Positions 1 through 64,000 of a DNA stretch of 64,000 nucleotides are shown here, one piece after another. This DNA comes from Heliocidaris erythrogramma (taxonomy: Eukaryota; Echinodermata; Echinoidea; Camarodonta; Echinometridae): NCBI GenBank assembly GCA_025617745.1, contig CM046857.1:25761761-25825760 (forward strand), given 5' to 3'. Within the stretch, counting starts at the first letter, position 1; each line of letters opens with the position of its first letter. The notes beneath the pieces were generated by a model, which saw nothing but the letters and a program-made list of their open reading frames with translations, did not search any database and was not told where the DNA came from. The position numbers and the translations under genes are program-made.

Positions 1-224
1 TCAAGCCCGAACGAGCTTACGATTTCAGGACGGGAGCCTTTGAAGACGGCGAGTCGAGCGAAAAATCCGTGTGCGCATGCGCGACTTCGAGTATCTCTCT
101 CCGTCCTGTTTGATTTCAGGACGGTTCTCGGGCGAAATAACGTCCGGTTTAAAGTGGGGACGGGAAGCCGTATTGTTGTTGTTTAACTGGGCGTGAACAC
201 TGTGCAGTGCATCCCCGTCCACTT

Positions 225-1485
225 TTACGTAACTGATCGAAAAACAAGACTCTCCCGTCCTGTTACTCTCCCGTCCCGTTTCGTAAACTCCCTATTTTCT
301 AGACTTGATAAAACTCCAAACAATTTCGGGTTATGTTTTAAGCTTTTACACAAATCATTCTTTAAAAAAGACACATAGTTAGATTTAATTTTCTTCTTTA
401 CTTCTCTCCTTAATTGTCGATACCTTTCCCAGTGAGATTCTTTACGTGACTTTTTAGCTATGTTAAACATTCTATTTCGTTTTCTAATCATTTTTTTTTA
501 CATCCTTATTTATCCATTGAACATTAGATCCTTTTGTCACATTGCCATATGGGATATTTGCATCGCAAATCTTCATCACAACATGTTTCCACGATTGCCA
601 GTGGTGTTCTACATCATATGCATTGTTTTCATCTAGTAATGTAGCATCTTTTAAATCATTATGAAACTGTTCTAAATTGCCTTTGGAATAAAAGTATATT
701 TTTCTCTTCTTAGATTCGTTTTTAATTATGTAACAAACCAATGTAAATCTTATTGCCTCATGATCACTTATACCGGGAAATGAATCGACATTACTCACAT
801 GTGATGGGCGAGTTGAAAATATCAAATCTAATATATTGCTTGTCGATTCAGTAATCCTAGTTGGTTGACATACATGTTGATAAAGAAAGTTATTATCAAT
901 TATCGAAATAAAAGAGTTTGTAAGTTCAGAGTTATCCGATGTTACATGGTATCCATCGGACCATCGTAAATTCGGTAAGTTAAAATCACCTGTTAAAACA
1001 ACATTGTGCAACTTTTTGCCATTATTGGATATTAGGGACATAGATTTATTTAACTGATATAAAATATCTAACTTACTACTTGGAGGCCTGTAAAACACGC
1101 CTAAAAATAGAGATTTATAGTTTTTACATAGCAATTCACACCAAATTATTTCACATTCGGATTCAAGGTCTGGTCTGTGGAGTACAGTTAAATCATTACG
1201 ATAAGCTATAAGAACACCACCTCCATGTCTATTCCTGTCCCTCCTTATTACTTTAAAATCTTCAGGAAATATCTCTGTAGATAAAATTTCATGACATAAG
1301 TGTGTTTCAGTAATGAAAAATATGTGTGGTTTTTCACATTGTACAATAGTTCTTATTTCATCAATCTTATTTACAACACTTCTAGCATTTAAATATATGC
1401 ATTTCAGTGTATTAACATCTTTACAATCATTATTATTAACTTTTAAAGGTACATGTGTATTCTTATACTTTTCTTTACTTCTAGG
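225..1485 (-). pseudogene. Non-LTR retrotransposon endonuclease plus linker (element A)
   Basis: Read on the minus strand, one frame stays open from about 1485 to 484. It shows the order of an apurinic-type (EEP) endonuclease of a CR1/L2-like LINE: an opening 'YLNARSVVNKIDE' motif, then 'HGGGVLIAY', 'FYRPPSS' near 1090, 'GDFNLPNLRW' near 970 and the catalytic 'SDHEAI' motif near 750. The frame stops at 484 and the linker towards the reverse transcriptase continues in another frame (225-491, with 'KHNPKLFG'). No reverse transcriptase core follows within the window, so this is a truncated copy. In a full element this domain nicks target DNA to prime reverse transcription. Clade assignment within CR1/L2/Daphne is uncertain. 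Confidence 0.85.
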
Positions 1486-2476
1486 GCTATTCTGCTTTTA
1501 CCATTTACTTTATTTTGGGGTTGATTCTTTTGGATAAAAGGGGCATGTTTATTACAGAGTTCAGTAAAGGAAGTGCTAAAAGCATAGTATGCCATATTTA
1601 CATCATCACAGTCATATATGTTTGAACATTTGAGGTTTGAATGGTTGAATTTCTGAAGGTCATACTTTTTGTAACATCTAAACATTGATTTCATTCCCGT
1701 GGATTGACTGTTTGTAAAGATGTCTTTGAAAAATGTAACAACTGGAAAGTGATCTGATAAATCACTTTCTACTGTCCCTGGATGAGTCTCAAACACGTTT
1801 AGGTTTGTATAAATATGATCTAATAATGACGCAGTACCATTTGCCACTCTGGTTGGGGATTCTATCATCTGAGCTAAGCCTAAACATTGCATAGCTGTTC
1901 CAAATTCCTGTGCTCTTTCATCTGTACATAATGCATTTATATTGAATCACCTAACAAAATGCATTTATGCTTGTCCACTTTGATATTCTCAAGTACACCC
2001 AGAATACTATCTTGGAAAACTGTTATATCTGTATTGGGCTTTCTATAAACAACCATTTTCTGACTTTCACATGTATCAACTTCTAACCAAATAGATTCGG
2101 CATGAGAAACATCATATCTAACACTACGTATTCGTAGGAAGAACGAATGTATACCCCAACTCCTCCTCCTCTTAATTTGTTAATTATCTCGACATTTAAC
2201 CTCCAACATATATCCTTTCACATTCAAGTCAGACTTGTGCGATACATTCCAAACTTCTGACAAGCCAATTATATCAAATTTCATTTTGATGCAATTTTCA
2301 TACAATAACCTTAATGCCTCAATATTCTTAGTGAGGGATCTAATATTGACATATGGGAAACATTTAAAGATTTTTCTGTATCAGATTCAAGGACAGAATG
2401 AAAGTCGTTTGGAGACAATATATAGGAATGAGACAAAGAATCAATCATTGAAGGAGAATGTTAGAATCATGTAACA
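1485..2476 (-). pseudogene. Non-LTR retrotransposon endonuclease (element B), broken
   Basis: A second endonuclease-like reading lies directly upstream (in the minus sense) of element A. It runs through several frames. The start has 'FPYVNIRSLTKNIEALR' near 2350, then 'FDIIGLSEVWN', 'MVVYRKPN' near 2045, a frameshift close to 1945 beside 'CILLGDS', and then an open stretch (1443-1892) with 'IESPTRVANGTASLLDHIY' and 'SDLSDHFPVV'. A stop is also present near 2175. It follows the ORF1 at 2498-3127 in the order expected for one element, so ORF1 and this domain probably belong together. The sequence passes abruptly into element A near 1450-1490. Confidence 0.8.
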
Positions 2477-2497
2477 AAACAGTGTGAAAAGGACAAA

Positions 2498-3127
2498 TTA
2501 TTCCAAAAAATAGAGCTTGAACTTCTTGTAGTCGATGTTATCAAAGCCAACATCAAAAAAGCCATCCGGTGATGAGATCGTCTTCGTCTCATCATTTGTC
2601 ATTTTACATAAAATGTTACCAAACTTGGTTGAAACTTCCTTTACTCTCGAAGATTCTTTGGCTGTCATAAGGACAGGGTACCTCATGGTCGTTAGATCTT
2701 CGTTGATGTAAGCATGCTTGTATCCCTCCTCTTTTTTCAAGGTGTACCGAACATTGTATAATGCATCTCTTTGCCTCCTCCTAACGAACCGAACGACAGT
2801 TTGGCGAACTTTGCCCTCCGCTTTCTTGCCTAGTCGATGGCATGAAGATATCTCTCTTGCCTCTAGATTCACTCCAACTTTCGCTGCCACCTCACAGGCT
2901 TTAGTGGCAAGCTGATCCTCCGTTTCACGTGTTTCCCCCTCTGACTCTGGAATGCCGCTTATCCTTAAATTTTCCCACCTTGCAGTCTGCTCCAGCTCAT
3001 CCGACTTGTACTGCAAACGCAGAAGATGTGGATTAATTTCTTCCCTTACTGCGGTGAGACATACCTCAATATTTAGATTGATGAAGAAGCCCCTCTGCTC
3101 CTGTTTTTGAGGACCCGCAGCTGCCAT
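2498..3127 (-). CDS. LINE ORF1 protein (nucleic-acid-binding, RRM-like type)
   Basis: An intact 209-residue frame. An N-terminal amphipathic stretch is followed by 'WENLRISGIPESEGE' (residues about 50-65), 'SSCHRLGKK' (about 95-103), 'VRFVRRRQRDALYNVR' (about 112-127) and 'HAYINEDLT' (about 138-146). This order is seen in ORF1 proteins of CR1/L1-like retrotransposons, which form ribonucleoprotein particles with element RNA. Only 22 bases separate its stop from the endonuclease reading of element B, consistent with one bicistronic element. It lacks a long coiled coil upstream, so it may be 5' truncated. It is transposon-derived, not a host gene. Confidence 0.8.
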   Translation of the reverse strand: MAAAGPQKQEQRGFFINLNIEVCLTAVREEINPHLLRLQYKSDELEQTARWENLRISGIPESEGETRETEDQLATKACEVAAKVGVNLEAREISSCHRLGKKAEGKVRQTVVRFVRRRQRDALYNVRYTLKKEEGYKHAYINEDLTTMRYPVLMTAKESSRVKEVSTKFGNILCKMTNDETKTISSPDGFFDVGFDNIDYKKFKLYFLE

Positions 3128-3188
3128 TCTTTGCAGACAAAGAAAGTTACAGCAATGGACAGTAAGATGAAATTAGAAGCTGACAGTG

Positions 3189-3306
3189 CTGTAGTTGACC
3201 CCATCCCATCCGAGTCCGAGTCTGAGTCCGAGTCCGAGTCCGAGTCCAAGTCCTCGCATCTGAGTCCCGAGTCCTGGACATCCGATGCGGAGTCCGAATC
3301 CTAGTC
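3189..3306. repeat. GAGTCC hexamer tract
   Basis: Imperfect tandem GAGTCC/GAGTCT units, clearest at 3212-3250, which give a Ser-Glu repeat in one frame. A related GAGTC-rich stretch recurs at 6520-6605. It is a simple repeat and not evidence of coding. Confidence 0.85.
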
Positions 3307-3705
3307 CTGATGGGAACATCTTAAATTGCAATTTGTTTTACATCACATTATTTGTATTATGATAAATGCCTTACTGTGAACTCTCTTAACATAAATAGTT
3401 TCTGGTTCATTGAAAACTTCCATTATTTTGTCAGAGAATTTAGTTTATTGTAAATTTTCTTAGTAAGAATGCGGACAATTATAAAGGCTTGCTCACAAAT
3501 GAGTGATTTGTCGCCGTGGAGTTTAGTTCAGTAAGATTTCCAGCTATTAAAACTAAAACTTCTGACAGAAGGTAAGACAAATGAATTGGAAATGTTGAGA
3601 TAAATGTCTATGGTTAGATTTTCGATGATGGTTTGGTGTACTGGTGCAATTTCAGAAGTTTGATTGACCAAAATACTAAACAAGCGAACATGCACTCCTT
3701 TTACG

Positions 3706-3895
3706 CCAATTCTGTGCTAATAAGCGATTTCGTAATTAGGATTTGCGCATGAGCAGATAAAGGTCATTTGACATAAACTGGCATGTTCGTTTGAAATTCA
3801 CTGAGATAAGCATCGACTGTGTAATGATTATTCATATATTAATTTAATTATACTTTTCATTAAATCAACTGAAAAGCAACAAAGTGTTCATTGAT
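3706..3895 (+). repeat. 190 bp direct repeat, copy outside the TIR element
   Basis: Nearly identical to 4157-4348 (only a few base differences). It contains 'AAGCGATTTCGTAATTAGGA'. The copy here lies outside the TIR element that begins at 3955, while the second copy lies inside it. A partial inverted match occurs at about 4545-4600. Confidence 0.85.
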
Positions 3896-3954
3896 GGTTC
3901 ATATGTGAACAAGCCTTATCAGGCCAAGTATTTTGCATGTATCCACAGTTGTTA

Positions 3955-5481
3955 CACTCTAAAAAGTGAAGTGCTGAAAAACGAGTGCTAATTGGAAGTT
4001 TGCACTTGACATGCTATTTCTAACACCTCACGTGCCATTTGCGTCTGGGAGATGATAAGGTGCAGAAAATTGAGTGCTAAAAGTAAGTGCTGAATGATAG
4101 GACGCTCGTTTTACACTTCAAGTGCTGACCAACGTCCCGTGATTTTAGCACCTGCACAATTCTGTGCTAAAAAGCGATTTCGTAATTAGGATTTGCGCAT
4201 GAGCAGATAAAGGTCATTTGACATCAACTGGCATGTTCGTTTGAAATTCACTGAGATAAGCATCGACTGTGTAATGATTATTCATATATTCATTTAATTA
4301 TACTTTTCATTAAATCAACTGAAAAGCAACAAAGTGTTCATTGATGGTTGGTATTTGACAGTCTGCCAAATGATAGCCAACTTGCAAACAATGCGCTTTC
4401 CCAAGTGTTCATTGACGTGCTATTCTAGTCACCTGGTCTACGATGTCTTTCTTTCATAGAGTTTGAATTTTGTAGGTTGCTATGTTGGCAAGCTTACGTA
4501 TTATCTTTCTTTGAAAAGATGCCTATCCAAATGAACAAAGGGAAAGGTCATTTGCGAAAAGTTGCTCATGAGCCAATTACGAAATCGCTTATTACGCAGC
4601 TGTAGTGCAAGAGCCATCAGCTGCTGCACAGGCATGGCGTGGTAAGTAAATATTTAAGATATTAAATTTAGAACGACTGTAATTTTATGCGAATAAAGGT
4701 ATCAAATAATATGATATTTACATTAATCTTTGTGGTGGTGGATATGAAACATGATGAAAAGCAATGAAGGGGAAATGCCATGTTTCAGCATGTGTGCTGT
4801 GGCCCACCGTCTACGGTTCGCGTTGTCGTTGACATGAAAATTGTTGATCATGCGGGGTCAACCAGGCATGGGGCGCGATCGACCGCGCCGGCCGGGCCTG
4901 GGAAGTTTGGAAGGCGGTGTGTGTGCTTCTTTTCGTCACGATTGTGGATTGCCGAAATGGAACAATTAAATCTCCGAAATTGCCGCTTGTTGGTGTGAAG
5001 TAATTCTCAGATGATTAAATCCACATGCCATGCCATGGTTTTAGTCCAAATCATCTATGTATACAACCAGTTCATATCAATCTAAAAATAAAATCTAGAC
5101 CTTAGTGTAGGGCTGTTTAAGAGACTAGAAGGGTGAGTTTTCAGCACTACAGGTGTAATTTTGTGCATACTGTTTGTGTGTGTTATTTAGCACTCTATTG
5201 GGTGCAAAAGTGTTAGCACTAGTAGTGCCGTTTTGGGGGCTCTAAAATGGGTTATTTAATGCACTAGAAGTGTCGTTTTGGGGAGCTGCATGCGTCTAAT
5301 AGCACCAGAAGTGTAAAAAAGCTTACACTTAAAGTGTTAAAGTAGCACTTGGACTGGTGTTGAATTATAGCACTTGCACAAGTGCTACTTTAGCACAATT
5401 TGTGCAGTACCTATGCGTGCCCTTACAGGTGCTGCCTCAAAATATTGAGGTGCTAAAAATAGCACTTCATTTTTTAGAGTG
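3955..5481. mobile_element. TIR element of about 1.5 kb, no transposase seen
   Basis: The left end reads CACTCTAAAAAGTGAAGTGC and the right end is its inverse complement with one mismatch. Both ends sit next to a TA dinucleotide (3953-3954 and 5482-5483), which suggests a TA target duplication of the Tc1/mariner type. The interior is rich in short 'GTGCTAAAA' and 'AGCACTT' motifs in both orientations (3960-4160 and 5100-5460). It also contains the 190 bp repeat at 4157-4348. No credible transposase frame is present, so it is a non-autonomous element. Superfamily placement rests only on the TA and the ends. Confidence 0.7.
4157..4348 (+). repeat. 190 bp direct repeat, copy inside the TIR element
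   Basis: Second copy of the 3706-3895 sequence, starting at 'attctgtgctaa' and ending at 'gttcattgatggtt'. The high similarity shows a recent relationship between element interior and flank. Confidence 0.85.
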
Positions 5482-5483
5482 TA

Positions 5484-7020
5484 TAGAGAGTTGACTGTAT
5501 TGTTTATGTGAAACCTCAATGAAGAAAATGTACACAAATTATTTGTTCATTTCAAAGGCCTGTATTTGTTTTTCTATCAACATATTATCATCTATCAACG
5601 TATTAATTACAAGTAAACAAAACACAACGCCATAAAGGAAGACACGTACTCCAATCACAATAAATGCTAAAGTTACCTCAATGGTCAACTCTCAATCGCG
5701 GCGCCGCTAAGGGGCGATTGCATGTTCACAATTCTATAACATAACTTTGCCACAAGGTGGCGGTATAGCTGGGGAAACATGTATTATATATCAATCCATC
5801 TCCAAATGGTTAATACCAATTTCAATACTGGTCTGTGTCATACGTGTATAACGAGAGTATAGCCCCCCCCCCCCCCCCCCCCCCCCCCCCTCGGAGGTCG
5901 ATGGGACCGCATGCGTGTTTCCAAAATCTCCGGTAAAGGGGTACTTTTTGGGCGACACAATCCGGCCCGTGAATTGTAAAAAAGGGGGTGTTTTTTATCT
6001 TTCACCCGGAGATTTCATTAAAAAAGGGGGTATTTTTCTTTCTCTCTCTCTCTCGCTCTCTCTCTTTCGACACATGAGAAATTTAAAAAAAAGGGGGGGG
6101 GGGGGTTATGAAATATCTTGAAAAATTGATCAAATCCCAGGATCAAATTCCTGAAATTCCTGCTAGTTTTGATAGCTCATTCTTGGGAGGGGGATTGGTG
6201 TCTGTCCTGAGATATGGGGTTGGAATGAGAGGTCACCTGAGATAGGGGGGTGCTTTCAAAGGGAGGGAACGAGCATACGCGTACCCTAAATAATACTGAG
6301 TGGGGGGGGGGGGGGGCGGGGAGTATAGGAGCATAAAACAACTAATCTTAACGTCTATTTGGGCACATTCTTGTACGGTTAAGGCAATCGATGTTAAGTT
6401 CATGTTCCAAATACCGCTCAATCGAGCAAAGTGATAGAAAATATCGGGGTTTTTGCGTGCCCTGCATGGGGTAATTTTTTTATAGCGAAAATTAAAAGCG
6501 GAAAACGGACAAAAATACCGAGCCCGAGTCACGAGTCACCCGACTCCGAGTCCTGAGAAATAGGTACTCGAGACCGGTCTCGAGTCTGAGTCCGGACTTC
6601 GAGAGTGTAAGTGACGATATAGCTAAATCCCAAAATATCTTAGTGGACACCGTACAAAAGCCGAGTTGTGAGACCATAGCATAGTTGGTACTGTGTAAGA
6701 TGCAAGCGGTTCAACCTGCAATTTAATATAAGACAAAAAATAATAAATCATCTTGAATGAACTGTCATGTAAAAATTAAATGCAGGCTTGTTCACAGTAC
6801 ATGTACAAACATGTGTATCAATTAAATATAAGCTTGACCAGCTTCACCTCAAATAATATCCTTGTTTGCATAAATTTGCATAACATCAATAATTCCTTCG
6901 CAATAAAAATAAACATTGTCCTTTTCTATTAATTTGTCATTAACTCTTTAACCCAACATCTATGCATGAATCATTCAAATAGCCTGATACAGTAAATGTT
7001 TATGCTTAAGCTTAACTGTA
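5484..7020. other. Low-complexity, G-rich and CT-rich stretch, no gene
   Basis: Contains a C tract at 5863-5892, degenerate 'AAAGGGGGTATTTTT' motifs (about 5930-6035), a CT/TC run at 6031-6066, G tracts near 6090-6106 and 6302-6316, and a GAGTC-rich stretch at 6520-6605. From 6700 to 7020 it is plain AT-rich sequence. I see no coding signal on either strand. Confidence 0.7.
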
Positions 7021-7026
7021 AATATA

Positions 7027-7262
7027 CACTATGAACACGATGACAAAGAGAGCGGACAATTTATGCAGCTCCTCATTCTACCCTCCACACTAGCTCTAGT
7101 AGACAAAAGGACATCCCTTCACTGCTATTATGTGACACCTGTTCTACATATGTCTACAGGATAGCAATGAATGGATGTTCTTTTGTTAACCAGTGCAATT
7201 GTGAAGGGTACAATGAGGAGCTGCATAAATTGTCCGCTTCTTTGTTCGTCATGTTCATAGTG
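7027..7262. mobile_element. Fold-back (hairpin) MITE-like element
   Basis: The two halves are inverse complements over almost the whole 236 bp. Arms begin with CACTATGAACA and share 'GCGGACAATTTATGCAGCTC' at 7051-7070 and inverted at 7218-7237. The pairing continues to a short loop near 7140-7150. Both ends abut 'ATA', which may be the target duplication. No protein is encoded. Confidence 0.75.
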
Positions 7263-7269
7263 ATAGTAC

Positions 7270-8230
7270 TCAAATGTCCTTTCATGAAGTGGTTATAAAA
7301 GAATACCAAGCAAACCCAAACTTGACTCAGTGTACCCTTTCTTTGAATGACCTAATTATATATGCATCAGTTACTAGATAGAGCTACAGTGCATGTACAA
7401 CCAACATACTTGTGTGCACATTCCTTATTGTCAATTTCATCACTTTCTCATACCAGTCTCATTATTTCTTTCTTTATAACTGATAAAACGTCCATTACAA
7501 ACAAACTAGCTTATAACTTGTAAATTGTCCAGTATAACAACTGGCTCATAAGTATTAATTTTCACATACATTACGTTCATCTTTATACGCAATTTCCTTA
7601 TCATCTTGGTTAACGTAAGGTACATACACTATAGCACGTGAACTGAGTGTCCAATACAAATCATCATAAGCTCAGATGTTTCTGCTGAAAATACAAGAGT
7701 TTAACTTAATATCATTCGACATCATCAACATATAAGTGATATCAGACTTCAAAGTTTTGTAACATCTTATTATTTTATACTTACTTATTTTATACATACA
7801 AAAAAGTACAAATTATCGGTGCATCCACAAGATGACGTCTTGAAAAGACACGTGTGTCTATGAGCAGCAAAATTACAGGGCTCCCTCTATCCACAAATGT
7901 AATACACTGTACACGGCTTCTCGCCTCTGATGTCATTTGTTATCTAAGCAAATCAAATTATGGGTAAAATATATGTTCGACCCTGGTCTAGAATAAATGA
8001 ATATTCATAACCATCTACAGAGAGTCCTACAGCACTGGTAATTTTGTTAGTATACATGTATCTGTTATCAAATTGGGCATTATTTTACTCTTCAAAGACC
8101 CTGAAAACATAATTTATGTGAAATATTATAGTGAAAGAGATGGGACAGAACGCTGTTGTTGTTTTATGTTCATTTATGCGATTACAAGAAAGATATAGAG
8201 CTGGAAAAAAGAAACTTCGACTATAGGTTC
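7270..8230. other. AT-rich intergenic sequence, nothing recognised
   Basis: Ordinary AT-rich DNA without long open frames, tandem repeats or clear inverted repeats that I could find. Confidence 0.5.
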
Positions 8231-8239
8231 ACAGCCGCG

Positions 8240-8780
8240 TAGCCAGGATTTCATTTTAGGGGGTGCGGTTGAGCACGCGAATCGTGCTCCCCAAGGGGGG
8301 TGGGTGCAGGGAGGGGGGAGTTTCCCCCTTCCCGCGCGAAGCGCGAAAGCTTTGACATTTGAGCAAATTCGAGAGAAAGATAACGGCTCGTAGCACCTTT
8401 TTTAGGCGGAAAGTTAGTTGGACGCTCTAACTACTAATTATTTGGGTGCAATACTGCACTCAATGTAATAACGGGGGGGGGGGGCGCACAGGGATCGAGG
8501 GGAGTTTCTTCCTTCCGGCGCGATCAGCGCGAAAGCTTTGACCTTCTGGCAAATATGAAAGAAAGATGACGGCTCGTGTTGCACCTTTTTCAGGCGAAAA
8601 GTTAGTTCGATGCCCTGACTGCTTTTCAATTATTTGAACGCGATACAGCACTGTATTTAACAGCGGTGGACGCGCAGGGAGGGGGGGGGGGGAATATCCC
8701 CTTCCCGCTTTGCCGTTTTAGCAAATTTGGATAGAAAGATAACGGCTCGTAGCAACTTTTTTTGGGGGGGGGCGTGCCTG
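8240..8780. repeat. About 185 bp tandem repeat, three units, G-rich
   Basis: Three diverged units share 'CGCGAAAGCTTTGAC', 'AGATAACGGCTCGTAGCA' and a G run followed by 'TTTCCCCCTTCCCGC'. Units begin near 8310, 8495 and 8685, and the third is truncated. The stretch starts with 'gccgcgtagccaggattt'. Minus-strand frames at 8438-8651 are by-products of the repeat. Confidence 0.75.
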
Positions 8781-9099
8781 TAGGTTCATGTCTTATTTTC
8801 ATTTAAAGAATTATGTTCTGGGCAGAACCCTCTGGTTTTTCATGATTAATATAGATATTCAGAAGAAACCAAGCAGAAAGCTAGCTGTGGTTTCTCAATG
8901 TTCCTTAGGTATACCTCAGTCATACCAATGAGACAGACAGCAGAGCGACAGGACACCGAATAATTATAAGAATGCATTACCCCCGAATTGCCAAGCATCA
9001 GTCGGTTTGGATTCGGTTTGGCAGTGTGACTCGGGTATATTTATTAGTAGGTTAGTCACTCAGCACAGGCGCCGCGGAACGTCTTGGAAAGTGGAGAGG

Positions 9100-9210
9100 C
9101 TTAGTGGGGGGGGGGGGGGGGGGGGCTGCGTGTATATTTTTGCACTGCCATACGTTTGCACGTGTTTACTGAAAAAAGTGAGGGGGCTGCAGCCCCCCCC
9201 CCCCCCCGGT
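9100..9210. repeat. Paired G and C homopolymer tracts
   Basis: A G run of about 23 bases (about 9104-9125) and a C run of about 15 bases (about 9192-9207) lie about 70 bases apart and could pair as a hairpin. A GT microsatellite follows at about 9709-9727, just upstream of the transporter exon 1. Confidence 0.8.
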
Positions 9211-9778
9211 TCCGCGGTCCCTGCAGTATGTGCATGTATATAGGCCTTCTGCAACGGAACAGTGCAAATTAATCCTTGCATACAGTACATTCTGTTACTA
9301 ATATGCCTACACAATGGCAACCGACTCTCCATACCACTAGCTCCTGTACCACGGAAGTTTCTACCTATGACAACTAGATTTTTTTTTCTTTGTTTGGAAT
9401 TTTCATAATTCATTTCCCGGTCCCAAATACGCAGACGCTATTGATTAAATATTCTACACAGGTACGTAATAATAATTATATGATAATTACCATCTCATTT
9501 CTGCGCATTCAAAACGGATCATACAACTATTTTATCATCCCTATATAATTGGTACTCGTGCGGATCAATATAGGGCTTCACATATTCTCTCTTTTCCCGC
9601 ATGAGTAATGCAGTCCAGTCAACGTCAATTCATGGAGCTACGAGTCCATTTATCCAGAACTGGCCAAATTATTTGGGGAAGTCAGCTAGTCATTTACATT
9701 TTTAGATTGTGTGTGTGTGTGTGTGTGAATAGGATCTTTGCAGGGTGTTTTATCAACAGCTTTTAGAATCGATTTATC

Positions 9779-10085
9779 ATGCTTATACCGTGTTTGTGCT
9801 TCTTAGATTCCTTGATCAGCACGTTACCGGTGCAGTATTACCCTTCATCACTGTGCAAGCAAACGCAAGATTTTAAATATCCGAAAATGAAGTGTTGTCG
9901 TTTGGGAATAGTTCAGTCTCCTTGTTTCCCTATTGTCCTGCTAACTTTCATGGCATGCTGTTCCATGGTTGGACTTATAAAAGCCATGGGTGTGTTGTTC
10001 GGCGATATCTCAAAGTCAATACGAATGAATTCGACAGATCTGGGCACCACACTTGGCCTCTTTTATGCAGGAGGATTGGTCATGG
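9779..10085 (+). CDS. Transporter coding exon 1 (helix 1 and start of helix 2)
   Basis: The first ATG is at 9779, with an in-frame stop just upstream (TAG near 9764). An alternative Met lies at codon 37 (9887), directly before 'KCCRLGIVQSPCFP' and helix 1. Because SLC16 N-termini are usually short, the second Met is a reasonable start too. The exon ends after 'GGLVM' at a GTAAGT donor (10086), leaving one base of the next codon. A further upstream exon (possible acceptor 'tttgcag' ending near 9741) cannot be excluded. Confidence 0.8.
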
Positions 10086-13000
10086 GTAAGTACACTTAAC
10101 ATTTTATTTAATACTATATTAATACTGTAGAGAGGGAGGTTTATATAATTATACCAAACACAAAAACTAAGGAAACTTCAATTCGATCGATTATATTTCT
10201 TTAAAATTAGAAGAATATCTAGGTCGTATTGAATATCATTTTAAAGCTTGGATATTTCCCTATCAAACCATAACATACTTGATATGATTTGCTGAATGGG
10301 ACATGTGCCCGGGGGGGGGGGGGGGCACTATGTCACACATGTATGTGCCGATGTGACGTCCCCCATCTTCAACCTTCTCGGGCCGCTCCCATGATATGCG
10401 ATTTTTTTTTCGGCAAGAGTTTCTGCATTTATTGTCAAATCAATTAACAAATTTACAAACAATTATAGTAATAAATATACAACATAATTGTTCAAATTAC
10501 AAATGTGACATTTAAATAACAATGACAACAGAATAAAGACATGATTATAAATCGAAATGAACAAGTAGAAATGACAGAAATGCAGGGGCCAGCTATCTTA
10601 AGCAAAATGCTTGAATGAATAGCAGCCAGTGGAAAGGGCTACATGGAAACCATAATTAATATAAATGTCTATATCATAAAAGCGATGTCACTAACTGAAA
10701 AAAAATTGCTTACTACAAAAAGAAGGGGAAAAGGGGGAAGGAAAGGGATTGAAGTGAAATGTGTGCAAGTGGGTGCACGTGCAGGTGAGAAGTTTACGAA
10801 TAAGTGGATAGCAAATACTTCTTTAACGAAGCTTTAAAAGAAAAAAGAGATACGGCGTGTTTAATATCATGAGGTAAATTGTTCCAAACATCTGGACCGT
10901 GATGTCTTATCGTTTTTTGAGCTATTATTAGGTGGTCTGTCATTTATGACAGACCTCCTTTTAATTTTGTCAAAATTTTTCTTTATTATTCTTCTTTTTA
11001 AGTCAAATTGTTGTGGCCACCAAATCTCAAAATCGGCCAGGTAAATATCATCGAGTTTCATGTCATGTATGAGGGCAATCATGGACATGGTCCTTTAAGC
11101 TTTTGAAGGTCATCAGGTCATCGTGACGTCATCAAGACGCCATTTTGTAAATTTACAAGATCGATTATATCTTCATAATCGATCATCAAAAATCAATTAT
11201 ATTCACATCACATAAACCTCAATTGACGGGTCATCAAGTCATATCCTCACAGGTCATCTAGAGGTCAGGACGTGCGCGTACGCGCGCGTCAAAATTTAAA
11301 AATGCTCAAAATCACGTAGGATCAAGTCTGCACACGTTTCAGGTCATTTTGAGCATTTCAAAAATATGCGCGCGCACACGGGCGCGCGCGCATTTTCCCG
11401 TATTCTACCATGACGCAGCCTAAACTTGACGTTTTTTCTTGTGTACTCTCATAGAACATAACATTCTGAGCAATTTGATACCTTTTTTATCTTTCTACGA
11501 CCATTAATAAGGAAACTATCGTCCGTCAAAGTTTGCAGCACGCACAGGCGCGATCCCTCACTATAGGCCATATATGGGCAAAAACATGCCTATACAAAAT
11601 TCGCTGTAGCTCGTTAGATTTTTGTCATCATCAGGTAGGGTATGATTCATAAATGTCATTTCATGTATCATTTGATCCTTATAAACATTATGACATCATC
11701 AAAATGGCGCCAGAAGTCAAAATTTCAATTTTTCATGTTTTGACGTTATCACATTTATGCAAATTTGGCTCTAGATTCGTAATTATTAGTCGTTTTTCGC
11801 CCAGATTAGTCTCCACCATTTTCAATTTTTATGACGTCATCACAGTGAAATTTTCAATTAAAGATGCCATGTCAGAATTTTCCCTATTTGCGTGTTATGT
11901 CTATGGAAGATGATTTTTTTTCGAATCATGAATCTACATGACATTGTTCTCTGAGCTGTATCTCAGTTGTTTACGGTTTATTTTGAATGGAAAGGCATCG
12001 GGTATTTGATCGAAAACCCGCTCCAGCTGACTATCACTTAATGGTGGCACGTTTTGGTGTGAATAAAATATGTTAGTATCATCTGCAAATAAAACGTATG
12101 TTAGTAAAGGTGATGCATTGACAATATCATTCATATATTAAAAACAGTAAGGGCCCTAAGATTGAGCCCTGTGGTACTCCACATTTCACAGTACATATAT
12201 TAGATGATTCGGATTTGAAATTAACATATTGACGTCTATTATCTAAGTAGTCCTTAAACCAGGAAATTACTATCCCTAATCCATAAAAACCCCAACAGTG
12301 TGCTCCTTTTTATGCCTCCGCCCACCGAAGGTGGGGGCCGGAGGTATTATGTTTTCGGGTTGTCCGTCCGTCCGTCCGTCCGTCCCACTTCTCGTTACCG
12401 CGATATCTGAAGAATCATTTGAGGTAGGAAAACTTGGTACTAGTATGTATCCCCATACGAAGATGAACTGATTAGATTTTGGGGTAAGTAGGTCAAAGGT
12501 CAGAGGTCACAGAGGTCAATTTACATGAAATGATATGAAATTACTGGTTTTTAGCACCGTTACCTTGATATCTCAGAAACTGTTTGAGGTAAGAACTTCA
12601 AACTTGGTACTAGTATGGATCCCTATACGAAAATGAACTGATTTGATTTTGGGGTAAGGAGGTCAAAGGTCAGCGGTCACAGAGGTCAATTTACATGAAA
12701 TTACATGAAATTCTTGGTTTTTAGCACCGTTACCGCGATTTTTGAAGAACTGTTTGAGGTAAGAACTTCAAACTTGGTACCAGTATGTATCCCCATAGAA
12801 AGATGAACTGATTAGATTTTGGGGTAAGTAGGTCAAAGGTCAGAGGTCAATTTACATGAAATTACATGAAATTCTTGGTTTTTAGCACCGTTACCGCGAT
12901 TTCTGAAGAACTGTTTGAGGTAAGAACTTCAAACTTGGTACCAGTATGTATCCCCATAGAAAGAGGAACTGATTAGATTTTGGGGTAAGGAGGTCAAAGG

Positions 13001-16000
13001 TCAGCGGTCACAGAGGTCAATTTTATGAAATTACATGAAATTCTTGGTTTTTAGCACCGTTACCGCGATTTTTGAAGAACTGTTTGAGGTAAGAACTTCA
13101 AACTTGGTACCAGTATGTATCCCCATAGAAAGATGAACTGATTAGATTTTGGGGTAAGTAGGTCAAAGGTCAGAGGTCAATTTACATGAAATTATATGAA
13201 ATTACTGGTTTTTAGCACCGTTACCTTGATATCTGAAGAACTGTTTGAGGTAAGAACTTCAAACTTGGTACTAGTATGTATCCCTATACGAAAATGAACT
13301 GATTTGATTTTGGGGTAAGGAGGTCAAAGGTCAGCGGTCACAGAGGTCAATTTACATGAAATTACATGAAATTCTTGGTTTTTAGCACCGTTACCGCGAT
13401 TTTTGAAGAACTGTTTGAGGTGAGAACTTCAAACTTGGTACCAGTATGTATCCCCATAGAAAGATGAACTGATTAGATTTTGGGGTAAGTAGGTCAAAGG
13501 TCAGAGGTCAATTTACATGAAATTACATGAAATTCTTGGTTTTTAGCACCGTTACCGCGATTTCTGAAGAACTGTTTGAGGTAAGAACTTCAAACTTGGT
13601 ACCAGTATGTATCCCCATAGAAAGAGGAACTGATTAGATTTTGGGGTAGGTAGGTCAAAGTTCAGAGGTCACAGAGGTCAATTTACATGAAATTACATGG
13701 AATTACTGGTTTTTAGCACCGTTACCGCGATATCTCAAGAACTATCTGAGGTGAGAACTTCAAACTTGGTACCAGTATGTATCCCCATAGCAAGATGAAC
13801 TGATTAGATTTTGGGGTAAGTAGGTCAAAGGTCAGAGGTCACAGAGGTGAATTTACATGAAATTACATGAAATTCTTGGTTTTTAGCACCGTTACCGCGA
13901 TTTTCTGAAGAACTGTTTGAGGTAAGAACTTCAAACTTAGTACCAGTATGTATCCCCATAGAAAGAGGAACTGATTAGATTTTGCGGTAGGTAGGTCAAA
14001 GTTCAGAGGTCACAGAGGTCAATTTACATGAAATTACATGGAATTACTGGTTTTTAGCACCGTTACCGCGATATCTCAAGAACTATCTGAGGTGAGAACT
14101 TCAAACTTGGTACCAGTATGAATCCCCATACAAAGATGAACTGATTAGATTTTGGGGTAAGTAGGTCAAAGGTCAGAGGTCAATTTACATGAAATTACAT
14201 GAAATTACTGGTTTTTAGCCTCGTTACTGCGATATCTCAAGAACTGTTTGAGGTAAGAACTTCAAACTTGGTACTAGTATGTATCCCCATACGAAGATGA
14301 ACTGATTAGATTTTGGGATAAGGAGGTCACAGAGGTCAATTTACATGAAATTACATGAAATTCTTGGTTTTTAGCACCGTTACCGCGATTTCTGAAGAAC
14401 TGTTTGAGGTAAGAACTTCAAACTTCGTACCAGCATGTACTACCATAGGAAAATGAACTGATTAGAATTTGGGGGTAAGTAGGTCAAAGGTCACAGGTTG
14501 CAGGTCTCAGCGGCCAATTTACATGATATTAATACAGTTTTTGGCTACATTTCCACGATATCTCAAGAACAACTGATTATATTGCTTTATAGTCAGAGAT
14601 CAATTAGTATAATATAGGATTTTAGTGTTTCAAATCACAATTTCGCAATAACCATTTGATGAATGCGCATCAACTATATTATACTTGTAGGTGATCAGGA
14701 ATTATCTGAATACAAGCGGAGGCATATTGAAGACGCAGTCGTATCTTTTGCTTGTTTGAAAATGAATCGGTTATTTTCGTAAAGTAATCGTAAAGTTGTA
14801 AAATTGCGTAGTCAGTCGAATGATTTTTTCTGAAGCCATATTGGTTGGGAATTAATAGTTTATTCATATCCAAAAAAGAGTATAGACGTTTGTAAACAAT
14901 TTTTTCAAGTATTTTAGACAACGAGATTGGGCGATAATTTGCAATACGGCATGGGTCATCTTTTTTAAATACTGGAATCATTTTGGCAAGTTTTAGTGAA
15001 TCAGGAAAAATTCCCTGGGAAAGAGATAGATTGAAAATATGTGCCAGCGGGGAAGCCAGGAAATGAATAATTTGTTTTAATAGATATACACTTATTCCAT
15101 CATGGCCACTAGATTTAGAAGGACTTAGAGATCGAACAATTTCTAAAATTTCATGAACATTCGTCGGATTAAAAAATAATGAGTGCTCGGTATGATTATT
15201 TAGATATTGTGAAAAATCATTATCATTAGTATCAATCTTTGGGCCAACATTGGTAAAATATGTATTAAATGCATCAGTAATAAGACCATTGTCTAATTTA
15301 ATGTAATTTCCATTCTCTAAAAATTTAACATTTTGTACATTTTCTATTTTTTTACCTAAAATTTCATAAATGGTATGCCACAATGTTTTGTTATTGTCTT
15401 TATTGCTTTCAATTTTGTCAGAAAAATATGATTTTCTTGCTGAACGGATAATAGAAGTCAGCTTATTACGGTATTTTTTTCTATTTGTTTTGATGTGCCA
15501 AAGTAGGTGATTTAAGTGATATTTTATATAATCTATTACAAGTAAATATTGATTTTATTATTCCTTGAGTGATCCACGGTTGTTTATTCTTCTTTTTGCT
15601 GGAAGTTATTCTTGTCAGAGGCACATTTTTATCATAATAATGAAGAAGTTTGTTTATAAATATTTCATATGAATTATTAGCATTTTGTCTCATGAAGAAC
15701 ATCTTGCCAACTTTCTGTAATCAAATCTGTTTTTAGGGACTCTATGTTGCGTTTGGTTTCTTTTCGTCGAGTAATGTGTTCTTTATTTGAATGTTGATGT
15801 AAGCGTTTATTATCTGAACATATCGTGAAAATTGGTAGATGGTCTGAGATATCGTAATATATTATTCCATTACTATCTGTACTCAGTACGTTTGAGAAAA
15901 TGTTGTCAATTATTGTATGTGTTGTATTTGTAATCCTCGTAGGTTTGTCAATAAGAGGTTTGAAAGAAAATGATGATAATAAATCAGTAAAATATTGCCC

Positions 16001-19000
16001 AAGGGCAGTGTAAGGCAAAGAGAGATCTATATTAAAATCACCCATGAGGTAAATGTCTTTGTTTTCTCGAGATACGATTTCAAGACATGTTTCAAATAAA
16101 AAAAATATATCAGCTATGTTGTTTGTGGTCTATCTATAAATTACACCGACTAATTTATTTTTATAGTTATCGTCAATAATTTCTATGAATAAGGTTTCTA
16201 CGCCGTTAATTATAATATCATGCCTCACTTTATAATGCAGATTATTGTGAATATAAAACGCCACACCGCCTCCCTTACCATTTTTGCGATCTATATAGTT
16301 AAATGTGTAATTCTCGATATCAAATTTTCACTAACCGCACCTCGATTGGCTTCCGACTCGCTCCCTAGATATGAGAAAACAATGCGCACAGCCCATTGTC
16401 CGGGAATGGTCGCTTCCTATAGCCTCCCAGGCCAGCGCAGAGGTGGGGGGGGGGGGGGAGCTGGGTGGCCTAGTGCCCCCTAGTGCTAGTGGCAAGCTCA
16501 GCGAGCTCAATCTGCATGCGACATCGAGTTCAGTGCATACCACTGAATTCAGTGCAGTTCCATTTATACAATTAATGTTGTATTTATGCAGGGGCGGATC
16601 CAGGATTTTGTAGAAGAGGGGGCACAGACCCGGAAAAATACACAATTAAAGGGGTATTTTTTTTTTCATTGTGTACTTAAGGTATGCCAGTTGGGTTTCA
16701 AAAGAGGGGGCAGGGGCCGGTTTTCCCCCTCTGTAGATCCGCCGCTGTTTATGTGATGTTTCAAATTGCTGTATCTATTTTAGGATCTCTATAAACTGAT
16801 AAAATAGAAGATGTTGGATTAATATATGAAGATGCTACAGCCAATGATGAATACTTTTGTAAAGCCAAAAGGACCTGATTAATGATGTAATCACCTGTGT
16901 GTATTATCCTGACATGTATCGTCGCTCATTTCACGAAGTGGCACAAAGGCCCAAAATCGCGTACATAGTCAATTTTGAGTTTTCTTCATTTTTACGATCT
17001 ACTAGCCATGTTCTACCATTTCACTAAATTTCGAGTAATAATTATGTTTATTTATGCAAAAACACGTCGTGCTGAAAGTGACACGAGCCATGAAAATGCA
17101 GATTCATAATTTCACGAACCGGCACAAGACGGCGCGCGCACTGCGAACCGTGTGTTTTCATGCGCGCGCCTCGTTCTTTGTATGTATTACGAAGACGTGC
17201 GCGCTTCCTCGAGCTAATCTTATACTTTCATTTTCGGCTTGTTCATAAAAAAATCCCAATGACCCAGAACCACAGTGTTTGTATCAGGCTGGCCCTCCTA
17301 AAATCTCTCAAAGCAAATATGAAGATTTGCTAACTCTCTGTTCTGGACGCATCCCCGTCATCAATCATCCAGATAACCAAGCATTTTACCGCCAGCTTCT
17401 GCACTAAACAGGTGGTATTGTAGCAACTTCACTCATTTGTTTACATTAGACAGACAGGACTGATCAAAGCTTGGTCATAGTTTGTTTATGTGGATCAGCT
17501 GGTTAAAGTTCATTCAACTGCTCACTTCCTCACTGGACAATACCAAAGACCTTCTTCTTATTCAACTCCTGCACTCAGCATTCATCTTTTGTTCTCCACT
17601 ACACCAGGCAAGGCACTCTACACATGTTCTACATTCTTCATTGCTTCACTCCCTTATAATAGAACTTGTTTTTGTTGCCTGGATACAAACCTTCCAATGA
17701 CATGAGTTTACTGAGCACATGGACTTTCAGCTTTTCACTTAGTAGGAAGTTTTCATCTAGAGAACACGTTCTTTTTCTACTGAGTCACACATTCACAACC
17801 TAGGACTACCAACATTTGGACATCGCATCTTCATTTACTCATCCATTTTCTTTATCTGGCAAACAGCAGATTTGACTCTTATTTTATCAACATTAGACAA
17901 CAGTGATCTACTTTCTTTTCGCTTGTGCTGGCCGCGGGGCCAGTGCAGTATTTGTAAATAGAGATCTTTCGCGATCGCGAATATTTGATTATTATGAAAG
18001 ATAGAACATTTTGGGGGAGATTAAGAATTATAATTTGTTTGCTCTGAAGCATTTAGAGATATATTGTAACTTTTAGAGATATATAGTATGTTGAGAGGTA
18101 TGTTGTATGTTGTATATGTTGTTTTATATATTGTATGTTGAGAGATATCTTGTATGTTGTATATGCTGTATATGTTGTATTACCTTATAATTAACTTGCG
18201 TAAGAAATTGTATTTGTGATGTAGATATTTCCAACTAGAGCGTTGAGGTGATGATGATTTTCAGATCTTTTGTGGTAATATAAGTCACAAAGATATTTGT
18301 ATAATAGTAATTCTGATTTGTTGATTACAAGAAAGATTGACTAAAATCAACTCACATCTCTGAGAACTTGTGCCAACATTGAAAGGGGTGGGGTGACTAA
18401 TGTATGTATTCACAGACATTTACTAAGATGCTGGCGTATTTGTCCGCACTAACACTTCCATCTTTTCTTTAAGTTGAAGCTTAGCTTATAGTAGAGATAT
18501 GATAAATGTAAGTATTAACGACGAACTCATAATTATATTTTGTTAAGCAAATCTTCACGATGACTGTGCATTATTTTTAATTTATGAAGGAAGCCTGTTT
18601 TAGGTATATAGATTTTTTTCAATAAATTTAACTTTATCAATTAACATGATTTTGTATTTTTTTTCTGATTTTAAAATGGTTGATAACCTTGAGTACAGAA
18701 TAATTGTGTAACATTTTTTTTTACATTCTCTTTATAAATTGATATAGAAAACTCTCACCAATTATCTCTTATCTGTTTTCATACAGTTGCTGTGCATGGT
18801 CAATCATTTTCCACTGTCATAATGTATAATATTCACCATTACCAGTTTATAGTAGTGGTATATAGTGAATAGTAATGCAAGTCTGAGAGTAAATTTTCCT
18901 CATATTTTGTCCCTGCAGAGGTATATGAGGTAATTGCTAATTGTAATTTGTTCGCTAGTAGCATTCTCTTGCTGACCTACAATGTGTCATTCAGAAATGT

Positions 19001-22000
19001 TAGAAGTACGTTTCACAATGATGAAAACAAGTTGGATCTTCCAAAAAGTATATAACGGCTTTAAATATTTTATTCACTAACATAATTCGTATGAAGTTTA
19101 ATGAAATCAAATAGAAAGCATGTGTTTCAGTAAAAACCTTCATGATAGTAGTTCAAAACATATTCACAAATGTCTACTAAAAAGGACGGCACATGCAGTC
19201 CAAATCTTATGTGTTCAAACTGTAAGCACATTTGTAAGACAATGCTTAATTTGTTAAAATACTGTGGTAAATTATTGATTTTTTTTGACGTTGTGCTTTA
19301 AAAAATTCTTTCCAAGTTAAAATTATTCAGTAAAAACCGTGAATCAACTTTAAATTCATAATATCAAAATAATATTAGTAAAAATCTGTAATTAATTTGA
19401 AACTCATAATGTATTACAAATGAGTGCAGATGCAGAGTAGTGGTAATTACTGCTATTTTGTGTACGAAATATTAGCATGTGTAAAAATAATGATAATGTG
19501 TTGAATTATTTAATTACCCTTTTCAATTATTAATCTTCACTGACTTTTGTACTTTCAAAATGAATTTTTTTGTCGAATTTTAAATTATTCAATAAAACCT
19601 AGAATAATAGTTGAAGTCAAAATATTTATGTATTTAGAAATGCATGCACTTGTGTTCGAAATGTAAGCACACGAGATGAGGCTCGGTAAAAAATTAAAAG
19701 AGAGAGGGAGAGAGAGAGAGAGAGTAATACTGGGATTGAAAATTAATAATGATGAAGCATGATAAAATGAGAAGTTAGAGAAAGGATAAATGCAGTGTGC
19801 TTCATTGTGCAAAGCAATACTAATACCAAAAGGTGGGCAGTGATTTGATCAAATTGGAGAAAGGAAATTCTCTTCTTTCGTTTTTTGTACAATTTGTTAT
19901 ATATTATTCAAAAGCACCAACGAAACAAGTATTTCTAAACCTCCCATCTTATAATTGCTGTTTTTACTCGCGAATAAACAGCGCTCACCATGCGCGCGTC
20001 CAATTGTGCCATTTCGTGAACTAAATCGCGCAGCGGATTACGCGTATGATTTCGTTCACGAAATGACACGAACGTTTGAATCCTTCCAGTATTCATGTTT
20101 TATCTTCTTTTTAAAAAATTGTATGTGAACAGTTAGTTGAAATTCCCCTCCTTCGTTCCATGTACAATTTATTATATCTAATTCCGAAAACCACATCAAT
20201 TTAATGGTTTCCCAAATAATATCTCATCAATTGCGTTTTAACTCGCGAATAAACAGCGCACACCATGCGCGCATCCAATTGTGCCATTTCGTGAACTAAA
20301 TCGCGCAGCGGATTACGCGTATGATTTCGTTCACGAAATGACACGAATGTTTGAGTCCTTCCAGTATTCATGTTTTGTCTTCTTTTTTAAAAAATTGTAT
20401 GTGAACAGTTAGTTGAAATTCCCCTCCTTCGTTCCATGTACAATTTATTATATCTAATTCCGAAAACCACATCAAATTAATGGTTTCCCAAATAATATCT
20501 CATCAATTGCGTTTTAACTCGCGAATAAACAGCCCACACCATGCGCGCGTCCAATTGTGCCATTTCGTGAACTAAATCGCGCAGCGGATTACGCGTATGA
20601 TTTCGTTCACGAAATGACACGAATGTTTGAGTCCTTCCAGTATTCATGTTTTGTCTTCTTTTTTAAAGTATTGTATGTGATTAGTTAGTGGAAATTCCGC
20701 TCTTTCGTTTCATGTACAATTTATTATATCTAATTCCAGAAAACCCTCCATATTAATAGCTTTAAAGATTACAAATCTTTAATCGCGATTTTCTCAGAAC
20801 GCACTATTCGTGATCCGCGCGCACTTGTGCCACTTCGTGAAATGAGCGACGACATGCCGTTTTGCAGAGAAATTTTATTCTGTAAATAGGTTTTTAGTGA
20901 AACAGTCACAATATACAATTACGAATTAGGCCCTGCCGCACCATTTTATTTTCATTACCTGACATCAAGATTGAATTCAAACCCAATGCCGGGTTCATAA
21001 AGGGTGATTTATTTGTCCTTTGTCTCTTTGTCTCTTTAAGCTCCCATTGCGGCTGCGTTGCTTAGCCGAAATGTCCATCTACGCCTCCTGCTTGTCATTG
21101 CTACTACGATAGGAAATGGTGGAACAGTTCTCGCTTCTTTGGCCACCAGCAAGATACAGTTGTTCATTGCCTTTGCGATATCCGGTGAGCCAATTAGTAG
21201 TGTTATGGTTTATATAGAGTTCCATCATTATTTTGTAGTGACGATTGTGTTCATATGGATACGAGTCACAGGTGGCGTAGCTTGGGTCATGACAATAAGG
21301 GGGCACAGACATCATGGGGCCACCTGTCCTGCTTTATGAATGAAATGTGAATTCATAATATAAGAAAATTGATTAGGCGGACGGTGACGGAGGGATCGTT
21401 TCATCTCTTTATCAAATTTTCTTCCCCCTCTTTTTAAAATTTTCTCTATTTCCCCCCTTTTTCACCATTCGATTGCGGGACACTTGACCCCCGGCCCCTC
21501 CAGACCCAATTGTAACTATAAGCTACTGCGAGTCGGGAACTGTATATTAAGGAATTCAAATTTTCCAACATGCAGGGACCATGTCCTTCCCTGCTGTCTG
21601 AGAGAAGAAGTCTCGTTCGTATTTTGTTGTCTCTTGCGTATAAATTATTATTTAAAAAAAACACACGTAATCATCCAGCCATAATGCAAGACTTGTGTTA
21701 GAATAACAGGAAAATCTCCATTTCACATGGTGGAATAACAATTACGGTGTATTAACTTTGTTTTGAAATAGCCGAATAGATTAAAAAGACGATCAGTATC
21801 ACACTAGAGTGTGAGTCAGAAAAAGATGTTACACTTTTTAAATTGAGTATTGTTTTAAAATTTGTGGGATTAACAAATATTTTTAGCATGTATGGAGAGT
21901 TTATATTCCTTTGTTGGTTGGCAACATTTGTTTCAATGGTTCTGTTACGGTTGAGTGCACAACAACCATTGTTTGCAAGACTCAACTCATTTGCGCCAAG

Positions 22001-24725
22001 TGGTATGGTTACCTGCTGAAACAATGAACGTAAAGTTTATGCATATGTTTAATCAAGACAATAAATATGAGAACCTATAAATAAATGAATAAATAAATAA
22101 AGCCAGAAGTCATAACATTCAGTGATCTTCTCTGAAAAGTCCTTTTTCATAGTCATTTTGGGCACTTGGACATAGCTTTCAATCTTCCACATGGCGTCAG
22201 TTTCTCTCGATGCATTTCTGAGCTCGATGGAACATCGGTGGCATTGGCCTTACGAAGTGTCTGCCTGTTTGCAAGTCATCCAGGTCTGCAGGTTGGCTGC
22301 TGTACACCTTGGATTTCAGGAACCCCCAGACGAAGAAGTCCATGTGTGTTAAGTCTGGAGATCTTGGGGGTCATTCCACAGGAGCCGTTTAGCATTAGCT
22401 TCAAATTCAAATTCAAATTCATATTCAAATTCAATTCGGTTTTATTTGATCTCGACTAAAAGTCCCAAGACTAAACATGTCATACATTCAATTATTATTA
22501 TAAGAAACAACAAAAAAGCCCCTTGCCTGATTTGGAATAACTCAATTATCATTACAATAGGCCTTTTTGCTCATTGTGCAGTCTAATCCAAATCAGACAA
22601 GGCGCTGTTATTGTTGGCGCAAATGGGTTTTCACCTAGACACATTAAATGATTCGTATCTATTAAATTCATTACAGATTCCCCACAAGTGTGGTATCAAA
22701 TCTAACCATGGTGCAAGAACTAAGATATTTATATCATATTTTTAATATAAGCATTTTAAAAAGTGTAACATTTTTTTCTGACTCGCACTGCATAATTCCT
22801 GTTTAATAATACTCAAATATTTTGATTTATTGTTGTTGTTGTTGATATATTACAGGAACTGGACACAACATTGTACTTTTAACATGTGCAACTGCATTAG
22901 GAAGATATGCAGGTGAAAACTTCAACGTCCTTTACAGCCTTTCCACTTGTGGAAACTCCGTGGGAATGGTTCTACTCCCTTTTCTCGCGGAAGAGCTGCT
23001 TGATGTGTACGGATGGCGAGGTGTTCTTCTGATCCTAAGTGGTCTCCTGTCAAACGCGATACCCTGTGCCATGGCCATTCGTATAGCCCCAGAAGGTCTT
23101 ACAGGAACAGATGATAAAGAATTGCAGGGAAGTGTCCCAATGGACTATGTTTCTAATTCGGTAGTTCCAGAAGAAGTTTCGGATGCAGGATTCGACATTT
23201 TCCATGCAACTACGGACAATGTCGATAATGACAGGGTCAAAGACATTGATAGGGCACCACTCTTGACTCTTTCAAAGGAACATGGTGGAACGACGGCCGA
23301 TTCGGATCCTTCTTTTGGCCAACATATCAATGAACTTGCTCACAAGAACCGTCTTGATTACATAATGGACATCCCTGGGGATATTTCATTGTGGTTTCGA
23401 AGCACAAACTTTTATACCGACCCAATCTCTACTTTCATTTTCTTGTCCAATACTGTACTATACTTTGTATACACCGGATGGCATTCATTTCTCATTCCAC
23501 ATGCACTGCAACGAGGAATCTCACAACGCAATACAATCGTTATTGCTTTCGTAGCTGCTATTGGTAACCTATCTATTCGACTTGTCATCGCATTCTTAAC
23601 TCACAGGCTTGTTGATCCTATCAGTATGCATCTAGTTTTGACAATCTTCAATATTCTATCGTTGGCGTGTGATGCATTTACCCCCAACTTTTACGTCATG
23701 CTGGTGACGTCATGGTGTTCAGCTGCTGCTATTCCCGGAAGAGCCGTTCTAGCACCTTTAGCGATCAGAGACAGAGTTTCCGACAAAAACTTTGCAATGG
23801 CGATGAGTGTGGATACTGTCTTGGTTGATTGCGGAATTTTCCTGGGTGGATATATTTCAGGTGTGAAATGCATAATGCTAATATACTGAACAGAAATGAA
23901 ATGAGTGTAGGGCTGGGGGGGGGGGGGTCAAGGGGCTTCGCGGGATCATTTTAAAAGAGAAGGGAAGGCTGTCGACAAAAAATGTCGAGAAGAAAGAACT
24001 TCCAAACATGCCAGAATACACTTTGCTACCGATTAGAAAGCACATCCGCAGCGGTGACGTGGAAACTAACCATGCTAACGGGGACATTCCAAATGAAAAT
24101 GTATTTGTTCGTATCTACAAAGACTAAGGGAAATTTGATTCAGATTGTTTCTGGTTTTGCCAAATGATTTATTGCACATAATGTATACGTCAATTACAAA
24201 GTGTCCCCATCTTATAAAATTAAAAAGAAATATTTCTGAAAAAATTTACTTGCACTTTATAAGAGTTTAATTCTGTGATTACAATCTTTCTGCATATATA
24301 CATTTTGGATAACAGCGGTCTACGATGTGAAATATTCAAATTTTCTCTTTTAATTGTTGCATTTCTTGTCTTCGAGTTATCTCGAATCTCGAATGAGGGT
24401 GATAATCATGACAGTGATAAATACCAGCGGAAATCAGCTCGATGAAAACAATCATTAGACTTCTAATGGTATGAATTGATATTCCTTTGTTATTTATTTT
24501 TCCCTCCCCCCCCCCCCCCCCCGCCCCGCCTTTTCTCTTTTTCTTCCTTTCTGTCTCTCGTTTCCTCTTCCTATCCCGCCTTGTCTTTTCACCACAGGAC
24601 TTATTGCTGCCAGTTTTTCATCATATGACGCGACATTCAAACTTCTTGCCGCAGTCGATGTACTCACATTTATCTTTATGTTACTGCCAAAATTATTTAA
24701 GAAACCCAATTCGCCTTACTTATAG
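9779..24725 (+). CDS. Monocarboxylate transporter-like protein (SLC16 family, MFS), four coding exons
   Basis: Joining 9779-10085, 21041-21184, 22856-23860 and 24598-24725 gives an uninterrupted 527-residue protein. Every junction has GT-AG borders and phase 1. SLC16 proteins are 12-helix plasma-membrane transporters of monocarboxylates or related solutes. Visible hallmarks are a lysine in 'GLIKAMGVLF' of helix 1 (residue 68, the place of the substrate-contacting lysine in MCT1), 'PIAAALLSR' after helix 2, 'YGWRGVLLILSGL' near helix 6, a long cytoplasmic loop (about residues 220-310) between the halves, and an arginine in 'NLSIRLVIAF' matching the helix 8 arginine. The usual DG(G/S)WGW signature before helix 1 is absent. 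The substrate cannot be named. Exons 3 and 4 are duplicated downstream. Confidence 0.88.
10420..10925 (-). pseudogene. LINE element C, C-terminal tail and 3' untranslated part
   Basis: On the minus strand from about 10925 to 10790 the frame reads 'GPDVWNNLPHDIKHAVSLF' followed by 'SFKASLKKYLL', then a stop near 10793. This is the typical C-terminal tail of CR1/L2-like reverse transcriptases ('GP..WN.LP..I...S...FK..LK..L'). The sequence beyond it, down to about 10420, is probably its 3' untranslated region, judged by position only. Order and orientation match the pieces at 11985-12300 and 14740-16325, so all three are read as one LINE copy. Confidence 0.7.
10926..11985 (-). mobile_element. 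Copy of the TGACGTCA-rich repeat, inserted in LINE C
   Basis: From about 11020 to 11985 the inverse complement matches the repeat units at 44500-45470, 46090-47100 and 48250-49010. Shared blocks include 'ACGTCCTGACCTCTAGATGA', 'AAATTTACAAAATGGCG' and 'TTACGAATCTAGAGCCAAAT'. It lies between two parts of one LINE reading frame, so it probably entered after the LINE. At the tail side a palindrome 'AGGTGGTCTGTCAT' / 'ATGACAGACCTCCT' (10931-10960) may mark one terminus, because 'ATTAGGTGGTCTGTC' also occurs at 43374 and 47116. Confidence 0.65.
11985..12300 (-). pseudogene. LINE element C, reverse transcriptase core
   Basis: The minus frame reads 'VISWFKDYLDNRRQYV', 'CGVPQGSILGPLLFLIY', then after a 2-base deletion in a TA run 'MNDIVNASPLLTYVLFADDT'. 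The last holds the catalytic 'FADD' box of reverse transcriptase. Downstream the frame runs out in the repeat-derived 'KQLRYSSENNVM'. The part before 'WF' is lost at the 12311 insertion. It is inactive because of the frameshift and the two insertions. Confidence 0.85.
12311..14726. mobile_element. TIR-bounded minisatellite element inside LINE C
   Basis: The stretch begins TATGCCTCCGC (12311-12321) and ends with its exact inverse complement (14716-14726). After a short hairpin and a GTCC run (12360-12384) it consists almost entirely of a tandem array, about 12390-14560. Unit starts at 'ttagcaccgttacc' are 12551, 12721, 12882, 13051, 13212, 13382, 13543, 13713, 13883, 14054, 14215 and 14371. 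Spacing alternates 170 and 161 bp in the first part, so a dimer of about 331 bp is the repeating block. The 9 bp difference is presence or absence of 'CACAGAGGT'. It splits the LINE reverse transcriptase frame. No protein is encoded. Confidence 0.85.
14735..16325 (-). pseudogene. LINE element C, endonuclease and N-terminal half of reverse transcriptase
   Basis: The minus strand shows endonuclease motifs 'GKGGGVAFYI' (about 16270), 'LVGVIYR' followed by a stop, 'MGDFNIDLSLPY' (about 16040), 'DKPTRITNT' and 'YYDISDHLPIF' (about 15840). The reverse transcriptase half (14679-15383) follows with 'SPSKSSGHDGISVYLLKQ', 'KMIPVFKKDD', 'NYRPISLSKILEKIVYKRL' and 'NQYGFRKNHST'. The frame is then cut by the 12311-14726 insertion before the first catalytic aspartate. 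At least one stop and several frame changes lie in between. The endonuclease N-terminus is lost at 16325, where another repeat begins. Confidence 0.85.
16326..16560 (+). repeat. Dispersed repeat, inverted partner at 61131-61350
   Basis: About 200 bp match the inverse complement of 61131-61350 at roughly 90% by eye. Shared blocks include 'ACAATGCGCACAGCCCATTG' and 'CTGCATGCGACATCGAG'. This copy has a G run (16444-16459). It borders the truncated LINE C endonuclease, so it may have caused or followed that truncation. Confidence 0.8.
16589..16747. mobile_element. Short palindromic-ended element of the GGCGGATCC family
   Basis: It begins CAGGGGCGGATC and ends GATCCGCCGCTG, inverse complements with one mismatch, enclosing 'aggattttgtagaaga' and G-rich sequence. 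Related sequences occur at 38455-38760 and 42210-43320. Confidence 0.7.
17249..17408 (+). pseudogene. Short open C-terminal-like fragment inside the 3.9 kb element
   Basis: About 50 codons read 'NPNDPEPQCLYQAGPPKIS', then 'QSKYEDLLTLCSGRIPVIN' and 'HPDNQAFYRQLLH', ending in a stop near 17403. Composition is protein-like (Pro, Tyr, Cys, Leu at plausible spacing) and differs from the AT-rich surroundings. A stop codon lies directly upstream and no Met is in frame, so it is a remnant or the end of a spliced frame. I do not recognise the family. Its place near the left TIR suggests it is the tail of the element's own protein. Confidence 0.35.
17410..19960. other. AT-rich interior of the 3.9 kb element, no gene
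   Basis: Contains 'TGTATGTTG' repeats at 18090-18180 and an AG microsatellite at about 19697-19724. I see no protein-like frame longer than about 75 codons that has any recognisable motif. Confidence 0.55.
19960..20800. repeat. 276 bp sub-terminal tandem repeat
   Basis: Units start at 'actcgcgaataaaca' positions 19966, 20241 and 20517 (spacing 275 and 276), with a diverged fourth unit after about 20640. Each carries 'CATTTCGTGAACTAAATCGC' and, inverted about 35 bases on, 'GTTCACGAAATGACACGAA'. The hairpin core resembles the element's own TIR motif, so it looks like a multiplied transposase-binding region (inference). Confidence 0.85.
21041..21184 (+). CDS. Transporter coding exon 2 (helices 2-4)
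   Basis: A 144-base symmetric exon (phase 1 on both sides) between TTTAAG and GTGAGC. It encodes 'PIAAALLSRNVHLRLLLVI' and then 'GNGGTVLASLATSKIQLF', matching the SLC16 pattern after helix 2 and across helices 3 and 4. It lies outside the downstream duplication. Confidence 0.85.
22197..22376 (-). pseudogene. Mariner/Tc1-like transposase C-terminal fragment (copy 1)
   Basis: The minus frame reads 'PPRSPDLTHMDFFVWGFLKS' followed by 'KVYSSQPADLDDL'. This matches the segment around the third catalytic acid (the D of 'MDFF') of mariner-family DDD/E transposases. The expected tryptophan before 'PPRSPDL' is a TGA stop here. Only the last part of the enzyme is present, so it is dead. Confidence 0.8.
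22384..22660. repeat. ATTCAA tract and retroelement-like 3' sequence
   Basis: A run of 'TTCAAA' units (22390-22432) is followed by 'CGGTTTTATTTGATCTCGAC' and two inverted 'AAATCAGACAAGGCGC' / 'GCCCCTTGCCTGATTT' segments (about 22517 and 22590). This resembles the microsatellite tail and 3' end of a retroelement. The same block is at 27580-27856 in copy 2. Confidence 0.55.
22856..23860 (+). CDS. Transporter coding exon 3 (helices 4-11, copy 1)
   Basis: A 1005-base exon, phase 1 on both sides, between TATTACAG and GTGTGA. It covers residues 151-485: the glycine-rich helix 5 ('LYSLSTCGNSVGMVLLPF'), 'DVYGWRGVLLILSGL', the acidic cytoplasmic loop ('TGTDDKELQG' to 'HKNRLDYIMD'), then helices 7-11 ending in 'CGIFLGGYIS'. 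Being a multiple of three with equal phases it can be skipped or repeated without a frameshift. Confidence 0.9.
24598..24725 (+). CDS. Transporter coding exon 4 (helix 12 and C-terminus, copy 1)
   Basis: After a pyrimidine-rich tract and ACCACAG the exon encodes 'GLIAASFSSYDATFKLLAAV' and 'DVLTFIFMLLPKLF', the usual last SLC16 helix with its preceding 'SYD..F' motif. It ends 'KKPNSPYL' and a TAG stop. The C-terminal tail is very short. Confidence 0.88.
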
Positions 24726-24866
24726 GGAGATGAATTCTTATTTTGACTAAATGAGTTTAAACATTGTCACAAAAATATGCCTTTGAATTACTTTAGTGTT
24801 ATTCCTTTAAACATCGAACTAATTATGTGATTATTTGACATAATTATACAGGCCTATAATTATGCA

Positions 24867-24872
24867 AATAAA
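24867..24872 (+). promoter_or_regulatory. Candidate polyadenylation signal AATAAA
   Basis: The first AATAAA after the transporter stop, 142 bases downstream. The equivalent in copy 2 is at 30065-30070. Confidence 0.55.
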
Positions 24873-25149
24873 TTGATACTGTAAATGTATGTAATGAATT
24901 TATTGATTGAACTTCAATATTTTGTTCGAATATAACAGCAATAATCAGAACAATAATGGTGATAATAATAATAAGAGTAACACAGTTATGACAAAAACAG
25001 AACAATATATCGTGAGTATAGCATTGGAAGCATAAACAAAAACAAAAACAAAATACTCATAATTGCTCAACCAGACATGCTCTTTCATGAAATATAAATT
25101 ATCAGATTATGTACAAATAGTGTAAGGTGATAAGAAAAAGAGCCATTAA

Positions 25150-25752
25150 AGGCCAAGTCCACCCTAATATCAAGTTGATTTGAATAAATAGAGTAAAATC
25201 AAACAAGCGTAACAGTGAAAATTTCACTGAAATCGGATGTAAAATAAGAAAGTTACGGCATTTTGAAGTTTTGCATTATTTCATGAAACAGTGATATGCA
25301 TAACATGGGCGGTATGCAAATGAGTGAACCGATGATGTCATGCACTCACTTTTCCTTATGTATTTTATTATATGAAATATAATATATTTCATTTTTTTGC
25401 TTCAATAATGTAAAACATGGTTTGACTCCATATGGAACATGTAAAATCATCATTATTGTAACTTATTTTCATACAAGGAAGGGATTATTTATTATCACAT
25501 CTATAAAAATTGAAATATTTGAAATTTCATATAATAAAATACATAAGGAAAAGTGAGTGTGTGACATCATCGGTTCACTCATTTGCATACCGCCCATGCT
25601 ATGCATATCACTGTTTCATGAAATAATGCAAAACTTCAAAATGCCGTAACTTTCTTATTTTACATCCGATTTCAGTGAAATTTTCACTGTTACGCTTGTT
25701 TAATTTTACTCTATTTATTCAAATCAACTTGATATTAGGGTCGACTTGGCCT
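25150..25752. mobile_element. TTAA-flanked fold-back element, copy 1
   Basis: Ends are AGGCCAAGTCCACCC and its near-perfect inverse complement, flanked by TTAA on both sides (25146-25149, 25753-25756). Long inverted arms of about 215 bases enclose a unique centre. TTAA target sites fit piggyBac- or Kolobok-type elements, and the AGG start fits the latter better (inference). The centre is inverted relative to 30348-30950. Confidence 0.85.
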
Positions 25753-25830
25753 TTAAAAGAATTATATACATATATTTATACATAATATAGATATGCCTAA
25801 TAATAAACAATTTAAAGGTTACCATGTTGA

Positions 25831-26211
25831 TCAATAGTATATCGCAAAAATTTGGCAAATTCTTGTATGAGAGCGTCTTCTTTGAGTGATATTATGAATA
25901 TGAATCTCTTCAAACTGTTTGTTTTCAAAGTTATCATTGAGTGTTTTAAGATTATTAAAAAACAGTTCTTTTCTTATTCTAAATTTATCACACTGCATGA
26001 TATAATGGAATTCATCTCCTACTGTTTGCATACTACATTCTTCACAAAAACGTATATTCACTAGTATTTTGTGAGGGCGATGATATCCTGCTTTTTCAGT
26101 TGGTAGGTTATGTGAACTTATGCGAAATTTGCAGATGTTTGCAGATGTAAATGTATTTTTTTCAATCTCGTGACAGCATGCGTGCAATTTACGCAATGAA
26201 AAAGGTTTCAT
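25831..26211 (-). pseudogene. LINE reverse transcriptase C-terminal (Cys/His) tail, copy 1
   Basis: 126 codons: 'CKFRISSHNLPTEKAGYH', then 'RFCEECSMQTVGDEFHYIMQ' followed by 'CDKFRIRKELF'. The C-x2-C ... H-x4-C spacing and 'DEFH' pattern are typical of the zinc-binding-like tail of LINE reverse transcriptases. No polymerase domain is attached. Repeated identically at 31029-31409. Confidence 0.7.
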
Positions 26212-26334
26212 CGGGAGTGTGGTCTCGGTGGTCGAAAACTAATTTTATTTCTATGTGAATAGTGATGGAAGTTTGAATGTACATCTGATGCAGTAGAAGA
26301 AACAGGCTCAAACAGGACACGGAAAAGTAGTCCA

Positions 26335-26481
26335 GGGCCCTCTTGCATAAAGAGTTGCAATTAAACGCAACTCCAAAAATTTAACACAACTCGATTTTCA
26401 ACCAATCAGGATTGCGTATTTGGGACTTGCGTTTAATTTACTGAGTTGCGTTTAATCGCAACTTTTTATGCAAAAGGGCCC
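26335..26481. mobile_element. GGGCCC-ended hairpin element (copy 1)
   Basis: Begins GGGCCCTCTTGCATAAAGAG and ends with an inverse complement (TTTATGCAAAAGGGCCC). Inner arms with 'TTGCAATTAAACGCAACTC' also pair. About 147 bp, non-coding, MITE-like. Copy 2 at 31533-31679. Confidence 0.75.
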
Positions 26482-27392
26482 AGTCATGTTTTAAACTAAT
26501 AAGTCTACACAACTTACCTTATAAATAATCATAATAATAATAATAATAATAATAATGATGATAATTGATTAGGCGGACGGTGACGGAGGGATCGTTTCAT
26601 CTCTTTATCAAATTTTCTTCCCCCTCTTTTTAAAATTTTCTCTATTTCCCCCCTTTTTCACCATTCGATTGCGGGACACTTGACCCCCGGCCCCTCCAGA
26701 CCCAATTGTAACTATAAGCTACTGCGAGTCGGGAACTGTATATTAAGGAATTCAAATTTTCCAACATGCAGGGACCATGTCCTTCCCTGCTGTCTGAGAG
26801 AAGAAGTCTCGTTCGTATTTTGTTGTCTCTTGCGTATAAATTATTATTTAAAAAAAACACACGTAATCATCCAGCCATAATGCAAGACTTGTGTTAGAAT
26901 AACAGGAAAATCTCCATTTCACATGGTGGAATAACAATTACGGTGTATTAACTTTGTTTTGAAATAGCCGAATAGATTAAAAAGACGATCAGTATCACAC
27001 TAGAGTGTGAGTCAGAAAAAGATGTTACACTTTTTAAATTGAGTATTGTTTTAAAATTTGTGGGATTAACAAATATTTTTAGCATGTATGGAGAGTTTAT
27101 ATTCCTTTGTTGGTTGGCAACATTTGTTTCAATGGTTCTGTTACGGTTGAGTGCACAACAACCATTGTTTGCAAGACTCAACTCATTTGCGCCAAGTGGT
27201 ATGGTTACCTGCTGAAACAATGAACGTAAAGTTTATGCATATGTTTAATCAAGACAATAAATATGAGAACCTATAAATAAATGAATAAATAAATAAAGCC
27301 AGAAGTCATAACATTCAGTGATCTTCTCTGAAAAGTCCTTTTTCATAGTCATTTTGGGCACTTGGACATAGCTTTCAATCTTCCACATGGCG

Positions 27393-27572
27393 TCAGTTTC
27401 TCTCGATGCATTTCTGAGCTCGATGGAACATCGGTGGCATTGGCCTTACGAAGTGTCTGCCTGTTTGCAAGTCATCCAGGTCTGCAGGTTGGCTGCTGTA
27501 CACCTTGGATTTCAGGAACCCCCAGACGAAGAAGTCCATGTGTGTTAAGTCTGGAGATCTTGGGGGTCATTC
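27393..27572 (-). pseudogene. Mariner/Tc1-like transposase fragment (copy 2)
   Basis: Same sequence as 22197-22376, carried along in the tandem duplication, including the stop in place of tryptophan before 'PPRSPDL'. Confidence 0.8.
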
Positions 27573-28051
27573 CACAGGAGCCGTTTAGCATTAGCTTCAA
27601 ATTCAAATTCAAATTCATATTCAAATTCAATTCGGTTTTATTTGATCTCGACTAAAAGTCCCAAGACTAAACATGTCATACATTCAATTATTATTATAAG
27701 AAACAACAAAAAAGCCCCTTGCCTGATTTGGAATAACTCAATTATCATTACAATAGGCCTTTTTGCTCATTGTGCAGTCTAATCCAAATCAGACAAGGCG
27801 CTGTTATTGTTGGCGCAAATGGGTTTTCACCTAGACACATTAAATGATTCGTATCTATTAAATTCATTACAGATTCCCCACAAGTGTGGTATCAAATCTA
27901 ACCATGGTGCAAGAACTAAGATATTTATATCATATTTTTAATATAAGCATTTTAAAAAGTGTAACATTTTTTTCTGACTCGCACTGCATAATTCCTGTTT
28001 AATAATACTCAAATATTTTGATTTATTGTTGTTGTTGTTGATATATTACAG

Positions 28052-29923
28052 GAACTGGACACAACATTGTACTTTTAACATGTGCAACTGCATTAGGAAG
28101 ATATGCAGGTGAAAACTTCAACGTCCTTTACAGCCTTTCCACTTGTGGAAACTCCGTGGGAATGGTTCTACTCCCTTTTCTCGCGGAAGAGCTGCTTGAT
28201 GTGTACGGATGGCGAGGTGTTCTTCTGATCCTAAGTGGTCTCCTGTCAAACGCGATACCCTGTGCCATGGCCATTCGTATAGCCCCAGAAGGTCTTACAG
28301 GAACAGATGATAAAGAATTGCAGGGAAGTGTCCCAATGGACTATGTTTCTAATTCGGTAGTTCCAGAAGAAGTTTCGGATGCAGGATTCGACATTTTCCA
28401 TGCAACTACGGACAATGTCGATAATGACAGGGTCAAAGACATTGATAGGGCACCACTCTTGACTCTTTCAAAGGAACATGGTGGAACGACGGCCGATTCG
28501 GATCCTTCTTTTGGCCAACATATCAATGAACTTGCTCACAAGAACCGTCTTGATTACATAATGGACATCCCTGGGGATATTTCATTGTGGTTTCGAAGCA
28601 CAAACTTTTATACCGACCCAATCTCTACTTTCATTTTCTTGTCCAATACTGTACTATACTTTGTATACACCGGATGGCATTCATTTCTCATTCCACATGC
28701 ACTGCAACGAGGAATCTCACAACGCAATACAATCGTTATTGCTTTCGTAGCTGCTATTGGTAACCTATCTATTCGACTTGTCATCGCATTCTTAACTCAC
28801 AGGCTTGTTGATCCTATCAGTATGCATCTAGTTTTGACAATCTTCAATATTCTATCGTTGGCGTGTGATGCATTTACCCCCAACTTTTACGTCATGCTGG
28901 TGACGTCATGGTGTTCAGCTGCTGCTATTCCCGGAAGAGCCGTTCTAGCACCTTTAGCGATCAGAGACAGAGTTTCCGACAAAAACTTTGCAATGGCGAT
29001 GAGTGTGGATACTGTCTTGGTTGATTGCGGAATTTTCCTGGGTGGATATATTTCAGGTGTGAAATGCATAATGCTAATATACTGAACAGAAATGAAATGA
29101 GTGTAGGGCTGGGGGGGGGGGGGGGGTCAAGGGGCTTCGCGGGATCATTTTAAAAGAGAAGGGAAGGCTGTCGACAAAAAATGTCGAGAAGAAAGAACTT
29201 CCAAACATGCCAGAATACACTTTGCTACCGATTAGAAAGCACATCCGCAGCGGTGACGTGGAAACTAACCATGCTAACGGGGACATTCCAAATGAAAATG
29301 TATTTGTTCGTATCTACAAAGACTAAGGGAAATTTGATTCAGATTGTTTCTGGTTTTGCCAAATGATTTATTGCACATAATGTATACGTCAATTACAAAG
29401 TGTCCCCATCTTATAAAATTAAAAAGAAATATTTCTGAAAAAATTTACTTGCACTTTATAAGAGTTTAATTCTGTGATTACAATCTTTCTGCATATATAC
29501 ATTTTGGATAACAGCGGTCTACGATGTGAAATATTCAAATTTTCTCTTTTAATTGTTGCATTTCTTGTCTTCGAGTTATCTCGAATCTCGAATGAGGGTG
29601 ATAATCATGACAGTGATAAATACCAACGGAAATCAGCTCGATGAAAACAATCATTAGACTTCTAATGAGTATGAATTGATATTCCTTTGTTATTTATTTT
29701 TCCCCCCCCCCCCCCCCCCCGCCCCGCCTTTTCTCTTTTTCTTCCTTTCTGTCTCTCGTTTCCTCTTCCTATCCCGCCTTGTCTTTTCACCACAGGACTT
29801 ATTGCTGCCAGTTTTTCATCATATGACGCGACATTCAAACTTCTTGCCGCAGTCGATGTACTCACATTTATCTTTATGTTACTGCCAAAATTATTTAAGA
29901 AACCCAATTCGCCTTACTTATAG
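28052..29923 (+). CDS. Duplicated transporter exons 3 and 4 (28052-29056, 29796-29923)
   Basis: Both exons, their splice sites and the stop are preserved without visible coding change. No duplicate of exons 1 and 2 exists between copies, so this is not a complete second gene. Three fates are possible from phase alone: an alternative 3' exon pair for the same promoter, an in-frame transcript with exon 3 twice (both borders are phase 1), or an unexpressed partial duplicate. An assembly artefact is also possible. Confidence 0.75.
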
Positions 29924-30064
29924 GGAGATGAATTCTTATTTTGACTAAATGAGTTTAAACATTGTCACAAAAATATGCCTTTGAATTACTTTAGTGTTAT
30001 TCCTTTAAACATCGAACTAATTATGTGATTATTTGACATAATTATACAGGCCTATAATTATGCA

Positions 30065-30070
30065 AATAAA
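30065..30070 (+). promoter_or_regulatory. Candidate polyadenylation signal AATAAA, copy 2
   Basis: Duplicate of the signal at 24867, downstream of exon 4 copy 2, so both exon sets retain their own 3' end signal. Confidence 0.5.
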
Positions 30071-30347
30071 TTGATACTGTAAATGTATGTAATGAATTTA
30101 TTGATTGAACTTCAATATTTTGTTCGAATATAACAGCAATAATCAGAACAATAATGGTGATAATAATAATAAGAGTAACACAGTTATGACAAAAACAGAA
30201 CAATATATCGTGAGTATAGCATTGGAAGCATAAACAAAAACAAAAACAAAATACTCATAATTGCTCAACCAGACATGCTCTTTCATGAAATATAAATTAT
30301 CAGATTATGTACAAATAGTGTAAGGTGATAAGAAAAAGAGCCATTAA

Positions 30348-30950
30348 AGGCCAAGTCCACCCTAATATCAAGTTGATTTGAATAAATAGAGTAAAATCAA
30401 ACAAGCGTAACAGTGAAAATTTCACTGAAATCGGATGTAAAATAAGAAAGTTACGGCATTTTGAAGTTTTGCATTATTTCATGAAACAGTGATATGCATA
30501 GCATAGGCGGTATGCAAATGAGTGAACCGATGATGTCACACTCTCACTTTTCCTTATGTATTTTATTATATGAAATTTCAAATATTTCAATTTTTATAGA
30601 TGTGATAATAAATAATCCCTTCCTTGTATGAAAATAAGTTACAATAATGATGATTTTACATGTTCCATATGGAGTCAAACCATGTTTTACATTATTGAAG
30701 CAAAAAAATGAAATATATTATATTTCATATAATAAAATACATAAGGAAAAGTGAGTGCATGACATCATCGGTTCACTCATTTGCATACCGCCCATGTTAT
30801 GCATATCACTGTTTCATGAAATAATGCAAAACTTCAAAATGCCGTAACTTTCTTATTTTACATCCGATTTCAGTGAAATTTTCACTGTTACGCTTGTTTA
30901 ATTTTACTCTATTTATTCAAATCAACTTGATATTAGGGTCGACTTGGCCT
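30348..30950. mobile_element. TTAA-flanked fold-back element, copy 2 with inverted centre
   Basis: Same length (603 bp), same outer arms and TTAA flanks as 25150-25752. The central part reads in the opposite direction ('TTTCAATTTTTATAGATGTG' near the left here, near the right in copy 1). Confidence 0.85.
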
Positions 30951-31028
30951 TTAAAAGAATTATATACATATATTTATACATAATATAGATATGCCTAATA
31001 ATAAACAATTTAAAGGTTACCATGTTGA

Positions 31029-31409
31029 TCAATAGTATATCGCAAAAATTTGGCAAATTCTTGTATGAGAGCGTCTTCTTTGAGTGATATTATGAATATG
31101 AATCTCTTCAAACTGTTTGTTTTCAAAGTTATCATTGAGTGTTTTAAGATTATTAAAAAACAGTTCTTTTCTTATTCTAAATTTATCACACTGCATGATA
31201 TAATGGAATTCATCTCCTACTGTTTGCATACTACATTCTTCACAAAAACGTATATTCACTAGTATTTTGTGAGGGCGATGATATCCTGCTTTTTCAGTTG
31301 GTAGGTTATGTGAACTTATGCGAAATTTGCAGATGTTTGCAGATGTAAATGTATTTTTTTCAATCTCGTGACAGCATGCGTGCAATTTACGCAATGAAAA
31401 AGGTTTCAT
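31029..31409 (-). pseudogene. LINE C-terminal (Cys/His) tail, copy 2
   Basis: Identical in translation to 25831-26211 as part of the 5.2 kb duplication. Confidence 0.7.
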
Positions 31410-31532
31410 CGGGAGTGTGGTCTCGGTGGTCGAAAACTAATTTTATTTCTATGTGAATAGTGATGGAAGTTTGAATGTACATCTGATGCAGTAGAAGAAA
31501 CAGGCTCAAACAGGACACGGAAAAGTAGTCCA

Positions 31533-31679
31533 GGGCCCTCTTGCATAAAGAGTTGCAATTAAACGCAACTCCAAAAATTTAACACAACTCGATTTTCAAC
31601 CAATCAGGATTGCGTATTTGGGACTTGCGTTTAATTTACTGAGTTGCGTTTAATCGCAACTTTTTATGCAAAAGGGCCC
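31533..31679. mobile_element. GGGCCC-ended hairpin element (copy 2)
   Basis: Duplicate of 26335-26481 within the 5.2 kb repeat. Confidence 0.75.
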
Positions 31680-31764
31680 AGTCATGTTTTAAACTAATAA
31701 GTCTACACAACTTACCTTATAAATAATCATAATAATAATAATAATAATAATAATGATGATAATA

Positions 31765-32890
31765 ATTATTGGATTTATATAGCGCCTTTGCCAGAGGATA
31801 CAACGCGCTGTCCTTTGAAATTCTATTAACAAAATAAATTAAGAAGAATTGTAAAGGTATGTTTTCAGGTGCGTTTTGAGGAATTCAATTAAAGTGCTAT
31901 TTATGCAAAGTGCAGGGAGTTTGTTACAAAGACGAGGGAAAAGAATTGAAAGGATTTGAAGACGGTCTGTTTACGGGGTTTGGGAATGAGAAGAGAAGGA
32001 GCTGCATTAAATCGAATTCAAAATGGTGTTCTCTGTTGGTGAAATAGTTAGGAGAGGAATTTTGGTTGACAAAGAATTGAAAGTCTGAGCAAGTATGTGT
32101 ATTGTATTCTATCAGCAACTGGAAACCGGTGTAGTTCGTTTAACAATGGGGTAGCATGGGACCCATTTGGTTTTTGACAGATTACCGAGCGCTCTCATTC
32201 CGGAAACGTTGGAATTTGGCCATGCTTACTGACACCACCAAACAAGCACCCACCGTAGTCAAACCTGGAGAACACAAGTGCTCTTACAACATTATGACAA
32301 ATGTATGTTGATCCAAGCCTGTAATATGATTTAGATTAGAAATTTGCCAGTTTAGGTTACGACATAAATAGGTTACATGGTCATACATTTTCATTTCAAT
32401 GTCAAACATTACACCCAGGCCCCTGATTATAGAAGAATTGGGTGTGTTGATCATCAGTGTAAAAGGAAAGATTATTGAGCTGATTCAAAATATTTTGTGA
32501 TGCAGCAATGAAAAATTCTGACTTGCCAGAATATAACTTCAACTTATTACTGACAACTGGACAAGCCGTGTTTGTATGTCTTCCAAACACTTCTCGAGGC
32601 GGAAATATGCACGCACATGCCGCATCCCCAGGCGTGGTAGGATCAAATATTGTAAACATCTGAATAATGATCATTTGCATACAAAAGAGTTAAGCAACCA
32701 TTTAAGTTGTCACTCCTCGCGCCCTTTTAAATGGTGATTAATAACACTTTAGTTTTTAGAGGTGGTATTGGATTGAATGCTGACTTGACCAATGCATTTG
32801 AAAAGGATACATTAACATGGACCGATAGCTGGTAGACGGAATAGAACCAGGAAATGACATTATCACGTAGACCAAAGTCATTGGCCAACC
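31765..32890 (-). pseudogene. LINE element D, reverse transcriptase C-terminal half, decayed
   Basis: Minus-strand pieces in several frames follow the order of a LINE polymerase: 'FGLRDNVISWF' (about 32870), 'VNVSFSNALVKSAFNP', a decayed catalytic box 'LYANDH' near 32680 (N in place of the second D), the thumb 'SNKLKLYSGKSEFFIAASQ' (about 32560-32505), 'NLNWQISNLNHI' and a 'RALVFSRFDYGGCLFGG' segment (about 32290-32240). After these come 'RFPVADRIQYTYLLRLS' and a tail 'EFLKTHLKTYLYNSS' near 31850. Many stops and frameshifts. The hairpin at 32909-33067 lies at its upstream edge. Confidence 0.75.
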
Positions 32891-32908
32891 TATGTGAGAT
32901 TATACTAA

Positions 32909-33067
32909 TAATACATGGTTGGGAGTGTGTTAGTGCGATCCGGCAACACAAAGGTTTTTATCGTGGTGTACCTAACGCACGAGGCGTAGCCGAGTGTGTT
33001 AGACACCACGATAAAAACCTGCGTGTTGCCGGATCACACTAATGCACGACCTCACAACCATGTATTA
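32909..33067. mobile_element. 159 bp near-perfect hairpin element
   Basis: The two halves pair almost completely: TAATACATGGTTG with CAACCATGTATTA at the ends, 'GATCCGGCAACAC' with 'GTGTTGCCGGATC', and 'GGTTTTTATCGTGGTG' with 'CACCACGATAAAAACC', down to a short loop near 32990. It encodes no protein. A MITE or fold-back element is the simplest reading. Confidence 0.8.
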
Positions 33068-33139
33068 ACAGTTTTATAAAACGGGTCTACAATCTTAGTG
33101 CTTTCACTTACCTCAAACTGTCATGGCATGTCCCATGCG

Positions 33140-33300
33140 TGAATCCTGCTCAGCAAAACATTATGTTGTAGCCTAGGCCTAGAGTGTTGCAAACGTACAA
33201 TGTTTATTTACAATGTTTAGGCCTAGCCTAGTCTAGACCGTTGCGAACGTATATAGGCCTACACATGTTTATTTACAAGGTTTAGGCCTCGTCTTAGACC
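33140..33300. repeat. AGGCCT-containing imperfect repeat
   Basis: Two related blocks with 'TAGGCCTA', 'GTTGC(A/G)AACGTA' and 'TGTTTATTTACAA(T/G)GTTTAGG', about 70 bp apart. Confidence 0.6.
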
Positions 33301-33419
33301 TATTTGTTAGTAATGTGTAATGGAAGTGGTATTGAATCTGGTTCACCGATGTATTTTCACTTCCTTGAGCTTGGCTGAGCATGTTGGAATTTGAGCTTAT
33401 ATTGAAGCCTGAAGATGAA

Positions 33420-33535
33420 GACAAGGTACCGCCAATGGCACTAAGAGTAGGACTAGTACCAGTACTAGCACTCGTAGTAGGAACAGGACTATTACTAGCA
33501 CTAGTAGGAGTAGGACTCGGAGTAGGAATCACTTG
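33420..33535. repeat. GTAGGACTAGTA-type minisatellite
   Basis: Short irregular units of 'GTAGGACTAGTACCA' and 'AGCACTAGTAGGA'. On the minus strand it yields a Pro-Thr-Ser-rich frame (33269-33607) that I attribute to the repeat. Confidence 0.65.
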
Positions 33536-33539
33536 GCAC

Positions 33540-33792
33540 AGTTGTGTTCTTTGTGTAGTCCGTTCCATCCGCTTTTCTGATATGCCTGCATAGAAATGGC
33601 TCAACATAGCGTATCTTACTCACGTTGCGTGATGGTGGATAGGTCCGTGCGACTGAGTTTAGCGAAACTTTAAGGCTTTGAAAATCCAAATTTCACTACT
33701 CTTTTCGTACTGTTGGAATCCTTCCCATTCAGTAGATCGTCGAGTTCTTCCTCCGTGAGAAGTGCAAAACTGAGATTCGAAGATACAGCCAT
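33540..33792 (-). pseudogene. DUF3504/KIAA1958-like (Crypton-related) N-terminal fragment
   Basis: From an ATG at 33792 the minus frame reads 'MAVSSNLSFALLTEEELDD' and 'LLNGKDSNSTKRVVKFGF', then a stop. After a frame change 'EPFLCRHIRKADGTDYTKN' appears (about 33610-33555). Both segments resemble the N-terminal part of proteins with the KIAA1958/DUF3504 tyrosine-recombinase-derived domain, which is linked to Crypton elements. The piece runs straight into the minisatellite and no recombinase catalytic part follows. Assignment is from remembered family pattern only. Confidence 0.5.
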
Positions 33793-34019
33793 TTTTTACA
33801 CGCTTCTATCGTCAAAAATTAAACTTAAACTTTCATTTTCGGTACTGAATTGCAACGATCCGACCGCGGTAGCGCTATCGCTACAGCTGTAATTTTGTTG
33901 ACTTGTTGATTTGTTGATTTTTTGACATTAACGCGACGATCGATATCGCGATATCGATAGCGTATACGGTATAGCGTGTAAAAAAATAGCAAAATCGAGT
34001 CGTATCGTCTTCGCTACAT

Positions 34020-34066
34020 AAATGTTTACATGTTTATGTTTACATGTTTACATGTTTACATGTGCA
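34020..34066. repeat. TGTTTACA tandem repeat
   Basis: About five imperfect 'ATGTTTAC' units next to a palindromic 'CGATATCGCGATATCGAT' segment (about 33941-33958). Confidence 0.75.
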
Positions 34067-34234
34067 GCAGTTCCCTTTTGCTGTATGTTATCACTTTTTT
34101 TGCACAGTCACGTGGTGTTATTTGACCAATCAGGATGGCTACATTCTTGAACCCTTTTTATAAAATTCTATGGTCTACCCGGTCCGTGTCAAGGGTAGAC
34201 GAAAAAGATTTTGTCAGGTGGTAAGGACTGTTAA

Positions 34235-34836
34235 AGGCCAAGTCCACCCTAACAAAAAGTTGATTTGAATAAATAGAGAAAAATCCAACAAGCATAACAC
34301 TGAAAATTTCATCAAAATAGGATGTAAAATAAGAAAGTTATGGTATTTTAAAGTTTCGCTTAATTTCGCAAAACAGTTATATGCACATCCTGCTCAGTAT
34401 GCAAATGAGGGAACCAATGACGTCACCCACTCGCTACTTCTTTTGTATTTTGTTATGTGAAATATAGAATATTTTAATTTCTGCAGATTTCACAATTAGG
34501 AAGCTCTCATTGAATTATGTATAGGTTGCAACAATCGCAATTACACATGTTCAGCGAGGAATTAAACCTTGTTTCACATTATAACAAGGAAAAATTAAAA
34601 TATTTCGTATTTCATGTAATAAAATACAAAAGAAATAGTGAGTGGGTGAGGTCACTGGTTCCCTCATTTGCATACTGAGCAGGATGTGCATATAACTGTT
34701 TTGCGAAATTAAGCGAAACTTTAAAATACCATAACTTTCTTATTTTAAATCCTATTTGATGAAATTTTCAGTGTTATGCTTGTTGGATTTTTCTCTATTT
34801 ATTCAAATCAACTTTTTGTTAGGGTGGACTTGGCCT
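34235..34836. mobile_element. TTAA-flanked fold-back element, third diverged copy
   Basis: Same ends (AGGCCAAGTCCACCC) and TTAA on both sides (34231-34234, 34837-34840), 602 bp. Arms of more than 200 bases pair, with 'TATGCAAATGAGGGAACCAA' in the left arm and its partner in the right. It is clearly more diverged from the two copies at 25150 and 30348 than they are from each other, so the family has transposed independently. Confidence 0.85.
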
Positions 34837-34974
34837 TTAAGTTTAGATCTGTCTTTATAAAAAAATATATATATGCAGACCAATTATGTAGACCCATGTG
34901 TGAGAAATGTCAGGGAAAGACAATGACAAAGATCTCTGAGAATAACCAAAGCTTTTCCTTGTTTAACTTGAAAT

Positions 34975-34977
<3 letters not shown>

Positions 34978-35006
<29 letters not shown>
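34978..35006. repeat. TA microsatellite
   Basis: Uninterrupted TA run directly before the segment that leads into the 183 bp tandem array. Confidence 0.85.
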
Positions 35007-35010
<4 letters not shown>

Positions 35011-35079
35011 CTGAAGAAGTTGACCATCGCAGTAATCCTGAAGTGAGTTGAAGAGTTGTCCACTTGTCTCGCGAAGAAA

Positions 35080-35832
35080 TCGTTGTATGGTGTACGACGT
35101 TTCGGCCGCTCCAGCTGGCCTTTGTCAAGTACTGTGGAGAATGTGTGTGTGTGTGTGTGTGTGTGTAATTGGGTTTTTACAGACGTGTATCAATCAGATA
35201 TGATTATTTACGTCTGGGACCGACCTTTAACGTCACCATCCGAAAGACGTGACTCAGTCTCGAACCTGGGTCCGCTGAATCAGTTTATAACTTCCACTGG
35301 TAGCTGGATTACAGGCGCACGCCACAACGCCCACAACGCCCACAACGCCTAATGTGTGTGTGTGTGTGTATGTGTAATTGGGTTTTTACAGACGTGTATC
35401 AATCAGATATGATTATTTACGTCTGGGACCGACCTTTAACGTCACCATCCGAAAGACGTGACTCAGTCTCGAACCTGGGTCCGCTGAATCAGTTTATAAC
35501 TTCCACTGGTAGCTGGATTATAGGCGCACGCCACAACGCTCAATGTGTGTGTGTGTGTAATTGGGTTTTTACAGACGTGTATCAATCAGATATGATTATT
35601 TACGTCTGGGACCGACCTTTAACGTCACCATCCGAAAGACGTGACTCAGTCTCGAACCTGGGTCCGCTGAATCAGTTTATAACTTCCACTGGTAGCTGGA
35701 TTATAGGCGCACGCCACAACGCTCAATGTGTGTGTGTGTGTAATTGGGTTTTTACAGACGTGTATCAATCAGATATGATTATTTACGTCTGGGACCGACC
35801 TTTAACGTCACCATCCGAAAGACGTATGTTTC
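35080..35832 (-). repeat. 183-209 bp tandem array with 7SL/Alu-like segment (SINE-like units)
   Basis: 'aattgggtttttacagac' recurs at 35167, 35376, 35559 and 35742. On the minus strand each full unit reads 'GTGGCGTGCGCCTGTAATCC' then 'AGCTAC' (35300-35332, 35510-35540, 35693-35721), strikingly like the 5' Alu domain of 7SL RNA. It is followed by a B-box-like 'GGTTCGAGACT', 'GGATGGTGACGTTAAAGGTC' and a GT microsatellite. The last unit is truncated. Upstream (35085-35130) is 'ACGACGTTTCGGCCGCTCC'. The open frame 35056-35852 is a by-product of a unit length divisible by three. Confidence 0.75.
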
Positions 35833-36177
35833 TGCGTGCACGAAGGTTATAGCCTGTTTGCGGACGTGGGTGACAGCGCCTGTTCTCCCGGGCCGGCCCA
35901 AGGGGTCTCAACTCCGCTTCTGCATCCGGCTTTCCATGGGGGCATTTCCGGCGGGTCAAAAGTGCACACTGCTCCCACTTTTCATGTATTAGCCTATGAA
36001 GCCAACTTTTTTTCAGTGTACCAGCGAAAACCAGATTTTAGCCGGCGCGCAGCGCGTAAAGTTATTGAAATTATATATTTGAATATTCATGAGCGTTTAT
36101 AACCAATTAACATAAAATTAAACTGTACTTTATAGCTAGGCGTATACTGTACTTTTGCAGCTGCAAAAATGTGCAGA

Positions 36178-36475
36178 AGATGATGAAGAACTAGAAGACA
36201 AAGATAAAGAAGAAGAAGAAAAAAAGAAGAGGACGAGGAAAAGGAAGAAGAGGAAGAAGAAAAGGAAGATGAAGAAAAGAAGACGAAAAAGAAGATGAAG
36301 ATGAAAAGGAAGTGCAAGAGGAAGAAGAAAAAAAAGATGAAGAAAAAAATGAAGAGGAAGAGGAAGAGGAGGAAGAAGAACAATAAGAAGAAAAAGAAGA
36401 AGAGGAAGAACAAGAACAAGAGGAAGAAGAAGAAGAAGAAGAGGAGGAGGAAGAAGAAGAAGAAGCCCTCCTTCG
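36178..36475 (+). repeat. GAA/GAAGAG purine-rich tract
   Basis: About 300 bases of almost pure A/G on this strand, mostly GAAGAA and GAGGAA. Poly-Lys/Glu and poly-Leu/Phe frames on both strands are artefacts. Confidence 0.9.
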
Positions 36476-36607
36476 ATATTGAATTTCCCTTCATTGAACT
36501 CTTTTCTTGTGCCTTGCAGATCTGGCATATCATAATTGTGTCAAGTAAAAGTACAAAGGGAAAATTTGCTCCCCATGTACCATCACGCACTGGCTTCTGG
36601 TGCATGT

Positions 36608-36705
36608 ACCCCCCCCCCCCCACACACACACACACAAAAACCAAAACAAAACAAAAACAACAAAAAAGGCACAAAACAAAACCCAACAAACAGCAACAAA
36701 CAAAC
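36608..36705. repeat. C tract, CA microsatellite and AAAAC-rich stretch
   Basis: C run (36609-36621), CA run (36622-36634) and 'CAAAACAAAACAAAAACAAC' motifs. Confidence 0.85.
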
Positions 36706-38010
36706 CTAAGAAATCTGATTTGATTTTTGTCTTCTTCTTCCTCTTCTTTTTTCTTCATCTTCTTGTAAAATGAGTCCATCAACAGAAAACCCACACAAGT
36801 CAGTCTATCATCCAGTTATTCAAGGTTGCATAAGGCTGTATTTACACCAATCCACCATCACACTTCAGAACACATGCCATATTGTGCCTGCATCATCATC
36901 AGCATCACCACCACATTTTTCACAAAATTATGGAGGAAAAAAAACAAATAGAAGTTTCTCAGTGTGAAATGATGTTTATTAAACTAACTCACTTATCAAC
37001 ATAAAAGTTAATGCTCTCTTGAAATGCAATATACAGATTATAACATATGGTTCATGGACAACAAATCACTGGGCAGGTGAGGGGGCGGCATACCAATTGC
37101 TATTTTATTTCAGTTTGTAAGCAAACAAGTTTAAATCTAGTGACATCCGATATATAGGTGGATTATAATGTATATCCATGTACATCCCTTCAATTTATCA
37201 TCAGAATATACAAGACATAAAAGTCCAAAGAGACCACCTTACTGCCCAAAATGATGAGGCGATGTTTGTCCAAAATATTGGTAGTTTTGAAAATTTCGGG
37301 GTGGGCTGAAACTCCCAAGCACCTGATTCGTTTGCCTAGAAACATGCCCCAGATTGATGGCACAAAGATTGCACAGATGATAAAAAGGAAGAAATTACAG
37401 ATTATAGAACCATTTGCGTTTCAAGAAAAATTATCATAGCTATCGCAGGATAGCTTCAAGAATTTGACGAATGGGATTATCACTGAAGGTTGAAGATCAA
37501 ATAAATATGATTACATCTCAATGCACTACTTATGCATACAATTATAAATACACGTTGCATTAAAGATGATGAACTAAAATAATATTTCATAATGTAGTCA
37601 TGCCACAGTTTTCTAACTCTATTTCTAAATTACATTGGAATTTAAAGGAAAATTATTTGATCTTGAAAATTTATTGGTTATAGTTTGAATTTAAATTACT
37701 GCATTATTCTGAGGTGACATGATAACTGACTGTGCCTAACTTAAAAGGTTTTTATCAAATATTTTTTTGAAGTGTGAAAAGAATTTAGAATTAGGCTCAA
37801 GATTAATCACTTTCTCATAATCATGTTTCAAATGGGCCAATCGTACCAATATTTTTAATTACGTGTACATGGACATGTACACCTACAAAAGGTAAATCCG
37901 ATGTCAAATTTAGTCTTTGCTTTTATTTCAAAATTACGAATTAGGGGGTGTATCTATAAATGATCTTGAAGTGAAATGCCAAGTGATTGCAATAAGGGCC
38001 ATTCAACCCT
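36706..38010. other. AT-rich stretch, nothing recognised
   Basis: No motif-bearing frame. The small frame at 37251-37439 shows no family pattern. It ends at a C tract and A tract (38018-38070). Confidence 0.5.
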
Positions 38011-38031
38011 GAACCACCCCCCCCCCCCCAC

Positions 38032-38063
<32 letters not shown>

Positions 38064-38454
38064 AAAAAATAAATGAAAGTTACAAATCTGTTTGTTTCCC
38101 CCTTTGAATAATATGTTAGCTCTTTCTTTTGACCCAAACTTTGACATTCGATTTCTAGCTCAGAAATAGCATTCCTGACATTTAGCATAAATGTAATTGC
38201 CATTATGTAAATTAGCAATAAATCTCGAGAGAAATTAATTAATTAACTTTATGTTTAAATGATAATAAAAATAAAAATACTTCGATCCTTAATGACTCCG
38301 TTACTTGACACGTAACAAGCAATGTAACTGATGAGCTTCCTTGGACAACCTGCATTATAAAAACAAAAAGAAAGGACAAACAAAAATTAAACTTCTTGTA
38401 GACTGTGGACTGGATTTTAAAGAAGGAAACAAAAATGGGTACATCGATCTATCC

Positions 38455-38770
38455 AGGGGCGGATCCAGGATTTTGTATAATAAGGGGGGGGGGGGGCATA
38501 CAAATGCTGGATTGTCAACTTTGGGAAACTGCTAGGAGGGAGATCCGTATATTGTTTGGTCTTGCCAGCCCTCCAAATATCGCTCAGTGGGGGGAGGGGG
38601 AGGGGTTTGGGGTCCAGTTTCCGTCCATAAATATCTGACACGAAAACTAAACAAGAAAAAACAAAAACAAAAAGGTTTTCTGTTCTAAAAGGGGGGCACA
38701 ATGCATACTGTTGTTTCAAGGGGGGGGGGCACAGGCCGGGATTGTCCCCCCCCCCCCCAAAAAAAAAAAA
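38455..38770 (+). mobile_element. GGCGGATCC-family element, about 300 bp
   Basis: Starts 'GGGGCGGATCCAGGATTTTG', then G tract, 'GGAGGGAGATCCGTAT', 'GCCCTCCAAA', 'AAAAAGGTTTTCTGTTCTAA' and 'GGCACAGGCCGGGAT'. The same order is seen at 42460-42735, so this is a defined repeat family. Confidence 0.75.
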
Positions 38771-38814
38771 CAAAAAACAAAAACAAAAACAAAAACAAAA
38801 CCCACCACTGCATT

Positions 38815-40580
38815 TGTTCTTCCTTCTTAATTATAGAAATGTAAATCTAAGTTTAAATCATTAAACAGACGTACATATTTTCATCTTCCATTCCAAATTT
38901 GATCCTAGACCAAGGCATTTAGTAAACTTTAAAATGGCTAAAAAAATAAAATCGGTAAGCGGGTATAATCAAAATAATTTACTGGAGTTTAGCATTTTGA
39001 TTTTGACTGTACAGACTATGTCATTAGAAATCTAAGTCTATTAATAATAAGATCTAATCTTACAGAGCTACTTCTAAGACTAAGCAATGGAATATTGAAA
39101 TTTACACCAATTATGTGGGCTTAGAGGTCTACATTTTCAAAAAACAATTTACCTTTCCAGTTCAACTTGGGTTTCCTGCAGTGAGTGGATGACAATAATC
39201 TACAGCCCAGCCCCAGGTACTAGGGTTTATCAGTTTTTAGTATTGATACGATATTGAATGATCTGGTCCTGGTCCCCGTGTTTCTCTACTTCGGTCCAAG
39301 GCAATAGCTCTGCAATCAAAAGAGAACAGGAGGTTAGAATCATAGTAGTAATTAAAAGCATGCCACAGATGTACTGTTTAAATTAATAATATTACTCGCA
39401 CATGAAGGCCCTATGTACTTCTCTCGTCTCAGTGACAGTGGTGACTCGTCATCGTTGTCACTACAGAGTACAGTACACAAAAGAAATTGGGACAGCTCTC
39501 AGTAGCAGCATAAGGTTATACTGTATATAATAAAGAACATTTTAATCTGGTCCAGCATGATTCAAGACATTATCATTCAAATTCTAAGTTGATCTTTCTA
39601 GACCCTCCTTAAACAAAGTTCAAGGCGAGGCCGAGGGCCTAACTCTAAGTCTAAGGTAGGCCTAGAATAGACCCAGGCTATCGTAGCCGTAGGCAAAGCG
39701 CAGTTAGCCGGCCAGGATCGGCGCACCCAAAACTAACAGACCGCTGGGCAAGATCTTACCCGGCGCGGCCCAGCTCCCCAGAGTGAGGATCTTGCGTATT
39801 CAGTGTTATGATCTACTGCAGATTGTCGGTAATGAAGCCATGCGCTTTACTTTTTAGGCTTGAGCACTATCATAATATTATACAGATCTTCGGAAAATAT
39901 CTGATCTTCTCGAAAAATATTACAAGTAGACTATTCAAAATGACCGTTTTAGAGTTCAATCAAAGATAATAATTTTGTTTTTTCATGCATGAGAAGGGGG
40001 ACTGGGTGGGATGTGGGATAATACGTTTTGTATAGTGAACTCACTAGCAGCCACGACGAACACATCCCAATTATTAAGAGGAATGTTAAACAAAATACAC
40101 TTTTACTTACATTTCATGGCATTATACGGCATTACTTTGATGAGAATGTCCACCGGAGAATTTTCTGCTTTCGTGAGACTTACAAGACAAACTCCTTCTA
40201 AAACAGAAAATTTCAAAAAACAAAGTTTTTTTGAGATTTGTGTTGAAATGGCACAAAAGTAGCACTACCCGCACGGCCGCCATTTTCCCTATTTCGTGTC
40301 CAAATCGAAGGGAATTGTGGGAATGAAAAAAATGAATTATGTATGATCTTATACATAAAACATTATGTTAATATGAGCCACTAACAATCATCGAACAGTA
40401 TTTGACGAATTTTTGACGTCATTCCTCATGAATAAACATTTATTGAAATTGACCTCCTAGCTCACTGTTCAAATGGCCAAAGCTCCCCAATGCATCCAAT
40501 GCAAAGTATGGAATGTCAAAGGTCAGATTTTAGTTGGCCCTCTAGCCTCCTTCGGAGGCATACTGTGTATGATCGAATCT
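38815..40580. other. Unannotated stretch between repeats
   Basis: No recognisable protein motifs or tandem repeats. GC content rises near 39600-39790 ('CCGGCGCGGCCCAGCTCC'), but no clear exon is seen. Confidence 0.45.
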
Positions 40581-40585
40581 CTTTG

Positions 40586-41504
40586 GGCCGGCCGCGCATT
40601 TCCGTTTTACACCGTTGCCTAGGCATTTTCGCGAAAAAATCCAAGAAGTGCGCTGGTGAAAGAGTCTAAGTCGTCAGCGCCCCCAGTGAGGTCTAGCATG
40701 CACAGCATCTGCACAGACAGCAAAGATATGCATTACAGTAACTGTACAGTAGCTACACTTCATCTTGTGCGCAAACGAGCTAAAAGAAATATATAAGGAA
40801 CGATAAAAGCAAAAAAATATAAGAGAGACAAGGGGGATGAAAGGAAAAGCAAAACAGAAGGAAGCGTGAAAGGGCCGTCTTCTTTGTTTTTTTTTTCTTT
40901 CATGCTGATGAGGCTTCCTCTTCTCTAATTGGCGCACAAAGAGTTACAGCTAGATACGCAGTTATAGTTATAGTTATAGTTGTAGCAAATATAACTATAT
41001 TTCTTCAAATCAATTATTATTATTCTTATTATTCTTATCTTCTCGATATTAGTAAAACACCTAAATTTTCTTTAAAATGTATGATCCTGGGCTATAATTA
41101 TTATACGTATATTCCTCGTCCCCCACCCCTTCTGTTTAATTCCCTCGCTTTCTGGTAACACTGTTTCAGCTTAGCTGCCTTTCAGCTACATTTTAAAATT
41201 CTTTTACCTTGCAATGCAACATGAATTAACTCTAATGTTATTCTTTATCGCCATATAGACAATCCGAGACAGTAGACCAGTGCAGTAGACCCTATAGTAC
41301 ACGTACACATACACCCGATCGCCGCAAACATGCAGAGTAGGAGTACGTGTGTACATTCGATTTCATACTTCGCGCGTGCAGAGCAAGCTCGAGCTCATAG
41401 CGCATGAAGCGAGCTGAAACCTAGACTTTGAAACCAGCACGTTCGAAGCGATTAATCGAAAAAATGCCTTGCAACGGTGTAAAACGGAAACGCGCGGGCC
41501 GGCC
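40586..41504. mobile_element. 0.9 kb element with about 85 bp inverted ends
   Basis: Left end GGCCGGCC then 'TTTCCGTTTTACACCGTTGC' (about 40600-40617). The right end carries the inverse complement at about 41472-41491 followed by GGCCGGCC. Weaker pairing continues for about 40 more bases ('GTGCTGGT' / 'AGTCTA'). Interior holds a TATAGT repeat (40958-40982) and no gene. Confidence 0.6.
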
Positions 41505-41639
41505 TGGGAGGTGCGCCCTCAGACGTCCGTCCACTGTTAGTCAAATTCGGCTGGTCGGGTATTGGCGGAAAGCTGCCGTTGGCGGCGCCATCATCCTCAA
41601 GGGGTTGGGAGGGGATTTCCGCTGCCCATGAAGTCGAAT

Positions 41640-41965
41640 GCATCGCATCCACAATTCTGGAATCTCAAACCCGTTATCCCTGTTGATGGTATCGTGGTGG
41701 AGGCGGATCTGAATTGCCTCTTTCACTCTCCTGGTGTACCAGTGTTGTGAAGTGTCGATGCACTTGACTCCTGTCCAATCCGGGTGATGTTGCGCACTCC
41801 ATGCATGTTCAGCTACCGCTGAGAGTTCTGTCCTGTTGTTGATGACGTCCCGTCTATGTTCGGCTAGTCTTTCTACCAGTTTCCCCGATGTAGCTTTTGC
41901 TGCAACCCTTGCAGGGAATCTGGTAGACCACACCATCCTTCCTAAGTGCTGGTACATTCTTGTAC
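41640..41965 (-). pseudogene. Penelope-like element GIY-YIG endonuclease fragment
   Basis: The minus frame reads 'KDGVVYQIPCKGCSKSYIGE' and 'TGRK' (about 41945-41878). After a frameshift it continues 'RLAEHRRDVINNRTELSAV', 'AEHAWSAQHHPDWTGVKC' and 'WYTRRVKEAIQIRLH'. This is the C-terminal GIY-YIG nuclease of Penelope-like retroelements, with its GVVY...YIG core, conserved R in 'RLAEHR' and E in 'VKEAI'. It stops at 'WMRCIRLH' region near 41640. The reverse transcriptase does not precede it on this strand. Confidence 0.85.
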
Positions 41966-41966
41966 A

Positions 41967-42066
41967 GGCCAAGCCACCGAAACCCAACATCACCAAGGAG
42001 ATACAAGGAGCCCTGAAATCGCTCAGGAATGACCCTGACATCATGGTTCTGCCAGCTGACAAACGG
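41967..42066 (+). pseudogene. Penelope-like element reverse transcriptase N-terminal fragment, opposite strand
   Basis: The plus frame reads 'AKPPKPNITKEIQGALKSLR' then 'NDPDIMVLPADK'. This matches the conserved N-terminal segment of Penelope reverse transcriptases ('..L..L..D..I.ILPADKG'). It breaks off right after 'PADK'. It abuts the minus-strand GIY-YIG piece within a few bases, so the two fragments face away from a shared junction near 41966. Confidence 0.75.
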
Positions 42067-42180
42067 GCGTTGGGAGCGTCGGGTCGCGTCGCGTTGACTG
42101 GAACGCCACCATTCGTCCAAAGCACCCCCGGTTTTGCTGAAAGGGTGCGTTGACTTTTTTTTTCTCCTTCTAAATACAGT

Positions 42181-42182
<2 letters not shown>

Positions 42183-42210
<28 letters not shown>
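42183..42210. repeat. ATT microsatellite
   Basis: About nine ATT units at the start of the GGCGGATCC array. Confidence 0.9.
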
Positions 42211-42211
<1 letters not shown>

Positions 42212-42480
42212 CAGCGGTTCCAGGATTTTGTAAAGGGGGGGGGGGGGGGGACACAGAAATGCAGGGCTGTCATCAGCATCAGGGCCGAATCCAGGATTTT
42301 GTGAAAGGGGGAGGGGGAATAGAATTGCAGGTCTGTCAGGGGCGGATCCAGGATTTTGTAAAAAGGGGGGGGGGGCACAGAAACTGGTTTGTCATCAGGG
42401 GTGGATCAAGGATTTTGTAGAAAGGGGGGGGGGGGCATGGACATGCAGGTAGATCATCAGGGGTGCGTCCAGGAATTTGT
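42211..42480 (+). repeat. GGCGGATCC tandem array, forward half (about 5 units)
   Basis: Units of about 57-70 bp: 'GGGGCGGATCCAGGATTTTG', 'TAAAA', a G tract, 'CACAGAAATGCAGG' and 'CTGTCATCA'. They run into one longer element (42460-42735) like 38455-38770. Confidence 0.85.
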
Positions 42481-42789
42481 AAAAGGGGGCGCACAGATAT
42501 GCAGGTCTGTCAACTTTGGAGGGAGATCTGTATTTAAATTGCTCAGCAGTGTGGGGGGGGGGGGGGGAGTGACGAGAATTTTTTTTGGAAGCCCTCCAAA
42601 AGTCCAATTTTCCTCCGATAATTCTCTGACAAGCAACAACAACAAAAAAGGTTATCAGTTCTAAAAAGGGGGGGAGGAATAAAGCATACTGTTCTTTCAA
42701 ATGGAGGGGGCACGGGCCGGGATCCGTAAATCTGCCACTGTCACGAATATTCTGTTAGAAAAAGTCTAAAAGTCCAAACGCACACTTTC

Positions 42790-43320
42790 GGCAAAACTGT
42801 GAGGGGATCCTGGATCCGCCCCTGATGACCTACATGCATTTCCATGCCCCCCCCTCCTTTCTACAAAATCCTGGATCCACCCCTGATGACAAACCTGCAT
42901 TTCCATGCCCCCCCCCCCTTCTAAGAAATCCTGGATCCGCCCCTGATGACAAACCAGTTGTGTGCCCCCCCCCCTTCTACAAAATCCTGGATCCACCCCT
43001 GATGACAAACCTGCATTTCCATGCCCCCCCCCCCTCTACAAAATCCTGGATCCGCCCCTGATGACAAAGCATTTCTGTGCCCCCCCCCCCTTTTTTACAA
43101 AATCCTGGATCCGCCCCTGACAGACCTGCATTTTTGTGCCCCCCTTTCACAAAATCCTGGATCCGCCCTGACAGACCTGCATTTCTGTGCCCCCCCCCCC
43201 TTTCACAAAATCCTGGATCCGCCCCTGACAGTACTGCATTTCCGTCCCCCCCCCCCCCCCTTTTACAAAATCCTTGATCCGCCCATGATGACAGCCCTGC
43301 ATTTCCCCCCCCCCCTGGAA
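42790..43320 (-). repeat. GGCGGATCC tandem array, inverted half (about 9-10 units)
   Basis: The same unit in reverse orientation ('CAAAATCCTGGATCCGCCCC' preceded by C tracts) repeated every 50-61 bp. With the forward half it makes a large palindrome centred near 42780. The Pro-rich frames in this stretch are artefacts. Confidence 0.85.
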
Positions 43321-43519
43321 ATTGCTGATAATAATAATGATAATAACTAGAATTTAATTCGTCATGACGACGAATTAGGTGGTCTGTCTTTCAATTTGTA
43401 TGATCATGATCGTAATCAGGATGATCATAATAATGAGGAAATACTAAACTGAAGATAGGAAGTCAAGAATGCTATGAATGGAGATGCTTCTTGAGGACAG
43501 GAATGTAGAAAAATGTGTG

Positions 43520-43857
43520 AAACGGTCATTGTAAAATTATTGTGGTGATGATGATGAAGATGATATAATGTTGATGGTTATAATGATTATGATGATATAA
43601 TGATGATGGTGATGATATAATAATAATAGCGATGATGATCATGACAGTGATGATAATAATGATGATGATGATGATGTAATGATGATTATGATGGTGATGA
43701 TAATCATGATAATGAAGGGGATAATGATGAAGATTGATGATGTGATAATGGTGATGATTATGGTGATGGTGATTATGAAGATGATTGATGATATAATGAT
43801 GATGATGGTGATAATGATGATAATGATGGGGATAATGGTGATGACCATGACTGCAAT
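43520..43857 (+). repeat. GAT/GATAAT trinucleotide array 1
   Basis: Irregular GATGATGAT, GGTGATGAT and ATAATGAT units. It is preceded by 43360-43500, which is repeated at 47105-47255. Confidence 0.9.
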
Positions 43858-45465
43858 GACAGTGACCTTAACCATGCCAAATATGAAAGAGAAATCACAT
43901 TTCGTTATGAAGATACGACCATAAGTTGATTTGTACAAAATGGCGCCTAGATGACGTCACGATAACCTGATGATCTTGAAAAATATGTGGGAACTTGACC
44001 TTATTAGGCCCGATGACTGACGAAAAATTGAAGATAATTGAGAGAGCCAATTTTGAGAAATTGTGATATCAATAGGACTAATGATATTGCAGGATAGCTT
44101 TAATACACTTCAGGGAATCAGTTTTCCATAGGGTTATACATAAACTACTGCACACTACTTTCTAATAGACATAACATGCAAAATAAGGCATTTTATTACT
44201 TGGTTTGTGATTGCTTATGTTATGAGTGTCGAACAAGATGGTAAAATGAAAGGCAAAAAGAAGCACCAAAAAAATTTAATGGCCCCACCGGGGATCGAAC
44301 CAGGGTCACCGGAGTAAGAGGCAAGTGCTTTGACCAATATACCAAAATATTTCCCATAGAGATAACACGTAGACGAAAAACGTGATTCTCAAATCCCATT
44401 TTGTAGTGAAAAATTGGGCATGATCCCGACATCTGATCAAAAGTTGGAGACCACAGTTATAAAAGCTTATAGTCTCAGCTATAACATACTAAAATCTGGA
44501 AGAAAGTAGACGAAAAACAACTGAGATACAGCTCAGAGAACAATGTCATGTAGATTCATGATTCGAAAAAAAATCATCTTCCATAGACATAACACGCAAA
44601 TAGGGAAAATTCTGACATGGCATCTTGAATTGAAAATTCCACTGTGATGACGCCATCAAAATGAAAAATGGTGGTTACTGATCTTGTAGAGATTGTCTCA
44701 GCTATGACATATCAAAATCTGGGCGAAAAACGACCAATAATTACGAATCTAGAGCCAAATTTCCATAAATGTGATGACGTCAAAACATGAAAAATTGAAA
44801 TTTTTACTTCTGGCGCCATTTTGATGACGTCATATTGTTTATAAGGGTCAAATGATACAAGAAAAGCCATCTACGATTCATACCCTACCTGATGATGACA
44901 AAGAATTTGGGGGTCAACGGACTATCTAACGAGCTACAGTGAATTTTGTACAGGCATGTTTTTGCCCATATATGGCCTATAGTGAGGGATCGCGCCCGCG
45001 CGTGCTGCAAACTTTGACGGACGATAATTTCCTTATTAATGGTCGTAGAAAGTTAAAAAGGGTATCAAATTGCTTAGAATTTTATGTTCTATGAGAGTAC
45101 ACAAGAAAAAATGGCGAGTTTAGGCTCTGTCATGGTGGAATGGGGGAAAATGCGCGCGCACCCTTGTGTGCGAGCAAATTTTTGAAATGCTCAAAATGAC
45201 CTGAAACGTGTGCAGACTTGATCCTACGTGATTGTGAGCATTTTTAAATTTTGACGCGCGCGTACGCGCACGTCCTGACCTCTAGATGACCTGTGAGGAC
45301 ATGACTTGATGACCCGTCAAGTGAAGTTTATGTGATGTTAATATAGTTGATTTTGTATTATCGATTATGAAGACATAATCGATCTTGTAAATTTACAAAA
45401 TGGCGTCTTAATGACGTCACGATGACCTGATGACCTACAAAAGCTTAATGGACCATGTCCATGAT
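43858..45465 (+). mobile_element. TGACGTCA-rich repeat, unit 1
   Basis: Begins 'GACAGTGACCTTAACCATGC' and ends near 'AATGGACCATGTCCATGATT'. Internal order: 'TACAAAATGGCGCCTAGATG', tRNA-like segment, 'AGATACAGCTCAGAGAACAA', 'CATAACACGCAAATAGGGAA', 'TTACGAATCTAGAGCCAAAT', a GC-rich 'GCGCGCG' part, and 'ACGTCCTGACCTCTAGATGA'. Exact TGACGTCA palindromes occur near 43955, 44772, 44826 and 45412. No open frame is shared among units, so it is non-coding or a dead element. Confidence 0.8.
44281..44347 (-). other. tRNA-like segment in repeat unit 1
   Basis: The minus strand reads 'TGGTATATTGGTCAAAGCAC' (A-box-like) and, about 28 bases on, 'GGTTCGATCCC' (perfect B box), then 'CGGTGGGGCC'. The acceptor halves do not pair, so it is a tRNA-derived head and not a tRNA gene. 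Confidence 0.6.
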
Positions 45466-47104
45466 TGACAGTGACCTTAACCATGCCAAATATGAAAGAG
45501 AAATCACATTTTGTTATGAAGATACGACAATAAGTTGATTTGTACAAAATGGATTTTTAGATTACGTCACGATAACCTGATGACCATGAAAAAGATGTGG
45601 GAACGTGACCTTATTAGGACCGATGACTGACGAAAATTTGAAGATAATTGAGAAGGCCAATTTTGAGAAAATGTGATATCAAATAGGACTAACGATATTG
45701 CAGGATAGCTTTAATACACTTCAGGGAATCAGATTTTCCATAGGGTTATACATAAACTACTGCACACTACTTTCTAATAGACATAACATGCAAAATAAGA
45801 CATTTTATTACTTTGTTTGTGATTGCTTATGTTATAATAGTCTAACAAGATGGTAAAATGAAAGACAAAAAGAAGCAAAAAAAAATTTAATTGACCCACC
45901 GGGGATCGAACCTGGGTCACCGGAATGACAGGCAATTGCTTTGACCAATATACCAAAACATTTCCCATAGAGAAAAACGGGATTCTCAAATCCCATTTTG
46001 TAGTGAAAAATTGGGCATGATCCCAACATCTGATCAAAATTTGGAGACCACATTTATAAAAGCATATAGTCTCAGCTATAACATACTAAAATCTGGAAGA
46101 AAATAGACCAAAAACAACTGAGATACAGCTCAGAGAACAATGTCATGTAGATTCATGATTCCGAAACAAATCATCTTCCATAGACATAACACGCAAATAG
46201 GGAAAATTCTGACATGGCATTTTTAATTGAAAATTTCACTGTGATGACGTCATCAAAATGGAAAATGATTTTGTAGGAAATTGCCTCAGCTACAACATAT
46301 TAAAATCTGGGCGAAAAACGACCAATAATTACGAATCTAGAGCCAAATTTGCATAAATGTGATGACGTCAAAACATGAAAAATGGAAATTTTGAATGACG
46401 TCATAATGTTTATAAGGGTCAAATGATACATGAAATGAAATCTATGGTTCATACCGACCTGATGATGAAAAAAAATTGGGGGGTTTATGCACAATTTAAA
46501 GAGGTAGAGTTAATTTTGTAGAGGCATGTTTTTGAATGTTTTTACGTTATTTTCGCCATAGACGCTCGCATCGATTTTGAACTTTGAAGCACCCGTACGA
46601 CCTTATTATTGATTGAAATTGATTCCAAGTTGATGGAAATGATGAAGAAAAGTGTCAGGATTGCAAATCAATCGAAAAAACAGCGTTTTAACGTTATTTA
46701 CGACTTGCGCGCGCGTAAAACGCGCGCGCGGACGCTTACGCACGGACATTTTTGAAATGCTCAAAATGACCTGAAACGTGTGCAAACTTGATCCTACGTG
46801 ATTTTGAGCATTTTTAAATTTTGACGCGCGCGTACGCGCACGTCCTGACCTCTAGATGACCTGTGAGGACATGACTTGATGACCCGTCACCTGAAGTTGA
46901 TGTTATGTGAATATGGTTGATTTTTGATGATCGATTATGAAGATATAATCTATCTTGTAAATTTACAAAATGGCGTCTTGATGACGTCACGATGACCTGA
47001 TGACCTCCAAAAGCTTAATGGACCATGTCCATGATTGACCTCATACATGACATGAAACTCGATGATATTGACCTGGCTGATTTTGAGATTTGGTGGCCAC
47101 AAAT
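45466..47104 (+). mobile_element. TGACGTCA-rich repeat, unit 2
   Basis: Direct copy of unit 1, starting 'GACAGTGACCTTAACCATGC' directly after it. It has an extra GC-rich variant ('GCGCGCGTAAAACGCGCGCG', 46708-46727) and a longer 3' end, 'CATACATGACATGAAACTCG' to 'GGTGGCCACAA' (47044-47103). TGACGTCA palindromes near 46244, 46361, 46386 and 46981. Ends where the next block 'GACGAATTAGGTGGTCTGTC' begins. Confidence 0.8.
45892..45957 (-). other. tRNA-like segment in repeat unit 2
   Basis: Same A-box-like and B-box ('GGTTCGATCCC') arrangement as in unit 1, slightly diverged in the middle ('TTGCCTGTCATTCCGG'). Confidence 0.6.
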
Positions 47105-47603
47105 ATTTGTGATGACGAATTAGGTGGTCTGTCTTTCAATTTGTATGATCATGATCGTAATCAGGATGATCATAATAATGAGGAAATACTAAACTGAAGA
47201 TAGGAAGTCAAGAATGCCATGAATGGAGATGCTTCTTGAGGACAAGATGTGTGAAACGGTCATTGTAAAATGATTATGGTGATGATGATAATGGTGATGA
47301 TAATGAAGATGATATAATGATGATGGTTATAATGATAATGATGATATAATGATGATGGTGATGATATAATAATAATAGCGATGATGATCATGACAGTGAT
47401 GATAATGATGGTGATGATGATGTAATGATGATTATGATGGTGATGATAATCATGATAATGAAGGGGATAATGATGAAGATTGATGATGTGATAATGGTGA
47501 TGATTATAGTGATGGTGATTATGAAGATGATTGATGATATAATGATGATGATGGTGATAATGATGATAATGATGGGGATAATGGTGATGACCATGACTGC
47601 AAT
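47105..47603 (+). repeat. 43360-43857 block repeated, with GAT array 2
   Basis: 'GACGAATTAGGTGGTCTGTC' and the following 130 bases repeat 43366-43500, then a GAT/GATAAT array matches 43540-43857. The higher-order order block-GAT-unit thus occurs twice in direct orientation. Confidence 0.9.
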
Positions 47604-49015
47604 GACAGTGACCTTAACCATGCCAAATATGAAAGAGAAATCACATTTTGTTATGAAGATACGACCATAAGTTGATTTGTACAAAATGGCGCCTAGATGA
47701 CGTCACGATAACCTGATGACCTTGAAAAAGATGCGGAAACTTGACCTTATTAGGACCGATGACTGACGAAAATTTGAAGATAATTGACTAAGCCAATTTT
47801 GAGAAATTGTAATATCAAATAGGACTAATGATATTGCAGGATAGCTTTAATACACTTCAGGGAATCAGATTTTCCATAGGGTTATACATAACTACTGCAC
47901 ACTACTTTCTAATAGACATAACACGCAAAATAAGGCATTTTATTACCTGGTTTGTGATTGCTTATGTTATAATAGTCGAAGAAGATGGTAAAATGAAAGG
48001 CAAAAAGAAGCAAAAAAAAATTTTTTTAATGGCCCCACCGGGGATCGAACCTGGGTCACCGGAGTGAGAGGCAAGTGCTTTGACCAATATACCAAAATAT
48101 TTCCCATAGAGATAACACGTAAACGAAAAACGGGATTCTTAAATCCCATTTTGTAGTGAAAAATTGGGCATGATCCCGACATCTGATCAAAAATTGGAGA
48201 CCTCATTTATAATAGCTTATAGTCTCAGCTATAACTTACTAAAATCTGGAAGAAAATAGACCAAAAACAACTGAGATACAGCTCAGAGAACAATGTCATG
48301 TAGATTCATGATTCGAAAAAAAATCATCTTCCATAGACATAACACGCAAATAGGGAAAATTCTGACATGGCATCTTTAATTGAAAATTTCACTGTGATGA
48401 CGTCATCAAAATGAAAAATGGTGGTGGCCGATTTTGTAGGAAATTGCCTCAGCTACAACATATTAAAATCTGGGCGAAAAACGACCAATAATTACGAATC
48501 TAGAGCCAGATTTGCATAAATGTGAGACGTCAAAACATGAAAAATGGAAATTTTGAATTCTGGCGCCATTTTGATGACGTCATAATGTTTATAAGGGTCA
48601 AATGATACATGAAATCATATCTATGATTCATCCCCTACCCAAAGAGGAAAAAAAATTTGGGGGTTTGTGGACTATTTAAAGAGCTAGAGTTAATTTTGTA
48701 GAGGCATGTTTTTGCACGTTTTTACGTTATTTTCGCCATAGACGCGCGCACGGATTTTGAACTTTGACGCGCCCGTACGACCTTATTATTGGTTAAAATT
48801 GATTCCAAGTTGGTGGAAATGATGAAGAAAAGTGTCAGGATTGCAAATCAATCGCAAAAACAGCGTTTTAACGTTATTTACGACTTGCGCGCGCGTAAAA
48901 CGCGCTCACGGACGCTTACGCACGGAAATTTTTGAAAAGTCATGAGGTCAATCATGGACATGGTCCATTAAGCTTTTGGAGGTCATCAGGTCATCGTGAC
49001 GTCATTGTTTCCTTC
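47604..49015 (+). mobile_element. TGACGTCA-rich repeat, unit 3 (3' end altered)
   Basis: Direct copy from 'GACAGTGACCTTAACCATGC'. It skips the 'ACGTCCTGACCTCTAGATGA' part and instead ends with an inverted piece, 'ATGGACATGGTCCATTAAGC' to 'CATCGTGACGTCATTG' (48953-49006). TGACGTCA near 47697, 48397, 48575 and 48998. Confidence 0.8.
48031..48097 (-). other. tRNA-like segment in repeat unit 3
   Basis: Minus-strand A-box-like 'TGGTATATTGGTCAAAGCAC' and B box 'GGTTCGATCCC', nearly identical to unit 1. Confidence 0.6.
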
Positions 49016-49129
49016 AGAAACAGTTTGATTTTTCTGATTATTGAACTAAAACTTGTATTGACAAACAATTGGCTTGTCATAATTTATTAGTAACTTTGTC
49101 TTGTCATATTGACAATTGGCTTGCCATAA

Positions 49130-49316
49130 TTTAGTCCCCCTGTGGTAACTTTGGCCTGCCATACTACAACCAAGCACTGTACAGGAAGCAAAAGCCACAG
49201 TCACAGCTAAGGAAAGGGATTGGAAAAATTATCCCTAAATATCTCTTTGAGTTTGAACCATCAGCAACAATCAATGTTACAGCCAAAAAGTATAATACTG
49301 CATATTTGAAGTAAGT
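49130..49316 (+). other. Short open stretch of unknown nature
   Basis: About 60 codons without stop: 'CGNFGLPYYNQALYRKQKPQ', 'SQLRKGIGKIIPKYLFEFEP' and 'SATINVTAKKYNTAYLK', then TAA overlapping a GTAAGT that could be a donor. Composition is protein-like, but there is no recognised motif and no Met start. It may be the end of a transposon frame or a lone exon. Confidence 0.25.
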
Positions 49317-50100
49317 TGATAATATTTGTTTATGATTGAGAAAATAAGTGAAAATTTAAAGTGTAAAGTTGGTTGTGGATACACACAAAATCAAGCGTGG
49401 GTTTGATAATAGATTTGTACTGTAGCCAATGGAAAGTGTATTGAAGCCAATGTAAAGTACATTGAAATGTGATACAATATTTTGAATAAGGAAATCTTGT
49501 ATACAAAGTGAGTTATTTGGTGAACATTTATTCTTGCAAACTTGAATTAAGTCTTTTAAAGGAAAATTAAAGCAAACTTTGTTCCATTTATTGACTTGCA
49601 AAGAATTTGGTCAGAAAAGAAAGTTGCAAAATCTGAAGACAAAAGTGGCATTTATTTCAATGCTTTTAGTTAATAATAGAGATGTTTTGAATGAATTTAT
49701 ACAATTAAGGTTGACAATGAAAGGAATTTGTTAATTAAACAAGTAATTTGTCAATTTGAGATAAATTAGTTTCAGTCAAGGCTAAAAGATTAATTTGAAA
49801 AGTGGTTAAAGCAAAGAGTCAGTTTTAATAAGACATGATTTAAAAGTTATTTTGTTGAGACAAAAGTATATTTTAGATGAAAACAAATTATAGATATTCA
49901 AATGTGGTTCGTTTAGACACTTAGTAATTGAGATTTTGTTTGTCTTTCTTTTATGCCTACAGATTGAATTAAACAGTAAACAATATATGTATACGTCTGA
50001 GTCAGAGTCTTCCAAGCTCAATAAAATTTCGTCACAGAACCCTATTAATACAATTTCGTGTAGTAACAGTTTCGGTCATTGCGTTGCTCGATGGTCAACC
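49317..50100. other. AT-rich stretch, nothing recognised
   Basis: Contains small frames without motifs only. Confidence 0.5.
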
Positions 50101-51668
50101 GTGCAGTCATCAAGACGCAATTTTGTAAATTCACCAGATCGATTATATCTTCATAATCGATAATCAAAAATCAACTATATTCACATCACATAAACTTCAC
50201 TTGACGGGTCTTTAAGTCATGTCCTCACAGGTCATCTAGAGGTCAGGACGTGCTCGTACGCGGGCGTCAAAATTAAAAAATGCTCAAAATCACGTAGGAT
50301 CAAGTCTGCACACGTTTCAGGTCATATTGAGCATTTCAAAAATTTCCGGGCGTAAGCGTCCGCGCGCGCGTAAAACGCAAGTCGTAAATAATGTTAAAAC
50401 GCTGTTTTTGCGATTGATTTGCAATTTTGACACTTTTCTTCATTTCCATCAACTTGGAATCAATTTCAATCAATAATAAGGTCGTACGGGCTCGTCAAAA
50501 TTCAAAATCCGTGCGCGCATCTATGGCGAAAATAACGTAAAAACGTGCAAAAACATACCTCTACAACATTAACTCTAGCTCTTTAAATAGTCCATAAACC
50601 CCCAAATTTTTTGTCATCATCAGGTAGGGTATGAATCATTTCATGTATCATTTGACCCTTATAAACATTATGACGTCATCAAAATGGCGCCAGAAGTCAA
50701 AATTTCCATTTTTCATATTTTGACGTCATCACATTTATGTAAATTTGGCTCTAGATTCGTAATTTTTGGTCTATTTTCTTCCAGATTTTGATATGTCATA
50801 GCTGAGACAATTCTCTACAAGATTAGTCACCACGGTTTTTCATTTTGATGACGTCATCATAGTGAAATTTTCAATTAAAGATGCCATGTCAGAATTGTCC
50901 CTATTTGCGTGTTATGTCTATGGAAGATGATTTTTTTTCGAATCATGAATCTACATGACATTGTTATCTGAGCTGTATCTCAGTTGTTTTTGGTCTATTT
51001 TCTTCCAGATTTTAGTATGTTATAGCTGAGACTATAAACTTTTATAAATGTGGTCTCCAATTTTTGATCAGATGTCGGGATCATGCCCAATTTTTAACTA
51101 CAAAATGTGATTTGAGAATCCCGTTTTTCGTTTACGTGTTATCTCTATGGGAAATATTTTGGTATATTGGTCAAAGCACTTGCCTCTCATTCCGGTGACC
51201 CACGTTCGATCCCCGGTGGGTCCATTAATTTTTTTTTTCTCTTTTTTGGCCTTTCATTTTACCATCTTGTTCGACTATTATAACATAAGCAATCACAAAC
51301 CAAGTAATAAACTGCCTTATTTTGCGTGTTATGTCTATTGGAAAGCAGTGTGCAGTAGTTTATGTATAACTTTAAAGAAAATCTGATTCCCTGTCGTGTA
51401 TTATAGCTATGGGGTTTATCTCCCAAGTATCCTGCAATGTCACATAGTGCTATTTGATATCACAATTTCTCAAAATTGGCTAAGTCAATTATCTTCAAAT
51501 TTTCGTCAGTCATCAGTCCTAATAAGGTCAAGTTCCTGCATCTTTTTCAATGTCATCAGATTATCGTGACGTCATCCAGGCGCCATTTTGTAAAAATCAA
51601 CTTATGGTCGTATCTTCATAACAAAATGTGATTTCTCTTTCATATTTGGCATGGTTAAGGTCACTGTC
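50101..51668 (-). mobile_element. TGACGTCA-rich repeat, unit 4 (inverted)
   Basis: Full inverse-orientation copy of the family, from 'TCATCAAGACGCAATTTTGT' to 'GGCATGGTTAAGGTCACTGT'. It faces units 1-3 across 49016-50100. TGACGTCA near 50671, 50722, 50850 and 51567. Confidence 0.8.
51158..51224 (+). other. tRNA-like segment in repeat unit 4
   Basis: Plus-strand 'TTGGTATATTGGTCAAAGCA' and 'CGTTCGATCCC' (B box with one change), ending 'CGGTGGGTCC'. Confidence 0.55.
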
Positions 51669-51990
51669 ATTGCAGTCATGGTCATCACCATTATCCCCAT
51701 CATCATCATCTTCATAATCACCATCAGCATTTGATCATCACCATTATCACATCATCAATCATCATCATTTTCACCTTCATCATCATGATTATCATCACCA
51801 TCATAATCATCATTACATCATCATCACCCACCATCATCATCATAATTATCATCAACATCATCATTATTATCATCACCGTCATGATCATCATCGCTATTAT
51901 TATATCATCACCATCATCATTATATCATCATAATCATTTTAACCATCATTAAATCATCTTCATCATCATAATCATCACCATTACCATCCT
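51669..51990 (-). repeat. ATC/ATTATC array 3 (inverted GAT array)
   Basis: Inverse complement of the GAT arrays at 43520-43857 and 47275-47603, in the place expected beside unit 4. Confidence 0.9.
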
Positions 51991-52077
51991 TCTATATATT
52001 TGCCTCCCAACCAAACCCTTCAAAGGGTAATAAGTTTGAGCATCGGTAATTAAAGGCACATCATGACTTTATAAAGT

Positions 52078-53452
52078 TGTTTCGCGTGACGTCAGAGTTG
52101 GCCATTTTGGAGGATAAAACAAAGAGAGACCCGTGCATCAGACCATGACATAAAAGGATAGCCACAGGCTGATGGACATGGGCTTGTTTGTCTTGCAACG
52201 TGGCACATGACTGACGTCACTGGAAACCCTCTCTTGCAGGTTTAGTCATCATGTTGTACATGTAGACATAAAGAGGTATACAGAGATTACAGCATTTAAG
52301 ATTTTTTGTATAGTGACGTCCAAGATTTATTCTTCCTTCAAGTTGTCATCATTGTTAACACATAAATTTCTTGAGATCAATACTCTTATACCGTACCTAC
52401 ATGTATACAATCCTGTGCCATATGACAACATTTTGATATAACTGATATCTCATTACAGTGACTTCTATGTTCTTTAGAAAATAATACTAATACATGTTTA
52501 CATATATTTTAGTAATGTGCGTACATTACTGAATGTTTAAGAGTTTACATTGTACAATATTTTATGTTTTATGTTTAATTTATTACCAAAATTAAATTCT
52601 GTAATACACTGACACACACCTTAATTAAAACAATCAAATACCCAATACATGCACATTCAACAAAATAAAAAGCACTTATACAGCTCGACATATTTTGACA
52701 ATGCAAGAGAGGCAGAAATGTTTCTCACTAAAACTGAACAGGTTTGTCACTGACAATATTTTTGAAGAACACAGAAATAGCAATATTAAATTTTTGAAGC
52801 ATCAGTTATTTTAAGCAGTCAGATGACAAACATTTTTTCCTTGTTCAGAAAAAGTTGTGCTGCTTCTGAAAGTCTAACAGCTGCAGATTGTAAACAATAT
52901 CGCTGGGCTTGAACAGCGTCCCTGCTCACTAAATCTCGCTCAGGATAACTTTCCCTTTTCGCAAAGCTTACTGACATCAAGTGGCCCGTTTTTATGATGT
53001 GGATGACATCAGGAATACTAAAATAAAAACTGCTGGAGATCCCTATTAAAATCTTTCCACGAATACACAAAAGTGTGGTAGAAATGTATACAAGATTTCA
53101 CAATGATTAAATATCAACTTCATAAGTCGTAATTTACAGGGTTCCCAGCATTTTAAGAAAAAATTCCCTGATTTTTTAATGATGAAGTCTCAAAAATTCC
53201 ATAATTAATTCAACTCATTTCCAGTTTCATAATTTCTATGCTGTAGCAGCAAACTATTTGCAGTATAGCCAGGGAAATGTAATTTTCTCCCTGGTAGAGA
53301 GCATTTCCAGTGACGTCATTTATCTGCAATGGAGGACAAAAAATGAGCCTATGTGCATCAGCCTACGACAATCCATTGTTTTTATGATCTAATGCACAGG
53401 TCTCTCTTTGTACTGCCCTCGAAAATGGCCGACTATGACGTCACACGAAAAC
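52078..53452. mobile_element. Inverted repeat pair with TGACGTCA at both arm ends
   Basis: Arms 52078-52240 and 53289-53452 pair with moderate divergence ('TGACGTCA', 'GGCCATTTT', 'ACAAAGAGAGACC', 'GGCTGATG', 'TGACGTCACTGGAAA'). The interior of about 1 kb is AT-rich without a gene. Confidence 0.65.
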
Positions 53453-53459
53453 ACTCTAT

Positions 53460-55380
53460 TACACACTATTATGTAAAACTAATTAGTACTTTTACACAGG
53501 CACGAAATGGCCTCCCTTCTCCCCTTACAGCCATCCTTTCCTCTCCTTAATACAGAAGCTGATTCAAGGTAATCAAAGGTAATCATTGAATCACAGCACA
53601 CTATGTAAAATGTGTTAATTTCAAAACTGGTTTCCAGTGGAATAGGCAGAGACTTTTAGATCTACATATCATAGGGAGTTTAATCAGCACAACTGTACTT
53701 CCAATGATATTAAAAGTAGTAAAGTCTCTTTCTAATACATAAAGGTGTGAATGGATAAAAATGAGGATACCAGCAGAATTCTGTACACAGACATTTTGTT
53801 TTGTGCATCACAAGTCAATCTCACATTTGAAAATGATTGCTGCATTATATTGAATCAACCTCTCTTATTGAATAGCCTGTGTGAGAGACAAGCGCTGATT
53901 GTGCCATAATGCTTAACCCTACCCTACATAGACTGGGTTATTTTGACACCTAAGAAGTAGGAGGGGGGGGCTGATTCAGCCCCCTAAGATCTCGACCAGG
54001 GGTAGACAAAAAAACAAACAATGAAACTTGGTACGTGGATACACCATACCAAAAACTACATGCTCTCGAAATTCTTATTAAGAAAATCCATTTGGTTTTT
54101 AATCATGCAAATAGCATTTGCCATATTTTTTTAAAAACCAAGGATTTTATACTTTAAAATGGTCCAGTTGTTGTTTGAAATACAAATTTAACAAGTCTAC
54201 AGCAAAAAAAAAAGAGGGAAAAATTCTAATTCTTACATATCTTATTTGTCTTATGAAATTTCTTTGTTTTTCAACTTATGTATTTTTTTTTCTTTGCAAT
54301 ACTTAACTAATTCAAGATCTGTGAATATAACGCTAATATTACCCATAATAAAGGCTTTCAACCTCATTTTAAATCCTAAAATGCAGTATGTAGTACAAAA
54401 TGCCATTTCCCATTCATTTTGAACAGAAAATCAGAAAATTTCCAGTTTTTGAGCCTGCATTGTTTTAAATGTTACGCAATTAAAAATGGCGTGGAAAGTT
54501 GTGCAAGAGTCATAAGAAAAAAGTCTTAAGACCAAAAAAGTCTTAAAACCAAAAAAGGAACTTCACAAATCCAATTTTTGTATTACTTTTTAACCCAACA
54601 ATTGTTTCTGAATTAGCAAGACATTATGCTAATCCACAGGTAAAAGCCCACATACAATTTTGGTAAAGATTCATCAATCTGAATTAAATGGGACTTTTAT
54701 CATAACATATATACCTTACAAATTCTTGTGATCATTACATCACTTTTCATGAATGGATTCTTTGTAAAAAATTTAATTTGACCAAGTTACATCACATTTA
54801 ATGCTTCTTTTTATAATAATGAAAGTGTCTTAATTATCAATCCTTGAACTTTAATTTGCTAGATTTGGTTAATGTATATCAGAATATTATACACAAAGAT
54901 GGCATCCTCAAATTTCCATCTAATTCAGAGCGTGAGAAGGGATTTTATATTAAGAAAGAAAACAAATTAAGTAAAGCGTCGTGGCCTACAAGAGTTTCTT
55001 TTTTGAGACATTTTTGGTGAGAACTTCACCAAAACACATTTGCTCGTAACAAAATCTTTCATACAATTTATTCTTTATGATATCCTTCGTTTTATCTGCC
55101 AATGAGGCAAAATTTGAAAAAGTTTTTTTTTTTGGCACTTCCTAAACTATACTTTGGCTCTAAGGTCTTAATAAGACACTGTAGCATATGATGCAACAAC
55201 ACATAACTTTAATACAAGAAATAAAGCGGTGATAAAGAAATATATGTAACTTTCACAGCCTTTTTCATGCAGTGGCTGAGGCAATAGATATTTTTCTTTG
55301 CATTTTCAAGTATTACTGTGAAGTAACAGTAGCTGAGTCTTCATTAAATGATTGAAAATGGCTGAGTAACAGAAGTCGAG
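53460..55380. other. AT-rich sequence, nothing recognised
   Basis: A G run at 53963-53970 and 'AAAAAAGTCTTAA' duplications near 54530. No gene or clear element. Confidence 0.5.
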
Positions 55381-55383
55381 TAT

Positions 55384-55588
55384 GTACCATACGTGCCAAC
55401 CTTCTGGAATATTCATTAGGTTAGATATTAGAATGTTAATACCCAAACAGCTCAACCAAATGTGTTCTCATGGGAGAAAGCATGATAAAAAAAACACTTT
55501 TTTTCAACCCGTTCATCTGCGAGGTAAATCCTGAATTTACATAATAAACCTCATCAATATTCCAGAAGGTTGGCAGCTCTGATGTACT
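55384..55588. mobile_element. Small element with about 30 bp inverted ends
   Basis: Left 'GCCAACCTTCTGGAATATTC' (55397-55416) pairs with 'ATATTCCAGAAGGTTGGC' (about 55557-55574), with weaker pairing outside ('GTACCATAC' / 'GATGTAC'). About 200 bp, non-coding. Confidence 0.65.
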
Positions 55589-55805
55589 ATATTTAAAGCC
55601 AAGGTATAGTTTTGGTAAATGTGAAAAATGTCTCCAGAAAGTAAGTCATTGAAGACCATGATGGTTTACCTATTTCTTGATATAAAACCCATTCTCAATC
55701 AAAGAATAAGATTAAAATTTCAAGAGGATATCATATTTGTGTATAGATATTCTGATGATATACATTTGAATATATCATAAAGAAGTAAATGTGAGAAAAT
55801 TACAA

Positions 55806-55877
55806 TGCCCCGACTGGGATTCGAACCCGGGCACCCTGGCTTACACGACCAATGCTCTAGCACTGAGCTATCCGGGC
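55806..55877 (-). tRNA. tRNA-Thr(UGU)-like sequence, gene or tRNA-derived repeat
   Basis: The minus strand folds as a cloverleaf. The acceptor GCCCGGA/TCGGGGC has one mismatch, the D stem is GCTC/GAGC with a 7-base loop, and the anticodon stem TTGGT/GCCAG encloses the loop CGTGTAA (anticodon TGT). The T stem CCGGG/CCCAG has one mismatch around TTCGAAT. The B box GGTTCGAATCC is perfect. Odd features are G instead of the near-universal U at position 33 and a D loop lacking GG. These favour a pseudogene or SINE head over a working tRNA. No intron. Confidence 0.5.
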
Positions 55878-56212
55878 TCCTGTCGTAGAGCAAGTGGTTA
55901 CAGTAAACTAGTTTTTTGCAATTATAGTTATTTCGAGAAGAAAAAGCATTTCATGCAGTTTTGAAATTTTTCTAGACAAAAAATGGTAGTTTTACTATGA
56001 CCATTAAGTAAAATTTTGAATGGTTTAATCTAAACATGTACTTACAAGATACTAAAAGCACATGGATCAAACCACTAATTCTCTGTTGTCCTGGAGTATA
56101 TTTGTTCAGTTGTTACTAGTCCTTAATGAAATTATAGTATTTAGTTCAATAACAAAGTTACAGTATACCAAATTTCCATATCACAACTTCTTTTGCTGTT
56201 TTTGCATAGATT

Positions 56213-56256
56213 TGTGTGTGTGTGTGTGTGTGCGTGTGCATGTGTATGTGTGTGAG
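56213..56256. repeat. TG microsatellite
   Basis: TGTGTG run with interruptions (GCGTGTGCATG) ending in GAGAGAG. Confidence 0.9.
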
Positions 56257-56284
56257 AGAGATATGATTTGAAGTGTGACAATGT

Positions 56285-56540
56285 TTTATAGATTAAAAGA
56301 CTAATCAAGCTGGATTAATTTTAATCCAGTTTGATTGGATTAAACTTAATCCAATCCAAAAGGAATACAATTCCTAATCCATAAGATTATAATTTTTTAA
56401 ATCTAAATTTGATTAATTTTAATCTAGCAATGATTACCGTTTTTTAATCTAAGGATTGATTAGATTTAAATCCATGTGTATTTGTCCCTCCTCATGGTCG
56501 TTGTTAGATTAAAAAGATAATCTTATAAATTAAAATCTTA
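56285..56540. repeat. Cluster of TAATC/GATTA motifs
   Basis: More than 15 'TTAATC', 'GATTAA' or 'TAATCC' motifs in both orientations ('GGATTAATTTTAATCC', 'TGGATTAAACTTAATCCA') form nested short palindromes. It could be a decayed palindromic repeat. TAATCC is also the core of Otx-class homeodomain sites. Confidence 0.6.
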
Positions 56541-57269
56541 GTCTTACGAATTTAGAGTGGCGTATTATTTGCTATTATAAAAGCTATGAGTTTATCATTA
56601 ATTAAAAGCACAAAACATGATGTAAAAGAGAAAGAGTTACATGTCATGGAAGTTATAAAGCAGTAAAACTATGGGGGGGGGGGTGGGTTTGCCACCTCTC
56701 TGAACATGTGGCTGGAAGAACCCCTTTTCGCTCTTAGACGTTTTCTATTTTTCGTTCTTGGTTTGAAACTGACAACTGAAATTGCTAAACAAATAAATAG
56801 TTATATGAATAAAGTAATTACATTCTATACATGACTAGTCTGGAAATATCTTATACTTCAATATTTGTTCATTTCCTTCAAAAAAACTTGAATAATACAT
56901 GGTGTATTGGTAGTATTTGGTACAAGAAATACATGTGAATTTCCAGTGAATGCACTTCAATTCCCTTCTCATTCTCTTGTTTCCTTCATTTTATGTTGTC
57001 TGTGATCGATCTCCCTGCCGGGCCCCACCACCGACTATTGTATATGTGCGGTCCAAAACACCTATTACGACGGCAAAGCAATCAGTATATTCAATGAATT
57101 CATATCTAACTATTCAACCATTATTACTCCCTCATGATATTGCTTTTGTTCGGAGATCTTCATTGCCCTTTTGACATGTTCACTTGTTCGATAATACCAA
57201 AAACTGTAAATACGAAGAATGGCTAGATCCAAATACTGTTCTCCGTGTTGTATGGCCGCTGACTTTATT

Positions 57270-57870
57270 TTCGGTCAAATACATGCATAGTTCCTGGGAC
57301 TTATTGGGGGTCGACGAGTTGAGCCATAATTATACCTTTTTCAGAGCTTTAACTTTCATAGTCACATTTTTCATATTTTCAAATAAATACCATAGGAATT
57401 AAAGTCATTCCCAAATCCCTGTTTTTTGCGTGTTAACCAATGGCAGCTGGAAGGTCGAAAGCATGCATATTCCCCTGGGATTTAGGCGGGGTCTTTTTAT
57501 TTTTTTTAGCCTTTGTTAAGCTTTCTGAGAGTCTTAAATAACATGAAAGTTTCATTTTTCATATTTTAAACTAAAATAAGGGGGATTATAATCTTTCTAA
57601 AATTCCTTGTTTTGGCATAAAAACCATTGGCAGGAGACATCTTGTTTGGCCAAAAGCACCCATAGTTCCTGGGATTTATGAGGGTCTATTTGACTAGTTG
57701 AGCCTTAATTATGCCTTTCAAAGATTGAAATTTTATTTAAGTCATATTTTTTAATATTTCAATTGGACTGTGGGGGAATTATAATCATTCAAATATTCCT
57801 GTTTTTGCGTGTTAAGCTATGCATAGTCGCTGGGATTTATGCGGGGCCTATTCCACTTTTTGAGTCTTCA
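57270..57870. repeat. Diverged 165-190 bp tandem repeat, four units
   Basis: 'CCTGGGA(T/C)TTA' followed by 'GGGG(T/C)C' recurs near 57295, 57475, 57668 and 57831. Each is followed by 'GAGCC(A/T)TAATTAT'-type and 'TTTTCATATTT' segments. Confidence 0.6.
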
Positions 57871-57879
57871 AAGCGCATT

Positions 57880-58490
57880 TACAGTAATGGTCACACAAAA
57901 TAAAAGCTGAAAAAAAAAAATTAAAAAGGTACCCAAATGCGACAAAAATACCTATTAAAATAGATCTCTTTTGGCAATCTGGAGAAAATTTAACTAAGAA
58001 AGAGTAACATTAACGGAGAAAAGCTGCCTCAAAAAGACTGTTACAGACAAACAGACACACAAAATTAGCCAAATTATAGTAAGGATATACATATGCTTGT
58101 TTGTTTGATTGCTTTTATTTCTGCGTTCTAATAATCAATATATTTTTCTACATAAGTATCAAATAATTAGAAAATCATTTATTATAACCGTGCAGGTCAA
58201 ATTAAGGAAAATAAAGAATTCTTATTTATCAAGATTAAAAATGGATAGTAAATCATATGAGGTATATAACTTATCAGTGCATGATTACAAACTCAGTGAG
58301 AAAAATTCCTTCATTTTCCTCTTGTTTATTTTATAATTATTTGAGACGCTGAAGGAGACATTTAATCTTAAAAGACAAAAACCTTCAAAATGTGTGTTGT
58401 CTTCAAACAATATGCAAATGATATGCAAATTGCCAAAGCTCTTCAGGTGTTGATTCATTAGCCGCATTGGTTAATTTGCGCTTCAGCACT
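57880..58490. other. AT-rich, nothing recognised
   Basis: Small frames only, without motifs. Confidence 0.5.
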
Positions 58491-58798
58491 TGTTTTTAGG
58501 GGGCACTCGTTTTTCCGAAGGTTCGTTTTTTCCGAAGGTTCATAATTCCGAAACAAAAATTTCCCGTGCCTGAGGGTTCATAATTCCGAACATTTGTTGA
58601 ATTATTCTGAAGGTTCGCATTTCCGAAAATGAAAAAGGGTTCGTAATTTCGAAAATGAAATAGGGTACATAATTCCGAAAATGAAATAGGGTGACCCAAA
58701 CGACTGAGCAGTCCCCCTCCCCCCCCCCCCCCCCCCCCCCTCCATATCAAGGGTCCGAAAAAGGGAGAGAGATATTAAGAGAAAAGAAAACTATTACA

Positions 58799-59076
58799 GA
58801 ATAAGAACCAGTGAATTATCTGGCGGATAATCCTATATTTCCTTATGCTATTCTTTGCTTTTCCTTCTATCTTCTTCTTTTTCTATCTTTCCTTATGTTA
58901 TTCTTTGTTCTTATCCTTCTTTCATTTCTTTTTTTCTATCTACAATATAACATAATGAAAGATAGAAGGCAAAGATAAAAGAATAAAATATAGAATAACA
59001 TGAGGAAAGATAGAAAGTGAAGAAGATAGAAGAAAAGTAAAAATGGCGAACGCCTGATAATTCAGTGGTTCTTATA
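58799..59076. mobile_element. Nested hairpin element
   Basis: 'TAAGAACCAGTGAATTATCT' then 'GGCG' at the left pairs with 'CGCCTGATAATTCAGTGGTT' then 'CTTA' at the right. Pyrimidine-rich 'CTTTCCTTATGTTATTCT' pairs with 'AGAATAACATGAGGAAAG'. Confidence 0.7.
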
Positions 59077-59079
59077 ATA

Positions 59080-59360
59080 ATAATAATAATAGTAATAGTG
59101 GATTTTTTTTATAGCGCACATGTGTGTCATGCACTTGCACTCCTGGCTCTCCACAAGTATTACCCTGGCTTTAGCTTACGGCACTCTAGCATTTCAAGGA
59201 TTTAATTCCTGCCAGGTACCCATTGACCTCACTTTGGTCGAGTGTGGCAAATGTAGATTAATGTGTTAATTGGCAAAAGACACTAGTGCTGGGCAAGGGA
59301 TTCGAACCTCGTATCTTGTGTTCACAGAACGGGGACTTATCCACTAGACCACAACACCTC
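59080..59360 (-). mobile_element. tRNA-derived SINE with intact pol III boxes
   Basis: On the minus strand the head reads 'TGGTCTAGTGG' (59341-59351, perfect A box TRGYNNARNGG) and 'GGTTCGAATCC' (59298-59308, perfect B box). The body runs to 'AGCGC(T/A)' type sequence near 59115 and a TTA/TAA tail at about 59079-59095. The anticodon region is not a clean stem, so it is a SINE and not a tRNA. A 'TTTATATAGCGCC' segment at 31768 may belong to a related body. Confidence 0.7.
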
Positions 59361-60455
59361 TACACCTTATTCCGTAATACATTTAGTTTTCTTTTCTCTG
59401 TTATCTCCCTCCCTTTTCTTTTCTTACCCTTGATATGGAAGGGGGAGGGAGGGCTGGACAGTCGTTTCGGTCCATCTCCTTCCTTTTTAGGTACCTTAAA
59501 TACATTTTCGGAATTATGAGCCCTATTTCATTTTGGAACTACGGACACTAGTTTCGGAATTATGAACCTATTTCATTTTACGAATTACGAACCTTATTTC
59601 ATGTTCGGAATTACGAACCCTATTTCTTTTTCGGAATTACGAACCCTATTTCATGTTCGGAGTTACGAACACTATTTCATTTTCGGAATTACGAACCCTA
59701 TTTCATTTCGGAATTACGAACCCTATTTCATGTTCGGAATTACGAACACTATTTCATTTTCGGAAATACGAACCTTCGGAATTATGAACCCTCTTTAATT
59801 TTCACTAGGACATATTAGGTTTTTTCACCAATTTAGGAACTAACATAAAGATAAAGGCGAGAACGTCAACTGCAGCAAGGAGTTTGAATGTAGCGTCGTA
59901 GGACGAAAACCTGTCATCCATGAACCCTGTGATTTTTAATATGAAACGAAAAGGGGAAATAAATGGGGAAAAGGGGAAAGCAAGGAGGAGAGAAAGAGAT
60001 GGGACGAAGGGAGAGAGAGAGGGGGGTAAAAAGAAACAATCTTTACGAAATTATTTGTGTCATTTACCTAAAGAACCTCTTTATTAGGATAAAAAGCTAT
60101 GAAAATATCGCTATCATGGAAGGCAACTAAATCATGAAATTCAAAACAGATCATTACTTCAACCAAAATAACTTAAAGGGCGAGTCAATTAGAATTACAT
60201 TTCATGATAATATCAAAGTATTGTGTCAATATTGCTAGAAATCGCATATACTTTTTATTAAAAAGATCTGTGTACTTCTCTAAGCTTCGTTGAAATTGCC
60301 TAAATCGCACGTTTATCAGCTAGTCTGTCACGCCCCTCGAAAAATAGGGCCCAGTCACGTGCCTTGTCAGGTGACCTGTGACGTACCATCGGGAACGTCT
60401 AGCTAGCGGACGACGCTTGTCTGTGTATATCCAGTGCAGGGAATTTTGGATAGGC

Positions 60456-60800
60456 ATGATAGGAGTGCATATTTCAAGATGTGTTGTTGCTGGGTGCAGC
60501 AAAGGCACCAGCGATGGTGTCAGTCTGCACACCTTTCCTAAAGGTGATGCAACTCGAAAAATTTGGATTTCAAGGATCAAGCTGACGCGAGCTAGCTCAG
60601 TGGGATGGCCCTTCCGCTCACAGTACTGTTTGCAGTGACCACTTCAGGGAGGAGGACTTCGATAGTCAGGCCCTCAGGCCAGGGGCTGTATGACCAGCTA
60701 GGATTTGCGCCCAAGAATAAAATGCTGCGGCCGACAGCTATCCCTGTCATCAGACTGGGAACTGAGGGCTGTGGAACTGGAAGCCAAACACAGGGAGCTA
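60456..60800 (+). pseudogene. THAP zinc-finger domain fragment (transposase or THAP protein), frameshifted
   Basis: The frame starting at 60456 reads 'MIGVHISRCVVAGCSKGT' and 'GVSLHTFPKGDATRKIWISR'. After a frameshift near 60600 comes 'DGPSAHSTVCSDHFREEDF', and in yet another frame 'LGFAPKNKMLRPTAIPVI'. These are the successive parts of a THAP domain: the C-x4-C pair, the 'FP....R..W' core, the C-x2-H pair in 'CSDHF', and the closing 'L.P.A.P.I' in place of AVPTIF. THAP binds DNA through one zinc ion. At least two frameshifts make it non-functional. A Met further upstream (60378) is in frame. Confidence 0.8.
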
Positions 60801-61130
60801 AAAAAACAAGAGTCGGTCTGCAGTTCTGAAGCTGGAGTTACTGGAGAAAAAGAGGGTAGGTCTACCGTACCGTACCGTAGAGCCCGGGGGGGGGGGGCAC
60901 TCAACCTGTTTTTGGATGTGGGTGTGCCGCTGCCAATCTCAAAACAGGGGGTTAAGGAGCTAAATGGTTAATTGAGGAAGCTCATTTTTGAGGGTCTAAG
61001 GAGAGAACGGGCTCATGGGCAGAGCTAATTTTAGCTGCTCGCGATCTCACTACTCTGGTACACATACGGTGCATGAACTGAGTCAGCGGTCGCAGCGCTG
61101 TTTTTAACGCTGTACATGCCGCGCCACTGC

Positions 61131-61350
61131 ACTGGCTCGATGTCGCATGCAGATTGATCTCGCTGAGCCGCCGCTAGCACTAGTAATACCGCGTTCAGTT
61201 AGCGGGCACTAGGTCGCCCAGCTCCCCGCTGCGCTGGCCTGGGAGGCTAGGGAGCGACCGTTCCCGGACAATGGGCTGTGCGCATTGTTTTCTCATATTC
61301 TAGGGAGCGAGTCGGAAGCCAATCGAGGTGCGGTTAGTGAAAATCTGAAA
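61131..61350 (-). repeat. Dispersed repeat, inverted partner of 16326-16560
   Basis: See the partner at 16326. This copy has no G tract ('CGCAGCGGGGAGCTGG' when read on the minus strand). It lies inside the TTAA element. Confidence 0.8.
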
Positions 61351-62222
61351 ATCGCATATCATGGGAGCGACCCGAGAAGGTTGAAAATGGGGGACGTCAC
61401 AGCGGCACATACATGTGTGACATATATATGTGAGTGCCCCCCCCCCCCCCCCCCGGGAGGCAGCTAGCTTGCAGCACACGATTTTGCTGTAATTGTTGTA
61501 ATATATTTAGACTTTCATCCAGTCTTTCAGTGTACTTGGTTGTTATCATAAGCACGCACACAAAGATTCGCAAGGTACGGTCAGCAGTAAAGCGACTGTC
61601 CACACGTCTACTTGTCTGTAAAATATTACGTTTTTCCAAAACATAAACCTAATCCAAAAGAGGAATTATCATGGGTAAAGTGTTTGAAAAAATGCCAGAC
61701 TTGTCATTTGACCTCTACTAAAATGTCTAAACAACCTATTCAAATCCTTTTGGGGGACTTAAAGATTGTCGAAATTGTATAAATAGTGATATGAAAATGG
61801 ATAAATTATCATTCATTTACATTGCCAACATATTAGTCAACCTTAGTGGCTTCGCGGGGGACTTCCCGATGCTACGTCAAATCGCTCTAGCCAATCAGCT
61901 GTCAATTTTTGGGGGCGTTCCCAAATTAGTGAGTTTTTTGACCAATTTCTTGTTACTGGGCAATTTTTTTTCTGTAAAAATGTCAGAATTGTGTCATTGG
62001 ATCTATGTACTACATTTTTAGCCCCAATGTTGATTCTAATTGACTCGCCTTTTAAGATCCAAGTTACAACCAGATATCAGAAACTTTTATATTTGGGCTG
62101 GTAGAAGGGCGTAAGGGCGAGCACCGTTTTCGAGATAATCGCATTCAAAGCAGCATAAGAAGGACTATCATCTACGTTCGAAAGACAGAAAGGTAGAATT
62201 TTGTCAAAAAACTCCTCTCAAA

Positions 62223-63160
62223 ATGCCGACCAACTCACAGGAGGACCTAAACGGAAGCCTAGCTGCCTCCATCGCCAAGCCTACCCCGTCCAACAAGGAG
62301 AAGGTCACTGGACAAAAATCAGCGGCAAGTGGAGCCACACCCCGATTTGATAACAAACGGCCCGACATAGCAGCAGGGGCTCGGTCACGCAGTACTGCCC
62401 CCGCACAAAAGAGCGACTCACATCTCGCGGCTATAGTGGAAGCAGCAGTCCATAAGGCTAACGCTGAATCCTACGCGGAAAGAAGCTTGATCTGGTACTA
62501 AGTGAGATTTCTACTTTCAAAGCTGATCTCGCTGTTACCAAGCAACTTGTGGCTGACCTTGAAATATCTGTGGCCGACAGCTCAGCTCGAGTCAGTACCA
62601 TAGAATCTGTTACCATACCTAATGTAGCTGCCGATTGCAAGAAATTGGTGAGTGATATAGAGGAAAAATTGATCTTGCAGGAAATCCATACACGAAAGAT
62701 GAATTTGTTACTGTATGGCATTGAGCAGAAAAGAGATGAGAGACAACGACCGCCATCGCTGAGATCCTCAACGTTCCTCTCGACGTTGCCCAGAAAATCC
62801 CGATCGCAAACGCGCACCGTCTTCCATCAGTTCGGAACCTGTCGAATGACACCCGCGATCCCCCTAACCCAATCATAGTTCAATATGAAGGACCGTAACA
62901 ATGTCCTACAAGCCTTCGAGCGACCAGATTACGCTCGCCGACGATCTTTGAGCGACGAAGAGGCCGCCGCCAATAGACCGATCACCGTCAGGACGGATTT
63001 GCCTCCAGCCATGAAGCGTGAACGGGGCCACCTATCATCTATTGCTTTCAAGCTCAGGAAAGAATCGAAGTTGATGACACGTATCAAAGTCGTCAAAACA
63101 AAAGTCATCCTCCAGACAAAACGCAGCAGGGAAGATACCTGGGATACATGGAAAGAATGA
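62223..63160 (+). pseudogene. LINE ORF1-like protein, frameshifted
   Basis: An ATG at 62223 opens a Ser/Ala/Lys-rich N-terminus (to 62501). The frame then shifts and shows a coiled-coil-like stretch ('VADLEISVADSSARVSTIES') and 'HTRKMNLLLYGIEQKRDE' (about 62690-62745). Next, in another frame, comes 'IPIANAHRLPSVRN', and finally 62885-63160 with 'MKDRNNVLQAF', 'VRTDLPPAMKRERGHLSSIA' and 'LRKESKLMTRIKVVKTKVIL'. This is the coiled coil, RRM-like and C-terminal order of LINE ORF1 proteins. At least two frameshifts disrupt it. No endonuclease follows before the window ends. Confidence 0.75.
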
Positions 63161-63169
63161 CTGCCGTCG

Positions 63170-64000
63170 GTAAATATAAATTCAACTCATTTCTCTTGAT
63201 TTTCATATAATTTAGGAGAAAGGAGAAAAAGGTCCCCTATATTTTGTGCCTTTGGTTCATTTAATTCATGTTTGTTACCATCGCTCGAATGATCATCAGC
63301 ACGTTGGATCCGTATCCCTGGGTGTCATACCCCAATGCTAATTGGTTACACGTCAATCTTAATACTGAATAACAAATGTCTTTCACAAATTAAGTATATC
63401 TAAACGCTAAAACTGTAGCCATAACTTTTGTCATGATTGTTGTCCCAAAAGTCGAAGAAATTTTTGCACTAGATCGCAAATAATAAATATTAACTATTTG
63501 TATCAACAATATTATATTATATTATATTGGTAGTGTATGAGGAATCATGGAAGATTTTTTCAGTGATTAACTCGAAACAGGGTAGCGTTTTCATCAATAC
63601 TAGAATAAATTATAGATGTTTATACATTATTTCTATATACAATTGATTACAGAACTTTTCATATTCCCCTATTATTCAGCTAATAACCATCTTCAGAATA
63701 ATATATATATATAGTTTGTGGCGAAATATGATACTCTTTTGATGAATATCTGATAATTTTTATGACCATTCAAGCTTGTGTAATACCAACCTTCCTTTAT
63801 ATATCAGGTGATAATCAACACCCTGATCAGCTGATGATATTCTCATCCACATTTACTGTGTTTTTTAAACAGATAAATTTTAAACGAATTTCTGATGCAA
63901 ATTATTCAAATGTTGATTAACAAGACTACGAATGCGTTAGTCATGTTTATTAAGTGCTACCTTGGTTACATGTATTATAACCCCATTTTTTTCTGTAAAA
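63170..64000. other. AT-rich terminal stretch, nothing recognised
   Basis: Short TATAT runs near 63515 and 63700. No gene or element was seen. Confidence 0.5.

Follow-up and report, generated by a model that had tools for sequence, protein, structure and literature searches.

Inverted middle of a TTAA-ended fold-back element in one of two duplicated copies, and its recurrence in the element family

Inversion between inverted repeats in known systems

Inversion of DNA lying between inverted repeats is a known process, and four described systems can be compared, on the available portions of the respective reports, with the fold-back element studied here. In yeast, the spacer between inverted repeats is inverted by template switching of the DNA polymerase (PMC8604942); as in our case, the segment between the arms inverts, the arms grow alike, and the events recur and are reversible, but the yeast arms are 10–16 bp long and the spacers 2–5 bp, whereas here arms of about 235–240 bp accompany a turned segment of at least 297 bp in a transposon family. 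Human–chimpanzee microinversions are likewise bounded by inverted repeats, and template switching or copying break repair has been proposed for them (PMC8755829); they span 17–33 nt, however, compared to a 611-bp module that is present in many copies and whose internal marks place the junctions. In palindrome P6 of the human Y chromosome, arm-to-arm gene conversion is frequent and inversions are rare (PMC3723533). There too, exchange between the arms gives both conversion and inversion, and arm marks reveal the breakpoints, but P6 is a single locus with much larger arms and 3 inversions against 56 conversions, in contrast to a small hairpin that is present in many copies and of which a large fraction of pairs is inverted. 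Finally, Galileo, a foldback-like transposon of Drosophila (PMC3573991), has, like our element, long inverted repeats at its termini, with sequence being copied from one to the other, whereas its inversions are chromosomal and ascribed to ectopic recombination between copies; the available text of that report does not describe a flip of the element's own middle. In the literature searched, no earlier description of a MITE or fold-back element with its middle turned was found. The new aspect is the recurrence of such inversions across a transposon family, with their position given by marks.

One insertion in two units of a tandem duplication

The window, i.e. the whole 64-kb stretch of DNA analyzed (0 N), contains a 5.2-kb tandem duplication whose units, delimited by self-comparison, span positions 21355–26565 and 26549–31763 (+ strand; 98.5% when the flipped element is counted in). 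Element A lies in the first unit, together with a reading frame for an MFS-type transporter, and element B in the second, and the unit junction displays, as judged by eye, a short AAT microhomology. Outside the element, the differences between the units amount to a single internal substitution, indels at three sites and, at the edges, differences that adjoin an AAT repeat. A (25146–25756, + strand) and B (30344–30954, − strand) occupy corresponding places in the two units, and each is 611 bp long, including the TTAA at both ends. Element A aligns with itself as an inverted repeat (88.9% over 621 columns), and its predicted hairpin fold has an energy of −274.6 kcal/mol, compared to a mean of −53.9 for 20 shuffles. 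A third, more distant family member with both arms lies at 34231–34840 (+ strand; 76–79% to A and B); against this copy, 32 arm columns differ symmetrically and 18 are arm-specific, which shows the arms evolving together. Genome-wide, the family core is matched 866 times (440 + 426) when up to 3 mismatches are allowed, and the flanks next to TTAAAGGCC, read as flank stubs, differ between copies. Given its terminal inverted repeats, its TTAA ends and its presence at many unrelated sites, the family consists of TTAA-ended fold-back MITEs with long arms. Both Kolobok/T2 and piggyBac superfamily elements target TTAA, and these ends alone are insufficient to assign the family to either. In the viral contigs scanned, a 22-mer gave 0 matches and a 16-mer 24, a chance-like number, the longest match to A being at most 18 bases, and the mirror-image partner was not found. 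A literature text search with the end sequence of the element returned matches that were unrelated, as judged by title only.

Direct comparison of A with B yields 81 mismatches, against 6 when B is reverse-complemented. Four of these six are accounted for by two pairs of arm-specific sites in the outer arms (25160/25742 and 25200/25702) that are unmoved in B, and the other two (30505 and 30542) are sites where B departs from both A and the family majority. At offsets 157–453, all the sites where A's own arms differ are swapped in B, on both sides. The middle is thus inverted and the outer arms are not, as stated in the initial annotation, whose coordinates were right and which had correctly located an unmoved difference at 25200 and a swapped one at 25303. 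One correction applies: a middle of at least 297 bp is indeed inverted, but not to the letter, owing to the two extra B sites.

The junctions are confined to short intervals. When A is inverted inward from offset 55, 100 or 157, 2 mismatches remain between it and B, compared to 6, 4, 4 and 8 from offsets 0, 15, 162 and 200, respectively, and a junction scan covering offsets 0–239 on each side places both junctions at 55–157. The inverted span is at least 297 bp and at most 501 bp, the minimal inverted middle, in which all of A's arm-difference sites are swapped in B, being 25303–25599 (+) in the A orientation and 30501–30797 (−), which contains 30505 and 30542, in the B orientation. The exchange interval coincides with the longest arm-identical run, 102 bp long, i.e. 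25201–25302 (+) in the left arm of A and its mirror 25600–25701 (−) in the right arm, with 30399–30500 (+) and 30798–30899 (−) as the corresponding intervals in B. The proposal that the arms had exchanged DNA within about 100 bp is borne out by this confinement.

A and B derive from a single insertion: the outer marks and the flanks are shared, which led us to reject two separate insertions. More specifically, the left-arm C at 25200 (+) is identical in B at 30398, and the 26-base stretch around it has exact matches in A and B only in the whole genome; the right-arm mark at 25742, C on the + strand, is identical in B at 30940, and the 29 bases surrounding it have three exact occurrences, namely in A, in B and in one copy on C12. 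The middle of B is also best read as the locus's own, because A and the flipped B have in common two uncommon center states, 235A (2 of the 36 other copies) and 341A (8 of 36), that are found together in none of the 36; import of the middle from another family copy is for this reason unlikely. Note that the older paralogue, L101, carries the same insertion, with its middle lost, and consequently does not represent an empty site. In L101, the outer G mark and a T at offset 54 are present, as is, by eye, a B-like A at offset 161; this A is a weak hint that B has the older arrangement, but it is also present in copy L082.

Duplicated insertions elsewhere in the genome

Duplicated insertions were gathered from several scans, orientation not being a selection criterion: a first scan (40 places scored, 30 with flanks), a second one (10 of 10 places, two of them being A and B), a core-match scan (100 of the 866 matches listed, 30 with flanks), a further scan (6 of 6 places, with one new neighbor set, flanks shared) and a last one (88 by its tally, with five new neighbor sets, two of them with shared flanks). 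From the core matches listed, eight neighbor sets were picked by distance, of which five share flanks; the neighbors at 63.578–63.585 Mb on C2 (L102; 0 of 1) were rejected as a duplicated pair, being two separate insertions. The survey covers a minority of the 866 copies, some listed neighbors were left out, and orientation at every locus is that of the assembly.

Among the eight duplicated insertions that have both arms, four are turned with respect to their matching flanks and four are not, or three of seven turned if A/B, which was given at the outset, is excluded. The outer marks keep their position in three of the four turned pairs (A/B, C18 and C10). None of the four one-armed duplicated families is turned, but their difference from the two-armed ones does not reach significance (p 0.21). 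Nor does run length cleanly separate flipped from unflipped pairs, as one copy of an unflipped pair contains a 74-bp run. The unflipped, two-armed pair at 66 Mb on C1, which has a right-arm insertion, was read to offset 494 only, and the pair at 32 Mb on C19 at its ends only.

The C18 pair is the one whose polarity could be established. Its copies, P and Q, have direct flanks and differ outside the element by 3 substitutions and a single indel at the edge; the outer marks at 18, 19 and 36 are unmoved, and the sites from 172 inward are swapped. An independent insertion on C6 (L058) shares P's marks and differs from P only at 69, 398, 433 and 527, so that Q is the derived copy. The best two-junction model (left 158–172, right 37–122) leaves 1 mismatch, compared to 4 for the best equal-junction model, and the right-arm marks 122, 156 and 157, common to P and L058, are absent from both arms of Q: the outcome was non-reciprocal. 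P's longest arm-identical run contains the right junction, not the left one.

In the C10 pair, whose copies lie 143 kb apart with 1 mismatch in 610 in their flanks, an 11-bp deletion and the marks at 36 and 52 are unmoved while the sites from 147 inward are swapped. Inversion from 72–147 leaves 1 difference, whereas 27 remain if the whole element is inverted and 86 if nothing is, and the exchange interval is the longest arm-identical run. In the fourth turned pair (C2, 16.31 and 16.39 Mb), the copies lie 82 kb apart, with identical flanks (151/151 left, 30/30 right), and inversion reduces the differences from 90 to 10, flipping not explaining these 10. As an outer mark is lacking in this pair, inversion of the entire element fits equally well, and its longest arm-identical run is the mark-free first 50 bp. 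The probability that junctions fall in the longest runs at all four loci by chance is about 0.011, or 0.029 without C18, in a post hoc calculation that assumes uniform position. Altogether, bounded inversion mediated by inverted repeats, with unchanged ends, is observed at A/B, C18 and C10, the outer limit being unmarked in the C2 16 Mb pair. With three more duplicated insertions of the family turned against their flanks, the term flip-flop used in the initial annotation is a fair description.

Routes to the inversion and implications

We consider it highly probable that A and B differ by an inversion in place, produced by exchange between the inverted arms. According to this scheme, one TTAA-ended long-arm MITE insertion was doubled by a recent tandem duplication; during the duplication of the segment or later, one copy's inverted arms would have exchanged DNA within their longest identical stretch, turning the loop and inner arms and leaving the outer arms and the insertion site unchanged. 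The same arm-to-arm process recurs in the family and was non-reciprocal in at least one event, with switch points that differ by side and the marks of one arm lost. The exchange probably takes place during replication or break repair at the hairpin, the favored routes being a copying process in which the template is switched twice, or strand exchange accompanied by gene conversion. We lean towards a copying or conversion form rather than a clean crossover, with confidence close to an even balance, because the C18 switch points are unequal and one arm's marks are lost. Template switching, with two switches and arms alike between them, fits C18; crossover plus conversion predicts the same there, and the A/B and C10 junctions do not discriminate template switching from crossover. 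The initial contention that the inversion argues against simple sequence copying does not hold, since copying with a switch to the wrong arm and back gives an identical product. The tandem duplication itself is unlikely to cause the flip in general, as two of the flipped pairs are the widely spaced ones on C2 and C10.

A clean reciprocal crossover between the arms on one chromatid, by intrachromosomal homologous recombination, is a possible but rather doubtful alternative. Equal junctions fit A/B (2 leftover differences) and C10 (1) as well as any model, with exchange within the longest identical arm run in both cases, yet C18 requires unequal junctions and has lost three marks from both Q arms, and would be compatible with crossover only if a conversion tract is added. 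Less likely still is ectopic conversion, in which one duplicate would have received a copy of the other's middle while their arms were mispaired in the opposite orientation: it would yield the A/B product, and these copies are close and nearly identical, but it would have to span 82 kb and 143 kb in the C2 and C10 pairs. Furthermore, the A/B flipped tract is not more alike than its surroundings: the copies differ at 2 sites within its 501 bp, compared to 1 substitution in the roughly 4,550 bp beyond it (p 0.03; with a 297-bp tract, p 0.01; both post hoc).

That the flips are an assembly or library artefact, the middle being oriented at random by the assembler or by an amplification step between arms identical over 50 to 102 bp, appears improbable. 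For the most part, the exchange intervals lie within the longest stretches of arm identity, and an assembler working with short words would lose phase there too; moreover, the assembly is scaffolded, one fetched locus (L069) containing a run of 500 N. Against this, a 5.2-kb tandem duplication with one internal substitution is resolved with 0 N in the window; short words could not have resolved it, which points to a long-read assembly, and a pure orientation error would not remove C18 marks common to P and an independent insertion. Transposase-mediated excision followed by reinsertion into the same TTAA in the opposite orientation is very improbable: the TTAA ends would suit it and it could account for the C2 16 Mb pair, but the outer arm marks would turn with the middle, and they stay at A/B, C18 and C10, where whole-element turning is consequently rejected, unlike at C2 16 Mb. 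We give slightly less credence again to a site-specific recombinase turning the loop at a fixed site, which would explain the repeated inversion of the same module; the exchange intervals, 55–156 (A/B), 72–146 (C10), 37–121 on one side and 158–171 on the other (C18) and 0–49 or the element's edge (C2 16 Mb), have no common point and contradict it unless several sites are assumed.

Returning to exchange between the arms, its recurrence at duplicated copies suggests repeated DNA exchange between the two hairpin halves. Hairpin arm exchange is often deduced from arm similarity alone; here, natural marks show where the exchange took place, allow inversion to be distinguished from conversion and, at one locus, identify which copy is derived and which ancestral. 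In the four pairs measured, the rate can be roughly put at several hundred flips for each unit of substitution divergence. We tentatively envisage, as a possibility somewhat below even, that the family consists of natural flip-flop hairpins in which, as long as the arms are long and identical, the frequent turning of the middle would make its orientation relative to the insertion site nearly random even in duplicates about 0.02 to 0.25 percent apart. If this is true, individuals should be heterozygous or mosaic for orientation. Element orientation is an unsafe character for pairing or dating duplicated copies, and the hundreds of copies in one genome would allow the dependence of the exchange on arm identity to be measured directly.

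The fold-back element of the tandem duplication

Self-comparison of the window (C5:25761761-25825760) revealed a tandem duplication with 5.2-kb units at 21355-26565 and 26549-31763, whose edges differ beside an AAT repeat and whose junction displays a short AAT microhomology, as judged by eye. Each unit carries, at an identical position, one 611-bp element (A, 25146-25756; B, 30344-30954) with TTAA ends and arms of ~235-240 bp; the single-strand fold of A reaches -274.6 kcal/mol, whereas 20 shuffles averaged -53.9. Outside the element, the sole internal substitution between the units is 24427 G / 29626 A, and they also differ at three indel sites, two of them in G or C runs. The units share a transporter reading frame (22960-23889 and 28156-29085; Pfam MFS_1), whose other relatives lie in C5:25.60-25.83 Mb and C5:21.72-22.25 Mb (the latter at about 70%). 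An endonuclease-reverse-transcriptase match in the window, together with the genome size and the repeats, points to a eukaryote. The window also contains a tandem array at 12393-14498 (unit roughly 170 bp, ~12.7 copies; a period of 331 was scored too) and a region (43365-51988) where a number of long repeats, both direct and inverted, occur with trinucleotide tracts; some of them match 11004-11984 at 83-93%.

The initial annotation described B as A with an exactly inverted middle and unchanged outer arms. The arrangement was borne out: A and B show 81 mismatches in direct alignment versus 6 with B reversed, the two arm-specific pairs (offsets 14 and 54, counted inward from the element end) stay in place, and all sites distinguishing the arms of A from offset 157 inward are swapped in B. 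The inversion is, however, not exact. A scan of junction positions deriving B from A gave 55-157 on both sides and left two differences (30505 and 30542), both belonging to B, which departs there from A and from the family majority. Set against a single substitution over the ~4,550 bp outside the element, these two differences in the flipped tract are an excess (p 0.03 or, depending on tract length, 0.01; post hoc) that hints at error-prone copying, although our conclusions do not rest on it.

At offsets 14 and 54, both arms carry the same base in 36 other copies, with few exceptions. Genome-wide, the stretch bearing C at 54 has two exact matches (A and B), and that with the other outer mark has three (A, B and one C12 copy). 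The centre states 235A (2/36 other copies) and 341A (8/36) are common to A and flipped B and are found together in none of the 36, so that the middle of B is, from these states, best read as the locus's own. About 70 kb upstream of the A/B pair lies an older paralogue with the same insertion (C5:25715600-25717100), in which a deletion has taken the middle together with the bulk of the right arm and left only the left arm up to offset ~150 and ~45 bp of the right end; one insertion is thus known in both orientations as well as gutted. A third family copy (34231-34840) is 76-79% identical to A and B, its arms being closer to each other than to those of A. Its comparison with A gives 32 symmetric and 18 arm-specific arm columns; across the family, the arms of one element evolve together.

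Orientation of duplicated insertions in the genome

In the 1.06-Gb assembly (26 contigs), the family core matches 866 places, and flanks were compared for sampled copies irrespective of orientation. Four of the eight two-armed duplicated insertions, A/B included, are turned relative to their matching flanks (3/7 without A/B, which was given beforehand). Besides A/B, these are C18 25.797/25.799 Mb (a tandem unit of ~1.8 kb whose copies differ, outside the element, by three substitutions and one indel at the edge), C10 26.247/26.391 Mb (one flank mismatch in 610) and C2 16.306/16.388 Mb (flanks identical at 151/151 and 30/30). The pairs not turned are C1 19.217/19.228 Mb, C2 63.583/63.616 Mb, C19 4.267/4.506 Mb (86 bp of an arm missing from one copy) and C1 66.468/66.570 Mb (right-arm insertion; read in part). 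None of the four families with a missing or truncated arm is turned (the C12 trio; C2 13.920/13.939, C2 30.792/30.935 and C19 32.339/32.468 Mb), versus 4/8 two-armed ones (p 0.21). Three flips over a summed divergence of 0.0043 (four pairs whose flanks were measured: A/B, C18, C10 and C1 19 Mb) give ~700 flips per unit divergence, an order of magnitude only, as it relies on five substitutions, includes A/B and ignores repeated flips.

Position and mode of the exchange

The A/B exchange interval (55-156) is the longest arm-identical run of the element, 102 bp, and so is that of C10 (72-146, 75 bp), where inverting from the interval leaves one difference, versus 27 if the whole element is inverted and 86 without any inversion. 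The C2 16 Mb pair is turned throughout from offset 50 inward, with 10 differences left over; the outside bears no mark, and these first 50 bp are the longest run. One copy of this pair (C2:16387772-16388432) has private changes clustered in one arm (alignment columns 164-218); its arms agree at 195/196, where those of locus L038 differ. At C18, one junction lies within 37-121 and the other within 158-171, the right one inside the longest run (85 bp) of copy P and the left one outside. With uniform positions, the chance of all four placements is ~0.011, or 0.029 without C18 (post hoc). The longest runs of unflipped pairs are 30, 52, 74 (42 in the other copy) and 31 bp (partial); a clean run-length threshold is therefore absent.

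The direction of the C18 event is indicated by L058, an independent insertion on C6 whose sampled flanks match neither P nor its duplicate Q. L058 carries the marks of P in the outer arms, inner arms and centre, differing from P only at offsets 69, 398, 433 and 527; Q is, by this comparison, the derived copy. The right-arm marks 122, 156 and 157 of P, also present in L058, are absent from both arms of Q. A clean reciprocal crossover between arms does not account for C18, since the best equal-junction model leaves four mismatches versus one for unequal junctions, which would fit either two template switches or a crossover with a conversion tract. As the orientations are read from the assembly alone, an amplification-based artefact is a possible, though unlikely, source of them. 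However, the window has 0 N and a resolved, nearly identical 5.2-kb duplication, from which we infer that long reads underlie the assembly (a run of 500 N in one fetched locus indicates that it was scaffolded), and the loss of common marks at C18 is unexpected from an orientation error. The unflipped C1 pair (C1:19216966 and 19227775) shows two differences in 3,030 aligned bp, both inside the element; one removes the arm difference at offset 157, and the pair may have undergone arm exchange without a flip.

Inversion between inverted repeats is a known kind of event. Template switching is reported to invert the spacer between inverted repeats in yeast (PMC8604942), human-chimpanzee microinversions of 17-33 nt have inverted repeats on their flanks (PMC8755829), human Y palindrome P6 is described with 3 inversions versus 56 conversions and 1.36-1.72 x 10^-5 inversions per generation (PMC3723533), and copying between long terminal repeats is reported for Galileo (PMC3573991). 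Our literature search, in a limited collection, found no earlier report of repeated flips among duplicated insertions of a many-copy long-arm MITE. In conclusion, inversion by arm exchange is real and recurrent in this family, and at least one of the events was non-reciprocal.
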